DNA of 47,465 nt from a virus, in IMG/VR virus record IMGVR_UViG_3300027788_000017, positions 1 through 47,465 of that record. One strand, given 5' to 3'. Below the pieces are notes generated by a model. That model had not been told where the DNA came from. It saw only the letters and a program-made list of their open reading frames with translations, and did no database searches. Below are positions 1 to 47,465 of the stretch, one piece after another. Each line of letters opens with the position of its first letter. Positions within the stretch are counted from its first letter, which is position 1. A program made the position numbers and the translations under genes.

Positions 1-126
1 GATGCTGATGACCATGACGCAGTGGTCGAGGCATACAGACAATACTATCGTGAAGCCAAGCACAAGTTCGCAACATGGGGTGGCAATAGAGAAATGCCGA
101 GATGGTGGCTGAAGATAGTGGCTTAG
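1..126 (+). CDS. C-terminal fragment of an unknown protein, cut by the left edge
   Basis: Frame 1 is open from the first base to a TAG at 124-126 and gives about 41 residues ending in MPRWWLKIVA. The fragment is rich in charged and aromatic residues and has no motif I recognise. The N-terminus lies outside the window. If the two window ends were joined directly, a stop would lie just upstream with no ATG, so simple circular closure does not supply a start. It overlaps the next small ORF by 25 nt in another frame, as in compact phage operons. A single gene with a frameshift between the two is also possible. Confidence 0.55.
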   Translation, partial: DADDHDAVVEAYRQYYREAKHKFATWGGNREMPRWWLKIVA

Positions 127-278
127 AAAATCTAATCAAGGATAGACTGCCCAAGGACTATCCATGTATAAGAAGTAAGCGAGGGGATGCTTCTCTCCAA
201 AACGAAAGGTTCTTTGAGAACAAAAGAATTAGAGAGAAACATGCCAACAAAGACGAAGACAAAGATACAAAGGGGTAA
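102..278 (+). CDS. Small charged hypothetical protein (58 aa)
   Basis: The ORF starts at ATG 102 and stops at TAA 276-278. The product begins MVAEDSGLENLIKDRLPKDY and ends in a highly charged Lys/Asp/Glu tail. A plausible folded core (DYPCIRSKRGDASLQNERFF) precedes the tail. I recognise no family. It overlaps the preceding frame by 25 nt, and its stop codon lies inside the left arm of a strong rho-independent terminator, which suggests it is the last gene of a plus-strand unit. The Shine-Dalgarno is weak. It may alternatively be the frameshifted C-terminus of the gene cut by the left edge. Confidence 0.5.
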   Translation: MVAEDSGLENLIKDRLPKDYPCIRSKRGDASLQNERFFENKRIREKHANKDEDKDTKG

Positions 279-459
279 TCATGTGCAACCACATGGTCGC
301 CCCTTTTTTTGTGTCCGTTGTCATGCAACCTCACAACCCATCGTAGTTCATGGGCATACACAATGTTCTGTCTGTCATTTTTATGTGGAGGAATGTTGTC
401 AGGGAGATGAGTGTCAGCCGAGTTTTACCGGGTCAGCCGGGAAAGCCACAGACGACTAG
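241..459 (+). CDS. Small zinc-ribbon-like protein (72 aa)
   Basis: Read from ATG 241, the product carries FFCVRCHATSQPIVVHGHTQ then CSVC and a Cys-rich tail (ECCQGDEC). This gives two C-x2-C knuckles about 18 residues apart, as in a zinc ribbon or rubredoxin-like knuckle. An in-frame ATG at 187 would add 18 residues, but I see no better ribosome site for it. The terminator hairpin at 271-310 lies inside the reading frame. Expression would then need read-through, or the gene has its own start beyond the hairpin. The Cys spacing argues for a real protein. The function is unknown. Confidence 0.45.
   Translation: MPTKTKTKIQRGNHVQPHGRPFFCVRCHATSQPIVVHGHTQCSVCHFYVEECCQGDECQPSFTGSAGKATDD
271..310 (+). 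terminator. Rho-independent terminator
   Basis: An AGGGG/CCCCT outer stem and a perfect CATGTG/CACATG inner stem close a CAAC loop, separated by a 4x4 internal loop. A run of seven T follows at 304-310. The outer left arm covers the stop codon of the 58-aa ORF. It is oriented to end plus-strand transcription before the convergent minus-strand genes. Confidence 0.75.
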
Positions 460-488
460 ACGTTTTCAAAATTTGGGCGGAATTTTTT

Positions 489-701
489 TCAGCTATCGTG
501 CTCTTGTTCTAAAGAAGCCTCTGCGTTTTCAATGATACGCATACCAAGTTCTATAGCTTCGTAACTTGTTAGGTACATACCTTGCCATACTAACTTATCT
601 TTTTTTGGGGCAGGGAAATGAACTATGATTGCGTTGGGACAACTCTCAATGACGGGTAAACAATCCGCTATTGTTTCTTGTTCGCCACCCTCTCGCACCA
701 T
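489..701 (-). CDS. Hypothetical protein (70 aa)
   Basis: The product begins MVREGGEQETIADCLPVIES and looks like a small alpha/beta protein (NAIIVHFPAPKKDKLVWQG then a helix). I do not recognise the family. I chose ATG 701 over the upstream ATG at 755. It has an AAAGGAA Shine-Dalgarno at good spacing and cuts the overlap with the upstream HNH gene from 88 to 34 nt. The gene ends in TGA at 489-491. The same frame stays open for ten more codons (KKFRPNFENV) to a TAG, which could be a chance extension. It is the last gene of the leftmost minus-strand unit. Confidence 0.6.
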   Translation of the reverse strand: MVREGGEQETIADCLPVIESCPNAIIVHFPAPKKDKLVWQGMYLTSYEAIELGMRIIENAEASLEQEHDS

Positions 702-1126
702 GTTATAAATTCCTTTACACTTGTTTTGTGTCGCATCAAGTTTATTCGTTTGCATACATACTGAACATTCGATGAAACATATCCTATCGTTGTGTCAATC
801 CTATCCAAACTAATGTTGCTATCGTTACTGTTATCTCCAGTAGATTGATAGGTCATCATCTCGCCACTCAAGGCACAACGTCCTTCTTGCATGTTGTATA
901 AAACAAACATGTCTTCTACTTCTATCGTCCACTCCTTGCCTTGCTTTAATCTACCAGACTTTAGCTGAGAAAAACTACGCCTAATAAAATTGTATGGCGT
1001 AGCCGTGGTCTTGCTTCGTCTTAGTACATTGACACAAGTCTTGCAGTGCTTGCGATACTTATAGCCAAGAAGTTCGCCCGTTCTTTTGGACACCCTCTTG
1101 TCTGTGTAGTACCTGTCTTCAGGCAA
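668..1126 (-). CDS. HNH-type endonuclease (start uncertain)
   Basis: The C-terminal half has an HNH-fold signature of the phage homing/recombination-endonuclease type: GRCALSGEMM, then SLDRIDTTIGYVSSNVQYVC and a helix (RINLMRHKTSVKEF). The N-terminal part ends a zinc-binding motif (KHCKTC). The coordinates use a TTG at 1126, the only near-cognate start close to the conserved region. That start removes the partner knuckle KCKTC, which is encoded in frame just upstream. The frame is open back to 1306 without an ATG, overlapping a 48-aa ORF in another frame. The true start may be a CTG, or the gene may be expressed by frameshifting or be damaged. The enzyme would nick or cut DNA using a divalent metal. 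Confidence 0.7.
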   Translation of the reverse strand: MPEDRYYTDKRVSKRTGELLGYKYRKHCKTCVNVLRRSKTTATPYNFIRRSFSQLKSGRLKQGKEWTIEVEDMFVLYNMQEGRCALSGEMMTYQSTGDNSNDSNISLDRIDTTIGYVSSNVQYVCKRINLMRHKTSVKEFITWCERVANKKQ

Positions 1127-1160
1127 TTCTTTGTAGCAAGTCTTGCATTTAATAATTGCA

Positions 1161-1307
1161 CTAGGCTTTCGATAGGCTTCTACGTCTTGAAGACGACTGT
1201 TGCTTCTTACTTGTGCTTGTAGCTTTCGCCTTTGCGTAAGAGGTAACAGGGGCTTTCTTGTTGAGAGACTTAGCCGCCTTTGTCTTTTTGTATGTGCTTC
1301 GTATCAT
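1161..1307 (-). CDS. Small basic Lys/Ser-rich protein (48 aa)
   Basis: An ATG at 1307 follows AAGGAG at good spacing and opens a 48-codon frame starting MIRSTYKKTKAAKSLNKKAP and ending in TAG at 1161-1163. The product is almost wholly Lys, Ser, Ala, Arg and Thr, so it is probably disordered and nucleic-acid binding. Its start codon overlaps the stop that opens the HNH frame (ATGA). It runs alongside the putative 5' extension of the HNH gene in another frame, so it is either an independent miniprotein or the 0-frame entry to a frameshifted HNH product. Confidence 0.5.
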   Translation of the reverse strand: MIRSTYKKTKAAKSLNKKAPVTSYAKAKATSTSKKQQSSSRRRSLSKA

Positions 1308-1320
1308 AACTTACTCCTTG

Positions 1321-1569
1321 TTATACAGTTGTTACCCGTTGCAAAAACGCATCGAGCTTATCTTCTAACTTATCAAACCTATTCAAAATGTCGTCCGTTC
1401 TGTGCTGAAAGTCTTTCTTCGACACATATTCTTTCGCCAGTTCTTCTCTGGTTTCGTATATCATCTTTTCCATTTCGTCTTTGGAAGCGTTGACACCTCG
1501 TATCCACCACATAAAACTACCAATAGCTAGTGTTAGGATACCATTCCAAATCATTGCCATGTCTTCCAT
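1321..1569 (-). CDS. Small membrane protein with coiled coil (82 aa)
   Basis: I chose ATG 1569, not the far ATG at 1650, because AGGAGG sits six bases upstream. The N-terminus MEDMAMIWNGILTLAIGSFM forms one membrane segment. A long charged helix follows (EKMIYETREELAKEY, DDILNRFDKLEDKLDAF) with heptad-like spacing. This architecture fits a small accessory lysis or membrane-anchored protein, similar in plan to the 82-aa protein at 12367-12615. There is no enzymatic motif. It follows the 266-aa gene closely on the same strand. Confidence 0.65.
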   Translation of the reverse strand: MEDMAMIWNGILTLAIGSFMWWIRGVNASKDEMEKMIYETREELAKEYVSKKDFQHRTDDILNRFDKLEDKLDAFLQRVTTV

Positions 1570-1579
1570 CGTCTGCCTC

Positions 1580-2380
1580 CTACTCTGGCATCTCAGGCTC
1601 AGAGTTTTCTCCTCTACCTGTAGGGTTTGTGTCTGTGTTGTCTGCATCATGCTTGTATGGGTCGAACTCGTCTATGTATCCATCTTCCTTGAACTGATAT
1701 CCAATACCAGTTTCATTTTCGGCAGGATGTATACGACCATTTGCGTTACCCGTACTGTCTGAAATTTCTCCGTGAGTTACATACTGAACAGTAGGTCCGT
1801 TTGGATTTCCGTTCTCCCACTCTTCGATAACCATGTTGGGAGCAGACATCATAGCGTTGTCTACATATGATGGGCTTCGTGTGTACTGAGTATAACCACT
1901 ATGACCATTCATTCGCCACTCAACCTTTGCGGTAATGTCTTTGCCCCAAGAATTATACCAGAAACTTGGTGTCATAGGTGGGTAGCCCCATGTCTGATTT
2001 GAATTCGATGAACCCATCATCCATTGGTGTTCGGGTATGTAGTTGGCATTAGAACCCTCGTTATTTAGAGGGGTAATTGATAGACCTTGGTAACTCAAGT
2101 TAGTACTACCACCATAAAGGTGCATCTGCATCTTAACCATTATACATGTGTGGTTTGATGATGGAGTGAATAGCATTTGAAAGAATTTGTTTAGCGTTTG
2201 CTTTGATGTGCCACCATTAGCCATGTAACGCTTTGTTGCTTGGACAGAGTTCTGAGTTTCCACTGCACCTTGCCCTGTAGAAAAGCCATTGTATTGATAC
2301 ACTCGTCTTTGCAAAAGCTTTATGCCTTCGTTAACTCCATCAATACGTTTCGGTGCGGGTGTGTGTTGGTAATCCGACAT
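1580..2380 (-). CDS. Putative minor virion or tail-associated protein (266 aa)
   Basis: AGGAGA lies six bases before ATG 2380. The product is rich in Asn, Ser, Gly, Tyr and Trp. The middle is apparently beta-rich (HLYGGSTNLSYQGLSITPLN, FWYNSWGKDITAKVEWRMNG) and the tail is acidic and disordered. The composition resembles phage fibre or receptor-binding domains rather than enzymes. I cannot name a family, and its location among accessory genes far from the fibre cluster weakens the inference. It sits 9 nt downstream of the 140-aa gene and was probably co-transcribed with it. Confidence 0.6.
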   Translation of the reverse strand: MSDYQHTPAPKRIDGVNEGIKLLQRRVYQYNGFSTGQGAVETQNSVQATKRYMANGGTSKQTLNKFFQMLFTPSSNHTCIMVKMQMHLYGGSTNLSYQGLSITPLNNEGSNANYIPEHQWMMGSSNSNQTWGYPPMTPSFWYNSWGKDITAKVEWRMNGHSGYTQYTRSPSYVDNAMMSAPNMVIEEWENGNPNGPTVQYVTHGEISDSTGNANGRIHPAENETGIGYQFKEDGYIDEFDPYKHDADNTDTNPTGRGENSEPEMPE

Positions 2381-2389
2381 CCCTATCTC

Positions 2390-2812
2390 CTAAAATTTCA
2401 TCTGGTATCGGGCGTTGATAGATTTGCTGTTCGTCTGCGGATTGAATTGCATCCCGGCTGAGAACCCACCCTTACTAAAACCTACGCCTACGTTGTCTAT
2501 GCCTTTGTCTCCGTACTGAATTTCAGCAGGTGCTCCCATTTCTTGAAACTGTTGAGGTAGTTCTACCTTACCCCCATGTGCAAAACCGCCTATGTTTAGG
2601 CGGAGCATTGCGTCTTCTATCAATTTGTTTATTGGAATATTTGCTTGAGCAGAACCATTGAAGCCATAGTTACTTTGCCTAACGCCTTGGTTTCCCACTG
2701 ACTGCATAGGATTTCCACCGCCCGAAGCATACATAGACAAGTATTTACTTATCATGTCTGCGGGATTAGCTCCGCCCTCTGGCATAGCCGGTTGGTTCAT
2801 AGTGTTGTTCAT
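2390..2812 (-). CDS. Hypothetical Gly/Asn-rich protein, possible virion component (140 aa)
   Basis: The start ATG overlaps the stop of the upstream 45-aa gene (ATGA), a sign of translational coupling. The product begins MNNTMNQPAMPEGGANPADM. The N-terminal half is low in complexity (Gly, Asn, Gln, Met), followed by a short helix (NKLIEDAMLRLNIGGFAHGG) and a C-terminal segment with repeated aromatic/Gly turns (VGFSKGGFSAGMQF). The C-terminal style matches the Gly-rich late proteins at 28.8-32 kb (for example GGGGFSKGLPSG), so it may be a minor virion protein. There is no enzymatic motif. Confidence 0.6.
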   Translation of the reverse strand: MNNTMNQPAMPEGGANPADMISKYLSMYASGGGNPMQSVGNQGVRQSNYGFNGSAQANIPINKLIEDAMLRLNIGGFAHGGKVELPQQFQEMGAPAEIQYGDKGIDNVGVGFSKGGFSAGMQFNPQTNSKSINARYQMKF

Positions 2813-2946
2813 GCTTTCTTCTTCGCTTTCTTTTTAGGAAAACCCTTCTTCATATTAGCATAAGACTTGTCTGATATCGTACTGTTAGCTTTGCTTCGAG
2901 ACTTACCAGATGCTTTTCGCTTGTTAATGTTTTCGTACAAACTCAT
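2809..2946 (-). CDS. Small basic protein with Lys-rich tail (45 aa)
   Basis: ATG 2946 to TGA 2809-2811 encodes a product starting MSLYENINKRKASGKSRSKA and ending in a Lys cluster (GFPKKKAKKKA). Small proteins of this plan recur in podovirus-like genomes and are usually unannotated. A DNA- or RNA-binding role is only inference from charge. It overlaps both neighbours by 4 nt (ATGA at each end), forming a tightly coupled trio with the Cys-rich 56-aa gene and the 140-aa gene. Confidence 0.65.
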   Translation of the reverse strand: MSLYENINKRKASGKSRSKANSTISDKSYANMKKGFPKKKAKKKA

Positions 2947-3113
2947 GTATGATTACCCATAGTAGGCTTGGGCATTGGATATGATTTAGTCTTGCTTGTC
3001 TTACCTTTCATCGTGGCAACACGCAGAACTTTAGTCTTCTGAGAGGGATTACCGCAACGACAGTTACCGCCACACGAACTGGGGCTTTTACAAACAGAAC
3101 TTAAATATGACAT
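2943..3113 (-). CDS. Small Cys-rich basic protein (56 aa)
   Basis: AAGGAG precedes ATG 3113. The N-terminus MSYLSSVCKSPSSCGGNCRC has four cysteines in a C-x5-C-x3-C-x-C arrangement, enough for one metal site or two disulphides. The rest is a Lys/Thr-rich tail with a Pro-Met stretch. I know no function. The stop overlaps the next start (ATGA). Confidence 0.6.
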   Translation of the reverse strand: MSYLSSVCKSPSSCGGNCRCGNPSQKTKVLRVATMKGKTSKTKSYPMPKPTMGNHT

Positions 3114-3139
3114 ATCAATCTCCTTGTTATTCAGTTAGC

Positions 3140-3562
3140 CTACATCTCTGATGGATAGGTGTCGTCCTCTATTCTAACACCTATTGATTTTAGATATACC
3201 CCGTACATACTCAACCAATCCGACAGCCTCATACAGACGAGACTATCCTCTGTCTTTACCTGACTTTTTCTATTGATTACTACTGGGAAATCTGGACAGC
3301 GTGAGGCTTGGATACCTTTCTCCGCTTGTTCCATCGCTTGATATGGTTGAAATCTTTCAGTCCGCTTTGCTTCCACCCAAACCTTTGGTGTACCTGTCAA
3401 GTCTGCTTGACCACCGCCACCAATGTTTCGTCCACCGCCTGACAGGGGAGCACGGAATATTTTGTCTTCGCCATTAAATAACTTTTCATTAAAGTGTTGG
3501 GCTAATTCTCTTTCGTACCTATCGCCCTTTGCTTTCGCACCTCTAGGTTTTAATCCTCCCAT
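3140..3562 (-). CDS. PD-(D/E)xK nuclease, Holliday-junction-resolvase-like
   Basis: The order of motifs fits the archaeal-Hjc-like/phage resolvase branch of the PD-(D/E)xK superfamily. An N-terminal helix with KGDRYERELAQHF supplies the first Glu. A Gly-rich turn (APLSGGGRNIGGG) leads to QADLTG, and then VWVEAKRTERF carries the E-x-K active-site strand, followed by YQAMEQAEKG. The enzyme would resolve branched replication or recombination DNA, or trim it before packaging. I chose ATG 3562 with AGGAG upstream. The frame also opens from a TTG two codons earlier. It overlaps the upstream HTH gene by 13 nt. Confidence 0.7.
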   Translation of the reverse strand: MGGLKPRGAKAKGDRYERELAQHFNEKLFNGEDKIFRAPLSGGGRNIGGGGQADLTGTPKVWVEAKRTERFQPYQAMEQAEKGIQASRCPDFPVVINRKSQVKTEDSLVCMRLSDWLSMYGVYLKSIGVRIEDDTYPSEM

Positions 3563-3885
3563 AACCAATCATCTCCTAACGAACTACTGTGTTGAGCATT
3601 ATGCTCTTTACACTTATTGCATATATACTGCCACTTAGGTCTAGTTTTATCGTCCTTGCATTTCATACATGGTCTGTTCCACATCTTAACAAAATTTTCT
3701 GACGAGAGTGCGACCACATATTTAGCACCATCAAAATCTTTCAAACTCTCTCGTTGCAGTATTCTTTTAACTGTATCGACACACACACCCAAATGTCTTG
3801 CCATTTCTGTGTACGGTCTTTTCTTTTTTAGAGCGTTCGCCAGATATTTGATGTCGTCTTTTGTAACGACAACTGGCTTTCCCAT
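3550..3885 (-). CDS. HTH plus zinc-knuckle DNA-binding protein (111 aa)
   Basis: AAAGGAGG precedes ATG 3885, so the longer form from 3924 is rejected. Residues about 8-45 form a helix-turn-helix (DIKYLANALKKKRPYTEMAR then HLGVCVDTVKRIL), resembling resolvase/sigma-4-like HTHs. The C-terminus has two C-x2-C knuckles (CMKC and CNKC) about 15 residues apart, a likely zinc site. It probably binds DNA as a regulator or recombination accessory factor. A near copy of the divergent operator lies at 3901-3916, just before its ribosome site, so the Cro-like protein may control it. Confidence 0.65.
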   Translation of the reverse strand: MGKPVVVTKDDIKYLANALKKKRPYTEMARHLGVCVDTVKRILQRESLKDFDGAKYVVALSSENFVKMWNRPCMKCKDDKTRPKWQYICNKCKEHNAQHSSSLGDDWLWED

Positions 3886-4116
3886 ACGTCCTCCTTTCGT
3901 TGACAAAGTTTTAGCACATACCATCTAACCCTATATAAACCAACAACAAATCGCTCAAGGCGACAGCCTTGGGCGTGGGTTGTGCTAAAATTAAATTTGA
4001 CAGGAGACTTGACAGAGGGTATCTCTCTATTAATCCTCCTGTTAACAATGTTAAAGACTAACCAAGAGAAATAAGACTTCGTCTTATTCTCTTTAGTTAG
4101 TAGTGTTAATAGTGTT
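3886..4116. other. Intergenic segment with stacked hairpins and repeats
   Basis: This 231-bp gap has no ORF I trust; the 99-aa frame from 4127 runs through hairpins and 58 nt into the next gene. It holds an 8-bp inverted repeat with a TTC loop (AATAAGAC/GTCTTATT, about 4070-4088) and a 9-bp one with a GACA loop (GCTCAAGGC/GCCTTGGGC, about 3953-3974). A direct repeat TTGACAGGAG / TTGACAGAGG lies near 3997-4018, a GTTAAC palindrome near 4040, and the operator-like site at 3901-3916. Neither hairpin has a convincing T-run. An untranslated leader, a small RNA or a replication origin beside the primase gene would all fit. Confidence 0.45.
3901..3916. promoter_or_regulatory. Operator-like site matching the divergent palindrome
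   Basis: TGACAAAGTTTTAGCA matches the perfect palindrome at 6407-6422 at 14 of 16 positions. It lies 16-31 bp upstream of ATG 3885, overlapping the expected leader of the HTH/zinc gene. The binding protein is inferred to be the Cro-like product at 6101-6331. Confidence 0.45.
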
Positions 4117-6138
4117 TCAATCTTCATCCGATATTCCTAACCATCTTTTAACTTCGTACTGAGGAACTTTGAGTGTCCTACTAATTTCTGATGTATTGAC
4201 ACCCTCTGACTTAGACATGTGTATCGCCCATTGCTTTTTAGATTTAGTAGAAACAATAAACCTTTTCCCAGTTAATAAGTTTTCACACCAACCAATGTAA
4301 TGCGTCTGATGTAGTTCAGTTTGTTGACGAACCTTTCCGAAACTTATCTGTGTTACCATCATAATCCTACTATCGTTACCGCATAGAGCATCAAGGTAAT
4401 GGTAAGGTGTAAACTCTCGGTTGTCTGTTGTGTAAACCGTTAGGTCTCCATCGTACAAACCCGCCTTTGCCTTAACATCATTCTTGTCTTGATACACTTG
4501 TGTAATAAATACTTGCGTATCAATATCTGTTAACTGTGCAGTAGAACCTGCCTCTCTCCCAAGACCGCCTTCTCCCGGCTTATTCCTGTGATGAACTAAG
4601 ACGACAGACACACCTTTGTTTCTAATCGTCTTGGCTACGAAGTTAACCTTTGCCCATTCTGTTGGGCTTGCTTCCTCTAAACCTCTAAACGCATTACGAA
4701 TTGTGTCAATAACTATTATGTCTGGCTGTACAACTTCGAGCCATTCTCCTAGCAAATTGAACCCTGTCTGCGACATTAAGTCCATCTCGCCACCGTCTTC
4801 TGGAGCGATAAGTGTAGGAGACCACAAGGCAAAATGCTTACCAGTATCTCCAAATGTGTCATTGAAATCACGCATTCTTCTTAGGGCAGTTCGTCTTGGG
4901 TTATCGAAATCAAGATAGAAAACCTTGGCGGGTTTACCCATCTCGTAAGGTCCGAAACTATCCTTGCCACTTGCCAATGCAGTTAGCATTGCAGACAAGA
5001 AGTAACTCTTACCATGTCCATTGAACCCAACAACCTGTGTGATTGTTGCTTCTGGAATGATTGGGTCTGCCCAGAATGGTTCGTCTCCAAGATTTTTTAG
5101 TAGGTCATCAACTGCACTTGAGTAGATAGGAACAAGCCTATTGTGTGGAACAACCTCTCTCTCTTGCTTGACAACTTCCTTACCCTTACGAAAACCTTGA
5201 GCGTCATAATCGTTGGGGTAGTTACGTCTGTCCATATCTTGTGCAGAACGCATCTTAGTTAGTAACCAATCCTCAGTTTCTTTCTGACTGTGTGTCCCAA
5301 CATCAAAAAACTCAGTGTAGTATTGGGTTACAGAGTGTATTAGGTCATCGCCAACCACCCCTTTTCGGACCATCTGACCGCAAAAGCGGACCATCCAATC
5401 ATCAGTTCCGTCTCCATCTTGTAGCTTTCTACCCAATATTGATACACGATTTTGTGTTTGTTCATATATTGTTAAGGATTGTTCTGGGGTAGCTACCTTG
5501 ATTGAGGACAAATCCAACCCGTCAAAGGTAAAGTTTTCGTCTGCATCAATTATCTCCGTTGGGTTTCCTTGCCAAACAAAATGTTCGAGGTCATCAAAGC
5601 TATGTGCTTCTGCTATCTTCCATTCATATTGGTGTGTCGGAGTACCGTCTCCGCTCATCTTGATAGACGGTGGCATCACAACGTAACCGCCATCGCCCCT
5701 CAAGTCTAAGCCATGAACATCAACCCATTCTCTAGCTACACCACCGACCTTGTTGGCAAATCGTTTACCTTCCATTGGGTGTGCGTAGTAGTAGTGATGC
5801 CCTCTAGTAGTCTTAACCGCTATTGGTGTGGTTAAGTTTTTCTTTTTAACGTAAGCTTCCGCTTCCGCATTGTCACAATCTAATACTATTACACCACTAA
5901 TACTGCCCGTAACTAAGGCAAGGTTAAATAGTTCTATGCGACTTCCACCTGTAGTAGGTGCTCCGTTCTCAAACCAATCTTCTACTTCTTCTACAGTTGT
6001 AGACCGTGTTTGATATTCCTTCCATTCTGCTAGTGGCTTCTTACTAGAGATAGACAGAGGTATAATAGTCCAACCTCTTTCTACCGCACTGATAGCCTCA
6101 CTATATAGAAGGTTTTTTAGTTCTTCCGTTTGGTTCAT
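4117..6138 (-). CDS. Primase-polymerase / helicase fusion replication protein
   Basis: This is the main replication protein (673 aa from ATG 6138, which has AGGA nine bases upstream; a longer form from 6204 is open). The N-terminal ~200 residues match the bifunctional prim-pol (AEP) fold: GWTIIPLSISSKKP, the catalytic VLDCD pair (D87, D89), TTRGHHYYYAHP, and DLRGDGGYVVMPPS. The middle is a RepA/AAA_25-type RecA-fold ATPase with Walker A GFNGHGKS (371-378), Walker B IIVID (about 474-478) and a VLVHHRN sensor. The C-terminus (TSEISRTLKVPQYEVKRWLG) is a small HTH. It should unwind DNA and make primers, or even short DNA. No separate DNA polymerase is visible in the window. It overlaps the regulator gene by 38 nt. 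Confidence 0.85.
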   Translation of the reverse strand: MNQTEELKNLLYSEAISAVERGWTIIPLSISSKKPLAEWKEYQTRSTTVEEVEDWFENGAPTTGGSRIELFNLALVTGSISGVIVLDCDNAEAEAYVKKKNLTTPIAVKTTRGHHYYYAHPMEGKRFANKVGGVAREWVDVHGLDLRGDGGYVVMPPSIKMSGDGTPTHQYEWKIAEAHSFDDLEHFVWQGNPTEIIDADENFTFDGLDLSSIKVATPEQSLTIYEQTQNRVSILGRKLQDGDGTDDWMVRFCGQMVRKGVVGDDLIHSVTQYYTEFFDVGTHSQKETEDWLLTKMRSAQDMDRRNYPNDYDAQGFRKGKEVVKQEREVVPHNRLVPIYSSAVDDLLKNLGDEPFWADPIIPEATITQVVGFNGHGKSYFLSAMLTALASGKDSFGPYEMGKPAKVFYLDFDNPRRTALRRMRDFNDTFGDTGKHFALWSPTLIAPEDGGEMDLMSQTGFNLLGEWLEVVQPDIIVIDTIRNAFRGLEEASPTEWAKVNFVAKTIRNKGVSVVLVHHRNKPGEGGLGREAGSTAQLTDIDTQVFITQVYQDKNDVKAKAGLYDGDLTVYTTDNREFTPYHYLDALCGNDSRIMMVTQISFGKVRQQTELHQTHYIGWCENLLTGKRFIVSTKSKKQWAIHMSKSEGVNTSEISRTLKVPQYEVKRWLGISDED

Positions 6139-6331
6139 CTGTTTTATCCTGTTCAAAGTAATCGTTAATATTAACAGACGGGTTAGCATCAAGAAGCGTT
6201 TCAAAATGCCAAGTCGTCATGTACCGTGTAGTCATCATTCTATATGGAGCGGTTCGGGACTTGCTTAATCTACTCGCAACTTCGTTGACCCCTCCACAAT
6301 CGTTGATGAATTTCTTTGCGTTGAATTTCAT
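6101..6331 (-). CDS. Cro-like transcriptional regulator (76 aa)
   Basis: I chose ATG 6331 (AGGAGA upstream) over an ATG at 6412 that would place the gene across its own control region. The product starts MKFNAKKFINDCGGVNEVAS. GGVNEVASRLSKSRTAPYRMM is a compact helix-turn-helix of Cro/CI type, followed by WHFETLLDANPSVNINDYF and a basic tail. At 76 residues it is Cro-sized, with no cleavage or dimer domain. It faces the early plus-strand operon across a 167-bp gap with a perfect palindrome, the expected arrangement for an autoregulated repressor of both promoters. The last 38 nt overlap the primase gene. Confidence 0.65.
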   Translation of the reverse strand: MKFNAKKFINDCGGVNEVASRLSKSRTAPYRMMTTRYMTTWHFETLLDANPSVNINDYFEQDKTDEPNGRTKKPSI

Positions 6332-6498
6332 CGCACTTCTCCTATGTAAAATGTTGAACTTCTTTTTCTCATATGTGATACGATATATCAAGGTGTCATA
6401 TATTTGTGACAAAGTTTTGTCATAAGGTATTGTTGTATTATATTTCAGACGGTGTTATAAAATAAACACTATTACGATTAACTTAAAGGAGAAATGCT
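6332..6498. promoter_or_regulatory. Divergent control region between early and replication genes
   Basis: This 167-bp gap separates the minus-strand regulator/primase unit from the plus-strand early operon. It contains the palindrome at 6407-6422 and a plus-strand promoter: TTGTCA at 6417-6422, 16 bp, then TATATT at 6439-6444. On the minus strand the mirror TTGTCA (6412-6407) is followed about 17-18 bp later by GATATA/ATATAT. AAAGGAGAA near 6486-6494 is the ribosome site for the first early gene. The sequence is very AT-rich, as expected for a strong host-polymerase promoter. Confidence 0.7.
6407..6422. promoter_or_regulatory. Perfect 16-bp palindromic operator
   Basis: TGACAAAGTTTTGTCA is an inverted repeat with 7-bp arms and a 2-bp centre. 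Each arm reads TTTGTCA outward, so each supplies the -35 hexamer of one of the two divergent promoters. A dimeric HTH protein bound here would block both. The adjacent Cro-like gene is the obvious candidate. Confidence 0.65.
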
Positions 6499-6900
6499 AT
6501 GTCCGATTGGGATAAGTTTGAGGAGCAAACAGCCTCCTCTGGTCTACTCAAACTCATAGACGAGTTCAACGAGACCAAGGCTACCTTTGATGATAGTAAG
6601 GATAGGTTATCCACACTAGAAGCAAAGATAGTTGCCGAGTTCAACGAAGATTTTGGAGAGCAAAGCAAAAAGATAGGCGAGAACATTGTTACGATTAACC
6701 GCCAAGAGCGATACGATTGGGACCAAAATATACTAGAAGCATTATTTGTTTCGGGTTCTGTTCCAGAGTATATCAAGAAACGCTTAACAGTAGAGAAGCG
6801 TAACTTTCAAAAATTAACTGAAGCAGAACAAGCACCGCTATTACCTGCGTTAACTCGCAAGCCCGGTCCTGTGTCTGTGAAAATCACAAGGAGTAGCTAA
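6499..6900 (+). CDS. Early hypothetical protein (133 aa)
   Basis: This is the first gene of the early operon. The N-terminal half is helical and acidic (DKFEEQTASSGLLKLIDEFN, then a coiled-coil-like KDRLSTLEAKIVAEF). The C-terminal half is mixed (QERYDWDQNILEALF, then a basic proline-rich end). It resembles, in length and position, the small helical proteins found beside Sak4-type recombinases, but I cannot assign a function. Its TAA shares one base with the ATG of the Sak4-like gene (TAATG), so the two are translationally coupled. Expression is expected to be early from the promoter at 6417-6444. Confidence 0.75.
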   Translation: MSDWDKFEEQTASSGLLKLIDEFNETKATFDDSKDRLSTLEAKIVAEFNEDFGEQSKKIGENIVTINRQERYDWDQNILEALFVSGSVPEYIKKRLTVEKRNFQKLTEAEQAPLLPALTRKPGPVSVKITRSS

Positions 6901-7715
6901 TGAATTTCGCACCAAAGAATACTGCTGACGATGAGACTGCACGAAGAAAGGTTCTTCTGTATGGACATCATGGTTGGGGCAAGACAACTCAACTAAAATA
7001 TTTTCAAGAAGAATATGGTAAAGGTTTTATTTTATCTGGAGAGAGTGGACTAAGCTCAATCCGCCAAGCTAAGATTGATTACTTACCGTTCACATCTTGG
7101 GGTGGACAATCTAATGCAGACAAGAATGAATATAGTTTCATAGACATATTCAAGTGGACACGGACTGATGAGTTTGCCAAGCAAGGTTACAAGTGGATAG
7201 GGATTGATAGCTTAACAGAGTTGTCTGACATGTCTTATAAATTTGCAGAGGCAGAGGCAAAGGCACAAGCAGAGAAGATAGGCAAAAAGAATGCTGATGG
7301 TTTCGCTGTTTGGGGCAACCATGCCCAACAACTTATTGGTGCATGTAAGGCAATTCGTGACATGGATTTACATGTTATCGTAACTGCTCTTGCAAAAGAA
7401 AGCCAAGACGACAATGGTGGCATAGACTATTGGCCCATGGTCGCAGGTAAGGCTACCACGCAACAACTTCCCGGTATCTTCGATTGTGTATTCTGCGGAG
7501 TACGAGTAACAAAGGAAGATGATGGGAAACAAAAGGTTCTGCGTTACACTATTACTGATGAAGTAAGAGGGTGGCACGGAAAAGTCAGAGATGAACGCAG
7601 ACGACTAAAGCCTGTAGAACAATCTGGCAATATCGTTGAACTTCTCAAACGTCTTGACATGGACGATGAAGAGTTCGCAAAAACTATAACCGTTAATAAA
7701 ACAGGAGAAAAATAA
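6900..7715 (+). CDS. Sak4-like RecA-fold ATPase (single-strand annealing/recombination)
   Basis: The N-terminus carries Walker A GHHGWGKTT (residues 22-30) in the phage nucleotide-binding (AAA_24/Sak4) style. KGFILSGESGLSSI follows, then the Walker B strand WIGIDSLTEL, and VIVTALAKES as the third core strand with a polar end. A central helix is rich in Ala/Glu/Lys. The family consists of short, single-core RecA/Rad51-like proteins that promote annealing or strand exchange with a partner SSB. That partner is the next gene, one base downstream of the stop codon. The length of 271 aa fits the family. Confidence 0.8.
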   Translation: MNFAPKNTADDETARRKVLLYGHHGWGKTTQLKYFQEEYGKGFILSGESGLSSIRQAKIDYLPFTSWGGQSNADKNEYSFIDIFKWTRTDEFAKQGYKWIGIDSLTELSDMSYKFAEAEAKAQAEKIGKKNADGFAVWGNHAQQLIGACKAIRDMDLHVIVTALAKESQDDNGGIDYWPMVAGKATTQQLPGIFDCVFCGVRVTKEDDGKQKVLRYTITDEVRGWHGKVRDERRRLKPVEQSGNIVELLKRLDMDDEEFAKTITVNKTGEK

Positions 7716-7716
7716 T

Positions 7717-8220
7717 ATGTCTTTTAATTTTAAAGAATTAAGTCTGTCTGGTGTAGAGCTTTCTACATCTCCACAGATACTAACACCGGGACGGTACATC
7801 GTTGAAGTAACTGATGCGTCTCTCAAGCAGACAAAGAATGGCGGGACTGCCGTTGAGTTGTCTATGTCCGATACCAAAGGTGGTGGGTCTATAAGGGCAT
7901 GGTTGAACGTACAAGTTCCCTCGTCTAAACCCGCTACAAGGATTGGTAGAGAACAGTTGAAAGCGTTGCTAACCTTTGGTGGACATCCAACACCTGACAA
8001 TCCTAGCGATATTGCTTCGCTTAAAGGTTTGAAAGTGGGTGCATCTGTAGGAAAAGATACATATACTACAGACAATGGAGAAGAGAAAACAGGCTCTAAG
8101 CTTAAAGGTTTCTTTGACCCATCTGAGATTGACCCAGACGCAAAACCAGTTTCTCCCTCTCAGTCTAGCGGGGAAGCTTCGTCTTCGAGTAAAGACCTAG
8201 ACGATGAAATCCCGTTTTAA
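7717..8220 (+). CDS. Single-stranded DNA-binding protein (phage SSB type)
   Basis: AGGAGA precedes ATG 7717, within the end of the Sak4-like gene. The product has a beta-rich core (ILTPGRYIVEVTDASLKQTK, then GGTAVELSMSD, AWLNVQVPSS and VGASVGKDTYTTDN) resembling the OB-like DUF669/phage SSB families. A Ser/Pro-rich linker follows. The protein ends DLDDEIPF, very close to the acidic DDDIPF tip that bacterial SSB uses to recruit partner proteins. Adjacency to a Sak4-like recombinase and a nuclease supports the role. A strong terminator stands 11 nt after the stop. Confidence 0.8.
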   Translation: MSFNFKELSLSGVELSTSPQILTPGRYIVEVTDASLKQTKNGGTAVELSMSDTKGGGSIRAWLNVQVPSSKPATRIGREQLKALLTFGGHPTPDNPSDIASLKGLKVGASVGKDTYTTDNGEEKTGSKLKGFFDPSEIDPDAKPVSPSQSSGEASSSSKDLDDEIPF

Positions 8221-8231
8221 CTGAGGTAACT

Positions 8232-8263
8232 GGGGCAGGGCTAATAACCTTGCCCCTTTTTTT
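8232..8263 (+). terminator. Rho-independent terminator between SSB and nuclease genes
   Basis: A 9-bp stem (GGGGCAGGG/CCTTGCCCC with one G-T pair), a seven-base loop CTAATAA and seven T form a textbook terminator. It ends three bases before the first ATG of the nuclease gene, so downstream genes depend on read-through, antitermination or a separate promoter. Confidence 0.85.
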
Positions 8264-8265
8264 AT

Positions 8266-9090
8266 ATGAAAGAATATAGTATGGACTTAGCCGATTTAAT
8301 AAACAGGGCATATGACCTTGATAATCAAGATGAGAAGCCTCGTAGTTACATCGGTGCATCTGGAATTGGACACTCTTGCGAAGCCATGATTGGTTTTTCT
8401 CTAAGGGGTTTTCCCAACACACCTATTGACGGTCAGTTGCGGAGAATATTTAGAGACGGACACAGGATTGAGAACATTGTTGTTGCGGACTTAAAGAAAG
8501 CAAACATCAATGTGCTAGAAAAAGACCCAATGAATAACAGGCAATGGGCTTACCATAGTTATGGTGGTCATGCGGTTGGACATGCAGATGGTATTATAGA
8601 AGCACCAGACGGTTCGTCATGGCTCTTAGAAATTAAGAGTATGAATGATGCAAAGTTTAAAGACTTTAAAAAGAATGGTGTTAAGTCTTCTCATAGAAAT
8701 TACTATTCTCAAATGCAGTTTATGATGGGCATGGCTAAGTTCGAAAAAGGTGTGCTCGTTAGTTACAATAAAAATAACTCTGAATATCACTCCGAAATTG
8801 TTGAATACGATGAGTTCTATTATCAATCGTTGCGTCAGAAAGTTGAGAATGTTCTCGCAGACAGAGCGCAACAAGTATCAGATGACCCTTCCGACTGGAG
8901 GTGTAGGGGTTGCTTTAAGAGGGAAGTATGTTGGGAAAAAAAAGAACTGGAACAAAAGTTTCAAGTAAGAAAAACCTGCAAAAATTATCAACCAAACCTA
9001 GACGGAACTTGGACATGCGGGAACGGATGTCAGCAGGAGTGTCTGAAGTGGGAGCGTTGGCATCCAAAGCCAAAGAGTTCGTCTATCTAG
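8266..9090 (+). CDS. Cas4/AddB-like PD-(D/E)xK exonuclease with predicted Fe-S cluster
   Basis: The nuclease core is plain: GHADGII with D108, then LLEIKS with E122 and K124, then the QMQFMMG helix typical of RecB-type nucleases. Cysteines fit a Cas4/AddB Fe-S clamp: one upstream of the core (C38, HSCEA) and three downstream in C-x2-C-x5-C (C213, C216, C222). Four more cysteines follow (C238, C251, C255, C259), possibly a zinc finger. It should resect DNA ends for annealing by the Sak4-like protein and SSB. The start is uncertain: ATG 8266 directly follows the terminator T-run with no Shine-Dalgarno, while ATG 8281 (MDLADLINR) has a weak GAAAG ahead of it. Confidence 0.8.
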   Translation: MKEYSMDLADLINRAYDLDNQDEKPRSYIGASGIGHSCEAMIGFSLRGFPNTPIDGQLRRIFRDGHRIENIVVADLKKANINVLEKDPMNNRQWAYHSYGGHAVGHADGIIEAPDGSSWLLEIKSMNDAKFKDFKKNGVKSSHRNYYSQMQFMMGMAKFEKGVLVSYNKNNSEYHSEIVEYDEFYYQSLRQKVENVLADRAQQVSDDPSDWRCRGCFKREVCWEKKELEQKFQVRKTCKNYQPNLDGTWTCGNGCQQECLKWERWHPKPKSSSI

Positions 9091-9449
9091 CCTCGCCTTA
9101 CAGTTTAAACAATACTGCCAAAGACGAAGCAATGGACAGGCGTAACGCACAGATAACAAGATGTTGCCACACAATGATGGCGACAGGGTTGAATGTGTAT
9201 TCTCCAATAACGCACCATCATTCAGTACAGAACATAGGCGGAAAGATAGAAGGCTCTAGTGATTACTGGTTAGCCTTAGATTTTGGTCTACTGAAACATG
9301 CTACAGGACTGTTCGTCTTGATGCTTGATGGATGGCAGAACAGTATAGGTGTTACCAGAGAAATATCTTATGCTAGAGAACACTTAGATATCCCAGTAGT
9401 TTTCATCCAACCAGATAAGTATATTTTAACAGGTGTAAAAAATGGCTGA
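9027..9449 (+). CDS. DUF1937 / nucleoside-deoxyribosyltransferase-like protein
   Basis: The core reads EFVYLASPYS, then RNAQITRCCHTMMATGLNVY, SPITHHHS, SDYWLALDFGLLKHATGLFV and SIGVTREISYARE. This order matches DUF1937 and the wider nucleoside 2-deoxyribosyltransferase-like fold, in which the Asp/Glu after the Y-SP-Y strand and the late Glu act in catalysis. A role in nucleotide salvage or nucleotide-derivative hydrolysis is inference. The frame is open from 8928, deep inside the nuclease gene. ATG 9027 is a compromise; GTG 9048 has the best Shine-Dalgarno (AGGAG at 9035-9039) and keeps the whole domain. Confidence 0.65.
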   Translation: MSAGVSEVGALASKAKEFVYLASPYSLNNTAKDEAMDRRNAQITRCCHTMMATGLNVYSPITHHHSVQNIGGKIEGSSDYWLALDFGLLKHATGLFVLMLDGWQNSIGVTREISYAREHLDIPVVFIQPDKYILTGVKNG

Positions 9450-9651
9450 TGATATAAGGATACAGATTGTTAGGCTTGAACACGAGATTGAAAGTGTTCG
9501 AGATAGAATTAAAGACATTGAGTGGAGGATGGACCACGGAGAAAAGGTTAGCCGAGATGCTAGGACTAAAGCTATAGACAAGCTCCGTCATCTAAATAAG
9601 GAACTATTAAAATTAGAGGAGATTGATATATGCCGAAGGTCATTGGGATAA
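9442..9651 (+). CDS. Small coiled-coil protein (69 aa)
   Basis: The product is almost entirely one charged helix (RIQIVRLEHEIESVRDRIKD, then KAIDKLRHLNKELLKLEEI) with hydrophobic residues at heptad spacing, ending in a short basic tail. It overlaps the preceding gene by 8 nt and the kinase gene by 22 nt, so it is locked into the operon. No specific role can be read from it. Confidence 0.6.
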   Translation: MADDIRIQIVRLEHEIESVRDRIKDIEWRMDHGEKVSRDARTKAIDKLRHLNKELLKLEEIDICRRSLG

Positions 9652-10160
9652 CGGGGTACATAGGTAGTGGCAAGACACTTGTCGCAGACTATCTATGTAG
9701 TCAAAGTAGTTTCAACAAACTAAAAATGGCACAGCCTATAAAGGATATGCTTTACGCAGTTGGTCTTGGTGTAGAAGAATTGGAAGGAAGCAGGAAAGAA
9801 ACACCCAATACTCTTCTATGTGATAAGACACCCAGATTTGCTATGCAAACTCTTGGCACAGAATGGGGCAGACAAATGCTAGGCGATGATGTTTGGGTTC
9901 GTCTGTGGGAAAATAAAGCTACCAGTTTAATTAACATGAACCACAACATTGTCTCTGATGATGTTAGGTTCTTCAACGAAGTCGCAACGATTAGGAACAT
10001 GGGTGGCATAGTCATACGATTAACAAGAGAAGGTTCTTCTTCAGTCCATCCATCTGAAGAGCAAAACTTTGAGGTTGACCACACCGTAGACAATGATGGA
10101 ACTCAAACCAACCTGATAAATAAAATTGAGGAGATTATTAGATTAACTAACACAAGATAA
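9630..10160 (+). CDS. Deoxynucleoside monophosphate kinase
   Basis: The first residues MPKVIGITGYIGSGKT contain a P-loop (G9-T16). A lid/NMP-binding region follows, with TPRFAMQTLGTEWGRQMLGD, a sequence style typical of phage T4 gp1-like dNMP kinases. Next come NIVSDDVRFFNEVATI (the D-D-V-R-F-x-N-E signature) and VIRLTRE near the C-terminus. The enzyme phosphorylates dNMPs, often including phage-specific nucleotides, to feed replication. The length of 176 aa is usual for small members. It is cytoplasmic and lies in the early operon beside a possible nucleotide-metabolism gene and a DNA methyltransferase. Confidence 0.8.
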   Translation: MPKVIGITGYIGSGKTLVADYLCSQSSFNKLKMAQPIKDMLYAVGLGVEELEGSRKETPNTLLCDKTPRFAMQTLGTEWGRQMLGDDVWVRLWENKATSLINMNHNIVSDDVRFFNEVATIRNMGGIVIRLTREGSSSVHPSEEQNFEVDHTVDNDGTQTNLINKIEEIIRLTNTR

Positions 10161-10176
10161 CACTGAGGATAATATT

Positions 10177-11487
10177 ATGATTACAATTAAAAATGGGGAT
10201 TGCAGAGATGTCCTTAAAACTTTACCAGAAAAAAGCTTCTATACATGCGTAACATCTCCGCCTTACTTTGGTCTAAGAGACTACGGTACTGGAACTTGGG
10301 TTGGTGGAGACCCTAACTGCCCACACAAAAGAACAACTAAGATAGGCAAGACAGTGCCTACAACTACAGGACACCAAGCCATGCACGAACATGGCGATGT
10401 TGTTGGAGATGCCATATACAAAACCGAATGCCCTAAATGTGGTGCTATTCGTGTAGACAAACAGATTGGATTAGAGGAAACGCCAGAAGAGTTTGTCGAG
10501 AATATGGTTATTGTCTTCCGAGAAATATGGAGAGTGCTTAGAGATGACGGTACGCTTTGGTTAAACCTTGGCGACAGTTACTCTGGTAGCGGTAAAGGAC
10601 CATCTTCGTCTTTGAACGGAGAACATCACAACATGGAAAAGGTACACAGCAAGATAGTCCCTAATGGTTTGAAGCCAAAGGATTTGATTGGGATACCTTG
10701 GCGTGTTGCCTTGGCTTTACAGGCTGATGGTTGGTATCTACGCCAAGATATTATATGGCATAAGCCAAATCCCATGCCAGAAAGTGTGCAAGACAGATGC
10801 ACTAAGGCACATGAGTATATCTTTCTATTAACGAAAAGCCCTAAGTACCACTTTGATAACCATGCGATTAGTGAAGAAGCTAATTACCAAGGTGTTATGC
10901 GTGGTGGTTCGACAGCTAGGTATGAGCAGAATAATTTTGGAGGCGACCATAAAGAATATGACAGACGTAATAAAAGGTCTGTCTGGTCAGTTCGTCCTGC
11001 TACTTTTAAGGAGGCACATTTTGCCGTGTTCCCGCCAGAGCTTATAGAACCTTGTATAAAAGCGGGTTGTCCAGAACAAGTATGTGCAAAATGCGGTACT
11101 GCATATGAGAAACAATTTGAAATAGTAGAAGAAAACCCTGACCCGGCAGCTCAACGGCAGCCGTCACAGACGAAACATTTTGATAGCTCTATGGGTGGTG
11201 GAGGCACATCTTTCAAAGGACACAGCGGTAACTTCAAAGCTGATGGCACTCCTATGGTTAAACAAAAAAGGCTCATAGGACTACAGAAGGTGTGTAATTG
11301 TGATACAAATGATACAAATGTCGGTCAAGTCATTGACCCATTCGGAGGTTCTGGTACAACAGGGCTAGTGTCAGACCGACTTGGATTAAATGCAACGGTG
11401 GTTGAGTTGAATAAAGACTATGTTAAAATAGCTAAAGATAGATTAACTGGAGACGCACCACTGTTTTCACAAGTGGAGGTAAAATAA
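10177..11487 (+). CDS. DNA methyltransferase, beta class (N4-cytosine or N6-adenine)
   Basis: The catalytic motif IV, VTSPPYFGLRDYG, is at the N-terminus (T26-Y30) and the AdoMet-binding motif I, DPFGGSGTTG, near the C-terminus (from D387). This is the beta-class order. TSPPY is more often seen in N4-cytosine enzymes, but the base is not certain. Other landmarks are GTLWLNLGDSY, IPWRVALALQADGWYLR and DIIWHKPNPMPESV. Cysteine pairs around residues 85-90 (CPKC) and 305 (CAKC), plus CNC later, suggest structural zinc. No restriction partner is nearby, so self-protection of phage DNA is the likely role. GAGGATAATATT precedes the ATG. Confidence 0.85.
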   Translation: MITIKNGDCRDVLKTLPEKSFYTCVTSPPYFGLRDYGTGTWVGGDPNCPHKRTTKIGKTVPTTTGHQAMHEHGDVVGDAIYKTECPKCGAIRVDKQIGLEETPEEFVENMVIVFREIWRVLRDDGTLWLNLGDSYSGSGKGPSSSLNGEHHNMEKVHSKIVPNGLKPKDLIGIPWRVALALQADGWYLRQDIIWHKPNPMPESVQDRCTKAHEYIFLLTKSPKYHFDNHAISEEANYQGVMRGGSTARYEQNNFGGDHKEYDRRNKRSVWSVRPATFKEAHFAVFPPELIEPCIKAGCPEQVCAKCGTAYEKQFEIVEENPDPAAQRQPSQTKHFDSSMGGGGTSFKGHSGNFKADGTPMVKQKRLIGLQKVCNCDTNDTNVGQVIDPFGGSGTTGLVSDRLGLNATVVELNKDYVKIAKDRLTGDAPLFSQVEVK

Positions 11488-11488
11488 T

Positions 11489-11926
11489 ATGCTAAGTCTT
11501 ATTGGTTCTTTACTTGGTTTCGGTACTTCTTTTCTTCCCAAACTTCTTGGGTTCTTTGAAGAGAAGCGTGACCAAGCACATGAGTTGAAGCTCATGGACA
11601 AACAACTAGAACAACAAATCAAACTCGGAGAGCAGAAGCTACAGTTTATGAATGTAGATGCGGACATCCGTGAAACAGAAGCATTACATAAAGAACATGC
11701 ACAGATAACTAAGAAGGGTAGCACATGGGTTATCAACTTATCTTCGTCTGTACGCCCTGTAATGACGTACCTGTTGTTCATAGAGTTTATGATTTTAACA
11801 GTGATGGTTGCCAATGATGCAATCGACACTGCTACCTACTCATTAATTTGGTCGAATGAAATTCAAGCTGTATGGGCGGCTGTGGTTTCTTTCTGGTTTG
11901 GACAGAGAAGTTTTAATCGCAAATGA
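11489..11926 (+). CDS. Holin, 3-TM gene-transfer-agent type
   Basis: GGAGG in the end of the methyltransferase gene serves as its ribosome site. The N-terminus MLSLIGSLLGFGTSFLPKLL is hydrophobic. A long amphipathic, highly charged helix follows (EEKRDQAHELKLMDKQLEQQ). Two membrane segments near the C-terminus (VMTYLLFIEFMILTVMVA and IQAVWAAVVSFWFGQRSF) complete a layout typical of the 'holin of 3 TMs, for gene-transfer release' family. It should form inner-membrane lesions at lysis time. It overlaps the lysozyme start by 4 nt (ATGA), which is a holin-endolysin pair. Confidence 0.75.
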   Translation: MLSLIGSLLGFGTSFLPKLLGFFEEKRDQAHELKLMDKQLEQQIKLGEQKLQFMNVDADIRETEALHKEHAQITKKGSTWVINLSSSVRPVMTYLLFIEFMILTVMVANDAIDTATYSLIWSNEIQAVWAAVVSFWFGQRSFNRK

Positions 11927-12366
11927 AAGTAAACGAGGCAGGACTTAATATAATCAAGCACTACGAGGGTTACTCTTCGTCTGTGTATTGCTGTCCTGCC
12001 GGGCGTTTCACTATCGGTTGGGGTTCAACTTGGGATGACAAGGGTAAGGCAATCAAAAAAACCCAATCAGATATCTCTGAGAGTTACGCAGAGAAGCTAC
12101 TTCTTAGGGAGATTAGGCACACAGACCATGCGATAGCCAAGCTTGTTACCGCAGAACTTACTGAAAACATGTACGCTTCACTGACTTCTTTTATATATAA
12201 CGTAGGCTCTGGTAATTTTCAGCGTAGTACATTGCGCATGAAACTAAATCGTGGATGGTATGAGGATGCCGCAGACGAACTACCTAAGTGGCGTAAGGCA
12301 GGTGGTCGGGTGTTGAAGGGTTTGGTTAGACGTAGGAAAAGTGAGAGAGATTTGTTCTTACTCTAA
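11923..12366 (+). CDS. Lysozyme (glycoside hydrolase family 24 endolysin)
   Basis: The start overlaps the holin stop. The N-terminus IIKHYEGYSSSVYCCPAGRF then TIGWGS is the active site of GH24 muramidases. The acid is E15, and T30 matches T26 of T4 lysozyme. The position of T4 Asp20 is Cys24, the E-8-C-5-T variant. FIYNVGSGNFQRSTLR and GLVRRRKSERDLFL are the family's conserved C-terminal segments. There is no signal peptide or SAR membrane segment, so release through the holin is expected. The 147-aa length is normal. The gene ends tail to tail with the minus-strand gene at 12367, with no spacer. Confidence 0.9.
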   Translation: MKVNEAGLNIIKHYEGYSSSVYCCPAGRFTIGWGSTWDDKGKAIKKTQSDISESYAEKLLLREIRHTDHAIAKLVTAELTENMYASLTSFIYNVGSGNFQRSTLRMKLNRGWYEDAADELPKWRKAGGRVLKGLVRRRKSERDLFLL

Positions 12367-12615
12367 CTATTTATTTATATCTCGGTCATTCAATCTGTTA
12401 ACAAAATCCCAAAGAGACGACACATTCTTTTGTACTTGCTGTAGTTCACATCCTTGCCTAACGGTTTCCACATATGTATCTCGCCTCTGCAACTCTTTTG
12501 TCATGTGGGTTAGGTCTTTTCTTAGGGACTTTACTTCGCTGTCCAAGCGGACAGACACTACAACCATACCTAAAGCAAAGATTATTTGATGCCAGTAAGC
12601 TTGTAGAAAATCCAT
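12367..12615 (-). CDS. Small membrane/coiled-coil protein, possible lysis accessory (82 aa)
   Basis: The N-terminus MDFLQAYWHQIIFALGMVVV is one membrane segment. A charged helix follows (DSEVKSLRKDLTHMTKELQR, then VQKNVSSLWDFVNRLND) with coiled-coil spacing. An inner-membrane anchor followed by a coiled coil is the plan of an i-spanin, and the gene lies next to the holin-lysozyme pair, but on the opposite strand, which is unusual. There is no sequence signature that proves it. It ends directly against the lysozyme stop. Confidence 0.6.
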   Translation of the reverse strand: MDFLQAYWHQIIFALGMVVVSVRLDSEVKSLRKDLTHMTKELQRRDTYVETVRQGCELQQVQKNVSSLWDFVNRLNDRDINK

Positions 12616-12628
12616 TGGTTATCAACTC

Positions 12629-12835
12629 CTAAGTAAGCCTTCCCTTCTGTAGCTTCTTACAATTAAAGCTAATAGGTCGAAGGTCTGGTCCACCCATTTC
12701 AAAAATACTACGACCCATTTCATAGGCACGAGTATGACATTGTTTCTCGGTAACATACGGACCTCTAGTGTCCTCAAATTTAATACAGTAATCTGGAGAG
12801 CTAATTGAACAAGCGAGTACAACCAGAACAAACAT
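12629..12835 (-). CDS. Small secreted or Cys-containing protein (68 aa)
   Basis: The product starts MFVLVVLACSISSPDYCIKF. The very short hydrophobic N-terminus ends in a lipobox-like VLAC, but it has no positive charge and is too short for a standard lipoprotein signal. Further cysteines (YCIKF, KQCHTRAYEMG, FNCKKL) suggest a small disulphide-stabilised domain. Small proteins with a CxxRAYEM-like stretch are common next to lysis or ejection genes of marine podovirus-like phages. An o-spanin role beside the 82-aa protein is possible but weak. An overlapping frame at 12622-12831 is rejected as a shadow. Confidence 0.55.
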   Translation of the reverse strand: MFVLVVLACSISSPDYCIKFEDTRGPYVTEKQCHTRAYEMGRSIFEMGGPDLRPISFNCKKLQKGRLT

Positions 12836-13300
12836 TTAAAACACCTTGAAGGCTATAACTATAGCCACCACAGCCCCGATGCTTGATAGCAAAACTATTC
12901 CAATCATCTTTAAGGTTTCCATGTTTTCTTCTCTAGCCAATCGTCTTTCCTTTCTTAGCTGTGCCTGATGTTCTTTTTGTTCTTGTAGTCTTCTGGCTCT
13001 TTCATTAATTATTCCTGTCCAAGTTCCGAACCCGAACCTCATATCAACCATAGTTCTTAATTCGTCCATAGCCTCCTGTGCTAGTTTAGCGTTTATGGTT
13101 TCTTCAGCTATATTTTTTACACTGAATACATCATTAGACGCAGACGACTTATTCCTATTGACTTGTTTCTGCCCTTCAAACAACTCGTCTATGTAACTTC
13201 CTAGAGAACTTACGTCTCTAGCATTACTACACAGTTCCTTGATTGACTTCGCTGCGCTGTTGACTAGGGCTATTCCCGTTAATATTTCCCCGACAACCAT
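12836..13300 (-). CDS. Membrane-anchored helical protein after the ejection genes (154 aa)
   Basis: The product begins MVVGEILTGIALVNSAAKSI, then a helical region, a very charged coiled coil (RARRLQEQKEHQAQLRKERR) and a C-terminal membrane segment (MIGIVLLSSIGAVVAIVIAF). A tail anchor with the charged part in the cytoplasm is the simplest reading. It follows the giant ejection protein by 9 nt and abuts the 68-aa gene, so it is a late gene, perhaps for virion assembly at the membrane or lysis. I do not recognise the family. Confidence 0.65.
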   Translation of the reverse strand: MVVGEILTGIALVNSAAKSIKELCSNARDVSSLGSYIDELFEGQKQVNRNKSSASNDVFSVKNIAEETINAKLAQEAMDELRTMVDMRFGFGTWTGIINERARRLQEQKEHQAQLRKERRLAREENMETLKMIGIVLLSSIGAVVAIVIAFKVF

Positions 13301-13309
13301 GCCATATCC

Positions 13310-16300
13310 TTATCTCTTCTTAGTGTTAGCAGGTGGCATTCCGACCCAGTTAGTAGTTGATATCCAACTCGTAGACGAACCACCTCCGCCTCTTGTCTTT
13401 GCTTCTCCTGCCACATAATCAACTATGCTTTCTCTAACATCTTTAATTCCACCAAGAACAGGTGTTCTTCCTATCACTCGTCTTACTGCCTGTCGTCCTT
13501 CGCCACCTTCAAGTCCTTCTAATGCACCCGCACTAACGTCTATAGCGTCAGACAGGATACCCACAGACGGACCTCCAAGAGTTGAGAACATACGAACCTT
13601 GCCGTAAGCCCCTTGGTCTACTTGCTCTGTAGCGTTGAAGAAGAACTCTGCTATTAAGCCAAGTCCACCCATAGCCATAAGACCTTCGACCCACCAACCA
13701 AGGAATTCATTAGGTGTTGCACCCATTAACAATTCGTTAGGCGTGTTCATAGACTTACTGTCTTCTAGGTTTACACCCGCCATCTCAAATATTTTACCTA
13801 CTGGTGTCTTGTCTAAAGTTCTATCTCTCAGGGTTCTTGTTTCGTCTTCGCCTCTGGCTAGGATTAAATCTTTACCTGCATTTGCACCCATACCAAATCC
13901 CGAACCTGCCGTAAGCATAAGCATTAGTGGGGCAATGTTACCCTTTTTAGCTTCTAAGGTTACGTCTTTAGCCATTCTTCCCATCATTATTGGGAAGGAT
14001 TTAAGTTGGAATATCGTACTGCCCCAAGGTGTCTGCGCCCACATAGGCACATCGTTAGGGTCAGGCGTAAAGATAGCCTCGTTAGTAAACCTCATTATGG
14101 CATAACGAACATTGTCGTCTTGAGTATGCTTTCGTATATCATCTAGACGAGGTCCGCTTGGCTGACCGTAATCAAGCATACCGTATCGTTCTAAGAACCT
14201 TTTGCTTTTGTCAAACCTAATGCCAGAAGTAATACCTTTAGCATATAGTCGTCTCAGAGCATCTGCTTCTGCTTTGATAGCGTTGAAGCCAACCAGTGCG
14301 GCGACCTCTCTCTGCATGTTAGTCCAAGGTGTTAGACCTGTAGCATTAAAGAATGCGTGTGTGAATTTTTGTGAACCATCTCCCGCCATGTGGGTCATGT
14401 TGTCATGTATCAAGTTCTCAATACCAACACCAATATCTCTAGCGGCTTGCTTGTATGACGGGTCTTGTAGCCATCTCTGTGACCAACCTTTCATCCAAGA
14501 ACCTACACGACCACTTCTAACTAGCGGTAACACTATGTCTGGGAATGAAGTAAGGGTTGTGTAACTCAATAGAGTGACAGAGTTAAATGTTCTTAGCTTT
14601 CTACTATATGAATAGGCTCTGTCTGAACCCAATGGCTTCCTGTTAAGCACATTCATATACTCAGTCATCCAGTTTATATTGTCTCCTGTAGTTGGGACAT
14701 CGAAATCAGCTAGACCATTTACAATAGCTTTAGCTCTTAACTTGAACTGGTTGTATTGTTGCTTGTCTAATCGTGTCACATCTATAGACCCTAACAATAA
14801 GTTAAGTGCTCTTTGTTTGTTAGCATTTTTAGATGCACTGGTACTACCCATAACATTTACTATAGAGCCTACAATTTTTTCAGCTTCGTCTGGGCTGTCA
14901 ATAATTCTAGGAACTATTTCGCTGTGAATGTCTCCTGCCGCACCCATGTCTTGCATAGTTCTGGTAGTCGTCTTTGCACCAGTTAACATATTCACTGCAC
15001 CACGAGTACCGTTAGCCGCCACTTCCATGTAAGCTTCCGCCGCTTGGTTTCTTACACCAAACTCTCGTGCTAACCCTATAGTTCTAGAGCTTCTGTCAAA
15101 GTATCGTGCCAGTATTCCTTCTAAATCACGAACCATATACTCAGACATTTCTGGTATTTCGTCTGGAGTAAGCGTGATAAATCTCTGCATGAAAGGATTG
15201 CCTGATTGTGACATTCTCCTAGACAAGACATCATCAACATCAATTCGTCCGTCTGTATCAAGCATTCTCTTAATAATCTCTTGAGATATCTCCGCAGCTT
15301 CTCTTTGGTTTACATCAAATCCATTCTGTCTTTGCTCTTTCATAAAGTGCTTGGTTAACAACTCGTTAAATTTGCCGGGGTTGTCTTTGATAAAACCTAT
15401 ATCCCACACCTGTGGCACATAAAATTTCTGACCTAACTTTTTCTTCAAGTCGCCAATAGGTATTCCGTGCTCTTGCATGGAAGCAAGTTCGGCTTTGAAC
15501 CCTTCGTTGATTTGCATTGCCACCTGACGCTCTTGTGCGCTTAATCTAGACAAGTCTTGTTGACGAAGAGCAGTTATAATTCTCTCGTGACTTGCAGGTT
15601 GTGTAGAAGTACCTAGCTTTTTATTCGCAAAGTAAACTAACCCTTGGCTTTTCTTCAACCACCGCTTACCTGCCCCTTGTGCATCGGGCAACATACGCAG
15701 TGCGTTCATTAATGGTCCTACTTTCTTAGACATGTCAGCATTTATCTTTTGGAAGATACCTGCTCCGCCTTCTGGCTTAACAATGTTAGCAAACCACTTA
15801 GCACCTATTCGTCTTAGATGTACTGAGTTTTCTCTAATCCAGTTGCCACCCTTACCTTGTCCACTGTGACGTTGGATTGCCTCGAAGTCATCAACAGTTG
15901 GCTCTTCTTTTCTAAGAGAACGTCTGATAAATCCCTGAAGTGCATCAGGTACACCAAGACGTTGTGCCTCAACACCGACACCCACCATGTCACCGGGGTC
16001 TATGTTTCTGCCAAAGTCGATTTGCTCTTCCATGATTTTGCCAGACAGAGTTCCATGTTGCATAGTTCCAATCTTGTCTGCGTACATATTTGGCATGTCG
16101 CTATCAAAACCGTCTGCGTCTACATGCTTAACCTGTGTGCTGTCAAAGACAAGCATAGCATCCTGTGGAGTATTAGTTATTGGGTCAAGCTCTGTAACTC
16201 TAAAGCTATCGTAACCCATGTCTCGCATGAACGAGGTCAAAGCCATCTTAGCTTCTTCGTCTGAAGTTCCTGAACGCTTCAGGTTCTCAATGATAATTTC

Positions 16301-19300
16301 ATACAGGTCGTCTCCTGCAAATTCCCCATTGCTCCTTAGTTCTTCAATAACACTAACGCCAACCTTTTGTGGGAAGAAATTCTTGTCTCCCATCTCAGCG
16401 ATAAGCCAACTAATGTTGTTGTCCGAACCACCTATTGAGTAGAAGGTATTGGCATCGAAGTTAAAAGTGTCCTCTGCTCTTACTAATAGAGGTAATACTT
16501 TTGGTTGTTTCTTAACTCCAGAAGTACCTTCGAACAATGTCCAAAGTTTTTTCTCCTGTTGATAAAGAACTTCCAATCTCTTTTGCATCTTTAGTAGTTC
16601 AAAGGCAGGGTCTCCCGCAACTCCTTGCTCATTACCTTTGTTAATTTCTTCTGCTCGTCTGCGAGTTACATTACGATAGCTAGTTCCATCCATCTCTGTA
16701 AGAACATTAGCAATCTCTTCTCTATTTCTAGCAATACCATCAGCGTATTCATACGATAGGTTTTTCCTAGCTACAGACAAAGCTTCTCCATCAATCATTG
16801 CTCGTAACGAAGCACGATGTCCTGCGTAACTATAGTCTTCAGCTAAAGCATTTACCTTTGTAAGATATATACCTTCTCCGAAAAGAGCTTCTGTGCTTGA
16901 TGGTTCTACTTGAACATCAGCATTAGCGGCTCTTTCAAAAGCCCCTCCGTTTGGTGTCCCATGATAGTAGACGAACTCCATAAGGTTTTCGTGTTCTCTA
17001 GCACCCACAAATTCTCTAGCGGCTATGTCTCGTTCTGGAGAATAGTTGTCTATAGTTTCTCTTGCATACTTTGGTGCCGCATCATTTGTCATAGAGTACA
17101 TGCCAGTATTACGCACTGCGTTCCTGACGGGTGTCTTCAATGCAGACTTATTAGCCATCATGTCGCCACCGAAAGTTAGGTAACGATACTGTTGTCTAAG
17201 TTTTTTGTTGCCCATAATGCCGTTGACAACGTACATGACCTGTTCAATTAAGCCATCTACCATTGTCTCTAGTCTGTTCTTTAATCTTACGTTTCCAAAC
17301 ATATCCTTCTTGGCAATCCTGTTACCAAGATAGTTTGCAAATCCATCTACGAACCACTCTTCCGCAAGTCTTTCGTTTACACCCTCAACAGAAAGCTGTT
17401 CGTTCCTGTAGTTGGAGAACCTGTCAGCAATTTGTGAAGCTCGCTTGTCTCCTGCACGAAGAGATGCTTCATACATTTGATTGATTACCTGTCGTCTGTT
17501 GTCGTCAAACGAACCACGAACAAGCATGTGACCTATCTCGTGTACTGCTGTGTATTCTTGACCTTTAGTATTAGGTCGTATCCCAATAAAATCTGTTCCG
17601 CTCTTACCTTTCTTTAAAGACATACCTAATTTACGAGCAGTCTTTCTTAGCTGATTGAATTGCACACCATCTGTTGCGTGTTGGAATACACCGTAAGCAC
17701 CATCTGGAGCTTTCTCTCCAAATAGTTTCGACACATCTTCTACGCTTAAAAAGTTTGCATTACTGGTAGCATCCTGTTGAGTTTTACCCATCAGGTTCAT
17801 CATTCTATAAGTTAGAAGTCTGGCATTAGCCTCAACCTTTTTGTCTCTGTGTGTAATCTTTCTTAATAATTCTTTAACATCTGACTTAGCACCATTAGGG
17901 ATACCGTTGTCTTCTCCAGAACCTTTGGTTTGCTTTATCTCTATGTCCAGAGCACGATTTACCATGCTTGTCTTAGGCAATACATCTGGGGTCTCTTGGA
18001 ACAAACGCTTCAGACCAAGTGTAGCCAGAGCCATGTCTCTGTCATTACCCTTTATCTTTGCGTCCATTATAGCTTTGTGGAAATCAGCAGGTGTCTCAGC
18101 TAATTGTTTGCCTTCTCCTACAGTAACCCTAGCTATATCTCTTTCACTGAATTGAACACCCTCAACATTAACCTCTGGCGCTGTGTTTACTTTATTAAGA
18201 AGTCCTTGGTTAAGGTCTCTTGTTCTGGATGATTGAGACGTAGTTTGACTTAGCTCCTGAATAATTTCAGGAATAGACATCTCATTCACAGACGTAAACT
18301 GTCTGCCAGTTGGGTTGTTAAGAGCGGCTGTAGTTTTACCTTTAAGAACTTCGTCCATAAAGTTGTCTGCTTTTTTAGTAAGGTCAGCAACAATACTCTC
18401 GGCATTCTCGGACAGTTGCTTTTGCTTTTTAACAGCTTGCTTCTTAAACCTTTCGCTTACAGGGTTTTTAGTTCCTACAATTTTACCTTCTGGGCTAACT
18501 CTTAATCCTTCTCCCGCATTTGTCTTAGGGAAGTTTCTGCCTACTTGTCTACGAAGCTCTACTTGTACTTCGTTGATTAAGTTTAGAGAGCGATTAGCTA
18601 GTGTGATTATTAACTCACTGGCTTCTTCGTCCGTTCTGCTTAATGCCATGTCAGCTATAGGGTCGTTGTAACCCAAAGCATCTACATCTGGTATCCCGTC
18701 TAGGTCTCCATCTGCCGCACTTTTAGCAATAGCCGCTATCTCTGCCTGACGCATTGCTTCGTCTGGGGATGTGGTACGGTCAACAATAGTCTCCATCATT
18801 TCTGGAGTTAGTGCTGATGCTCGTGTCTCATCTGGATACATCTTATTGAATTGTTGTATCTCTCTCATGTGACGTAGAATTTTATTACGCAGGTGGAAAC
18901 TGTTCATGTATTTATAAACAGGCAATCCTTCCGCAGTCTCTCCAAGTTTAGAGCCACTGTCTAACAGACGAACCCTAGCCTTCTTTACGCCCTTGGAATT
19001 TCTGTAGGTTTTAGAACCATCAGTGCCTTTGTAAGCAATAGCTTCTTGTACGAAACTATCTCCAGAACCATAGCTTGAACCGTCTAGGGCAGACCTTATT
19101 CGTGAAGGGTCTCCGCTTTCGATAGCCTCTTCTATGTTGTTTCGGATAGTCTCCCAATGACCAAGCTTATCCATTGCGTACTTACTACGAGTACCCTTTG
19201 CATTTGCAAACTTGTCTATGCCAGACTTGAACTTGTTCTTAGTAAAGTCTCTGTCTGGTAGAATTCTTTCAAACAATGGAACTAGCTTTGGGTCAACAAA

Positions 19301-22300
19301 GTTCTTCTCTGGTAAGAAAAACCTTTCCATTACACTCATAACTTTCTGTGCAACCCTTGTCCAAAGAGACATAAGCTCTTGTGGAGTTCCCGCTTTACCA
19401 CGAGATATAGCAAACTGTGAGAACTGTTGAGCAAAGAATTCAGCAGGACTATGTAGTTCATTGTTAGCTGTGCCCGGCAATCTTTCTTTTAGCTTGCCTA
19501 GCTCTACACCATCGTCTGTGATGTAGTCTCCCATTCTTTCCCAGAACCTACTCTTCTCCTGTGGAGTTAGTATGTTTGCATAAGCCCAGTGTCCAACTTC
19601 GTGAATAACTTTTTGGAAGTCTGGGGTATTCATGCTTCCGTCTGCGGCTGACCCTACGCCTATCGTATTGGCAACATTGCTGTCTGCCGAACCGGGGAGG
19701 AACGTATAGCCTGTAGGGTCATCTCTGAACCGAGGCATACTACTATCTGCACCCGATATATTCCTTAACACAGACATAACTGCGTTCAATTCGCCAACTG
19801 GTCGCTCACGCATTATCAATGAAATCTGTTGCATTGAAGCATGACGACTTGCGTTGTTATACTTTACTCCATGTGGTGCATGGTAATGGATGATGTCGTT
19901 CAACACCTCCATATATTTAATGTACCCCATGTAATCATTTTTGGTTTTAAAGTGTGGGGAATTCCAAGCCATGTTCTCGAAGTTCTGTAGTTCTTCAACC
20001 ACCTCTCCAACATACTTGAACACACCCCTAAGAGGTTTAGAACCAAACATCTCTGGTATTTGAGATTGGTCTATCTCCATAGACTTTATTCTATCAAAGC
20101 TTATAGGCTGTGTTAGAGGGTCTTCAATATCTGGGTCATCAATTAATCTGTTTTGTTTGCCTGTTGATGTAGGCTTAACACTGTTAGGAGCAGGGCTGAA
20201 TTCAGCACCATCTATAGCAACAAAAGAAGCATCTCTTGCCTTACCTTTTAGCGATGGGTCTGTGTGACCGACTGTAAAGCTTTCGTTTACTTGCTTGCCA
20301 AGGACGGATGAGATGGAGTTATTGTCTGCGTATTGTTTCAGAGAAGCGTGACGAACACGACCTTCAAATTGACCTGACTTTAGACCTATAGACAAAGACC
20401 TTCCTTGTGGAATGTCATCTGCAAACTCTTGCATTGTTCTCTGTACGGATGGGTTGAGTATCTCTTCCCCTTCGTCAACTACATCTAATGGCGTATCATC
20501 TGGTTCTTCCACATGATTTCTATAGGTGTTTGTTTCCTTGTGATTAGGGTTATGAAAAGACTTCCCACTACCTTCTGGTGCTAGGTCAGATGCCTTTAAT
20601 GCTCCGTCTTCTAGAGCCAGTTTTATTCTCTTGTCGAATACCTTTAAGAACTCTCTCTTGATTTCGTATTCATTATCAAGGACTACAATCTGGTCTATGT
20701 CGTCTGTGTGTATTTCAAAGTCATCTCCTTCTTTGACCACACGACCAACAACCTTGCCCATGAATTTAATTTTTCGTGTGCCTTCTGGCTTGCCCACCAT
20801 AGTAAAGTGGTTGTTTAAATCTACCTCAACACCCTTATGCTCTATAACCATAGGCTTTGCTTTGCCCTTTGGTTTAGTGGTAGGTGCTTCTTTGCTCATC
20901 GTAGCCATACGATTTTCGATATCGGTTATCTCTCTAATAAGAAGAGATGTATCCTTATGGCTTTCGAACCTAGCTGTGGCATCTTTAATCAAATCATTTT
21001 TAAGACCATCCAAAGCCTCTGAATGTGTCTGCTTGTCTGCGACTGCACGACCAACGGCTTTATCTTCAGGAGTTACTTTCGTATCAAAAGTAGTCTCTAA
21101 ATCTTTCATAGCTGTTTGCTTGTCTGGAACAATACCTTCGTCTGCTCCACGCTCAAGATTAGCTATGCCTTTCTTAACCCACTTTCTGTTTGACCACGCT
21201 TGGGGGTCAAGCTCTCTCAATTCTTTCTTTAGCTTCTTAGCTGTACGTCTGTGACTTTGTGCCATGCTCTTAGAGAAGGCAGTACCTTTTGCTTCTTCTA
21301 ACCTAGCGTCATCTGATGCTCGTTTAATCTCGTTTACTAACTTAGCCGCCTTGTATTCTGGGGAAGCTTTGTTTGCTATAGCATCGCCCTTAACCTCTAC
21401 TTCTGTAGATTTGATTAGTCTCTGCACAGCATTGTTGATGTCCATAATCAAAGCTTGTGGACTATCCACTGCCTCTGATGGCATGGGTGCATCTTGTCTA
21501 GTCAAGAAGAAACGGTTGCTTACTGGGTCAACAAATACTTGGTCGCCACCTTCGTAGTCTTGAGTTCCTCCAGTTTTTTCTCTCAAGTCACCGGGGCTAA
21601 CCTCTACCTTTTGATAGACGACACCATCAATTTTTTCATAGTCTCTCTTGTTGGAGTATATGTCTTTAGCTTTTTTATCTATTTCGCCCTTACTTCTTGG
21701 ACCTATAATATCTGTTCTATCAATGGTCTTCTTAGATGGGATACGACTAAGCATGTCGCCCCTTGAATTAAGAGCAAGCTTGTAAGCAAAGAAACGCTTA
21801 CGACCTTCTTTTATTCCTAAGTATTGTTTTGGAAACCTTTGTTCCACACTTAGAGGAGAGCCAAGGATTATCTGTTGTAGTGTGACTTGACTGTCTATTT
21901 CTCTGATGTTTGGAATAAGACCTTCGCTAGATAAAGCCTGTCTTATTTCAGATATGTCTGCATCTTCGTCTGCTTTCTTTAGCTTTCGAATGTCTCTAAG
22001 AATACGCCTCAGTTCTAATACTGCCTCTGCATTCTCTCCAGTTGTCTCTGTTACTTTCTTACCTGTTACAGGGTCAGTTACTTTTGTCTGTTTGAATTTT
22101 ACAGGGTCAGACACCATGACTTTATGAGACGCACCCAATAAAGATGCTTCGTCCATAGCTGTGTAAGCCGCCATTTCTCCTGTTAGCTTCTCTCCGTTAC
22201 GCTTTAGCGTATCGACTAATCGACCTGTGAACCCATGCTTGTTGGAAGACTTCGGTCCTGTTAGAGAACCTTGTGTGCCTCCAAGCTTGTTCATGCTGTA

Positions 22301-25219
22301 GGTTATGCCATTGATTACCTGTGTGCCTTGTACAACCTTGCTACCCTCATGTGGTGCAATAGTTACATCGCCATCTGAGTGTGCTCTGAAGACCTTATCT
22401 CCGTCCGCTCTCCTTGCTCTAATCTTTTGAATAGTTTGATTGGCAAACATCTGTATGAAGGCATCGTTATAGCCTAGCTCTTTCTTCTCTTCTTTAAGCT
22501 TTGCTATAGTCTTGTTTAATGCTTCACGCTCTAGTGGAGAGAAGTCTGCAATACTGTCAGCTTCTACTTTCTTAGAGCCAGACCTTTGTACTGTCTCAAT
22601 ACCTCTCATCTTATTGTTAAGTATGTCTAGAGTTCTAGAGCCGAAGTTCTCTTCAACTTGATTAAGAACCTCAGACAAAGAGAAGTCATCGCCCAATCCA
22701 TCTACTAATTCTGTGAATAAATTGACCGCATTTTGGTCTAGGTACTTGTTGTATTCACGAAGAGACGCTTCCATAGCAAGAGAAGCCGCTTCGTCTGTGG
22801 GGAATTCATCCGCAGCCTTAGATATATTAACTCTAAGTAGTGCCTCAATTAAGTCATAGCTAAACACTCTATGTCCAAATGGCATTAGTGCTGTTGCTTC
22901 TCCACCATCAAACACTTGGTTGAACGCTTCTCCAACCCTAGCCTTTGCTTGGTACTCGTCTACTTTCTTTCTCAAGAACTTAACACGAGCAGAGTTCTTC
23001 TGTGCTGTGCCTTTCAATCCTTTTGTAACTTGTCTTAGCTCAACTCTAATAGATGCTTCTGTAAGAGACGGGTCTATCGCTTGTAGGAAATTGACTGTAT
23101 TAGCTTCCGAACCTGCATTGGCAATAATACCATCATCAATATCAGGAAGTGCATCATCTGTATTAACCTCATTTGCTGTGGCTGTTTCTTCTGCGATTGT
23201 GTCAGCTTCTTTTGAAGTCTCTTCTACCCGATTAGCCTTTGAAACCTTCTGGTCAAATTCATCTTGAGCCGCATCCGCATCAGTTTTAGCCTGTTTCTTG
23301 TCTGCCAACATAGTTTTTCTGTCGGCTTGGAGTGTGGATAATTCTGTTAGTTCTTCTTGAGTGGCTGTGCCTCTCTTGTTTTTCTTACGAATACTGTTGA
23401 TACGCTTCTCGTTGACTTTAAGGTTGTCAGTAATCTCGCCTTCTAATCTACGATTGTCTGTAATCCTGCCGTTTAACTCTACATCTGCTTCAGGTGCAAT
23501 CCTTGGTCCTTCAGGAACAGCGGTTACGCCCTGACCATCAGCAAGTTCTACAAACTCTTTTCGACTTTCGTCTGTAAGCGCTTCTCGTTTTTCAGGACCA
23601 TCCAAGGCTTCCGTCTGGTCGCCTTCTAGTTGGGTACGGTTTCCTTCAGCCGCTCGTTGAGCAGAAGGTCCGTCTGTAGATGTTCCCCCTTCTCCACTAT
23701 AAAAATCTGGTCCAGTTTCAGTACCATCTGGAGTGTTGCCTGTTGGGTTTCCATCTGCGTCAAACTCATTAGCCGCACGATTGAACACAGACACAGCAGT
23801 GTTAATCTCTGCGGGGTCGCCACCTTTTAATGCTTCTAGGTATCGTCTGTAACCTGCTTCTGTAAGGTCAGCCTGTCGTCTTAGGTTAGTTATTTTAGTT
23901 TGATTTCCTAAAGGGTTTTCTGGGTCAACCTTTTGCCCCATACCTGCTTCGAGTTCATCAGCCTGTCGTCTTAAACCTACGATTAAGTCTGGTGCATTAC
24001 GCATTGCAGACAGAGTTGTTAATGCCTCTTGCTTCTGCAAGATGTCTGTAGCTATATCTTGTGTTATCTTTCCTTCAGTTACTCCATTAGCGAGTATCTG
24101 CTCTAAGGTTGGAACACTTGTCTCAACAGTTTGCCCATCAACAGTTGTAGTTCGCCCACCTACAGAGGTGTTGCTAAGTACATCTGGGTCAATGTTTGCT
24201 TGGTCTATAGAGTTTTCTAGGTCTGCTTTTAATTCTTTTTCTCGGTTTGAAAATAATACATCCCTTTCTTCTACGGGTGTGTCCAAATCAGCTAGTCGGC
24301 TTAACTCTTCTTGTTCTGCCTGTCGATTAAGAGCTAGTCCTTCTGCTTGACCATCACGCCAAGCCGCTGTCATCTTACCTATTTTACCTTTTTTAAGGTT
24401 AGTCCACTTAGGTAATGGCGTTACAGCACCGGCTACACCAAATGCACCACCAAGAAGAGCACCTGCTCCCGCACCTAAAGCTATGTCTCCCGCAAACTTA
24501 GAGCCTGAGTATCCACCTTCTTGTAAGCCAATATTGATATCTCTTGTCTGTGTGCCTCCAGACGCAATGCCTTCAATGATACCACCTGCTAGTCCTTCAG
24601 ATACAGCACCTCTCTTTGCACCACCCCATGCTCCCGCAACCAATGCGTTCCTACCCGCTTGTGCGGCTGTTCGAGCGGCGACCTTTGCACCTGCACCACC
24701 GAAGCCGAAGCCAAGTAAGTTAACAGGGTCAAGTAATAGGTTTCCTGCATTCTGGAAAAAGCCAGATGCACCAGTACCACCATCTTCATAGAAGTTTGGT
24801 AGTGCTTCATAAACTGTTTGTAGTCTTGCTAGACGAGCGTTCTGTGTATTGTCATTTGACATACTCTCAGAAGCTTCTCCGAGGATACCTATAGTATTTA
24901 GGTTACTCCAAGAGCGGTCTGCGTAAAATTCTTCTATGGCATCTTCTGGATTACTAAAGGTTCGACCTTCTTTTTCGTAGTAGTAATCATATATGTCTTG
25001 GACAAATCGTGTGTCTGCCAACATTGCAGTGGCATCAGACTTAGAAAGCCCTGCCGCATATCCTAATACACCTGCATCTTTATTAGAGCCAGACGCAACC
25101 GAACCAGTGTTTTGTTCTATGTCGTCAAAGACCGTGTAACCGGGCTCTGCTCTCGTTTCTTCTCCGTTAGGAGTTACAACACCGTAACCACCAACTTCTC
25201 CAAATCCTTTATCTGCCAT
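13310..25219 (-). CDS. Giant polyvalent ejection protein with two zincin motifs and an ADP-ribosyltransferase-like domain (3969 aa)
   Basis: One uninterrupted frame spans a quarter of the window. Residues about 155-270 are a Gly/Ala-rich, membrane-active stretch (LLLDPVNLLGFGFGGAGAKV, then GDIALGAGAGALLGGAFGVA). Two HExxH metallopeptidase motifs follow: VIHEVGHWAYANIL (H1873-H1877, with a later SPAEFFAQQF Glu) and AVHEIGHMLVRG (H2560-H2564, later AEEWFVDGFANY). Then comes an ADP-ribosyltransferase-like domain: YYHGTPN (H2753), GEGIYLT (Y2785) and MLVFDSTQVKHV, the pattern of ARTs in 'polyvalent' phage proteins. The ~700-residue C-terminus is helical and partly hydrophobic. Its place after 310- and 859-aa proteins mirrors T7 gp14-gp15-gp16, so it is probably packaged and ejected. 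I see no lytic-transglycosylase motif and no convincing RNA-polymerase motif. Confidence 0.85.
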   Translation of the reverse strand: MADKGFGEVGGYGVVTPNGEETRAEPGYTVFDDIEQNTGSVASGSNKDAGVLGYAAGLSKSDATAMLADTRFVQDIYDYYYEKEGRTFSNPEDAIEEFYADRSWSNLNTIGILGEASESMSNDNTQNARLARLQTVYEALPNFYEDGGTGASGFFQNAGNLLLDPVNLLGFGFGGAGAKVAARTAAQAGRNALVAGAWGGAKRGAVSEGLAGGIIEGIASGGTQTRDINIGLQEGGYSGSKFAGDIALGAGAGALLGGAFGVAGAVTPLPKWTNLKKGKIGKMTAAWRDGQAEGLALNRQAEQEELSRLADLDTPVEERDVLFSNREKELKADLENSIDQANIDPDVLSNTSVGGRTTTVDGQTVETSVPTLEQILANGVTEGKITQDIATDILQKQEALTTLSAMRNAPDLIVGLRRQADELEAGMGQKVDPENPLGNQTKITNLRRQADLTEAGYRRYLEALKGGDPAEINTAVSVFNRAANEFDADGNPTGNTPDGTETGPDFYSGEGGTSTDGPSAQRAAEGNRTQLEGDQTEALDGPEKREALTDESRKEFVELADGQGVTAVPEGPRIAPEADVELNGRITDNRRLEGEITDNLKVNEKRINSIRKKNKRGTATQEELTELSTLQADRKTMLADKKQAKTDADAAQDEFDQKVSKANRVEETSKEADTIAEETATANEVNTDDALPDIDDGIIANAGSEANTVNFLQAIDPSLTEASIRVELRQVTKGLKGTAQKNSARVKFLRKKVDEYQAKARVGEAFNQVFDGGEATALMPFGHRVFSYDLIEALLRVNISKAADEFPTDEAASLAMEASLREYNKYLDQNAVNLFTELVDGLGDDFSLSEVLNQVEENFGSRTLDILNNKMRGIETVQRSGSKKVEADSIADFSPLEREALNKTIAKLKEEKKELGYNDAFIQMFANQTIQKIRARRADGDKVFRAHSDGDVTIAPHEGSKVVQGTQVINGITYSMNKLGGTQGSLTGPKSSNKHGFTGRLVDTLKRNGEKLTGEMAAYTAMDEASLLGASHKVMVSDPVKFKQTKVTDPVTGKKVTETTGENAEAVLELRRILRDIRKLKKADEDADISEIRQALSSEGLIPNIREIDSQVTLQQIILGSPLSVEQRFPKQYLGIKEGRKRFFAYKLALNSRGDMLSRIPSKKTIDRTDIIGPRSKGEIDKKAKDIYSNKRDYEKIDGVVYQKVEVSPGDLREKTGGTQDYEGGDQVFVDPVSNRFFLTRQDAPMPSEAVDSPQALIMDINNAVQRLIKSTEVEVKGDAIANKASPEYKAAKLVNEIKRASDDARLEEAKGTAFSKSMAQSHRRTAKKLKKELRELDPQAWSNRKWVKKGIANLERGADEGIVPDKQTAMKDLETTFDTKVTPEDKAVGRAVADKQTHSEALDGLKNDLIKDATARFESHKDTSLLIREITDIENRMATMSKEAPTTKPKGKAKPMVIEHKGVEVDLNNHFTMVGKPEGTRKIKFMGKVVGRVVKEGDDFEIHTDDIDQIVVLDNEYEIKREFLKVFDKRIKLALEDGALKASDLAPEGSGKSFHNPNHKETNTYRNHVEEPDDTPLDVVDEGEEILNPSVQRTMQEFADDIPQGRSLSIGLKSGQFEGRVRHASLKQYADNNSISSVLGKQVNESFTVGHTDPSLKGKARDASFVAIDGAEFSPAPNSVKPTSTGKQNRLIDDPDIEDPLTQPISFDRIKSMEIDQSQIPEMFGSKPLRGVFKYVGEVVEELQNFENMAWNSPHFKTKNDYMGYIKYMEVLNDIIHYHAPHGVKYNNASRHASMQQISLIMRERPVGELNAVMSVLRNISGADSSMPRFRDDPTGYTFLPGSADSNVANTIGVGSAADGSMNTPDFQKVIHEVGHWAYANILTPQEKSRFWERMGDYITDDGVELGKLKERLPGTANNELHSPAEFFAQQFSQFAISRGKAGTPQELMSLWTRVAQKVMSVMERFFLPEKNFVDPKLVPLFERILPDRDFTKNKFKSGIDKFANAKGTRSKYAMDKLGHWETIRNNIEEAIESGDPSRIRSALDGSSYGSGDSFVQEAIAYKGTDGSKTYRNSKGVKKARVRLLDSGSKLGETAEGLPVYKYMNSFHLRNKILRHMREIQQFNKMYPDETRASALTPEMMETIVDRTTSPDEAMRQAEIAAIAKSAADGDLDGIPDVDALGYNDPIADMALSRTDEEASELIITLANRSLNLINEVQVELRRQVGRNFPKTNAGEGLRVSPEGKIVGTKNPVSERFKKQAVKKQKQLSENAESIVADLTKKADNFMDEVLKGKTTAALNNPTGRQFTSVNEMSIPEIIQELSQTTSQSSRTRDLNQGLLNKVNTAPEVNVEGVQFSERDIARVTVGEGKQLAETPADFHKAIMDAKIKGNDRDMALATLGLKRLFQETPDVLPKTSMVNRALDIEIKQTKGSGEDNGIPNGAKSDVKELLRKITHRDKKVEANARLLTYRMMNLMGKTQQDATSNANFLSVEDVSKLFGEKAPDGAYGVFQHATDGVQFNQLRKTARKLGMSLKKGKSGTDFIGIRPNTKGQEYTAVHEIGHMLVRGSFDDNRRQVINQMYEASLRAGDKRASQIADRFSNYRNEQLSVEGVNERLAEEWFVDGFANYLGNRIAKKDMFGNVRLKNRLETMVDGLIEQVMYVVNGIMGNKKLRQQYRYLTFGGDMMANKSALKTPVRNAVRNTGMYSMTNDAAPKYARETIDNYSPERDIAAREFVGAREHENLMEFVYYHGTPNGGAFERAANADVQVEPSSTEALFGEGIYLTKVNALAEDYSYAGHRASLRAMIDGEALSVARKNLSYEYADGIARNREEIANVLTEMDGTSYRNVTRRRAEEINKGNEQGVAGDPAFELLKMQKRLEVLYQQEKKLWTLFEGTSGVKKQPKVLPLLVRAEDTFNFDANTFYSIGGSDNNISWLIAEMGDKNFFPQKVGVSVIEELRSNGEFAGDDLYEIIIENLKRSGTSDEEAKMALTSFMRDMGYDSFRVTELDPITNTPQDAMLVFDSTQVKHVDADGFDSDMPNMYADKIGTMQHGTLSGKIMEEQIDFGRNIDPGDMVGVGVEAQRLGVPDALQGFIRRSLRKEEPTVDDFEAIQRHSGQGKGGNWIRENSVHLRRIGAKWFANIVKPEGGAGIFQKINADMSKKVGPLMNALRMLPDAQGAGKRWLKKSQGLVYFANKKLGTSTQPASHERIITALRQQDLSRLSAQERQVAMQINEGFKAELASMQEHGIPIGDLKKKLGQKFYVPQVWDIGFIKDNPGKFNELLTKHFMKEQRQNGFDVNQREAAEISQEIIKRMLDTDGRIDVDDVLSRRMSQSGNPFMQRFITLTPDEIPEMSEYMVRDLEGILARYFDRSSRTIGLAREFGVRNQAAEAYMEVAANGTRGAVNMLTGAKTTTRTMQDMGAAGDIHSEIVPRIIDSPDEAEKIVGSIVNVMGSTSASKNANKQRALNLLLGSIDVTRLDKQQYNQFKLRAKAIVNGLADFDVPTTGDNINWMTEYMNVLNRKPLGSDRAYSYSRKLRTFNSVTLLSYTTLTSFPDIVLPLVRSGRVGSWMKGWSQRWLQDPSYKQAARDIGVGIENLIHDNMTHMAGDGSQKFTHAFFNATGLTPWTNMQREVAALVGFNAIKAEADALRRLYAKGITSGIRFDKSKRFLERYGMLDYGQPSGPRLDDIRKHTQDDNVRYAIMRFTNEAIFTPDPNDVPMWAQTPWGSTIFQLKSFPIMMGRMAKDVTLEAKKGNIAPLMLMLTAGSGFGMGANAGKDLILARGEDETRTLRDRTLDKTPVGKIFEMAGVNLEDSKSMNTPNELLMGATPNEFLGWWVEGLMAMGGLGLIAEFFFNATEQVDQGAYGKVRMFSTLGGPSVGILSDAIDVSAGALEGLEGGEGRQAVRRVIGRTPVLGGIKDVRESIVDYVAGEAKTRGGGGSSTSWISTTNWVGMPPANTKKR

Positions 25220-25286
25220 CTGATACTCCAGTTTTCATATAGCTTGTTAATTTTAATGTATCACTAAGGTTCTAAGCCATCGTCCC

Positions 25287-27866
25287 CTACTGAGTTTGCT
25301 GATTAATAAGGCTTAGTCCCCAAGCCAATACTGAATTTGCGAAGACATCTTCTCCCGGAAAGATAGTTCCCAATGGGGCATCGTAAGGTTTATTATCATA
25401 CTTATTAAATACGTCTACGTTAGCCGCCATCCTGTAATTTCGTATCATCTTAGAAATATTATGGTCTTTGTCTGACCTAATAGAACCATTTTTATCGTAT
25501 TCATATCCAAGCAACAAAGCGTTTCTTATGTATTTCTTAGCTCTCTGGTTGTTAAAGTTTGGATTGTCCAACTTTCTTTGTGCCAGTTTAGTAGCAAAGG
25601 CTTTGAACTCTGCATTGTTTATTAAAGCAGAACTCAACTGACCCTTGATACCTTGTTGGTTCGTCTGTTGATTAACTAGAACCGCAGGTAACGTAAGCTT
25701 ATATTTATTGTCTGCATTCAATGTAGCAAATCCCGCAGCCCTAAACATTTCAGCACCTTCATCAAACCTAATAAAACCACTCTTGCCCAAAGACATTGAA
25801 CGCTTGTAGATAGCACTGTTAGCCATATTGCTGTTAGCTACTGTCATGCCTGAACTTATGTTTGTGTCAAACAATATTGCACGAAGCGGTGCAACAACTG
25901 CTTCGTTCTCTTCTCTCCACGCATTTTCAGTCATGCCAACTCCCGGTAATATTAAACCGTTGCCAGTGTTGGTCTCTTCGCCTTGTGGTTTCGTTGCCCT
26001 TATCTGGTCTACATCAGCATCATATTCTTCTTTCAAATCTTTTAATAGTTTCTGACCGATTGCTTTTGCACCGTTAGCCCCTTTCCAAGAAGTGCCTTCT
26101 TGCGCATGCCACATTACATCGTTTCTAGATACCATGAATGTTTTTTCTATTCTTTCTTTTATAGCTTCGTAGGTTACTTTCAAACCTTCAAGCTTGTTGT
26201 CCATGTAGTTGGTGTCTAGCCAGAAGCCGAGACCTTCGTTATATGTGCTTTTACTTAACTTCTCCATGTCCTCTACAATTTGAGACGAGGTATCGGACAG
26301 TTTATCTATAGCCGCATCCGCACTAAGGTCGAGCTTACTTCCGTTCTTAACATAGAAAGCAGGAGAGTATTTTGATGCAATCTTACTTTCTGCTGTAGCC
26401 CAAGTTGTAACACCCTTGCCTCTAAACTTTTGGTAAATCATACCAACCGTGGCATTGATGTCGAAATTTTCTCCGCTATTTTCCAGTACGGTTTCTATTT
26501 CAGTAAGTATCTCTGCACGAATAGTTGAGTTAGGCGGAACGAAATAGGCAGTAAAGAACTGTGTTGCCGCAAGTGCCGCAGGACTATTTTCATACCAAGT
26601 CCTTGCTCCATTAGTTTGGTCTTTTTGTGCTTCTACTCTTACCGCAATCATGGACTGTGTCTGTGACTGTGCGTTTGCCCTAACTGTAGCTATTACTTCT
26701 TTTGCTTTTGCTTCCGCTTTAGCTCGAACTGCCCCTTGAGTAGCGACTATGTTCTGCTTCTTCATAGTTGTCAGCCAACCAACACCTAATATTGCTCCAA
26801 CTTTCTTCTCGAATTCTGCTTGAGGTAACATGTCGTAGCCTGTTATTTCTCCCGCAGCGTTTTTCACAGGGGTGGCAAAATAGTTATTGCCAAGACCTGC
26901 TGATGCCGCAACACGGTTGACTACATTCATAAAGTTTTCGTTAGTAAAGCTGTCTGTGTTCGTAATAGTGTTGTCTATGAAAGCCTTAATGTCAGGGTTG
27001 TTGTAGAAGTCAGTACGGAATTTATCTTGGTTTGCATCTAGTTGTACATTTAGAGCTTTGTCTCTTTGTACCTTTAGTAAAGGAAGCAACCTGTTTACCT
27101 CATCATCCGTAAGGTCTCGTTTAAGGTTTGTTAGACCCATTGTTTTTATGAAAGCTTTAAGGTCATCATCGGTGTATTGGTCTAAGTTCTCTAGCTTAGA
27201 GCTTAGTATTTTTGTAGATATTTCTTTAATAGCCTGTTCTTCGGCAACCAAACCCTGTCCCTGAAAAATTTCCTTTAGACCGTCTCTCTTCCACTTAGGC
27301 ATTCCGTCATAGAATTTATCTATGTCGTCTGCCGTGTTAATTCTTTTCCATAGGTTTCCCGCTACTTCATCTTCTAAGTCTGCATCACGAAGCGTTGAAC
27401 GATGTTCGTTCCAAGCTTGGGAGTTAATCCCTGTTGACTGCAACAAAGAAGCCGCACCATCAGGACCAAGTCTTTCCTCAAGCATTTTAGTGTAGTCGCC
27501 AAAGGAGGATTGCTCAGTATTGACCATACTGAAAGCACTCTCTTTTTGCTTTGAAGTTTGAGCCAAAGTTTCTGTCATTTCAGCAACTTTAATCTGGGCG
27601 ACCTTGCTGTTGTGACGGGCTGATATTGCTTCGTCTGTCTTGGTATAGCCCAAGTCAGCACTGTCAAAAGGATTTCCCCCAGTTAGGGTTCGTCTTTCTT
27701 CAGCCAACATCTTTGGGGATACTGTACGACCTTCTTTCAAAGCTTGGTCTTTAAACTTTTGATACTGCTCTCTGTTATTTAATCGTTTTTGATTGAGCTT
27801 CTCTTTCTCGTTCTCAAACTGAGTAGAGAAAGTAGTGTCGCCCATACTAAATAATTGACCTGCCAT
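25287..27866 (-). CDS. Large helical internal virion (ejection) protein, gp15-like (859 aa)
   Basis: The product starts MAGQLFSMGDTTFSTQFENE and is almost entirely helical and charged. A long Ala/Lys/Glu/Arg helix lies in the middle (GAVRAKAEAKAKEVIATVRA) and no enzymatic motif is visible. It lies between the 310-aa protein and the 3969-aa protein. Size, helical composition and order match T7 gp15, which forms the periplasmic tube of the ejectosome, though no sequence identity is claimed. It starts 3 nt after the 310-aa stop. A 67-bp gap separates it from the giant gene, with no clear terminator. Confidence 0.7.
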   Translation of the reverse strand: MAGQLFSMGDTTFSTQFENEKEKLNQKRLNNREQYQKFKDQALKEGRTVSPKMLAEERRTLTGGNPFDSADLGYTKTDEAISARHNSKVAQIKVAEMTETLAQTSKQKESAFSMVNTEQSSFGDYTKMLEERLGPDGAASLLQSTGINSQAWNEHRSTLRDADLEDEVAGNLWKRINTADDIDKFYDGMPKWKRDGLKEIFQGQGLVAEEQAIKEISTKILSSKLENLDQYTDDDLKAFIKTMGLTNLKRDLTDDEVNRLLPLLKVQRDKALNVQLDANQDKFRTDFYNNPDIKAFIDNTITNTDSFTNENFMNVVNRVAASAGLGNNYFATPVKNAAGEITGYDMLPQAEFEKKVGAILGVGWLTTMKKQNIVATQGAVRAKAEAKAKEVIATVRANAQSQTQSMIAVRVEAQKDQTNGARTWYENSPAALAATQFFTAYFVPPNSTIRAEILTEIETVLENSGENFDINATVGMIYQKFRGKGVTTWATAESKIASKYSPAFYVKNGSKLDLSADAAIDKLSDTSSQIVEDMEKLSKSTYNEGLGFWLDTNYMDNKLEGLKVTYEAIKERIEKTFMVSRNDVMWHAQEGTSWKGANGAKAIGQKLLKDLKEEYDADVDQIRATKPQGEETNTGNGLILPGVGMTENAWREENEAVVAPLRAILFDTNISSGMTVANSNMANSAIYKRSMSLGKSGFIRFDEGAEMFRAAGFATLNADNKYKLTLPAVLVNQQTNQQGIKGQLSSALINNAEFKAFATKLAQRKLDNPNFNNQRAKKYIRNALLLGYEYDKNGSIRSDKDHNISKMIRNYRMAANVDVFNKYDNKPYDAPLGTIFPGEDVFANSVLAWGLSLINQQTQ

Positions 27867-27869
27867 TTT

Positions 27870-28802
27870 TTAAATCCCCACTTTTCCATCAGGGTAGTAT
27901 ATCTCGCCATACATACCTGTTCTTGGTTGGTTCGATACTGTTGAATTACCTGCACTTCCCGTAACAGTTCCCTTAACAGGTGGAGTGTAAATCCCTAAAG
28001 ATTGTCCTAAAGATTGTCCCGCAGACAATTCGTTACCATCAGTTTTTGTGGTAAGCATCTTCTGCATACTTGCTAAAGCCTTTGCTATATCGCCATCAGC
28101 ACCTTGAGCACCTGCCGAAGCGGCTTTGTACAAGTCGCCATATGGGTTGGTTGGCATTGATACGTTAGGTTCGTAAAGTTTGAATGTCCTATCAAATTCA
28201 TTCTGTATAGGTGTTCCATAGAAGTCGTTAAAGTTTCCACGAGCGGTTGTGTCTAATGCCATTCTGCTCTTAGCTGAAGCTATAGTATCTGCTTCTGCAT
28301 CAAACATGGCTTTGTTTAGCTGTGGTGCGTACTTGTCTACAATGCCTCTATTGATGTCTTGTCTAGCTACGCCACTATCTCCACCGCCTAGCCTTGATAT
28401 AAGGTTAGCCTCTGTCTTGCTCTGGTCTAGAGTTGCTAGTTTTAATACATTGTCTGTGTAAAGTTGGCTTCGAGCCATAGTATCATTTACTAGGTCAGTT
28501 TGAGTTGGTGTATATGGAAGACCTAAGTATTGTGATACTTGGTCGTTAGCGGCTTTCAGGTCAGCGGATTGCTGAAGTAATTTGTTTCTTAATGAGATGC
28601 GGTCTGCATTTTTTTGATATGCTAAATTAGTTTGAGCATTAGCATTTTCAAGCATGGCGTTCTGGAATTGAACTCCGCTTGCTCTGTTCATATCTTTGGC
28701 GTTCTGACCTGCCACTAAGTCCATACCCGCACCGGCAATACCTGCCCACGGACCTGCACCCATTTCCATGCCAACACTTCCTAAAAAACTGCCCCAACCC
28801 AT
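27870..28802 (-). CDS. Internal virion protein, gp14-like (310 aa)
   Basis: The N-terminus MGWGSFLGSVGMEMGAGPWA is Gly-rich and hydrophobic (continuing GIAGAGMDLVAGQ), typical of small ejection proteins that insert in the outer membrane. A coiled-coil-like middle follows (ISLRNKLLQQSADLKAANDQ) and then a Ser/Gly-rich tail. It is first of the presumed ejection trio (310, 859, 3969 aa), the order of T7 gp14, gp15 and gp16. The assignment rests on order and composition, not on a specific motif. Confidence 0.6.
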   Translation of the reverse strand: MGWGSFLGSVGMEMGAGPWAGIAGAGMDLVAGQNAKDMNRASGVQFQNAMLENANAQTNLAYQKNADRISLRNKLLQQSADLKAANDQVSQYLGLPYTPTQTDLVNDTMARSQLYTDNVLKLATLDQSKTEANLISRLGGGDSGVARQDINRGIVDKYAPQLNKAMFDAEADTIASAKSRMALDTTARGNFNDFYGTPIQNEFDRTFKLYEPNVSMPTNPYGDLYKAASAGAQGADGDIAKALASMQKMLTTKTDGNELSAGQSLGQSLGIYTPPVKGTVTGSAGNSTVSNQPRTGMYGEIYYPDGKVGI

Positions 28803-28816
28803 AATCTAATCTCCTT

Positions 28817-29593
28817 CTATACTGGGAATATATTACTGCCCCAACCTGTACGTCTATTCCTCAGTGAAGACGATACTGGTCCTCTCGCAACATACGCTGC
28901 GTTAGGGTCATTGGGCGAAAATGCCATCATCTGCTCTGACTTTTCTTTTGTTGGAACGATGTAATTAACATCTGGAACAACACTTTGCGTAGGAGTAACA
29001 ACTGGCATGTTAGGGTCTTGCTGTAAATCAGAGTTGGCAATCTCCGTAGGAATACCTCCTTGTTCTGGAGTTCCTGCCGGACCTAAAGTCGTCTCTACGT
29101 TACCTTCTCCTGCTAATAAAGCACGAGCACCAAATCCCTGTAAGCCTGTTCCTACTTCTCCACCAAAACTATCTTCTCCAACATCTTGAAGAGCCACCTG
29201 TCCATCAGGAGAAACACTTCCTTCCATTGCATCTAATGGAGAACCACGACCTAAACTTCCTCGTCTGTCAGTCGGGTCTTGAACGGCTTGCTTGCCAGAC
29301 GTAGGGTCTGTTCCAAGAAAACTTGTCATAACCTGTTGCGTTGGCTTTTTACCACCGGGATAGAGCATCTCTCCTGCTCCGCCCATACCTAAATATTTCT
29401 TAGCTTCTTCGGGGTTAGCGAGAATGGAAGCCCAATTAGTACCCGCAGTTAAAGGGTTAAGACCCATAGACGAACCATAAGCACTTTCTTCAACTGTTTG
29501 TTTATTTCCCATAGCATCGGTGTATTCCACCATCTGCACTGGTTGTTGTTGTGGTGCGCCGCCTCCGCCGCCTCCGCCTCCGCCTCCGCCCAT
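28817..29593 (-). CDS. Gly-rich virion-associated protein with a poly-Gly start (258 aa)
   Basis: After the start Met come eleven Gly, then APQQQPVQMVEYTD. The remainder is low in complexity (Gly, Pro, Gln, Thr, Ser), with short motifs such as KKPTQQVMTSFLGTDP. It ends with RNRRTGWGSNIFPV. It lies between two other Gly-rich proteins in the late operon, so a structural or scaffold-like virion role is likely. No enzymatic feature is present. The poly-Gly run is encoded by an imperfect GGC/GGA triplet repeat. Confidence 0.6.
   Translation of the reverse strand: MGGGGGGGGGGGAPQQQPVQMVEYTDAMGNKQTVEESAYGSSMGLNPLTAGTNWASILANPEEAKKYLGMGGAGEMLYPGGKKPTQQVMTSFLGTDPTSGKQAVQDPTDRRGSLGRGSPLDAMEGSVSPDGQVALQDVGEDSFGGEVGTGLQGFGARALLAGEGNVETTLGPAGTPEQGGIPTEIANSDLQQDPNMPVVTPTQSVVPDVNYIVPTKEKSEQMMAFSPNDPNAAYVARGPVSSSLRNRRTGWGSNIFPV
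29558..29590 (-). repeat. GGC/GGA triplet repeat encoding eleven glycines
   Basis: Eleven glycine codons, only GGC and GGA in minus-strand sense, follow the ATG at 29593 without interruption. Slippage here would change only the glycine count, as every unit is a full codon. Confidence 0.85.
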
Positions 29594-29605
29594 AATCTAT
29601 ACTCC

Positions 29606-30370
29606 TTAGTAAAAGCCTTTGCCAAAACCTTTGGCTTGACCGTTGAAATTAATTCCCATGCCGTTATTTCCTGTACCGGCAATGGTACTGTTACTTAACG
29701 TACCACCTTTGTTACCTGAATTCGTCCCTACTCCGCCACTTATAGACGAGCCAAATGTCCCAGTATTGGACTTTTCGTCTTTACCCATGCCAAATGTGTC
29801 GGAAATATTGTCCATTTGGGTGTTAACTGTGGACCCGATGTTGTTCATTGTACCACTAACGGTATTAGAATTCTGTGGAGTGTCACTATATTTACCGCTA
29901 CCTGCCGCCCCCAACATAGACATACCAATGCTCTTTCCAACACTGCTCATATTGGGTGCAATCATACCTGTAATAGTTTCTGGCATAGATTGACCTAATG
30001 GATTGTCTGGGGCTACTTGCCCTATAACTCCTCTAGCCGCATTCAATCCCATAACACCAACAGGACCGCCTAAAGCAAAAGCTCCTACATTTGCCGCAAT
30101 GCCCGGTGCGGCTTTTACTGCACCACTGACTAAGCTTGATATAGCATTACCTATAGACGAAAAGAAACCGGGGTCGTCTTGGCTGTTACCTTGGTCATCT
30201 AACTTGCTTTCGTCTAAAGACTTAGTGACTGTTGGCGAGACAACCTGTGTCGGACCTTGAAATGCAGGCGCTAACGTCTCAACGGTAACAGCACCCTTTT
30301 GATAGTTGGTGTTGTCATATTCTTTTTCTGGAGCACTATCTCCGCTACTATCTCCGCCACCAAATCCCAT
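29606..30370 (-). CDS. Gly/Ser/Asn-rich virion-associated protein (254 aa)
   Basis: The product starts MGFGGGDSSGDSAPEKEYDN. A hydrophobic Gly/Ala stretch near residues 80-130 (GAVKAAPGIAANVGAFALGG then PVGVMGLNAARGVIG) could insert in a membrane. The tail is a Gly/Asn/Ser-rich low-complexity region (FGSSISGGVGTNSGNKGG). The pattern resembles the 401-aa neighbour. An internal or ejected virion protein is plausible. Its ATG shares one base with the stop of the GNAT gene (TAATG). Confidence 0.6.
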   Translation of the reverse strand: MGFGGGDSSGDSAPEKEYDNTNYQKGAVTVETLAPAFQGPTQVVSPTVTKSLDESKLDDQGNSQDDPGFFSSIGNAISSLVSGAVKAAPGIAANVGAFALGGPVGVMGLNAARGVIGQVAPDNPLGQSMPETITGMIAPNMSSVGKSIGMSMLGAAGSGKYSDTPQNSNTVSGTMNNIGSTVNTQMDNISDTFGMGKDEKSNTGTFGSSISGGVGTNSGNKGGTLSNSTIAGTGNNGMGINFNGQAKGFGKGFY

Positions 30371-30810
30371 TACAACCTCTTACTGTAGACAGTACCTACA
30401 ATCTCGTAGCCAAGACGGGACATAAAAGACGTATGCCTTGGTGTGTGAGAATGTGTAATACCGTAGTTCACTTCTATTGCCCCTTGTTCTTTGCACCAAA
30501 TTTCAAAATCCTTGGACAAGCGGATGCCAACCATAGGATTTTTTCCATCAGTGTAGAGAGTTTCTTGCTGACCCAAGACTTCGTAGTTAAAAAAATAGTT
30601 TTGAACATAGCCCAAAAAGAAAGCAACAGGCTTCCCATCTTTTTCATAAACTCTGAAATAGGTGTGGCTTTTCTTACTATAGTTTCTAGAATACTGACGA
30701 ACTTTTTCTTCATTAAAAGGCATACTTGAGTAGACAGGACTTGTCCTGTGCATTTCTTTAGCCAATGGTAAAAGTATTTCAATATCTTCATAGGTCGCAT
30801 CCCTTATCAT
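30370..30810 (-). CDS. GNAT-family N-acetyltransferase
   Basis: The product from ATG 30810 begins MIRDATYEDIEILLPLAKEM, the classic GNAT N-terminus. It continues with a bulge strand PVAFFLGYVQNYFF, an acceptor-site helix (VGIRLSKDFEIWCKEQGAIE) and the closing strand FMSRLGYEIVGTVYSKRL. The longer frame from 30900 overlaps the upstream gene and is rejected; the chosen start is one base after the 401-aa stop. The enzyme would move an acetyl group from acetyl-CoA to an unknown amine. The usual acetyl-CoA P-loop (Q/R-x-x-G-x-G/A) is not obvious. Confidence 0.75.
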   Translation of the reverse strand: MIRDATYEDIEILLPLAKEMHRTSPVYSSMPFNEEKVRQYSRNYSKKSHTYFRVYEKDGKPVAFFLGYVQNYFFNYEVLGQQETLYTDGKNPMVGIRLSKDFEIWCKEQGAIEVNYGITHSHTPRHTSFMSRLGYEIVGTVYSKRL

Positions 30811-30811
30811 T

Positions 30812-32017
30812 TTAGTAATATAAAACCCCTTGACCACTAGCGTTGTTACCAAAAGCCGACAGACTAAATCGTCTGTCATCTCTGTCCACGCTTGAGCCAA
30901 ATGTTCCTACATTAACGTCTTGCTTGTTACCCTGCCTGTCAAGCAAGCTTCGTACATAGCTAACTCCTGACGGTAATCCTTTGCTAAATCCGCCACCACC
31001 AGTATCTCCATACATCATTGGTGCTCCAGAAGGACCACCTCCGTAGTAGCCCATTTGATTAACGGGTCCGAGATTGCTATTTGCATACAAAGAGTTCGCA
31101 GCTTGAGCACCTAAACCAAGATTTAAGTTGGATGCGTATGTGGGGATTGAAGAGTTAGGGTTTAGATTTCTTCCGCCTGAATTTATCATCATGCTGTCTG
31201 GGATTGCAGGAGGGTCTATATATCCACCCGCCATAGTTCCAACCATTCCACCAACATTAGACCCAATCATTGAGCCTACGTTAGCAGAGCCAATGGCAGT
31301 GCCTATACTTGAAGGAAGTGATGAAATTCCAGTTTGAAGAGCACCAGAAAGACCTGAGAACATTCCGCTACCCGATGCAGACGAAGCTAATTGACTACCT
31401 ATTGTGTTGGCAGTTCCAGTAGATAAACCTGCGGCAGTTGTTGTTGAACCCATAGCCCCGAAGCTAGGCTTCGCACCTGCGGCAGTTGTACCTCCACCGA
31501 TAGAGCTACCAATATATGTTCCTGCGGCACTTCCTAGAGCTTGACCCCAAGAACCACCTGCGGCTTTTGTCATTGTTCCAGATACAGCCGCACCTACAGC
31601 AGGTCCGCCAATAGCGGTTGCCCCTATAGTTATTGCTGTTCTTACGATTGGGTTCTTAGCTATTTTCTTAATAGCTTTCCAAATTGATTTAAAGAAAAAC
31701 TGTTGAGGGTTTCCATCGCTACCAACTTGTCCAACAGCCATTGGGTCGTACTGACCACCCATGTCGTCTGCAAGGTCTGGCATACCTGCAATAGTTGATA
31801 ATGGGTTCTGACCCTTTTCTATCATCTTAGCAAATAGAGCTTCTAAAACTGGTTGCATGTCAGGGTCTTCGTAAATCTTTTTATTGATTACGATTTCGCC
31901 CTTTTCAAGCTTTGCTGATACTGTGTCGTTTACAGCATCTTGTTGAAACTCTTGGCTCTCTGATATATCAGAAGCATCAAAGCTTCCTAATCTATCTAGC
32001 TGATTTGCAAAAGACAT
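30812..32017 (-). CDS. Gly/Ala-rich virion protein with membrane-active stretch (401 aa)
   Basis: The N-terminal ~100 residues are folded and acidic, with KLEKGEIVINKKIYEDPDMQ then PVLEALFAKMIEKGQNPLST. A basic amphipathic helix (FFKSIWKAIKKIAKNPIVRT) leads into a long Gly/Ala/Ser segment (IGGPAVGAAVSGTMTKAAGG). This resembles pore-forming or membrane-inserting peptides in ejection proteins. The C-terminus is Gly/Tyr/Asn-rich. It lies between the fibre-like gene and the GNAT gene in the late operon. A minor capsid or ejected protein is the best guess. Confidence 0.6.
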   Translation of the reverse strand: MSFANQLDRLGSFDASDISESQEFQQDAVNDTVSAKLEKGEIVINKKIYEDPDMQPVLEALFAKMIEKGQNPLSTIAGMPDLADDMGGQYDPMAVGQVGSDGNPQQFFFKSIWKAIKKIAKNPIVRTAITIGATAIGGPAVGAAVSGTMTKAAGGSWGQALGSAAGTYIGSSIGGGTTAAGAKPSFGAMGSTTTAAGLSTGTANTIGSQLASSASGSGMFSGLSGALQTGISSLPSSIGTAIGSANVGSMIGSNVGGMVGTMAGGYIDPPAIPDSMMINSGGRNLNPNSSIPTYASNLNLGLGAQAANSLYANSNLGPVNQMGYYGGGPSGAPMMYGDTGGGGFSKGLPSGVSYVRSLLDRQGNKQDVNVGTFGSSVDRDDRRFSLSAFGNNASGQGVLYY

Positions 32018-32026
32018 ACTTTACTC

Positions 32027-33883
32027 CTAGACCGATAGTGTTGCCGCAGCTATTCCGACCTCTAAACTGTTAGCACCAGATGCGTTTGTCACTACCAACT
32101 CTAGTCGTCTGCCAGTAGCAGTACCGTCTATTTCAATAGTGGTTGGCATATTAACTGATGCTGAACTTGTAGAGACAGAGAACGAGCTACCAATGGTTGC
32201 ACCGTCTAATGATAATTGAATTGTACAAGTACCTGCGGCTAATTTGTGTGTAATACCATCTAGTCTTAGTTTGTGTTTCCAAACCTTTCCTACAAAGTAT
32301 GTTTTGTTGCTAACTGTTACAGAAGCATCCTCCCAAACATTGAAAAATGACAATGTCTGCGTACCAAAAATCTCTGGCAACTGTGATGTAGGTATCTTTG
32401 CTGCACTGTCTAGGGAAGCAACTCCGTTTGTAGCACCACGAAATGTTTTAGGAACAACAGACGAAAGGTCTAGTGCTCCATATTCAAGTGCCGTACCAGT
32501 TCCGTTCACACGAACATACTGCGATGCGTTTGTAGCAACGAATGTAGGTAATGAACTTTCTGGAGATGTTTCTAAGAATTGAGTACCATCATAAAATTTA
32601 AGGATGTTAGGAACTTGAGAAGTATCTAACCATAAATCTCCTGTTATATTTGAAGGAGGTGTACTGGACTGTGAAACAATATTAGCTTTGGCTGCCAAAC
32701 TTGTGGATAACAGAGATACTTTAGATTGTGGTATTTCGTTGTTATCAATGTTCAGTTTCGCAAAGTTAATAAAGCCACTAGCATTTGTATATTCGTCTTC
32801 GAACATTAATCCCGCAATGGTTTTCTGTGCTTGGTTCTCTACTGTAAGAACAGTTACCTTATCTCCAGATGCCAAAGAGGTATTGAAGGTTATAGTAGCT
32901 GTTGAGTGAGAAGCAATATAGTCAGCACCACCTCCACTTTCTTGTAGAACACCGTTACGCCAGACGAGTAATGTTTCATCTGATGAGTGAACAAAAGCAG
33001 TGGTATTGGTAGAGGCTGTTATCTCTGTGTCTGAACGTCTAAAGTTTGTTACTGATTGAGCACGAACACTGTAGATACTAATTTTATCTCCTACAGCTAC
33101 ACCAGTAGCACTTGCTACAGTTATAGTATTAGCCGAGGTAGAAGAAGCATATTCTGATGCAGACGCAGAAGTTGCTTCCGCTAAAAGAATACCGTTCTTG
33201 TAAACAACCACATCTTCTGTGTTCTCATCAAATGTGTAAGACAAAACATTTGCAGTAGACGCTAGTGCGGCTAATCCAACTGTTGCTGTCGCTGTCGTAC
33301 CTGTTGTTGGTGCGGCTATAGATAGTGTTGGGGCAGTCGTATATCCGCTACCCGCACTTGTTAATGTAATCGCTGTAACTTTTTGATAGGTTGCACTGTC
33401 TGTACTATCCACTCCAACTGTTGCTGTGGCTGTGCCGATAGTTCCGCCTGTAGCTTGTGGGCTAGAAAAGGTTACAGTCGGTGCTGAAGTGTAACCTGTT
33501 CCTGCGTTAGTGATTGTAAATGTAGCACCCGCTCCTGTGGCTATCTCAATATCTTGCCTGTTAAAGAAGAACGGACCTTCTACAGTACCTACGTTAGAAC
33601 CTGATGGACCTCTCAAAGAAGCAAGAGTGACAAGTGTTACCCACCCATCGTCTGCCGCTGAGTACGTTCCAACACGGTATTCCAAACCGTTTGTACTATC
33701 GACCCTCATCTCAACTGGACCTCTAAAGACACCACTCTCGTTAAAGAGTACGCCCAGAAGTTCGCCTACAGTCTTGTCTCCAAGTTCTGCGGCATTGAGA
33801 TATCGGATTACGTTTTCGAAATCTGTATGTATGTTTCCGCTAGATACATAGTTCTGCGGATGTTGTTGTCTTAGTCTAGCCAT
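32027..33883 (-). CDS. Tail fibre protein with conserved virion-attachment N-terminus (618 aa)
   Basis: Residues about 20-85 (FENVIRYLNAAELGDKTVGE, then LLGVLFNESG and GTYSAADDGWVTL) form a head that recurs in the 173-aa protein at 42415-42936. Then come two GTGYTSAPTVTF / GSGYTTAPTLSI beta repeats common in marine phage fibres. Repeated 'VVVYKNGILL' / 'LLVWRNGVLQ' strands follow, then a trimeric-fibre-like shaft (LDSAAKIPTSQLPEIFG) and a C-terminal beta domain with IQLSLDGATIGSSFSVS. It should project from the tail and bind the host. Its ATG shares a base with the nozzle stop (TAATG). Confidence 0.8.
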   Translation of the reverse strand: MARLRQQHPQNYVSSGNIHTDFENVIRYLNAAELGDKTVGELLGVLFNESGVFRGPVEMRVDSTNGLEYRVGTYSAADDGWVTLVTLASLRGPSGSNVGTVEGPFFFNRQDIEIATGAGATFTITNAGTGYTSAPTVTFSSPQATGGTIGTATATVGVDSTDSATYQKVTAITLTSAGSGYTTAPTLSIAAPTTGTTATATVGLAALASTANVLSYTFDENTEDVVVYKNGILLAEATSASASEYASSTSANTITVASATGVAVGDKISIYSVRAQSVTNFRRSDTEITASTNTTAFVHSSDETLLVWRNGVLQESGGGADYIASHSTATITFNTSLASGDKVTVLTVENQAQKTIAGLMFEDEYTNASGFINFAKLNIDNNEIPQSKVSLLSTSLAAKANIVSQSSTPPSNITGDLWLDTSQVPNILKFYDGTQFLETSPESSLPTFVATNASQYVRVNGTGTALEYGALDLSSVVPKTFRGATNGVASLDSAAKIPTSQLPEIFGTQTLSFFNVWEDASVTVSNKTYFVGKVWKHKLRLDGITHKLAAGTCTIQLSLDGATIGSSFSVSTSSASVNMPTTIEIDGTATGRRLELVVTNASGANSLEVGIAAATLSV

Positions 33884-35379
33884 TATGCACCTGTCCTTAC
33901 TGTTACAGCAAAGCCAATTATCTTCAATAACCCTTTGCCTCTTGTAGTAAAGCGAAACTGAACACCTCTATATCTGTGTTCGAATTTACGCTCGTACTGT
34001 CTTGATAGCGGAACATCGGGGAATTTGTCGTCCGCACCGTCCTCTTCTATTAAAAATTGCATAGCAGACAAGTACCTTCCTCTTTCATCAAAGGCTTCTA
34101 CCTGTAATTCTCCTCGACCTGTTGCCTGTAATATAAACGAATAACTTTCTTTCACATCGTTAATAGCACCCTGCCACAATATAGGTGTGGTCACTACCAT
34201 CTCTGGGCTAAAATCTGTTACGTCTTCAATTCTTGCTCTCTCCCAAACACCACCGGGAGTTCCTAAAAGAGTTACCCCTCCTAATTGAACACCATTCATG
34301 GCATTTAGAAATGTTCCTGTTGACCATTTACTTTCTCCACCCGACATAGGGTTAAGAGTTAGTGTAAGTCTAGTACACAATAGCTCAGAAATAGGAAAGA
34401 ATACATGGTATTGACCTTCGTCTTGGTCAAAGAAAGCACTCATTTCTTCTGGATTAGCTACCTGTTTGACTAAAGCCCTGTATGTTAAGTCGATTTTATT
34501 CGACATAGGTATAGAAAAGATAGTGATACCGTTAGTATCTGAACGTCTAAGAGAGTGAACGCCATCCCTTGAGCAGAACATTAAGTCTGAACCTGCATTA
34601 GAAATAGTGTTATGGCTAATACAACCAACTTTAATGTTGGCTTTATCATCAATCGACCATTGTGTGTAGTCTGGGTGTAGTGTGTAGACAAGCGTCTGGT
34701 CATTAGTGAAAACAGCTAACCTGTTATTCTCGAAAGCACCCAAGCCTTTTATCTCATCGGCAGTACCAATAATATTTGATATGTCTATGTCTGCGGCTTT
34801 TAGTACAGATGTAGAAGACACATCCTCGTCTGCGGGAAATATATTAAATTCATCAACACGAGTAATATCAATCGTGGTTCTTTTGTCTGGAGCACCTGCT
34901 ACAGCTAGTCGTCTCTGAATTGCTACACCAAACGCAGCTTTTGGTTGCGACCTTGGCTCTATAGGAAAGAACCGTTGCCCATCATACCTGTAGGGTATCT
35001 GGTCTCTACTAAAAAATATAACTTGGTTGTTAAACATACAGGAAGCCACAGTGTTTATTCGAGGGTACACCTCTTCTACTATGTGGTCTTCGTCTGACTT
35101 TAGAGTTAATCCTCCTCCGTCTACCTGACACCAAACAATTCTATCACGCCCATAAAAGGTCGTGTGCTTTATTCGTCTGTCTCCTGAAGTCCTTTGCTTC
35201 GCACCCGCATCACGCACAATAGAGCCTCGCCAATCGGCAAAGCCATTGGATATTTCTATCATGTGTTGTTTCTGACCAGTGTCTAGTGCGGCTTTGTCCC
35301 TTGAAGCATCAATTCCTTGAAAATCTTCGTAAGGATAAACTTTTACCTTAACGCCAGATGGTGCGTATGCTGTTGACAT
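33883..35379 (-). CDS. Tail nozzle/hub protein (498 aa)
   Basis: The product is a beta-rich protein with repeated short strand-turn units (HTTFYGRDRIVWCQVDGGGL, then QVIFFSRDQIPYRYDGQRFF, RLAVFTNDQTLVYTLHPDY and SDLMFCSRDGVHSLRRSD). This looks like the beta-propeller of podovirus nozzle proteins (T7 gp12 / P22 gp10 type). Its position directly after the 215-aa adaptor and before a fibre gene fits that role. It would close the tail channel and support fibres. The ORF ends in a beta strand (LLKIIGFAVTVRTG). The assignment is by fold-like pattern and order, not by a unique motif. Confidence 0.7.
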   Translation of the reverse strand: MSTAYAPSGVKVKVYPYEDFQGIDASRDKAALDTGQKQHMIEISNGFADWRGSIVRDAGAKQRTSGDRRIKHTTFYGRDRIVWCQVDGGGLTLKSDEDHIVEEVYPRINTVASCMFNNQVIFFSRDQIPYRYDGQRFFPIEPRSQPKAAFGVAIQRRLAVAGAPDKRTTIDITRVDEFNIFPADEDVSSTSVLKAADIDISNIIGTADEIKGLGAFENNRLAVFTNDQTLVYTLHPDYTQWSIDDKANIKVGCISHNTISNAGSDLMFCSRDGVHSLRRSDTNGITIFSIPMSNKIDLTYRALVKQVANPEEMSAFFDQDEGQYHVFFPISELLCTRLTLTLNPMSGGESKWSTGTFLNAMNGVQLGGVTLLGTPGGVWERARIEDVTDFSPEMVVTTPILWQGAINDVKESYSFILQATGRGELQVEAFDERGRYLSAMQFLIEEDGADDKFPDVPLSRQYERKFEHRYRGVQFRFTTRGKGLLKIIGFAVTVRTGA

Positions 35380-35382
35380 TGT

Positions 35383-36030
35383 CTACCTCGAAGTATCGTA
35401 AGCACGGTTAGCCTTCTTGTTTCCTTCTCCTCTGTCAATCGGAGACATCTCAATCTTTGCGTTACCCATTTTACGATTATATAAAATCCTGTTCATAGTT
35501 CTGAAGTACATTGGTCCGTAAGCTTCAACTTTATTACTCTGCTGTTGTACCGAATAGTTATACAGTAATCCCGAAACCATTATACTGTCTGGGATTGCTC
35601 TACTTTCAGTGGGGTGTGTATAGTAATCAATCTCTATGTTGTCCCAATATGGATGAGAACGTAAGTCTTCAATAATCATATTGGCAAACTCTACGAACAT
35701 CATAATGACTTCCCCGTCTACTGTGCCGGGGTGCATGTCTCCATAACGCCTTAGTGCTTGTTGTGATAGTGTTTGGAGAGCCGAGAACGGGTCTCCAAGA
35801 TGGGGGTTAGTCCCAGAATATCTATTCCTGCTGTCTACGTTTTGGTCTAGGTATTCAATAGTTTTTTTAGTGGCTTCGTCTATCTTGCGTTTGTTAATTC
35901 CATCTCTAAGGTCAACAGGACCGGGTCGGTTCTGAGAGTTGGCATCTTGATTGGTCGGTTCGCCCGTAGGCTTCGCCATATCTTCGTATTCTTTTAAAGC
36001 CTTAGTTGTGACAGAACTGTAATTAGACAT
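35383..36030 (-). CDS. Head-tail adaptor protein (215 aa)
   Basis: The N-terminus is polar and disordered (MSNYSSVTTKALKEYEDMAK). A helical core follows (DPFSALQTLSQQALRRYGDM and EVIMMFVEFANMIIEDLRSH), with YWDNIEIDYYTH and a second helix bundle (DSIMVSGLLYNYSVQQQSNK). The gp4/gp11-like adaptors that dock under the portal have this helix-loop-helix plan and size, and the gene precedes the nozzle gene as expected. It is 3 nt upstream of the nozzle gene. Confidence in the exact role is moderate. Confidence 0.65.
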   Translation of the reverse strand: MSNYSSVTTKALKEYEDMAKPTGEPTNQDANSQNRPGPVDLRDGINKRKIDEATKKTIEYLDQNVDSRNRYSGTNPHLGDPFSALQTLSQQALRRYGDMHPGTVDGEVIMMFVEFANMIIEDLRSHPYWDNIEIDYYTHPTESRAIPDSIMVSGLLYNYSVQQQSNKVEAYGPMYFRTMNRILYNRKMGNAKIEMSPIDRGEGNKKANRAYDTSR

Positions 36031-36032
36031 GA

Positions 36033-36338
36033 TTACTCTCCACTATCATCCGCTTTGATAATTCTTCCCATAACAAAATGATGATGTAATTCAAATTTTG
36101 GTGCAATGTTAGATTGTACACGCCAAGTAATGTACTCTTTATCACTGTCCCAAATACCCTTTATCTTTTCTCCTGATACATTGATGTCCCAAACAGAAAC
36201 TTCTGGTTTCGCAGAGACATACCAAGACCAATTTGGTCCTGATTTTATTGACTTATGAGCCTCTGTTACCTTGCTCTTTGCTTGGTTAACAGAAGTTTTT
36301 GAAGAGATAGCATCTCGCTTTTTAGACCTGTCTTCCAT
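36033..36338 (-). CDS. Small late protein with APKFE motif (101 aa)
   Basis: The product has a Lys/Ser-rich helix (SVNQAKSKVTEAHKSIKSGP), then a beta domain (VSVWDINVSGEKIKGIWDSD, then EYITWRVQSNIAPKFELHHH). AGAGGAT precedes the ATG. It lies between the MCP terminator hairpin and the adaptor gene, so it may be a capsid accessory (decoration) or head-completion protein; this is inference from position. The stretch YITWRVQSNIAPKFEL is matched by a C-terminal fragment at the right edge of the window. Confidence 0.6.
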   Translation of the reverse strand: MEDRSKKRDAISSKTSVNQAKSKVTEAHKSIKSGPNWSWYVSAKPEVSVWDINVSGEKIKGIWDSDKEYITWRVQSNIAPKFELHHHFVMGRIIKADDSGE

Positions 36339-36358
36339 TTCAATCCTCTCTTGTTAAA

Positions 36359-36396
36359 ATTAAGGGGTCAAAGACAAATAGTCCCGACCCCTTAAT
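36359..36396 (-). terminator. Terminator hairpin after the major capsid gene
   Basis: ATTAAGGGGTC pairs perfectly (11 bp) with GACCCCTTAAT around a 16-base loop. On the minus strand the stem is followed by TTTT. It lies about 30 bases downstream of the capsid stop and is probably a leaky terminator or mRNA-stabilising stem. Confidence 0.65.
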
Positions 36397-36423
36397 AGTA
36401 CCTCATTTAAGAAACTTGTCGTC

Positions 36424-37596
36424 CTATGCTAGGGCTGACCAGTTCTTGATACGATGGTGTACTTTCTGCTGTGTCATCTCAAGACCACACTCAGACATGT
36501 ACATATGCTTAACACCGTCAAAGTCATTAGTCTGGATATCTCGAATAAGCTGAGTATCACGACCTGCCATGTAACGATAGTTAAGGTGGTTCATGTCAAG
36601 AATAATCATTTCTTGAGCCATAGCACTAATTTGACGGAACATAGGGTGCATGTAAACCAACAAATCTCCTGCGAAAGTAGTGTAACGAGTGAACGCTACG
36701 CCATACGCATTGTCGATTTGAGTAGGTTGCCATCTACCTTTTCCAACTTCCATCATATTACTAATAGCACGAGGACCACAGAAAGCGACTTTCTCGTTTG
36801 AACCATAGGCGAAGATATCTTCTACTAGGAAACGGTCAAATTCTTTCTCAGTCATCTTGTTACTAGACGCAGTTGCAGAAGCACAGTCGGTAATGTTTGT
36901 TATCATAGACAACAGACCACCAGTGTGTCGGGTTGGACTTGCAGTCGAACCGTTTGCTTCGTTACGAGTTCCAAAGAAGAATGCTCGCTCAATATCGCCC
37001 ATGTGTAATTTAAGGGCTTTAGTTAAGCTTTCTTGCTCTTTGTCGCCTGTACGCAACTTAGTGTTTTGCAGAGTACCAGAGACTTGGATAGCAGTTTTGA
37101 AAATCTGCGTATAGTTGAAGTCTGTGGTTGGGTCGAAGCTGATAGCAGTTGGTGCTGTCCCTGCTTCTTGGTCTGCATAACCTGCAATGATTAACTCTTG
37201 GTTGTCTGCCACAGCTGCGGCAGTCGTTCCAGATGCACCACGAACAACCGTTACAGGTGTCGAGGTACTGTCTGTAGCAACAGTCATCATTTCGCTAGTT
37301 AGCGGGTTGTACAACATAGTACCTGCGATAAGGAAATTATCATCTCCTGCATCGAAAGCAACACCAGTTGCACTGTTATTTAAAGCACCGTTAACCGTGA
37401 TTGTACGGTCTGGTAGCTCATCCCTAAAGTGATTGTACTTAGGGTCATCTGTACCTTCAGATGAAGTCATAGCGAGAAGCGCCTGTAAAGGTGCAGTCCC
37501 GTTTGGTTCAAGAAGCGTGAAAAGCTCCCTGTAGTTCGTAGGACGGAAGTCAGTTGTGAATTGACCTGTCCCACGCAGTCCTTGTATTGCAGCCAT
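36424..37596 (-). CDS. Major capsid protein (HK97 fold, SU10/DUF5309 type)
   Basis: The product (390 aa) starts MAAIQGLRGTGQFTTDFRPT. The N-terminal arm is followed by an inserted beta-barrel-like domain (AGTMLYNPLTSEMMTVATDS, VTVVRGASGTTAAAV, LIIAGYADQE) typical of the SU10/DUF5309 group. Then a spine-helix-like region (LTKALKLHMGDIERAFFFGT) and the P/A-domain segments follow (EKVAFCGPRAISNMMEVGKG, then FAGDLLVYMHPMFRQISAMA). It forms the shell. AGGAGG precedes the ATG, a strong ribosome site. Hairpins lie on both sides of the gene, a sign of separate high-level expression. Confidence 0.85.
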   Translation of the reverse strand: MAAIQGLRGTGQFTTDFRPTNYRELFTLLEPNGTAPLQALLAMTSSEGTDDPKYNHFRDELPDRTITVNGALNNSATGVAFDAGDDNFLIAGTMLYNPLTSEMMTVATDSTSTPVTVVRGASGTTAAAVADNQELIIAGYADQEAGTAPTAISFDPTTDFNYTQIFKTAIQVSGTLQNTKLRTGDKEQESLTKALKLHMGDIERAFFFGTRNEANGSTASPTRHTGGLLSMITNITDCASATASSNKMTEKEFDRFLVEDIFAYGSNEKVAFCGPRAISNMMEVGKGRWQPTQIDNAYGVAFTRYTTFAGDLLVYMHPMFRQISAMAQEMIILDMNHLNYRYMAGRDTQLIRDIQTNDFDGVKHMYMSECGLEMTQQKVHHRIKNWSALA

Positions 37597-37735
37597 AATA
37601 GCCTCCTATATTGGTTTTTGCGTTTAACATTTCATTTCGACTTCTCGACCTTCTAATTTACATTCAGTATTTAGTCGGTTGAATTGTCACATGATACAAC
37701 TTTTAGCCGTAGCGAATGTATCAATATCTTTAGAA

Positions 37736-37767
37736 TAAGGGACAACAACGCATTATGTCGTCCCTTA
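37736..37767 (-). terminator. Intercistronic hairpin between scaffold and capsid genes
   Basis: TAAGGGACAACA and TGTCGTCCCTTA form a 12-bp stem (one G-T pair) around an eight-base loop, 9 bases after the scaffold stop. The T-run after it is short (TTATTCT), so it is a weak terminator, attenuator or processing stem. About 140 bp remain before the capsid ATG. No strong -35/-10 pair stands out in that stretch. Confidence 0.55.
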
Positions 37768-37775
37768 ATTATAAG

Positions 37776-38867
37776 TTAACCCATGTTTCTTTTCTTCATA
37801 ACATCGCTAGTTACGCTGTCAATGAAGCTTTGGTCGGGTGTAGCTGTATTCGAAGCAACTCCTGAAGCACTTGGAGTACCTGAGATACTGCCTGTGAATG
37901 CTTGTCTTCGTACTGCTATTTCCTTCAATCTCTCCATTTCTGGACTATTCATATTGTTTTTGAAGTCAGTAGCAACTTGCATGGTTAGCTGTGGGTCAAT
38001 AAAGTCTTCGACTGTATAACCTCTGCCATATGCAAATTCAAAGAAACTCTCTTGTAGGTCGTCTGCCAAACCAAGAGTTGATTGAGCGGTGTCTAGATTG
38101 TTAGCGGCTAATTGTCGCATGGCAGTACCTTGCGTATTTTGTGCCTCCGCTACCATTCCTTGAGCGTTCTCCGCTAATCCCGCAGACGATTGTTGCATCT
38201 GCGCCAACATCTGTTTGATTTGAGCGTTCTCTGACTGAAGGTTCTGCATCAAACCCGCCGCCTGTTTATACTGTGGCGGTAGACTTACTGCATTATCTTC
38301 TTCCCACTGAGCCATTTCATCATTGATTTGTTTGACATTTATTCCGGGACTATCAGGGGTCGGGTCAACTTGCCCTCCCATAGTTGGGTTCTTCATGTAA
38401 GCCATAGATGCGGCTTGCAAGAACTGGACGATATCGTCTGCCTTTACGTCCTGACCTGTCTCTGCCTTTACGTTGCTTTTGATTTGACCAACGAAATCCA
38501 GAATTGGCTTGTTAGGTGCTACTTCTGTTTGGTGTTGGTAATTTAGGTTTCGATACCTGTCATAAGTATCTTTGATTTGTTGATTAGAAAGAGTTCGTTC
38601 ATCGCCCTCTCCAAACATTACCTTAATAAAAGCTTCGTCCTTTTGTTTGTCTGCCTCTGTATTAGGGCTAACAGCCTCCATTGACTGTTCCATTGGGGAA
38701 GGCTTTTCTTCTGGTACTGCTCCATCGCCACCTGCTGTATTTGCAACGTCTTGTGCTTTCTTTACTTCAGCTTGCATTGTTGCTTCAGCACTAGCATTTG
38801 CGTCTCCTAGCTTTTGAGATGCGAGTGACGTAATTATATCTGTATCTTGTGTTGGGTCTATAGCCAT
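37776..38867 (-). CDS. Capsid scaffolding/assembly protein (363 aa)
   Basis: The product is acidic, Gln/Ala/Met-rich and mostly helical. It has a disordered N-terminus (PEEKPSPMEQSMEAVSPNTE) and a long coiled coil in the second half (QAAGLMQNLQSENAQIKQML then AQMQQSSAGLAENAQGMV). The C-terminus is short and basic (DVMKKRNMG), as in scaffolds that contact the capsid by a basic tail. Its place right before the capsid gene is the usual one. An overlapping 47-aa gene covers its start codon. Confidence 0.8.
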   Translation of the reverse strand: MAIDPTQDTDIITSLASQKLGDANASAEATMQAEVKKAQDVANTAGGDGAVPEEKPSPMEQSMEAVSPNTEADKQKDEAFIKVMFGEGDERTLSNQQIKDTYDRYRNLNYQHQTEVAPNKPILDFVGQIKSNVKAETGQDVKADDIVQFLQAASMAYMKNPTMGGQVDPTPDSPGINVKQINDEMAQWEEDNAVSLPPQYKQAAGLMQNLQSENAQIKQMLAQMQQSSAGLAENAQGMVAEAQNTQGTAMRQLAANNLDTAQSTLGLADDLQESFFEFAYGRGYTVEDFIDPQLTMQVATDFKNNMNSPEMERLKEIAVRRQAFTGSISGTPSASGVASNTATPDQSFIDSVTSDVMKKRNMG

Positions 38868-39001
38868 TTTTCTTGCTCCTGTTTGGGGTTAATTTCCTGT
38901 CGGGAGCGTGTAAGAAATTTAAAGAACCTACTTAACGTACAGACTTCAGTCCGATGTGTCGGTAGCATTTCTAGAACTCTTACAAATATCATAGTAGTCA
39001 T
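38858..39001 (-). CDS. Hidden small protein before the scaffold gene (47 aa)
   Basis: AGGAG stands eight bases before ATG 39001, and the frame runs to TAG 38858-38860, overlapping the scaffold start by 10 nt. The product begins MTTMIFVRVLEMLPTHRTEV. The C-terminal half is basic and helical (TLSRFFKFLTRSRQEINPKQ). A competing 29-codon frame starting at 39035 (TAATG with the upstream stop) has no comparable ribosome site. I do not recognise the product. Close packing with the scaffold gene suggests translational coupling. Confidence 0.55.
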   Translation of the reverse strand: MTTMIFVRVLEMLPTHRTEVCTLSRFFKFLTRSRQEINPKQEQEKWL

Positions 39002-39034
39002 CTTCTATTCTCCTGACAGCCGTAGCGGTCGTCA

Positions 39035-39331
39035 TTAATCGGAAGCCGAAGCGTCCTGTCTGCCTATTATATTACCGTCTTCATCCTCTAAGGCTTCCAT
39101 CCTTACAGCATCCTCTAGCTTAACTTCTAGAGCATTCGGCATTTCCACCAGTTTTCGAGCCGCCCATATAGCACCTCGTCTGTAGTGGATTTCATCTACT
39201 GGCATATTGTTGCCATCAGAAATCGCATATGATGCGGCTAGTATTTCGTCCCTCATAACTTCTTCGAGGTACTTCCACCCATCACTCTCTCTTAGCTCCT
39301 TAACAAGTTTCAACGCCTGTTTAGGTTTCAT
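39035..39331 (-). CDS. Late hypothetical protein, helical (98 aa)
   Basis: The product has helices MKPKQALKLVKELRESDGWK and YLEEVMRDEILAASYAIS, then MPVDEIHYRRGAIWAARKLV and an acidic end. It follows the 121-aa gene by one base in the run between tail proteins and scaffold. Small helical proteins in this position are common in podovirus-like genomes, but no function is established from the sequence. Confidence 0.6.
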   Translation of the reverse strand: MKPKQALKLVKELRESDGWKYLEEVMRDEILAASYAISDGNNMPVDEIHYRRGAIWAARKLVEMPNALEVKLEDAVRMEALEDEDGNIIGRQDASASD

Positions 39332-39332
39332 A

Positions 39333-39698
39333 CTAAGCCTCTAGATATTCTAAAGCTTTCGCCTCGATACCGGCTTGGTCAGTATATTCCTTAATCAAAT
39401 CGTAACCATATTCTTTCAAAACCGCAACCTTGTCTGCGGAATAACCTGCGGCTTGAGTAGACCAACCCATACGACAAGCAATAGCCGCAACGAGTTTCAT
39501 GTCTTTGACTTCCGTAAGCTCTGCACCTGATGGCTGAGTTGCCATTTTTGACACCTTTGATTTTTCTACAAACACAATACCTGTGTCTGGACCAAGTTGA
39601 TAAACCCCTTGGAACTCAAAGTCATCTCCACTAGGGTCAAATTTCTTTTCCCCTGATGCCATATTGAGGCTGTAGATTACTGTTACTGGTTCTGCCAT
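39333..39698 (-). CDS. Late hypothetical protein (121 aa)
   Basis: The product is a small alpha/beta protein. The N-terminal half is beta-rich (PVTVIYSLNMASGEKKFDPS then EFQGVYQLGPDTGIVFVEK). The C-terminal half is helical (DMKLVAAIACRMGWSTQAAG, DKVAVLKEYGYDLIKEYTD). I do not recognise a family. It is placed between the large RCC1 tail protein and the 98-aa protein, so it is probably a virion or assembly component. Confidence 0.55.
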   Translation of the reverse strand: MAEPVTVIYSLNMASGEKKFDPSGDDFEFQGVYQLGPDTGIVFVEKSKVSKMATQPSGAELTEVKDMKLVAAIACRMGWSTQAAGYSADKVAVLKEYGYDLIKEYTDQAGIEAKALEYLEA

Positions 39699-39707
39699 AA
39701 AATCCTC

Positions 39708-42404
39708 CTAACTTATGTTGCTTCGTGGCTGAAGATGGTGTCCACCTAGTTGGGTAAACCTACCAAGCATCATTGTTGTTTCGTGTCCACATGTAAAGAA
39801 AGTGCCATCCATCATCAAGACACCCCAACCGTGATATTGACCAGTTGTCGAACTATGTCCTAAAGCCATAACGTCTCGAACCTTACCCTGATAACCTAGT
39901 GGTAGTGGGATTGCTGTGAAACTTGTTAGAGTTACACCTGTTGCGGCTCCATATACAGGGTTAGCGTAGTTGTTATATCCTGTAACATGAATTGTTCCAT
40001 TAACTTTATTCTGCCAATCTTCCTCGTTATCGTGAGAAATTGTGATTACCTGAGAATAGTAGTTACCGTTTTCTGAGCCATTTCCAATTACCTTAGATAC
40101 CCAAGTTAGATTGTTGTCTTTTGATGGAACAGCTTGAGAACCTGTGACAGTACCCATTCCAGTTTGACCATTACCATTCGGACCCCATTTGTAGAAATCT
40201 CCGTTGTCTGTGGTAGCAAACCTAGAACCAACATAGTCATTAACCATCCACATATCTATAACTTTTAGACCTGCGGTAGACGTACTAAATGTACTTACTA
40301 GAGTTGGCGTTGTCTTGTTACCAGAAGCGTTGTTGTCTCCTGCTTGTGAAGTTCCATTATAACCAGAGTAGTACAATGCACCCTCATGGTTAAGAGCTAG
40401 AGTTCCACCGTAACTTCCGAAACCTGAGGCTTGAAACTTAGCAATTTTTTTGTTTGAACCTGCTGTCCAGTTGAATGGAGTATCCGCTCCAACAACATTG
40501 GTTGTTCCGTTTCCAAGTCGATGGTAAGCGTTGTAACCCCAAGCATATAGCTTGTATCCATCACTTGCACCAGAAAGTGCGTAGCAACTAGGATAACCCG
40601 AGTCAGAAACCATGATAGCGTGTACGCCTTTGCCAGTTAAAGCTGTAAGCTCTACAGGCGTTCCTTGTGATGTTGTGTTTGCACTCGTTACTTGGTTGTG
40701 TCCATTATAACCCCAAGCAAAGACCTTACCGTTTTCGTCTAACGCCATCACTGTGATGTTGTTGCTTGGTCCTTGAGGCAACACATACTGTACAATCTTA
40801 CCTGCACTACCGGGAAATACTACCGGCACCCATCTATATTGGGTAGTAGTTGTTCCGTCTCCGAGTTGTTTGTTATTGTTATACCCCGCAGCCCACATCT
40901 GTCCACGGTCATCAAGCATGTATGAACTGTCATAACTACCTGTGCATTGGACTATGTTGCTATCTTGTAGGTATCTGACTTCCTTGTCGTAACCTTTTGT
41001 AGCATCCCTGTAAACAGTCGGTGTCCAAGAAGGGTTGTTGGTGTTTTGTACGTTACCGAACCTGTAGTTTGAGCTTCCTCCCCAATAGTTTGCCTGTTTA
41101 GGAGCACCGTCAGCGAACATGGTAATAGCTGAACCACCATAATATGGTCCGTTATTAATCCTTGCGAAAGGCTGTGGATAAATTCCTTTGTTTGCGTGAA
41201 GTGGGAAATTTGTGCTGTCTGTGATTTCTTTCTGTAGAGAAAAATCTGCTCGTGTGAAACCATTCCCTGCTGTGCCGGGATAACCGGGACACCTTGGGTC
41301 TGCAACACGGCATGTTAAATCGTTGTCTGTACGATAATGAAAGCCAATATGCTTTCCTACATAATCCCATTCTGGAACACCGTTGCCAGTATTTGCGATA
41401 AGTGCTGTGCCAGTTGCACCTAATGGCAACCTGACTTCGCCTGTAGTCGTAGAAATATTAAACTCAGAGTTCTTACCCATCCCAGTGTGGCTTCCACAAT
41501 ACGGATAAATAGCATCGGCAGTAGCATTTGCGGGCATTACAATAGTAACCACCGCACTCGTCTGTCCTGCTGTCCCTGTGTATGTAATGTCGTTGGAGCT
41601 ATCAGTCGGTGCGATGTCTAAAAGTTCTGCACCAGATGCGTGAGTTCCATTCTTAGTCGTAGAAAACTTTAGTGGGTGTCCAGACATTGTGGTGTCTGAA
41701 ACGTCAAAGATGTAAGTCTTTCCCTGCCACATGTTGAAGTCAACATCGACAGAATAACTATTGTCTTCTGGTAACTTAAATTCGTAATAATTTGATGAGT
41801 TGATTACCTTTACCCTTACTCCGATTGTAAAGGTTGTGTCGTTAGGAGGTCCGTCACGATAAATCATATCTCCTCGTGTAGTTGTTACAGTCGTAAGAGC
41901 CGATGTAATGGCTTCGACATCAACAACATGAGATACTTGGTTAGTTCCTGCGGAATTATAATCTCCACTAACCCAACCAGTTTTACCTGCTAGGATAGTT
42001 GCGGTGTCTGCATTTAAAGCACCTGTGTATTTTACTCGTACAGTCTTAGTAGTAGTGTTCTTGATAACAACAGTAAACGCTCGGTTTGGTACAACTATAG
42101 TAAGTTCGCTTTGGCTTGGTGTCGAAGCTTGAGTAAGTTTGATAACAGGCTTGGAGATGTCATCAATACTTAGCGTCCACACACCGCTTGTCGCAGTGGA
42201 GTAATCTAGTAGTTTTGATGGCTCGTTTGCCTCATCAAATAGTTGCAACAATGCGTCTGCACCCGTAATGGCTTCTACCGCTTTTGCGATGTAGACCATA
42301 TCGTTTGCGGTTGAACCTGCTACTGTTCCCGTTGTCGTTCCTGCTATTGCAAGACTTCGGGTCTTAATCGCCTCAACGACTTCTTTTAGTGTACTCATCG
42401 ACAT
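39708..42404 (-). CDS. Tail protein with cupredoxin-like domain and RCC1 propeller (898 aa)
   Basis: AGGAGATAAATT precedes the ATG. Residues 1-190 are an N-terminal attachment region with beta strands. Residues about 195-318 look like a cupredoxin: NMWQGKTYIFDVSD, then SGHPLKFSTT and YPYCGSHTGMG. The type-1 copper ligands His243, Cys303, His306 and Met309 all appear to be present. Residues about 495-890 contain RCC1 (alpha-tubulin-suppressor-like) repeats: GQMWAAGYNNNKQLGDGTTT, KVFAWGYNGHNQV, KLYAWGYNAYHRLGNGTT, ALYYSGYNGTSQAGDNN, DFYKWGPNGNGQTG and TIHVTGYNNYANP. This predicts a beta-propeller. It probably forms a fibre or receptor-binding tail part. Confidence 0.8.
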   Translation of the reverse strand: MSMSTLKEVVEAIKTRSLAIAGTTTGTVAGSTANDMVYIAKAVEAITGADALLQLFDEANEPSKLLDYSTATSGVWTLSIDDISKPVIKLTQASTPSQSELTIVVPNRAFTVVIKNTTTKTVRVKYTGALNADTATILAGKTGWVSGDYNSAGTNQVSHVVDVEAITSALTTVTTTRGDMIYRDGPPNDTTFTIGVRVKVINSSNYYEFKLPEDNSYSVDVDFNMWQGKTYIFDVSDTTMSGHPLKFSTTKNGTHASGAELLDIAPTDSSNDITYTGTAGQTSAVVTIVMPANATADAIYPYCGSHTGMGKNSEFNISTTTGEVRLPLGATGTALIANTGNGVPEWDYVGKHIGFHYRTDNDLTCRVADPRCPGYPGTAGNGFTRADFSLQKEITDSTNFPLHANKGIYPQPFARINNGPYYGGSAITMFADGAPKQANYWGGSSNYRFGNVQNTNNPSWTPTVYRDATKGYDKEVRYLQDSNIVQCTGSYDSSYMLDDRGQMWAAGYNNNKQLGDGTTTTQYRWVPVVFPGSAGKIVQYVLPQGPSNNITVMALDENGKVFAWGYNGHNQVTSANTTSQGTPVELTALTGKGVHAIMVSDSGYPSCYALSGASDGYKLYAWGYNAYHRLGNGTTNVVGADTPFNWTAGSNKKIAKFQASGFGSYGGTLALNHEGALYYSGYNGTSQAGDNNASGNKTTPTLVSTFSTSTAGLKVIDMWMVNDYVGSRFATTDNGDFYKWGPNGNGQTGMGTVTGSQAVPSKDNNLTWVSKVIGNGSENGNYYSQVITISHDNEEDWQNKVNGTIHVTGYNNYANPVYGAATGVTLTSFTAIPLPLGYQGKVRDVMALGHSSTTGQYHGWGVLMMDGTFFTCGHETTMMLGRFTQLGGHHLQPRSNIS

Positions 42405-42414
42405 AATTTATCTC

Positions 42415-42936
42415 CTATACGATACCAAGCTGTAACAAAACTTCGTTCTCCAAGTTCTTAATCCTTGGTGCTGAAGTTGTGTTAAAAGTGTTAATTGATG
42501 TTAAACTAGCACTACCATCTAAAACAACATTCCAGTACGAGGTATTGAACGTAGCTGTTGCCGTATGTGCAACTTTACATACCCATATCTTGTTGTCGTC
42601 CTCGACAAAGTCTAATCTATTATAGTTTGTGCCAGATGCGTATACACCCTTTTGCCTAAAGATAGTTTGATTGAGGTCTGCCCAACCATCATTATCATTA
42701 GTATACACACCAAATCTGGCTTGTAAGGTGTTTTCTATATCGTTCGGTTTTACCCTGAACTGTACAGACGAGGGATTAATTGTACCTGTTGAAGTAAATA
42801 ATGAACCTAAGACTACAGGAAGAGTTGACGTACCAAACTCACACGCTTCTAAATAGGTGTCTAAATTGTGAACACCCGTCTTAGCCGACCTAAATTGTAG
42901 CTGTTCGGTTTTTGGCGTGGTTGGTGTAGCGGTCAT
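42415..42936 (-). CDS. Short fibre or fibre-adaptor protein (173 aa)
   Basis: Residues 25-90 (NLDTYLEACEFGTSTLPVVL, then GSLFTSTGTI and FGVYTNDNDGWADL) align with residues about 23-85 of the 618-aa fibre (for example LLGVLFNESG and GTYSAADDGWVTL). A small carbohydrate-module-like strand set follows (FVEDDNKIWVCKVAHTATAT then FNTSYWNVVLDG), and the C-terminus is a short helix. It is probably an adaptor or short fibre that docks to the same tail site. The ATG overlaps the upstream stop (ATGA). Confidence 0.65.
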   Translation of the reverse strand: MTATPTTPKTEQLQFRSAKTGVHNLDTYLEACEFGTSTLPVVLGSLFTSTGTINPSSVQFRVKPNDIENTLQARFGVYTNDNDGWADLNQTIFRQKGVYASGTNYNRLDFVEDDNKIWVCKVAHTATATFNTSYWNVVLDGSASLTSINTFNTTSAPRIKNLENEVLLQLGIV

Positions 42937-43229
42937 TTTATATCCTGCTCTTCTATGAAGTTAATCATCTTTGCCTTTGTCAAAGTAAACTTATCATCTT
43001 CTTTATATCTTTTCTCAAGATAAGCTATTTTAGAAACTATGTCGTCCATGCGTTTATTTAACGCAGAACCGTTGTCCATAGAAGATATAGCAACCTTTAA
43101 TTCACTAAAGACAGACCTGATTTCCTCTTGAACTCCAGACAGTTGCTCAGTTACCACAAGCTTAATATACTCTTTAGCCAAGGGGGTTAGACCCGTATTT
43201 TTTTCGATGTCATATGATTTCCTACCCAT
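42933..43229 (-). CDS. Small coiled-coil late protein (98 aa)
   Basis: I chose ATG 43229, 4 nt after the portal stop and with AAGGGA upstream, not 43262, which overlaps the portal gene. The product is helical: SYDIEKNTGLTPLAKEYIKL, then SGVQEEIRSVFSELKVAISS and MDDIVSKIAYLEKRYKEDD. It is likely a small structural or assembly factor. No enzyme motif is seen. Confidence 0.6.
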   Translation of the reverse strand: MGRKSYDIEKNTGLTPLAKEYIKLVVTEQLSGVQEEIRSVFSELKVAISSMDNGSALNKRMDDIVSKIAYLEKRYKEDDKFTLTKAKMINFIEEQDIK

Positions 43230-43233
43230 ACGT

Positions 43234-45117
43234 TTAATTCCCTTCAGCCATTGGTTTAACATTTCCTTTTTCTGCCTCTCTCATAAGCTCCTCTTGAGGC
43301 ATGACACTAGCACCACGGGCTTTCTCCATCAGTGCCATTTGTTGTGACGGTGTTGGTCCTTGAGCTTTTTCCTCTTCGCTTATTTTAAATTGTTCAACAT
43401 CGGTTATACCCATGCTTCTTATTGCTTCTTCTACAATCTTACCAGTTTTGTACTCCATCTGTAGTCCACTTTGACTAAGAACTTGTATCATATTCATCCA
43501 AGTTTCTGGAGAACGACTAGGCTCTAATGGTAGTGTACCATCAATTACAAGATAGTCTATGTCGCCTTGCAACGCAGTTACATCAAAGTCTACATAACCA
43601 TCCTCTGCCATCTTGACTAAACCACCTGACATATTTTCGGTGTCAATCCTTAGTGAACCCTCTAGAGACACTGCGTCTTGAAGGTTTTGTGTCATCATAC
43701 GAACCATAGGTCTGACAGTAGTTGCCGACATAATTCTTGCGATGACCCCTAATCGTTGAGACCCAAGTTGAGTAAGTCTTTGTATTTCTGTTGCAGTACG
43801 AACATCTCCTGTTGGTACTCCCTGTTGTGCGTCTGAAGCGGCAGACAGCCTTTGCTTCATATCGCTCATTGCGGCTATATCGTTCCAATGCCCCCTCGTT
43901 ACATCTGGGACTTCAGCAATAAAAACACCGTCTCCCGGCTTAGCTCCCGGCATGGTTCTTACGACACCCCAAGGATTTCTGTCCACTAAATCTGGCACAG
44001 ACACCTGTGTAGGGTCTACGAATATTAAGTTGTTCAACGCAGCTTGTACGTTGTCAATTCGTGAGCGTAACAGCCATGTAGAAACTTCGTGCAATGGAAG
44101 TAACAAATCGTATAACGATTGGCTAAATGTTTTGTGATTATCTTGGTATAGTCCACCGACAACCACAGGGAATTGTTGACCATAAGGATTTAACTGACAC
44201 CTTATGACAGCTTCCTCGTCTAAGATTGTTACAACCATCCACACTTGTTCGAGAGACGGTACTCCTATCTCGTAGCCTTGAAGCCGAACCCACATTTCGT
44301 CTACCACACGAGCTTGGTCGAGCGTGAAGTGGTGTCCATTTTCGCTTCCTGATGGCTCTTCTGGATTAATCGAAAGTCCACGCCCCTCTTCTTGCCAATG
44401 CTTGTGTGCATCCCAACCTGATTGTCGTTTACCTTTACGTCTGAGACCGGGATACTTGGCAACCTTCGGATACATACCACCCGCAAGTAGTGCATTAGTA
44501 GAAATGTAGTCCGAAAATATTATAAACTGCATCCTCTCCCAATCGCCCCAGTTAACCCTTGGGTCTGGAAAACATTTACGAGGGTCTGAGTTTATTATTT
44601 TGTTAGTATTCTCTTTTGGGTCCCAAATAATTTTTGTAGGTGCGAAGCCATAACGGATACTGTCTAACAACATTTGTGCTAGACGAGCCTCTCCTGCTGT
44701 TCGCCTCATGTGTTGGTGTAGTAATCTTTCTAGAATTAACGATGCTCGTTTGGACTTCCTGTTCATTCCTTCAAGTTGGAACATAGGATTACGACCCGCT
44801 AGAGCCGCCATCTGATAAGTTAAGACTGTGTCTGCAATAGCCCTTGTATCTGCTACTACTGCTTTTTCACGAAACTTTGTGCTGTCAGCCGGTACCCATA
44901 CATCATGTGCTCTGTCTGCGTCACGCCAATGGTCATACCTGCGGGATATCCTGTCAAAGGACATCTTAGAAGCGGCACGGACATAATCTACAATCTTCTT
45001 TTCTTGTTCGTCTGTAAGCATATCTGAGATGTCAGCGTAATCCATCAGAGCATTTACATGCTGAGACAAATCCACGACAATGTCAGACGGCTGTATTGTT
45101 TCGCTTCTATAATCCAT
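43234..45117 (-). CDS. Portal protein (627 aa)
   Basis: This portal lies next to the large terminase. The N-terminal half has helices and beta strands (AASKMSFDRISRRYDHWRDA then WVPADSTKFREKAVVADTRA). ILERLLHQHMRRTAGEARLA and GFAPTKIIWDPKEN are typical of portal clip and wing regions, and NPYGQQFPVVVGGLYQDNHK lies in the core. The C-terminus (QQMALMEKARGASVMPQEEL) is a helical barrel/crown-like tail. It forms the dodecameric channel for DNA entry and exit. The length matches the SU10/P22-like podovirus class. Confidence 0.8.
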   Translation of the reverse strand: MDYRSETIQPSDIVVDLSQHVNALMDYADISDMLTDEQEKKIVDYVRAASKMSFDRISRRYDHWRDADRAHDVWVPADSTKFREKAVVADTRAIADTVLTYQMAALAGRNPMFQLEGMNRKSKRASLILERLLHQHMRRTAGEARLAQMLLDSIRYGFAPTKIIWDPKENTNKIINSDPRKCFPDPRVNWGDWERMQFIIFSDYISTNALLAGGMYPKVAKYPGLRRKGKRQSGWDAHKHWQEEGRGLSINPEEPSGSENGHHFTLDQARVVDEMWVRLQGYEIGVPSLEQVWMVVTILDEEAVIRCQLNPYGQQFPVVVGGLYQDNHKTFSQSLYDLLLPLHEVSTWLLRSRIDNVQAALNNLIFVDPTQVSVPDLVDRNPWGVVRTMPGAKPGDGVFIAEVPDVTRGHWNDIAAMSDMKQRLSAASDAQQGVPTGDVRTATEIQRLTQLGSQRLGVIARIMSATTVRPMVRMMTQNLQDAVSLEGSLRIDTENMSGGLVKMAEDGYVDFDVTALQGDIDYLVIDGTLPLEPSRSPETWMNMIQVLSQSGLQMEYKTGKIVEEAIRSMGITDVEQFKISEEEKAQGPTPSQQMALMEKARGASVMPQEELMREAEKGNVKPMAEGN

Positions 45118-45152
45118 AATGCTTTATCCACCAATCTAAACGGTTTGTCGTC

Positions 45153-46784
45153 CTACAACTCTCCCCAATTTGTAAAACGGTCTTTCTGATTATCTCGCAA
45201 CTTATCAACCCACTCCTTGTCTCCCGATTGGAACGAAGGAAAATTAGCATTTAAGGAACTAGAAATCTCTATCGGAACATTAAGCATGTCCATAGACACA
45301 CCCGACATTCTGCTCAACGCATCAATGCCCATAGACAAAGCGTCTATTTGGTCATCATGTTTTCCACTGGGGAATTGCTGTGCTTCTTCTAAGAAGTCAT
45401 CTAGCCAAGGGGCAGAAGTAGGAAGGAATACTCTACCACCCTCTATAAGAGGTGTTATGGCGTTTAGCCTCGCAACTTTATCCTGCACAACTTTATACGG
45501 AAGAACAGCTATACCAGATTGATTTCTCAACTCCTGTATTAAACTTTGTCCTGATGCTTTATCCTCAATATACATACCCCGTAAACCCCTGCCACGCCAC
45601 TTAGCGTTCAGCGTTGTACATGCTCTTTTTAATTCTGGAAAATCATATTTGTTTCTTATGATGTCTAAGATGTACATGTCTCCGCCTTGGTCTGTACCAA
45701 GTACCATTAAGACAGAATAATCTGATTGTTCTGTTTTCTTAAAGGCTGTGTCTGCGGATATGATTACCGTATTACATTGTACCTCTTTAGGTTCGTATTG
45801 TCTCCACCAACTTTGCTTTATAAGATTACCACCCGCAATGAATGGCTGTTGTTGGTATAACGATGCAAACTCTCTAGGGTCTAATCTTTTTCTTTTCTTT
45901 AATTCTTCTAACGGAAACCTTTCGCTCCACAAAGCTGTCTCTTCTGTCTCATAGTAAATTCGCTTTGCAGGAGATACTGTTGACAACTTACCTCTTGGTA
46001 CATGTCTTGGGTCTTCTATTGGTAGGTCTGTGACGCTACGCTGTAGTGTTCCATTGCTCTCAACGATGGCAGAAAAGTTTATATGTGTCCAATCGCCTTC
46101 TTTCCAATCTTCTGTGTCCATCAATCTACCCGCAACATCGTCTGGATGCCAACGAGTTAGTATGACTATCTCTAATGCGGCTGTTCCATCTGGCTCTGGT
46201 TGCTTACGAGTTGTTAATGCGGAAACATAATAGCTCCAAGTTTTGTTTCTCTGAGTTGCACTATCAGCTTCCTCCCTTGCTTTGATAGGGTCATCAAGAA
46301 TAAGAAGGGTAGCAGCCCTACCCGTAGTAGAACCACCAATACCTGTAGCAAAGTAAGTACCACCCATTGTAGTACGCCAATCATCCACGGCACGGCTCTC
46401 GTCCGACATCGCAAAATCAGGGAACGCCTGACCAACAAAAAGTTCACGCGCCAAATCACGCACTTGACGACCAAATGTCTTAGACAAGTCTTGATTGTAT
46501 GAGGTCGAAAGTACGTTCCTGTTCGCTTTACGAGCAAGATAATAGACGGGGAAGTGGACTGTGGCGATGAAACTCTTGGCATGTCTGGGGGGCATGGTAA
46601 TGAGAACTCGTTTTGTTCCGAGTGTTCCTTTTTCGAGTGCATCCAGTGTCTCCATTAGTTCGATTTGGAATGGAGCAAACTCCATGTCAGGGTTCAATGC
46701 CTTAACAAAGTCCACAAAAGAACCTTGAGCCTTTCTTAACGCTAGTAATTGTCTGGCGGCTTGAGCCTGAGTTACACTTACCAC
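45153..46784 (-). CDS. terL: Terminase large subunit
   Basis: The ATPase has a Walker A variant PPRHAKS (residues 65-71; the usual form is PPRHGKS) and Walker B LLILDDP (160-166). The nuclease has IISADTAFKKTEQSD (D345), MYIEDKASG (E407, D408) and KHDDQIDAL (D477, D478, D481). The protein packages DNA with the portal and cuts concatemers. The start is GTG 46784, with GGAG about ten bases upstream, and it overlaps the previous gene by 7 nt. The length of 543 aa fits the family. Confidence 0.9.
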   Translation of the reverse strand: MVSVTQAQAARQLLALRKAQGSFVDFVKALNPDMEFAPFQIELMETLDALEKGTLGTKRVLITMPPRHAKSFIATVHFPVYYLARKANRNVLSTSYNQDLSKTFGRQVRDLARELFVGQAFPDFAMSDESRAVDDWRTTMGGTYFATGIGGSTTGRAATLLILDDPIKAREEADSATQRNKTWSYYVSALTTRKQPEPDGTAALEIVILTRWHPDDVAGRLMDTEDWKEGDWTHINFSAIVESNGTLQRSVTDLPIEDPRHVPRGKLSTVSPAKRIYYETEETALWSERFPLEELKKRKRLDPREFASLYQQQPFIAGGNLIKQSWWRQYEPKEVQCNTVIISADTAFKKTEQSDYSVLMVLGTDQGGDMYILDIIRNKYDFPELKRACTTLNAKWRGRGLRGMYIEDKASGQSLIQELRNQSGIAVLPYKVVQDKVARLNAITPLIEGGRVFLPTSAPWLDDFLEEAQQFPSGKHDDQIDALSMGIDALSRMSGVSMDMLNVPIEISSSLNANFPSFQSGDKEWVDKLRDNQKDRFTNWGEL

Positions 46785-47032
46785 GCTTTACAACTCCAAT
46801 ATCTTGCACTTGTCTTCGGACCGGGCGTAGCACACTTGTGTCTCGCTCTAAAACTCTTTCGTCTGGCAGGAATACTCTTCTTAATTGTCATGTTGGGGTC
46901 TCCAAACCGCACAATTTTAATCTTATCTCCATCGCTTACGCAGACAGCAGACTTCTTTGGCTTACCGGGAGTTCTAAATGGCTTGTTTAGGCTCTTCCCT
47001 TTGCACGGACCACTTGCTTTCTTCTTCGCCAT
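46778..47032 (-). CDS. Small basic Cys-containing protein next to terminase (84 aa)
   Basis: The product begins MAKKKASGPCKGKSLNKPFR and is rich in Lys and Arg, with later segments DKIKIVRFGDPNMTIKKSIP and RHKCATPGPKTSARYWSCKA. Small basic proteins of this kind are common beside terminase genes of marine podovirus-like phages. DNA binding is likely by charge alone. It overlaps the preceding gene by 59 nt and the terminase start by 7 nt. Confidence 0.65.
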   Translation of the reverse strand: MAKKKASGPCKGKSLNKPFRTPGKPKKSAVCVSDGDKIKIVRFGDPNMTIKKSIPARRKSFRARHKCATPGPKTSARYWSCKAW

Positions 47033-47387
47033 CGGCTTTTTCTCCTTGTTCTTCTAAATCTACCACACTTTTCTCCTGTTCGTCTGCCCTTGCGGCTATC
47101 TCTTCTAGCTCTTGAATGCTTAACTGGTCTACTTTCTTAGTCTCAACGGTGTGTTCGTTGAAGCTATGGTGTAAATCAGGCATCACTTTGTTGAGCATCA
47201 TTCCAAATACACGGACTTGTTGGTTATCCCACTTGACCGTTCCATCTAATACGCCACGAACCTTGGGGATGTTGTTACGAACTACATCTAATACGCTTCT
47301 TCGTACTCTATCAACCTCAATAGGTGTGACAGCAGGTAGTCCTCCTGTGGATTTAGTGGGCGATGGGTTTTTTCTAACTGTTGGCAT
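46974..47387 (-). CDS. Probable terminase small subunit (137 aa)
   Basis: This gene lies upstream of terL in the usual position. The N-terminus is basic and disordered (MPTVRKNPSPTKSTGGLPAV). A helical core follows (DRVRRSVLDVVRNNIPKVRG, then WDNQQVRVFGMMLNKVMPDL), with a coiled helix (QLSIQELEEIAARADEQEKS) and an acidic end. Small terminases have a DNA-binding N-terminus and a helical oligomerisation core, which agrees. There is no diagnostic motif. An HTH was not clear, so the assignment depends on position. Confidence 0.55.
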   Translation of the reverse strand: MPTVRKNPSPTKSTGGLPAVTPIEVDRVRRSVLDVVRNNIPKVRGVLDGTVKWDNQQVRVFGMMLNKVMPDLHHSFNEHTVETKKVDQLSIQELEEIAARADEQEKSVVDLEEQGEKADGEEESKWSVQREEPKQAI

Positions 47388-47397
47388 AACTAACCTT

Positions 47398-47411
47398 TAA
47401 CATATATGTTA
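47398..47411. promoter_or_regulatory. 14-bp perfect palindrome upstream of the late operon
   Basis: TAACATATATGTTA is a perfect palindrome 11 bp upstream of the TerS start, overlapping the stop of the edge fragment. It might be an operator or an AT-rich promoter element, but AT-rich palindromes of this length can also occur by chance. Confidence 0.3.
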
Positions 47412-47465
47412 CACGATTTCAAATTTTGGTGCGAAATTTCGGACTGCACACCATGACATATAAAA
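47409..47465 (-). CDS. C-terminal fragment of a minus-strand protein related to the 101-aa late protein
   Basis: On the minus strand, from the window edge, the frame reads FYMSWCAVRNFAPKFEIV and then a TAA at 47409-47411. This aligns with EYITWRVQSNIAPKFEL of the 101-aa protein at 36033-36338: Tyr, Trp, Asn and APKFE are identical and several others are similar. The gene probably extends beyond the right edge. A tiny start at the internal ATG is possible but unlikely. Confidence 0.4.
   Translation of the reverse strand, partial: FYMSWCAVRNFAPKFEIV

What the first reader, a model, noticed from the sequence alone, without database searches (positions are those of the whole stretch)
13310..25219. 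3969-residue ejection protein carrying two metallopeptidase motifs and an ADP-ribosyltransferase-like domain
Seen: one uninterrupted frame with a Gly/Ala membrane-active N-terminus, HEVGH (1873-1877), HEIGH (2560-2564), YYHGT (H2753) ... GEGIYLT (Y2785) ... LVFDSTQVKHV. Known: polyvalent proteins of phages and plasmids string together enzymes that are delivered with the DNA, and T7 gp16 is the largest ejection protein, placed after gp14 and gp15. Inference: this phage fuses the gp16 role with a polyvalent effector string, so two peptidases and an ART may enter the host at the first moment of infection. Much of the protein has no motif I can read, so more domains may be hidden.
Basis: partly seen in the sequence, partly recalled or inferred. 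Interest (0 to 1): 0.85.

Follow-up and report, generated by a model that had tools for sequence, protein, structure and literature searches.

The report
Giant phage ejection protein carrying enzymes
A marine bacterial virus encodes a 3,969-residue protein whose C-terminal part resembles the proteins that short-tailed viruses push into the host ahead of their DNA, and which carries one clear and one probable metal-dependent protease and a domain that probably attaches ADP-ribose to targets, so the DNA-entry machine may also deliver host-modifying enzymes.

Summary
In detail: one uninterrupted minus-strand frame (13310-25219, 3,969 aa) with every motif at the stated residue. It belongs to a conserved family of about 3,000-4,060-aa proteins in marine phages related to Roseobacter phage CRP-810, with constant order N-module / variable middle / zincin 1 / zincin 2 / ART / C-module. 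Zincin 1 is predicted with a lethal-factor/PPEP-type zincin fold (Z 7.4). The ART domain is predicted with an ART fold; its best match is a chain of the solved cyanophage A4 pre-ejectosome (Z 9.6), then PARPs/tankyrases (Z about 6). The C-module matches solved ejectosome proteins (PhiM1, Foldseek E 2.5e-4; T7 gp16, Z 7.5). The N-module is shared with pelagiphage proteins annotated 'internal virion protein D'. Zincin 2 keeps its motif and a remote profile match to zincin 1, but no beta-sheet is predicted. The upstream genes (310 and 859 aa) mirror T7 14-15-16 order. Across 54 relatives zincin 1's HExxH was lost once, zincin 2's at least seven times, never both. Packaging, delivery and catalysis remain inferred.

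The parts
13310..25219 (-). giant ejection (internal virion) protein, 3,969 aa
   Evidence: family
24425..25030 (-). N-module (res. 64-265), shared with pelagiphage 'internal virion protein D' of 1,230-1,390 aa; holds hydrophobic segment 246-264
19970..24367 (-). variable middle (res. 285-1750); length between modules 770-1,630 aa in the family; no fold recognised
19118..19948 (-). zincin 1 (res. 1758-2034); HEVGH at 19589-19603, downstream conserved E1927 in SPxEFFA
17156..17947 (-). zincin-like 2 (res. 2425-2688); HEIGH at 17528-17542, downstream LAEEWF (E2620/E2621)
   Evidence: beta-sheet not predicted
16100..17077 (-). ART domain (res. 2715-3040), H2753, Y2785, candidate third residue D3004 (or D3020)
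13388..15886 (-). C-module (res. 3112-3944), gp16-like ejectosome fold; hydrophobic segment 3839-3857
25287..27866 (-). 859-aa neighbour in the position of T7 gene 15; similar-sized ORF directly upstream in nearly all relatives
   Evidence: no sequence match
27870..28802 (-). 310-aa Gly-rich protein in the position of T7 gene 14
   Evidence: no sequence match

Best explanation
It is the largest ejection protein of a short-tailed marine phage of the CRP-810 type. SHOWN by computation: a conserved family architecture in which a C-terminal module with the fold of ejectosome proteins (T7 gp16, PhiM1) and an N-module shared with other annotated internal virion proteins flank a variable stretch, a lethal-factor-like zincin, a second zincin-like domain and an ART-PolyVal-type ADP-ribosyltransferase domain; hydrophobic segments lie only in the end modules. 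INFERRED: it sits in the capsid above the portal, leaves through the tail before or with the DNA, and its two ends engage the inner membrane as T7 gp16's two hydrophobic regions do. The stretch between them, which is everything that looks enzymatic, would then face the cytoplasm. There at least one zincin cuts the chain or a host protein, most simply releasing the ART from the membrane-bound hub, and the ART modifies a host macromolecule at the first moment of infection.
For: C-module: Foldseek best PDB hit is the PhiM1 ejectosome, 8vb2_A, E 2.5e-4, probability 1.0; VIA Z 7.8, 280 residues, and T7 gp16 (9jyy_I) Z 7.5, 272 residues (chain identity checked); viral models named internal virion protein D and 'large polyvalent protein associated'; the CRP-810 C-terminal ORF hits phrog_684 'virion structural protein', 5e-25, and the TL-2011b homologue hits phrog_342 'internal virion protein with endolysin domain'. 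ART: 9k3a_B, cyanophage A4 pre-ejectosome, Z 9.6, 174 residues (identified as A-4L gp27, which has LYHGT and GSGTY); family members hit Pfam ART-PolyVal at 9.4e-8 and 3.3e-7. Zincin 1: lethal factor Z 7.4, 148 residues, and PPEP-1 Z 5.9. Conservation: H1873 53/57, E1874 49/57, H1877 49/57, E1927 51/57; H2753 56/68, Y2785 62/68, D3004 64/68. Hydrophobic peaks in 35 full-length members: N-module 28, C-module 32, between them 0; T7 gp16 has its peaks in two zones likewise. 54 of 54 relatives keep at least one HExxH zincin. T7-like gene order.
Against: No virion proteomics and no assay. Z values of 7-10 are middling for large helical models. Sequence similarity of the C-module to T7 gp16 is marginal. 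Zincin 2 has no predicted beta-sheet. The third ART residue is not settled, and several lineages have lost ART catalytic residues. Zincin 1 was lost only once on the tree, so 'never both lost' is weak statistically (Fisher p 0.028 without correction for relatedness; one independent pair). The protein is three times T7 gp16's size, and how it would pass the tail is unknown.
Confidence: 0.68

Rival explanations
1. The zincins act before packaging: the chain is cut during virion assembly (as proposed for P1 DdrB), so only some fragments are ejected.
For: Iyer et al. (PMC5512222) report that P1 DdrB is processed before packaging and predict its MPTase does it; a 3,969-aa chain is easier to handle in pieces.
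Against: The same paper contrasts DdrB with N4 vRNAP, which also holds an MPTase; no data for this family.
Confidence: 0.25
2. The zincins are effectors that cut host proteins, and the chain stays whole.
For: The closest folds, lethal factor and PPEP-1, are peptidases that cut other proteins (their function from general knowledge); the two domains have diverged and are lost separately.
Against: A fold says nothing about the substrate; processing of polyvalent chains is the main proposal in the literature.
Confidence: 0.3
3. The ART and zincin 2 folds are structural parts of the ejectosome rather than enzymes.
For: The A4 pre-ejectosome contains a resolved ART-like domain; several family members lack ART or zincin 2 catalytic residues while keeping the region.
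Against: H, Y and D are kept in 56, 62 and 64 of 68; a purely structural role would not be expected to hold these residues.
Confidence: 0.15
4. It is a tail or host-recognition protein rather than an ejection protein.
For: The cyanophage A4 protein with the ART-like domain was annotated 'tail protein'; giant phage proteins are often tail proteins.
Against: Ejectosome folds, gene position, and a separate tail fibre gene at 32027-33883.
Confidence: 0.05

Closest known systems
Roseobacter phage CRP-810 gp36/gp35/gp34 (OR671924, PMC11288001)
   Same: Same modules in the same order: HELAH, HEIGH, FYHGTPNG, GPGIY, C-module; 25-37% identity by module; MCP, stabilisation and fibre genes also match.
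   Different: Deposited as three overlapping ORFs in three frames; the paper's text names only 'internal virion protein D' and does not mention an ART or a peptidase.
Coliphage N4 virion RNA polymerase and relatives (Schitoviridae)
   Same: About 3,500-aa largest ejection protein, analogous to T7 gp16, with an HExxH zincin domain (PMC12633501); the relative in Roseovarius Plymouth podovirus 1 also has an ART (PMC5512222).
   Different: No RNA polymerase was recognised here; two zincins; the C-module has a gp16/PhiM1-like fold, whereas the N4 authors found no structural homologue for their C2 domain.
Phage T7 gp16 / PhiM1 tetrameric ejection protein
   Same: C-module fold, gene order, two zones of hydrophobic segments.
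   Different: 1,318 aa in T7; gp16-like proteins were listed as 609-1,337 aa (PMC8954989); T7 gp16 and PhiM1 TEP have peptidoglycan-cutting domains, none found here.
Cyanophage A4 (A-4L) gp27, PDB 9k3a_B
   Same: ART-like domain in a protein of a solved pre-ejectosome.
   Different: 1,717 aa; no HExxH; no detectable N- or C-module similarity in sequence.
Polyvalent proteins (Iyer et al. 2017)
   Same: Zincin MPTase and H-Y-D ART domains strung in one large phage protein.
   Different: That paper does not use the terms 'internal virion', 'eject' or 'gp16'; here the string is built into a gp16-like ejection protein.

Membership tests
gp16-like ejection proteins | gp16/TEP fold | tested here: met
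   8vb2_A E 2.5e-4, probability 1.0; 9jyy_I Z 7.5 over 272 residues; moderate scores
gp16-like ejection proteins | last of three adjacent ejection genes (14-15-16 order) | tested here: met
   310 and 859 aa upstream; same pattern in relatives; the neighbours' own identity not shown
gp16-like ejection proteins | hydrophobic regions near both ends | tested here: met
   28/35 and 32/35 members, none between
gp16-like ejection proteins | present in the virion and ejected | not testable with these tools
   needs virion proteomics or cryo-EM
gp16-like ejection proteins | N-terminal transglycosylase (T7 type; not universal) | tested here: inconclusive
   No Pfam match in 27 members; absent from P22 and Sf6 too
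Zincin metallopeptidase, domain 1 | HExxH and downstream Glu in a zincin fold | tested here: met
Zincin metallopeptidase, domain 2 | HExxH and downstream Glu in a zincin fold | tested here: inconclusive
   Motif and Glu present; hhalign to zincin 1 probability 88; no beta-sheet predicted
ART-PolyVal (Tox-ART-HYD2) | ART fold | tested here: met
   9k3a_B Z 9.6; tankyrase/PARP Z 5.5-6.2
ART-PolyVal (Tox-ART-HYD2) | H in strand 1, Y in strand 2, D in strand 5 | tested here: inconclusive
   H2753 and Y2785 lie in predicted strands and are conserved; third residue D3004 or D3020
ART-PolyVal (Tox-ART-HYD2) | Pfam gathering score | tested here: not met
   Window protein 17 bits against 31.2; relatives reach 9.4e-8. 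So called ART-PolyVal-like, by fold and motifs, not a Pfam-grade member
N4-type virion RNA polymerase | RNA polymerase domain | tested here: not met
   No RNAP family matched in the members scanned; one CRP-810 N-terminal hit to phrog_2206 (5.8e-5) is an end-module match only

The most novel reading that the evidence does not exclude
A whole family of T7-type DNA ejectosomes works as a protein-delivery system: its gp16-like subunit carries an ART and self-cutting zincins between its two membrane-engaging ends, so that cargo is threaded into the cytoplasm and cut free, without any RNA polymerase.
Probability: 0.3. Interest if true: 0.78.

Novelty: new variant of a known kind. Interest (0 to 1): 0.6.

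Why it matters
Polyvalent proteins were predicted to be injected, and the largest ejection proteins of T7-like phages were seen mainly as DNA conduits. This family joins the two in one chain and in dozens of phages, one of them cultured (CRP-810). That makes it testable whether a podovirus ejectosome delivers enzymes, which host target an early ART hits, and whether zincins cut the chain before or after entry. It also suggests that ejection proteins annotated only as 'hypothetical' or 'internal virion protein D' may hide effectors.

Tried and rejected
Pfam and PHROGs on the window protein alone: only sub-threshold ART-PolyVal and PARP, no PHROG. Sequence search of the PDB with the protein and with profiles: nothing relevant. 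Foldseek of the zincin model against the PDB gave no significant hit; the VIA realignment of its candidates did. A C-module in the short pelagiphage proteins: not detected by hhalign, so I do not claim that the giant is a simple cargo insertion into them. N-module against T7 gp16: no match. Bacterial genomes: no relative, so no sign of a prophage form. Hidden domains in the middle 285-1750: none recognised; E3_binding and Sigma70_r4 matches in a few relatives were not traced (a motif search found no such stretch). A mutual-rescue signal between the zincins: zincin 1 was lost once only, so not provable on this tree. Papers that join 'polyvalent protein' and 'internal virion protein': none in the held library.

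Full report
Observation. The open frame is real and lies on the minus strand, 25219 down to 13310, ATG start, 3,969 aa. All listed motifs are at the stated residues. Two HExxH in one protein of this composition occur in 1 of 5,000 shuffles. A second public contig carries the identical 3,969-aa protein.

Setting. The window is a 47,465-base virus record with no tRNA. On the minus strand come terminase, portal, major capsid and tail genes. Capsid (60%), stabilisation (49%) and tail fibre (39-44%) proteins match Roseobacter phage CRP-810 in the same order. The genes before the giant code for 310 and 859 aa, and in nearly all relatives with enough flank a 615-1,008-aa ORF lies directly upstream. 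T7 has 196, 747 and 1,318 aa in genes 14, 15 and 16. Neither upstream protein has a recognisable relative by sequence, so this is an argument from position and size.

Family. Scans of viral contigs with zincin 2/ART, C-module and N-module alignments returned 42, 80 and 80 loci, the last two capped. After building profiles, 54 complete ORFs, redundant ones included, have the order N, zincin 1, zincin 2, ART, C; 35 are non-redundant complete members of 3,043-4,060 aa. The distance between N-module and zincin 1 varies from 773 to 1,633 residues. CRP-810 has the same string, deposited as three overlapping ORFs in three frames. No relative was found in bacterial genomes.

Ends. The C-module matches by sequence the TL-2011b internal virion protein and a 2,051-aa phiA008 protein, which has one HELGH and no detected ART. 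By fold it matches the PhiM1 ejectosome (Foldseek E 2.5e-4, probability 1.0; Z 7.8) and T7 gp16 (Z 7.5 over 272 residues; chain identity). The N-module matches the first part of pelagiphage 'internal virion protein D' (hhalign E 2e-68 over 210 columns) but not T7 gp16. Those shorter proteins (1,230-1,390 aa) have no detectable zincin, ART or C-module. Hydrophobic segments occur in the N-module in 28 of 35 members, in the C-module in 32, and in none in between; T7 gp16 has its strongest peaks at 330-394 and 1136-1251. In T7 the part between the two membrane regions is thought to reach the cytoplasm (PMC8954989). By analogy the enzymes would face the cytoplasm; this is inference.

Zincin 1. The model shows three strands, the HExxH helix and a later helix with E1927, confidence about 90 around the site. 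The best structural matches are lethal factor (Z 7.4, 148 residues) and PPEP-1 (Z 5.9), over about 57-254 of the model, that is 1791-1988. Iyer et al. joined the N4 vRNAP zincin to the same superfamily (PMC5512222).

Zincin 2. VHEIGH and a later conserved AEEWF are present; hhalign joins zincins 1 and 2 (probability 88). The model gives helices but no sheet, so the fold is not confirmed. Of 54 relatives judged, 24 keep both HExxH, 24 only the first and 6 only the second (two members cut off at a contig end were removed, and phiA008, whose HELGH lies at 1079, was counted as having the first). On the C-module tree the first changed once and the second at least seven times. No member lacks both. 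This agrees with a need for one active zincin but is not proof.

ART. The model has H2753 and Y2785 in strands and D3004 next to one. The best match is chain B of the cyanophage A4 pre-ejectosome (Z 9.6, 174 residues), clearly above tankyrase and PARP (Z 5.5-6.2). That chain is A-4L gp27, with LYHGT and GSGTY inside the matched range. So an ART-like domain has been seen in a solved ejectosome; I could not find the A4 paper in the held library. Family members hit ART-PolyVal at 9.4e-8 and 3.3e-7; the window protein itself stays below the Pfam threshold. The third catalytic residue is D3004 (64 of 68) or D3020 (acidic in 42 of 68).

How it most likely works. Shown by computation: ejectosome-type C-module, shared N-module, zincin 1 fold, ART fold, family-wide order. 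Inferred: packaging above the portal, ejection, membrane insertion by the ends, cytoplasmic position of the enzymes, cutting by a zincin, ADP-ribosylation of a host target. T4 Alt is the known precedent for an injected ART (PMC5512222, PMC9503650). N4 vRNAP is the known precedent for a giant ejection protein with a zincin (PMC12633501).

Novelty. Giant ejection proteins with zincins, polyvalent zincin-ART strings and an ART-like domain in an ejectosome are each known. The combination of a gp16-like module, two zincins and an ART without RNA polymerase, conserved across a marine phage group, was not found described: the CRP-810 paper does not mention it and no held paper joins 'polyvalent protein' with 'internal virion protein'. 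New variant of a known kind.

Noticed in passing
L004:13917-23557 (Roseobacter phage CRP-810 gp36/gp35/gp34): The CRP-810 giant is deposited as three overlapping ORFs in three frames; a near-perfect duplication of about 30 bases lies at the second junction (about L004:21010-21060). Close relatives have one frame, so this may be a sequence error or a real break.
   Followed up: partly
L008:3021-9173 (Aeromonas phage phiA008): A 2,051-aa protein annotated 'hypothetical' with one HELGH zincin and the C-module but no detected ART: a simpler architecture of the same kind.
   Followed up: partly
middle region of a few relatives in alignments A7 and A9: Pfam E3_binding (best 3e-10) in three relatives and Sigma70_r4_2 in one; positions not traced. 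The variable middle may hold small binding domains.
   Followed up: partly
30370-30900 (minus): Relative of the CRP-810 GNAT acetyltransferase (30% identity) among the tail genes; Iyer et al. mention GNATs beside ARTs in polyvalent proteins.
   Followed up: no
39708-42404 (minus): 898-aa protein with RCC1-like and tail-fibre matches between portal and capsid genes.
   Followed up: no
10177-11487 (plus): DNA methyltransferase whose matches to several families are strongest at the two ends (1-33 and 382-425), suggesting an insertion in the middle.
   Followed up: no
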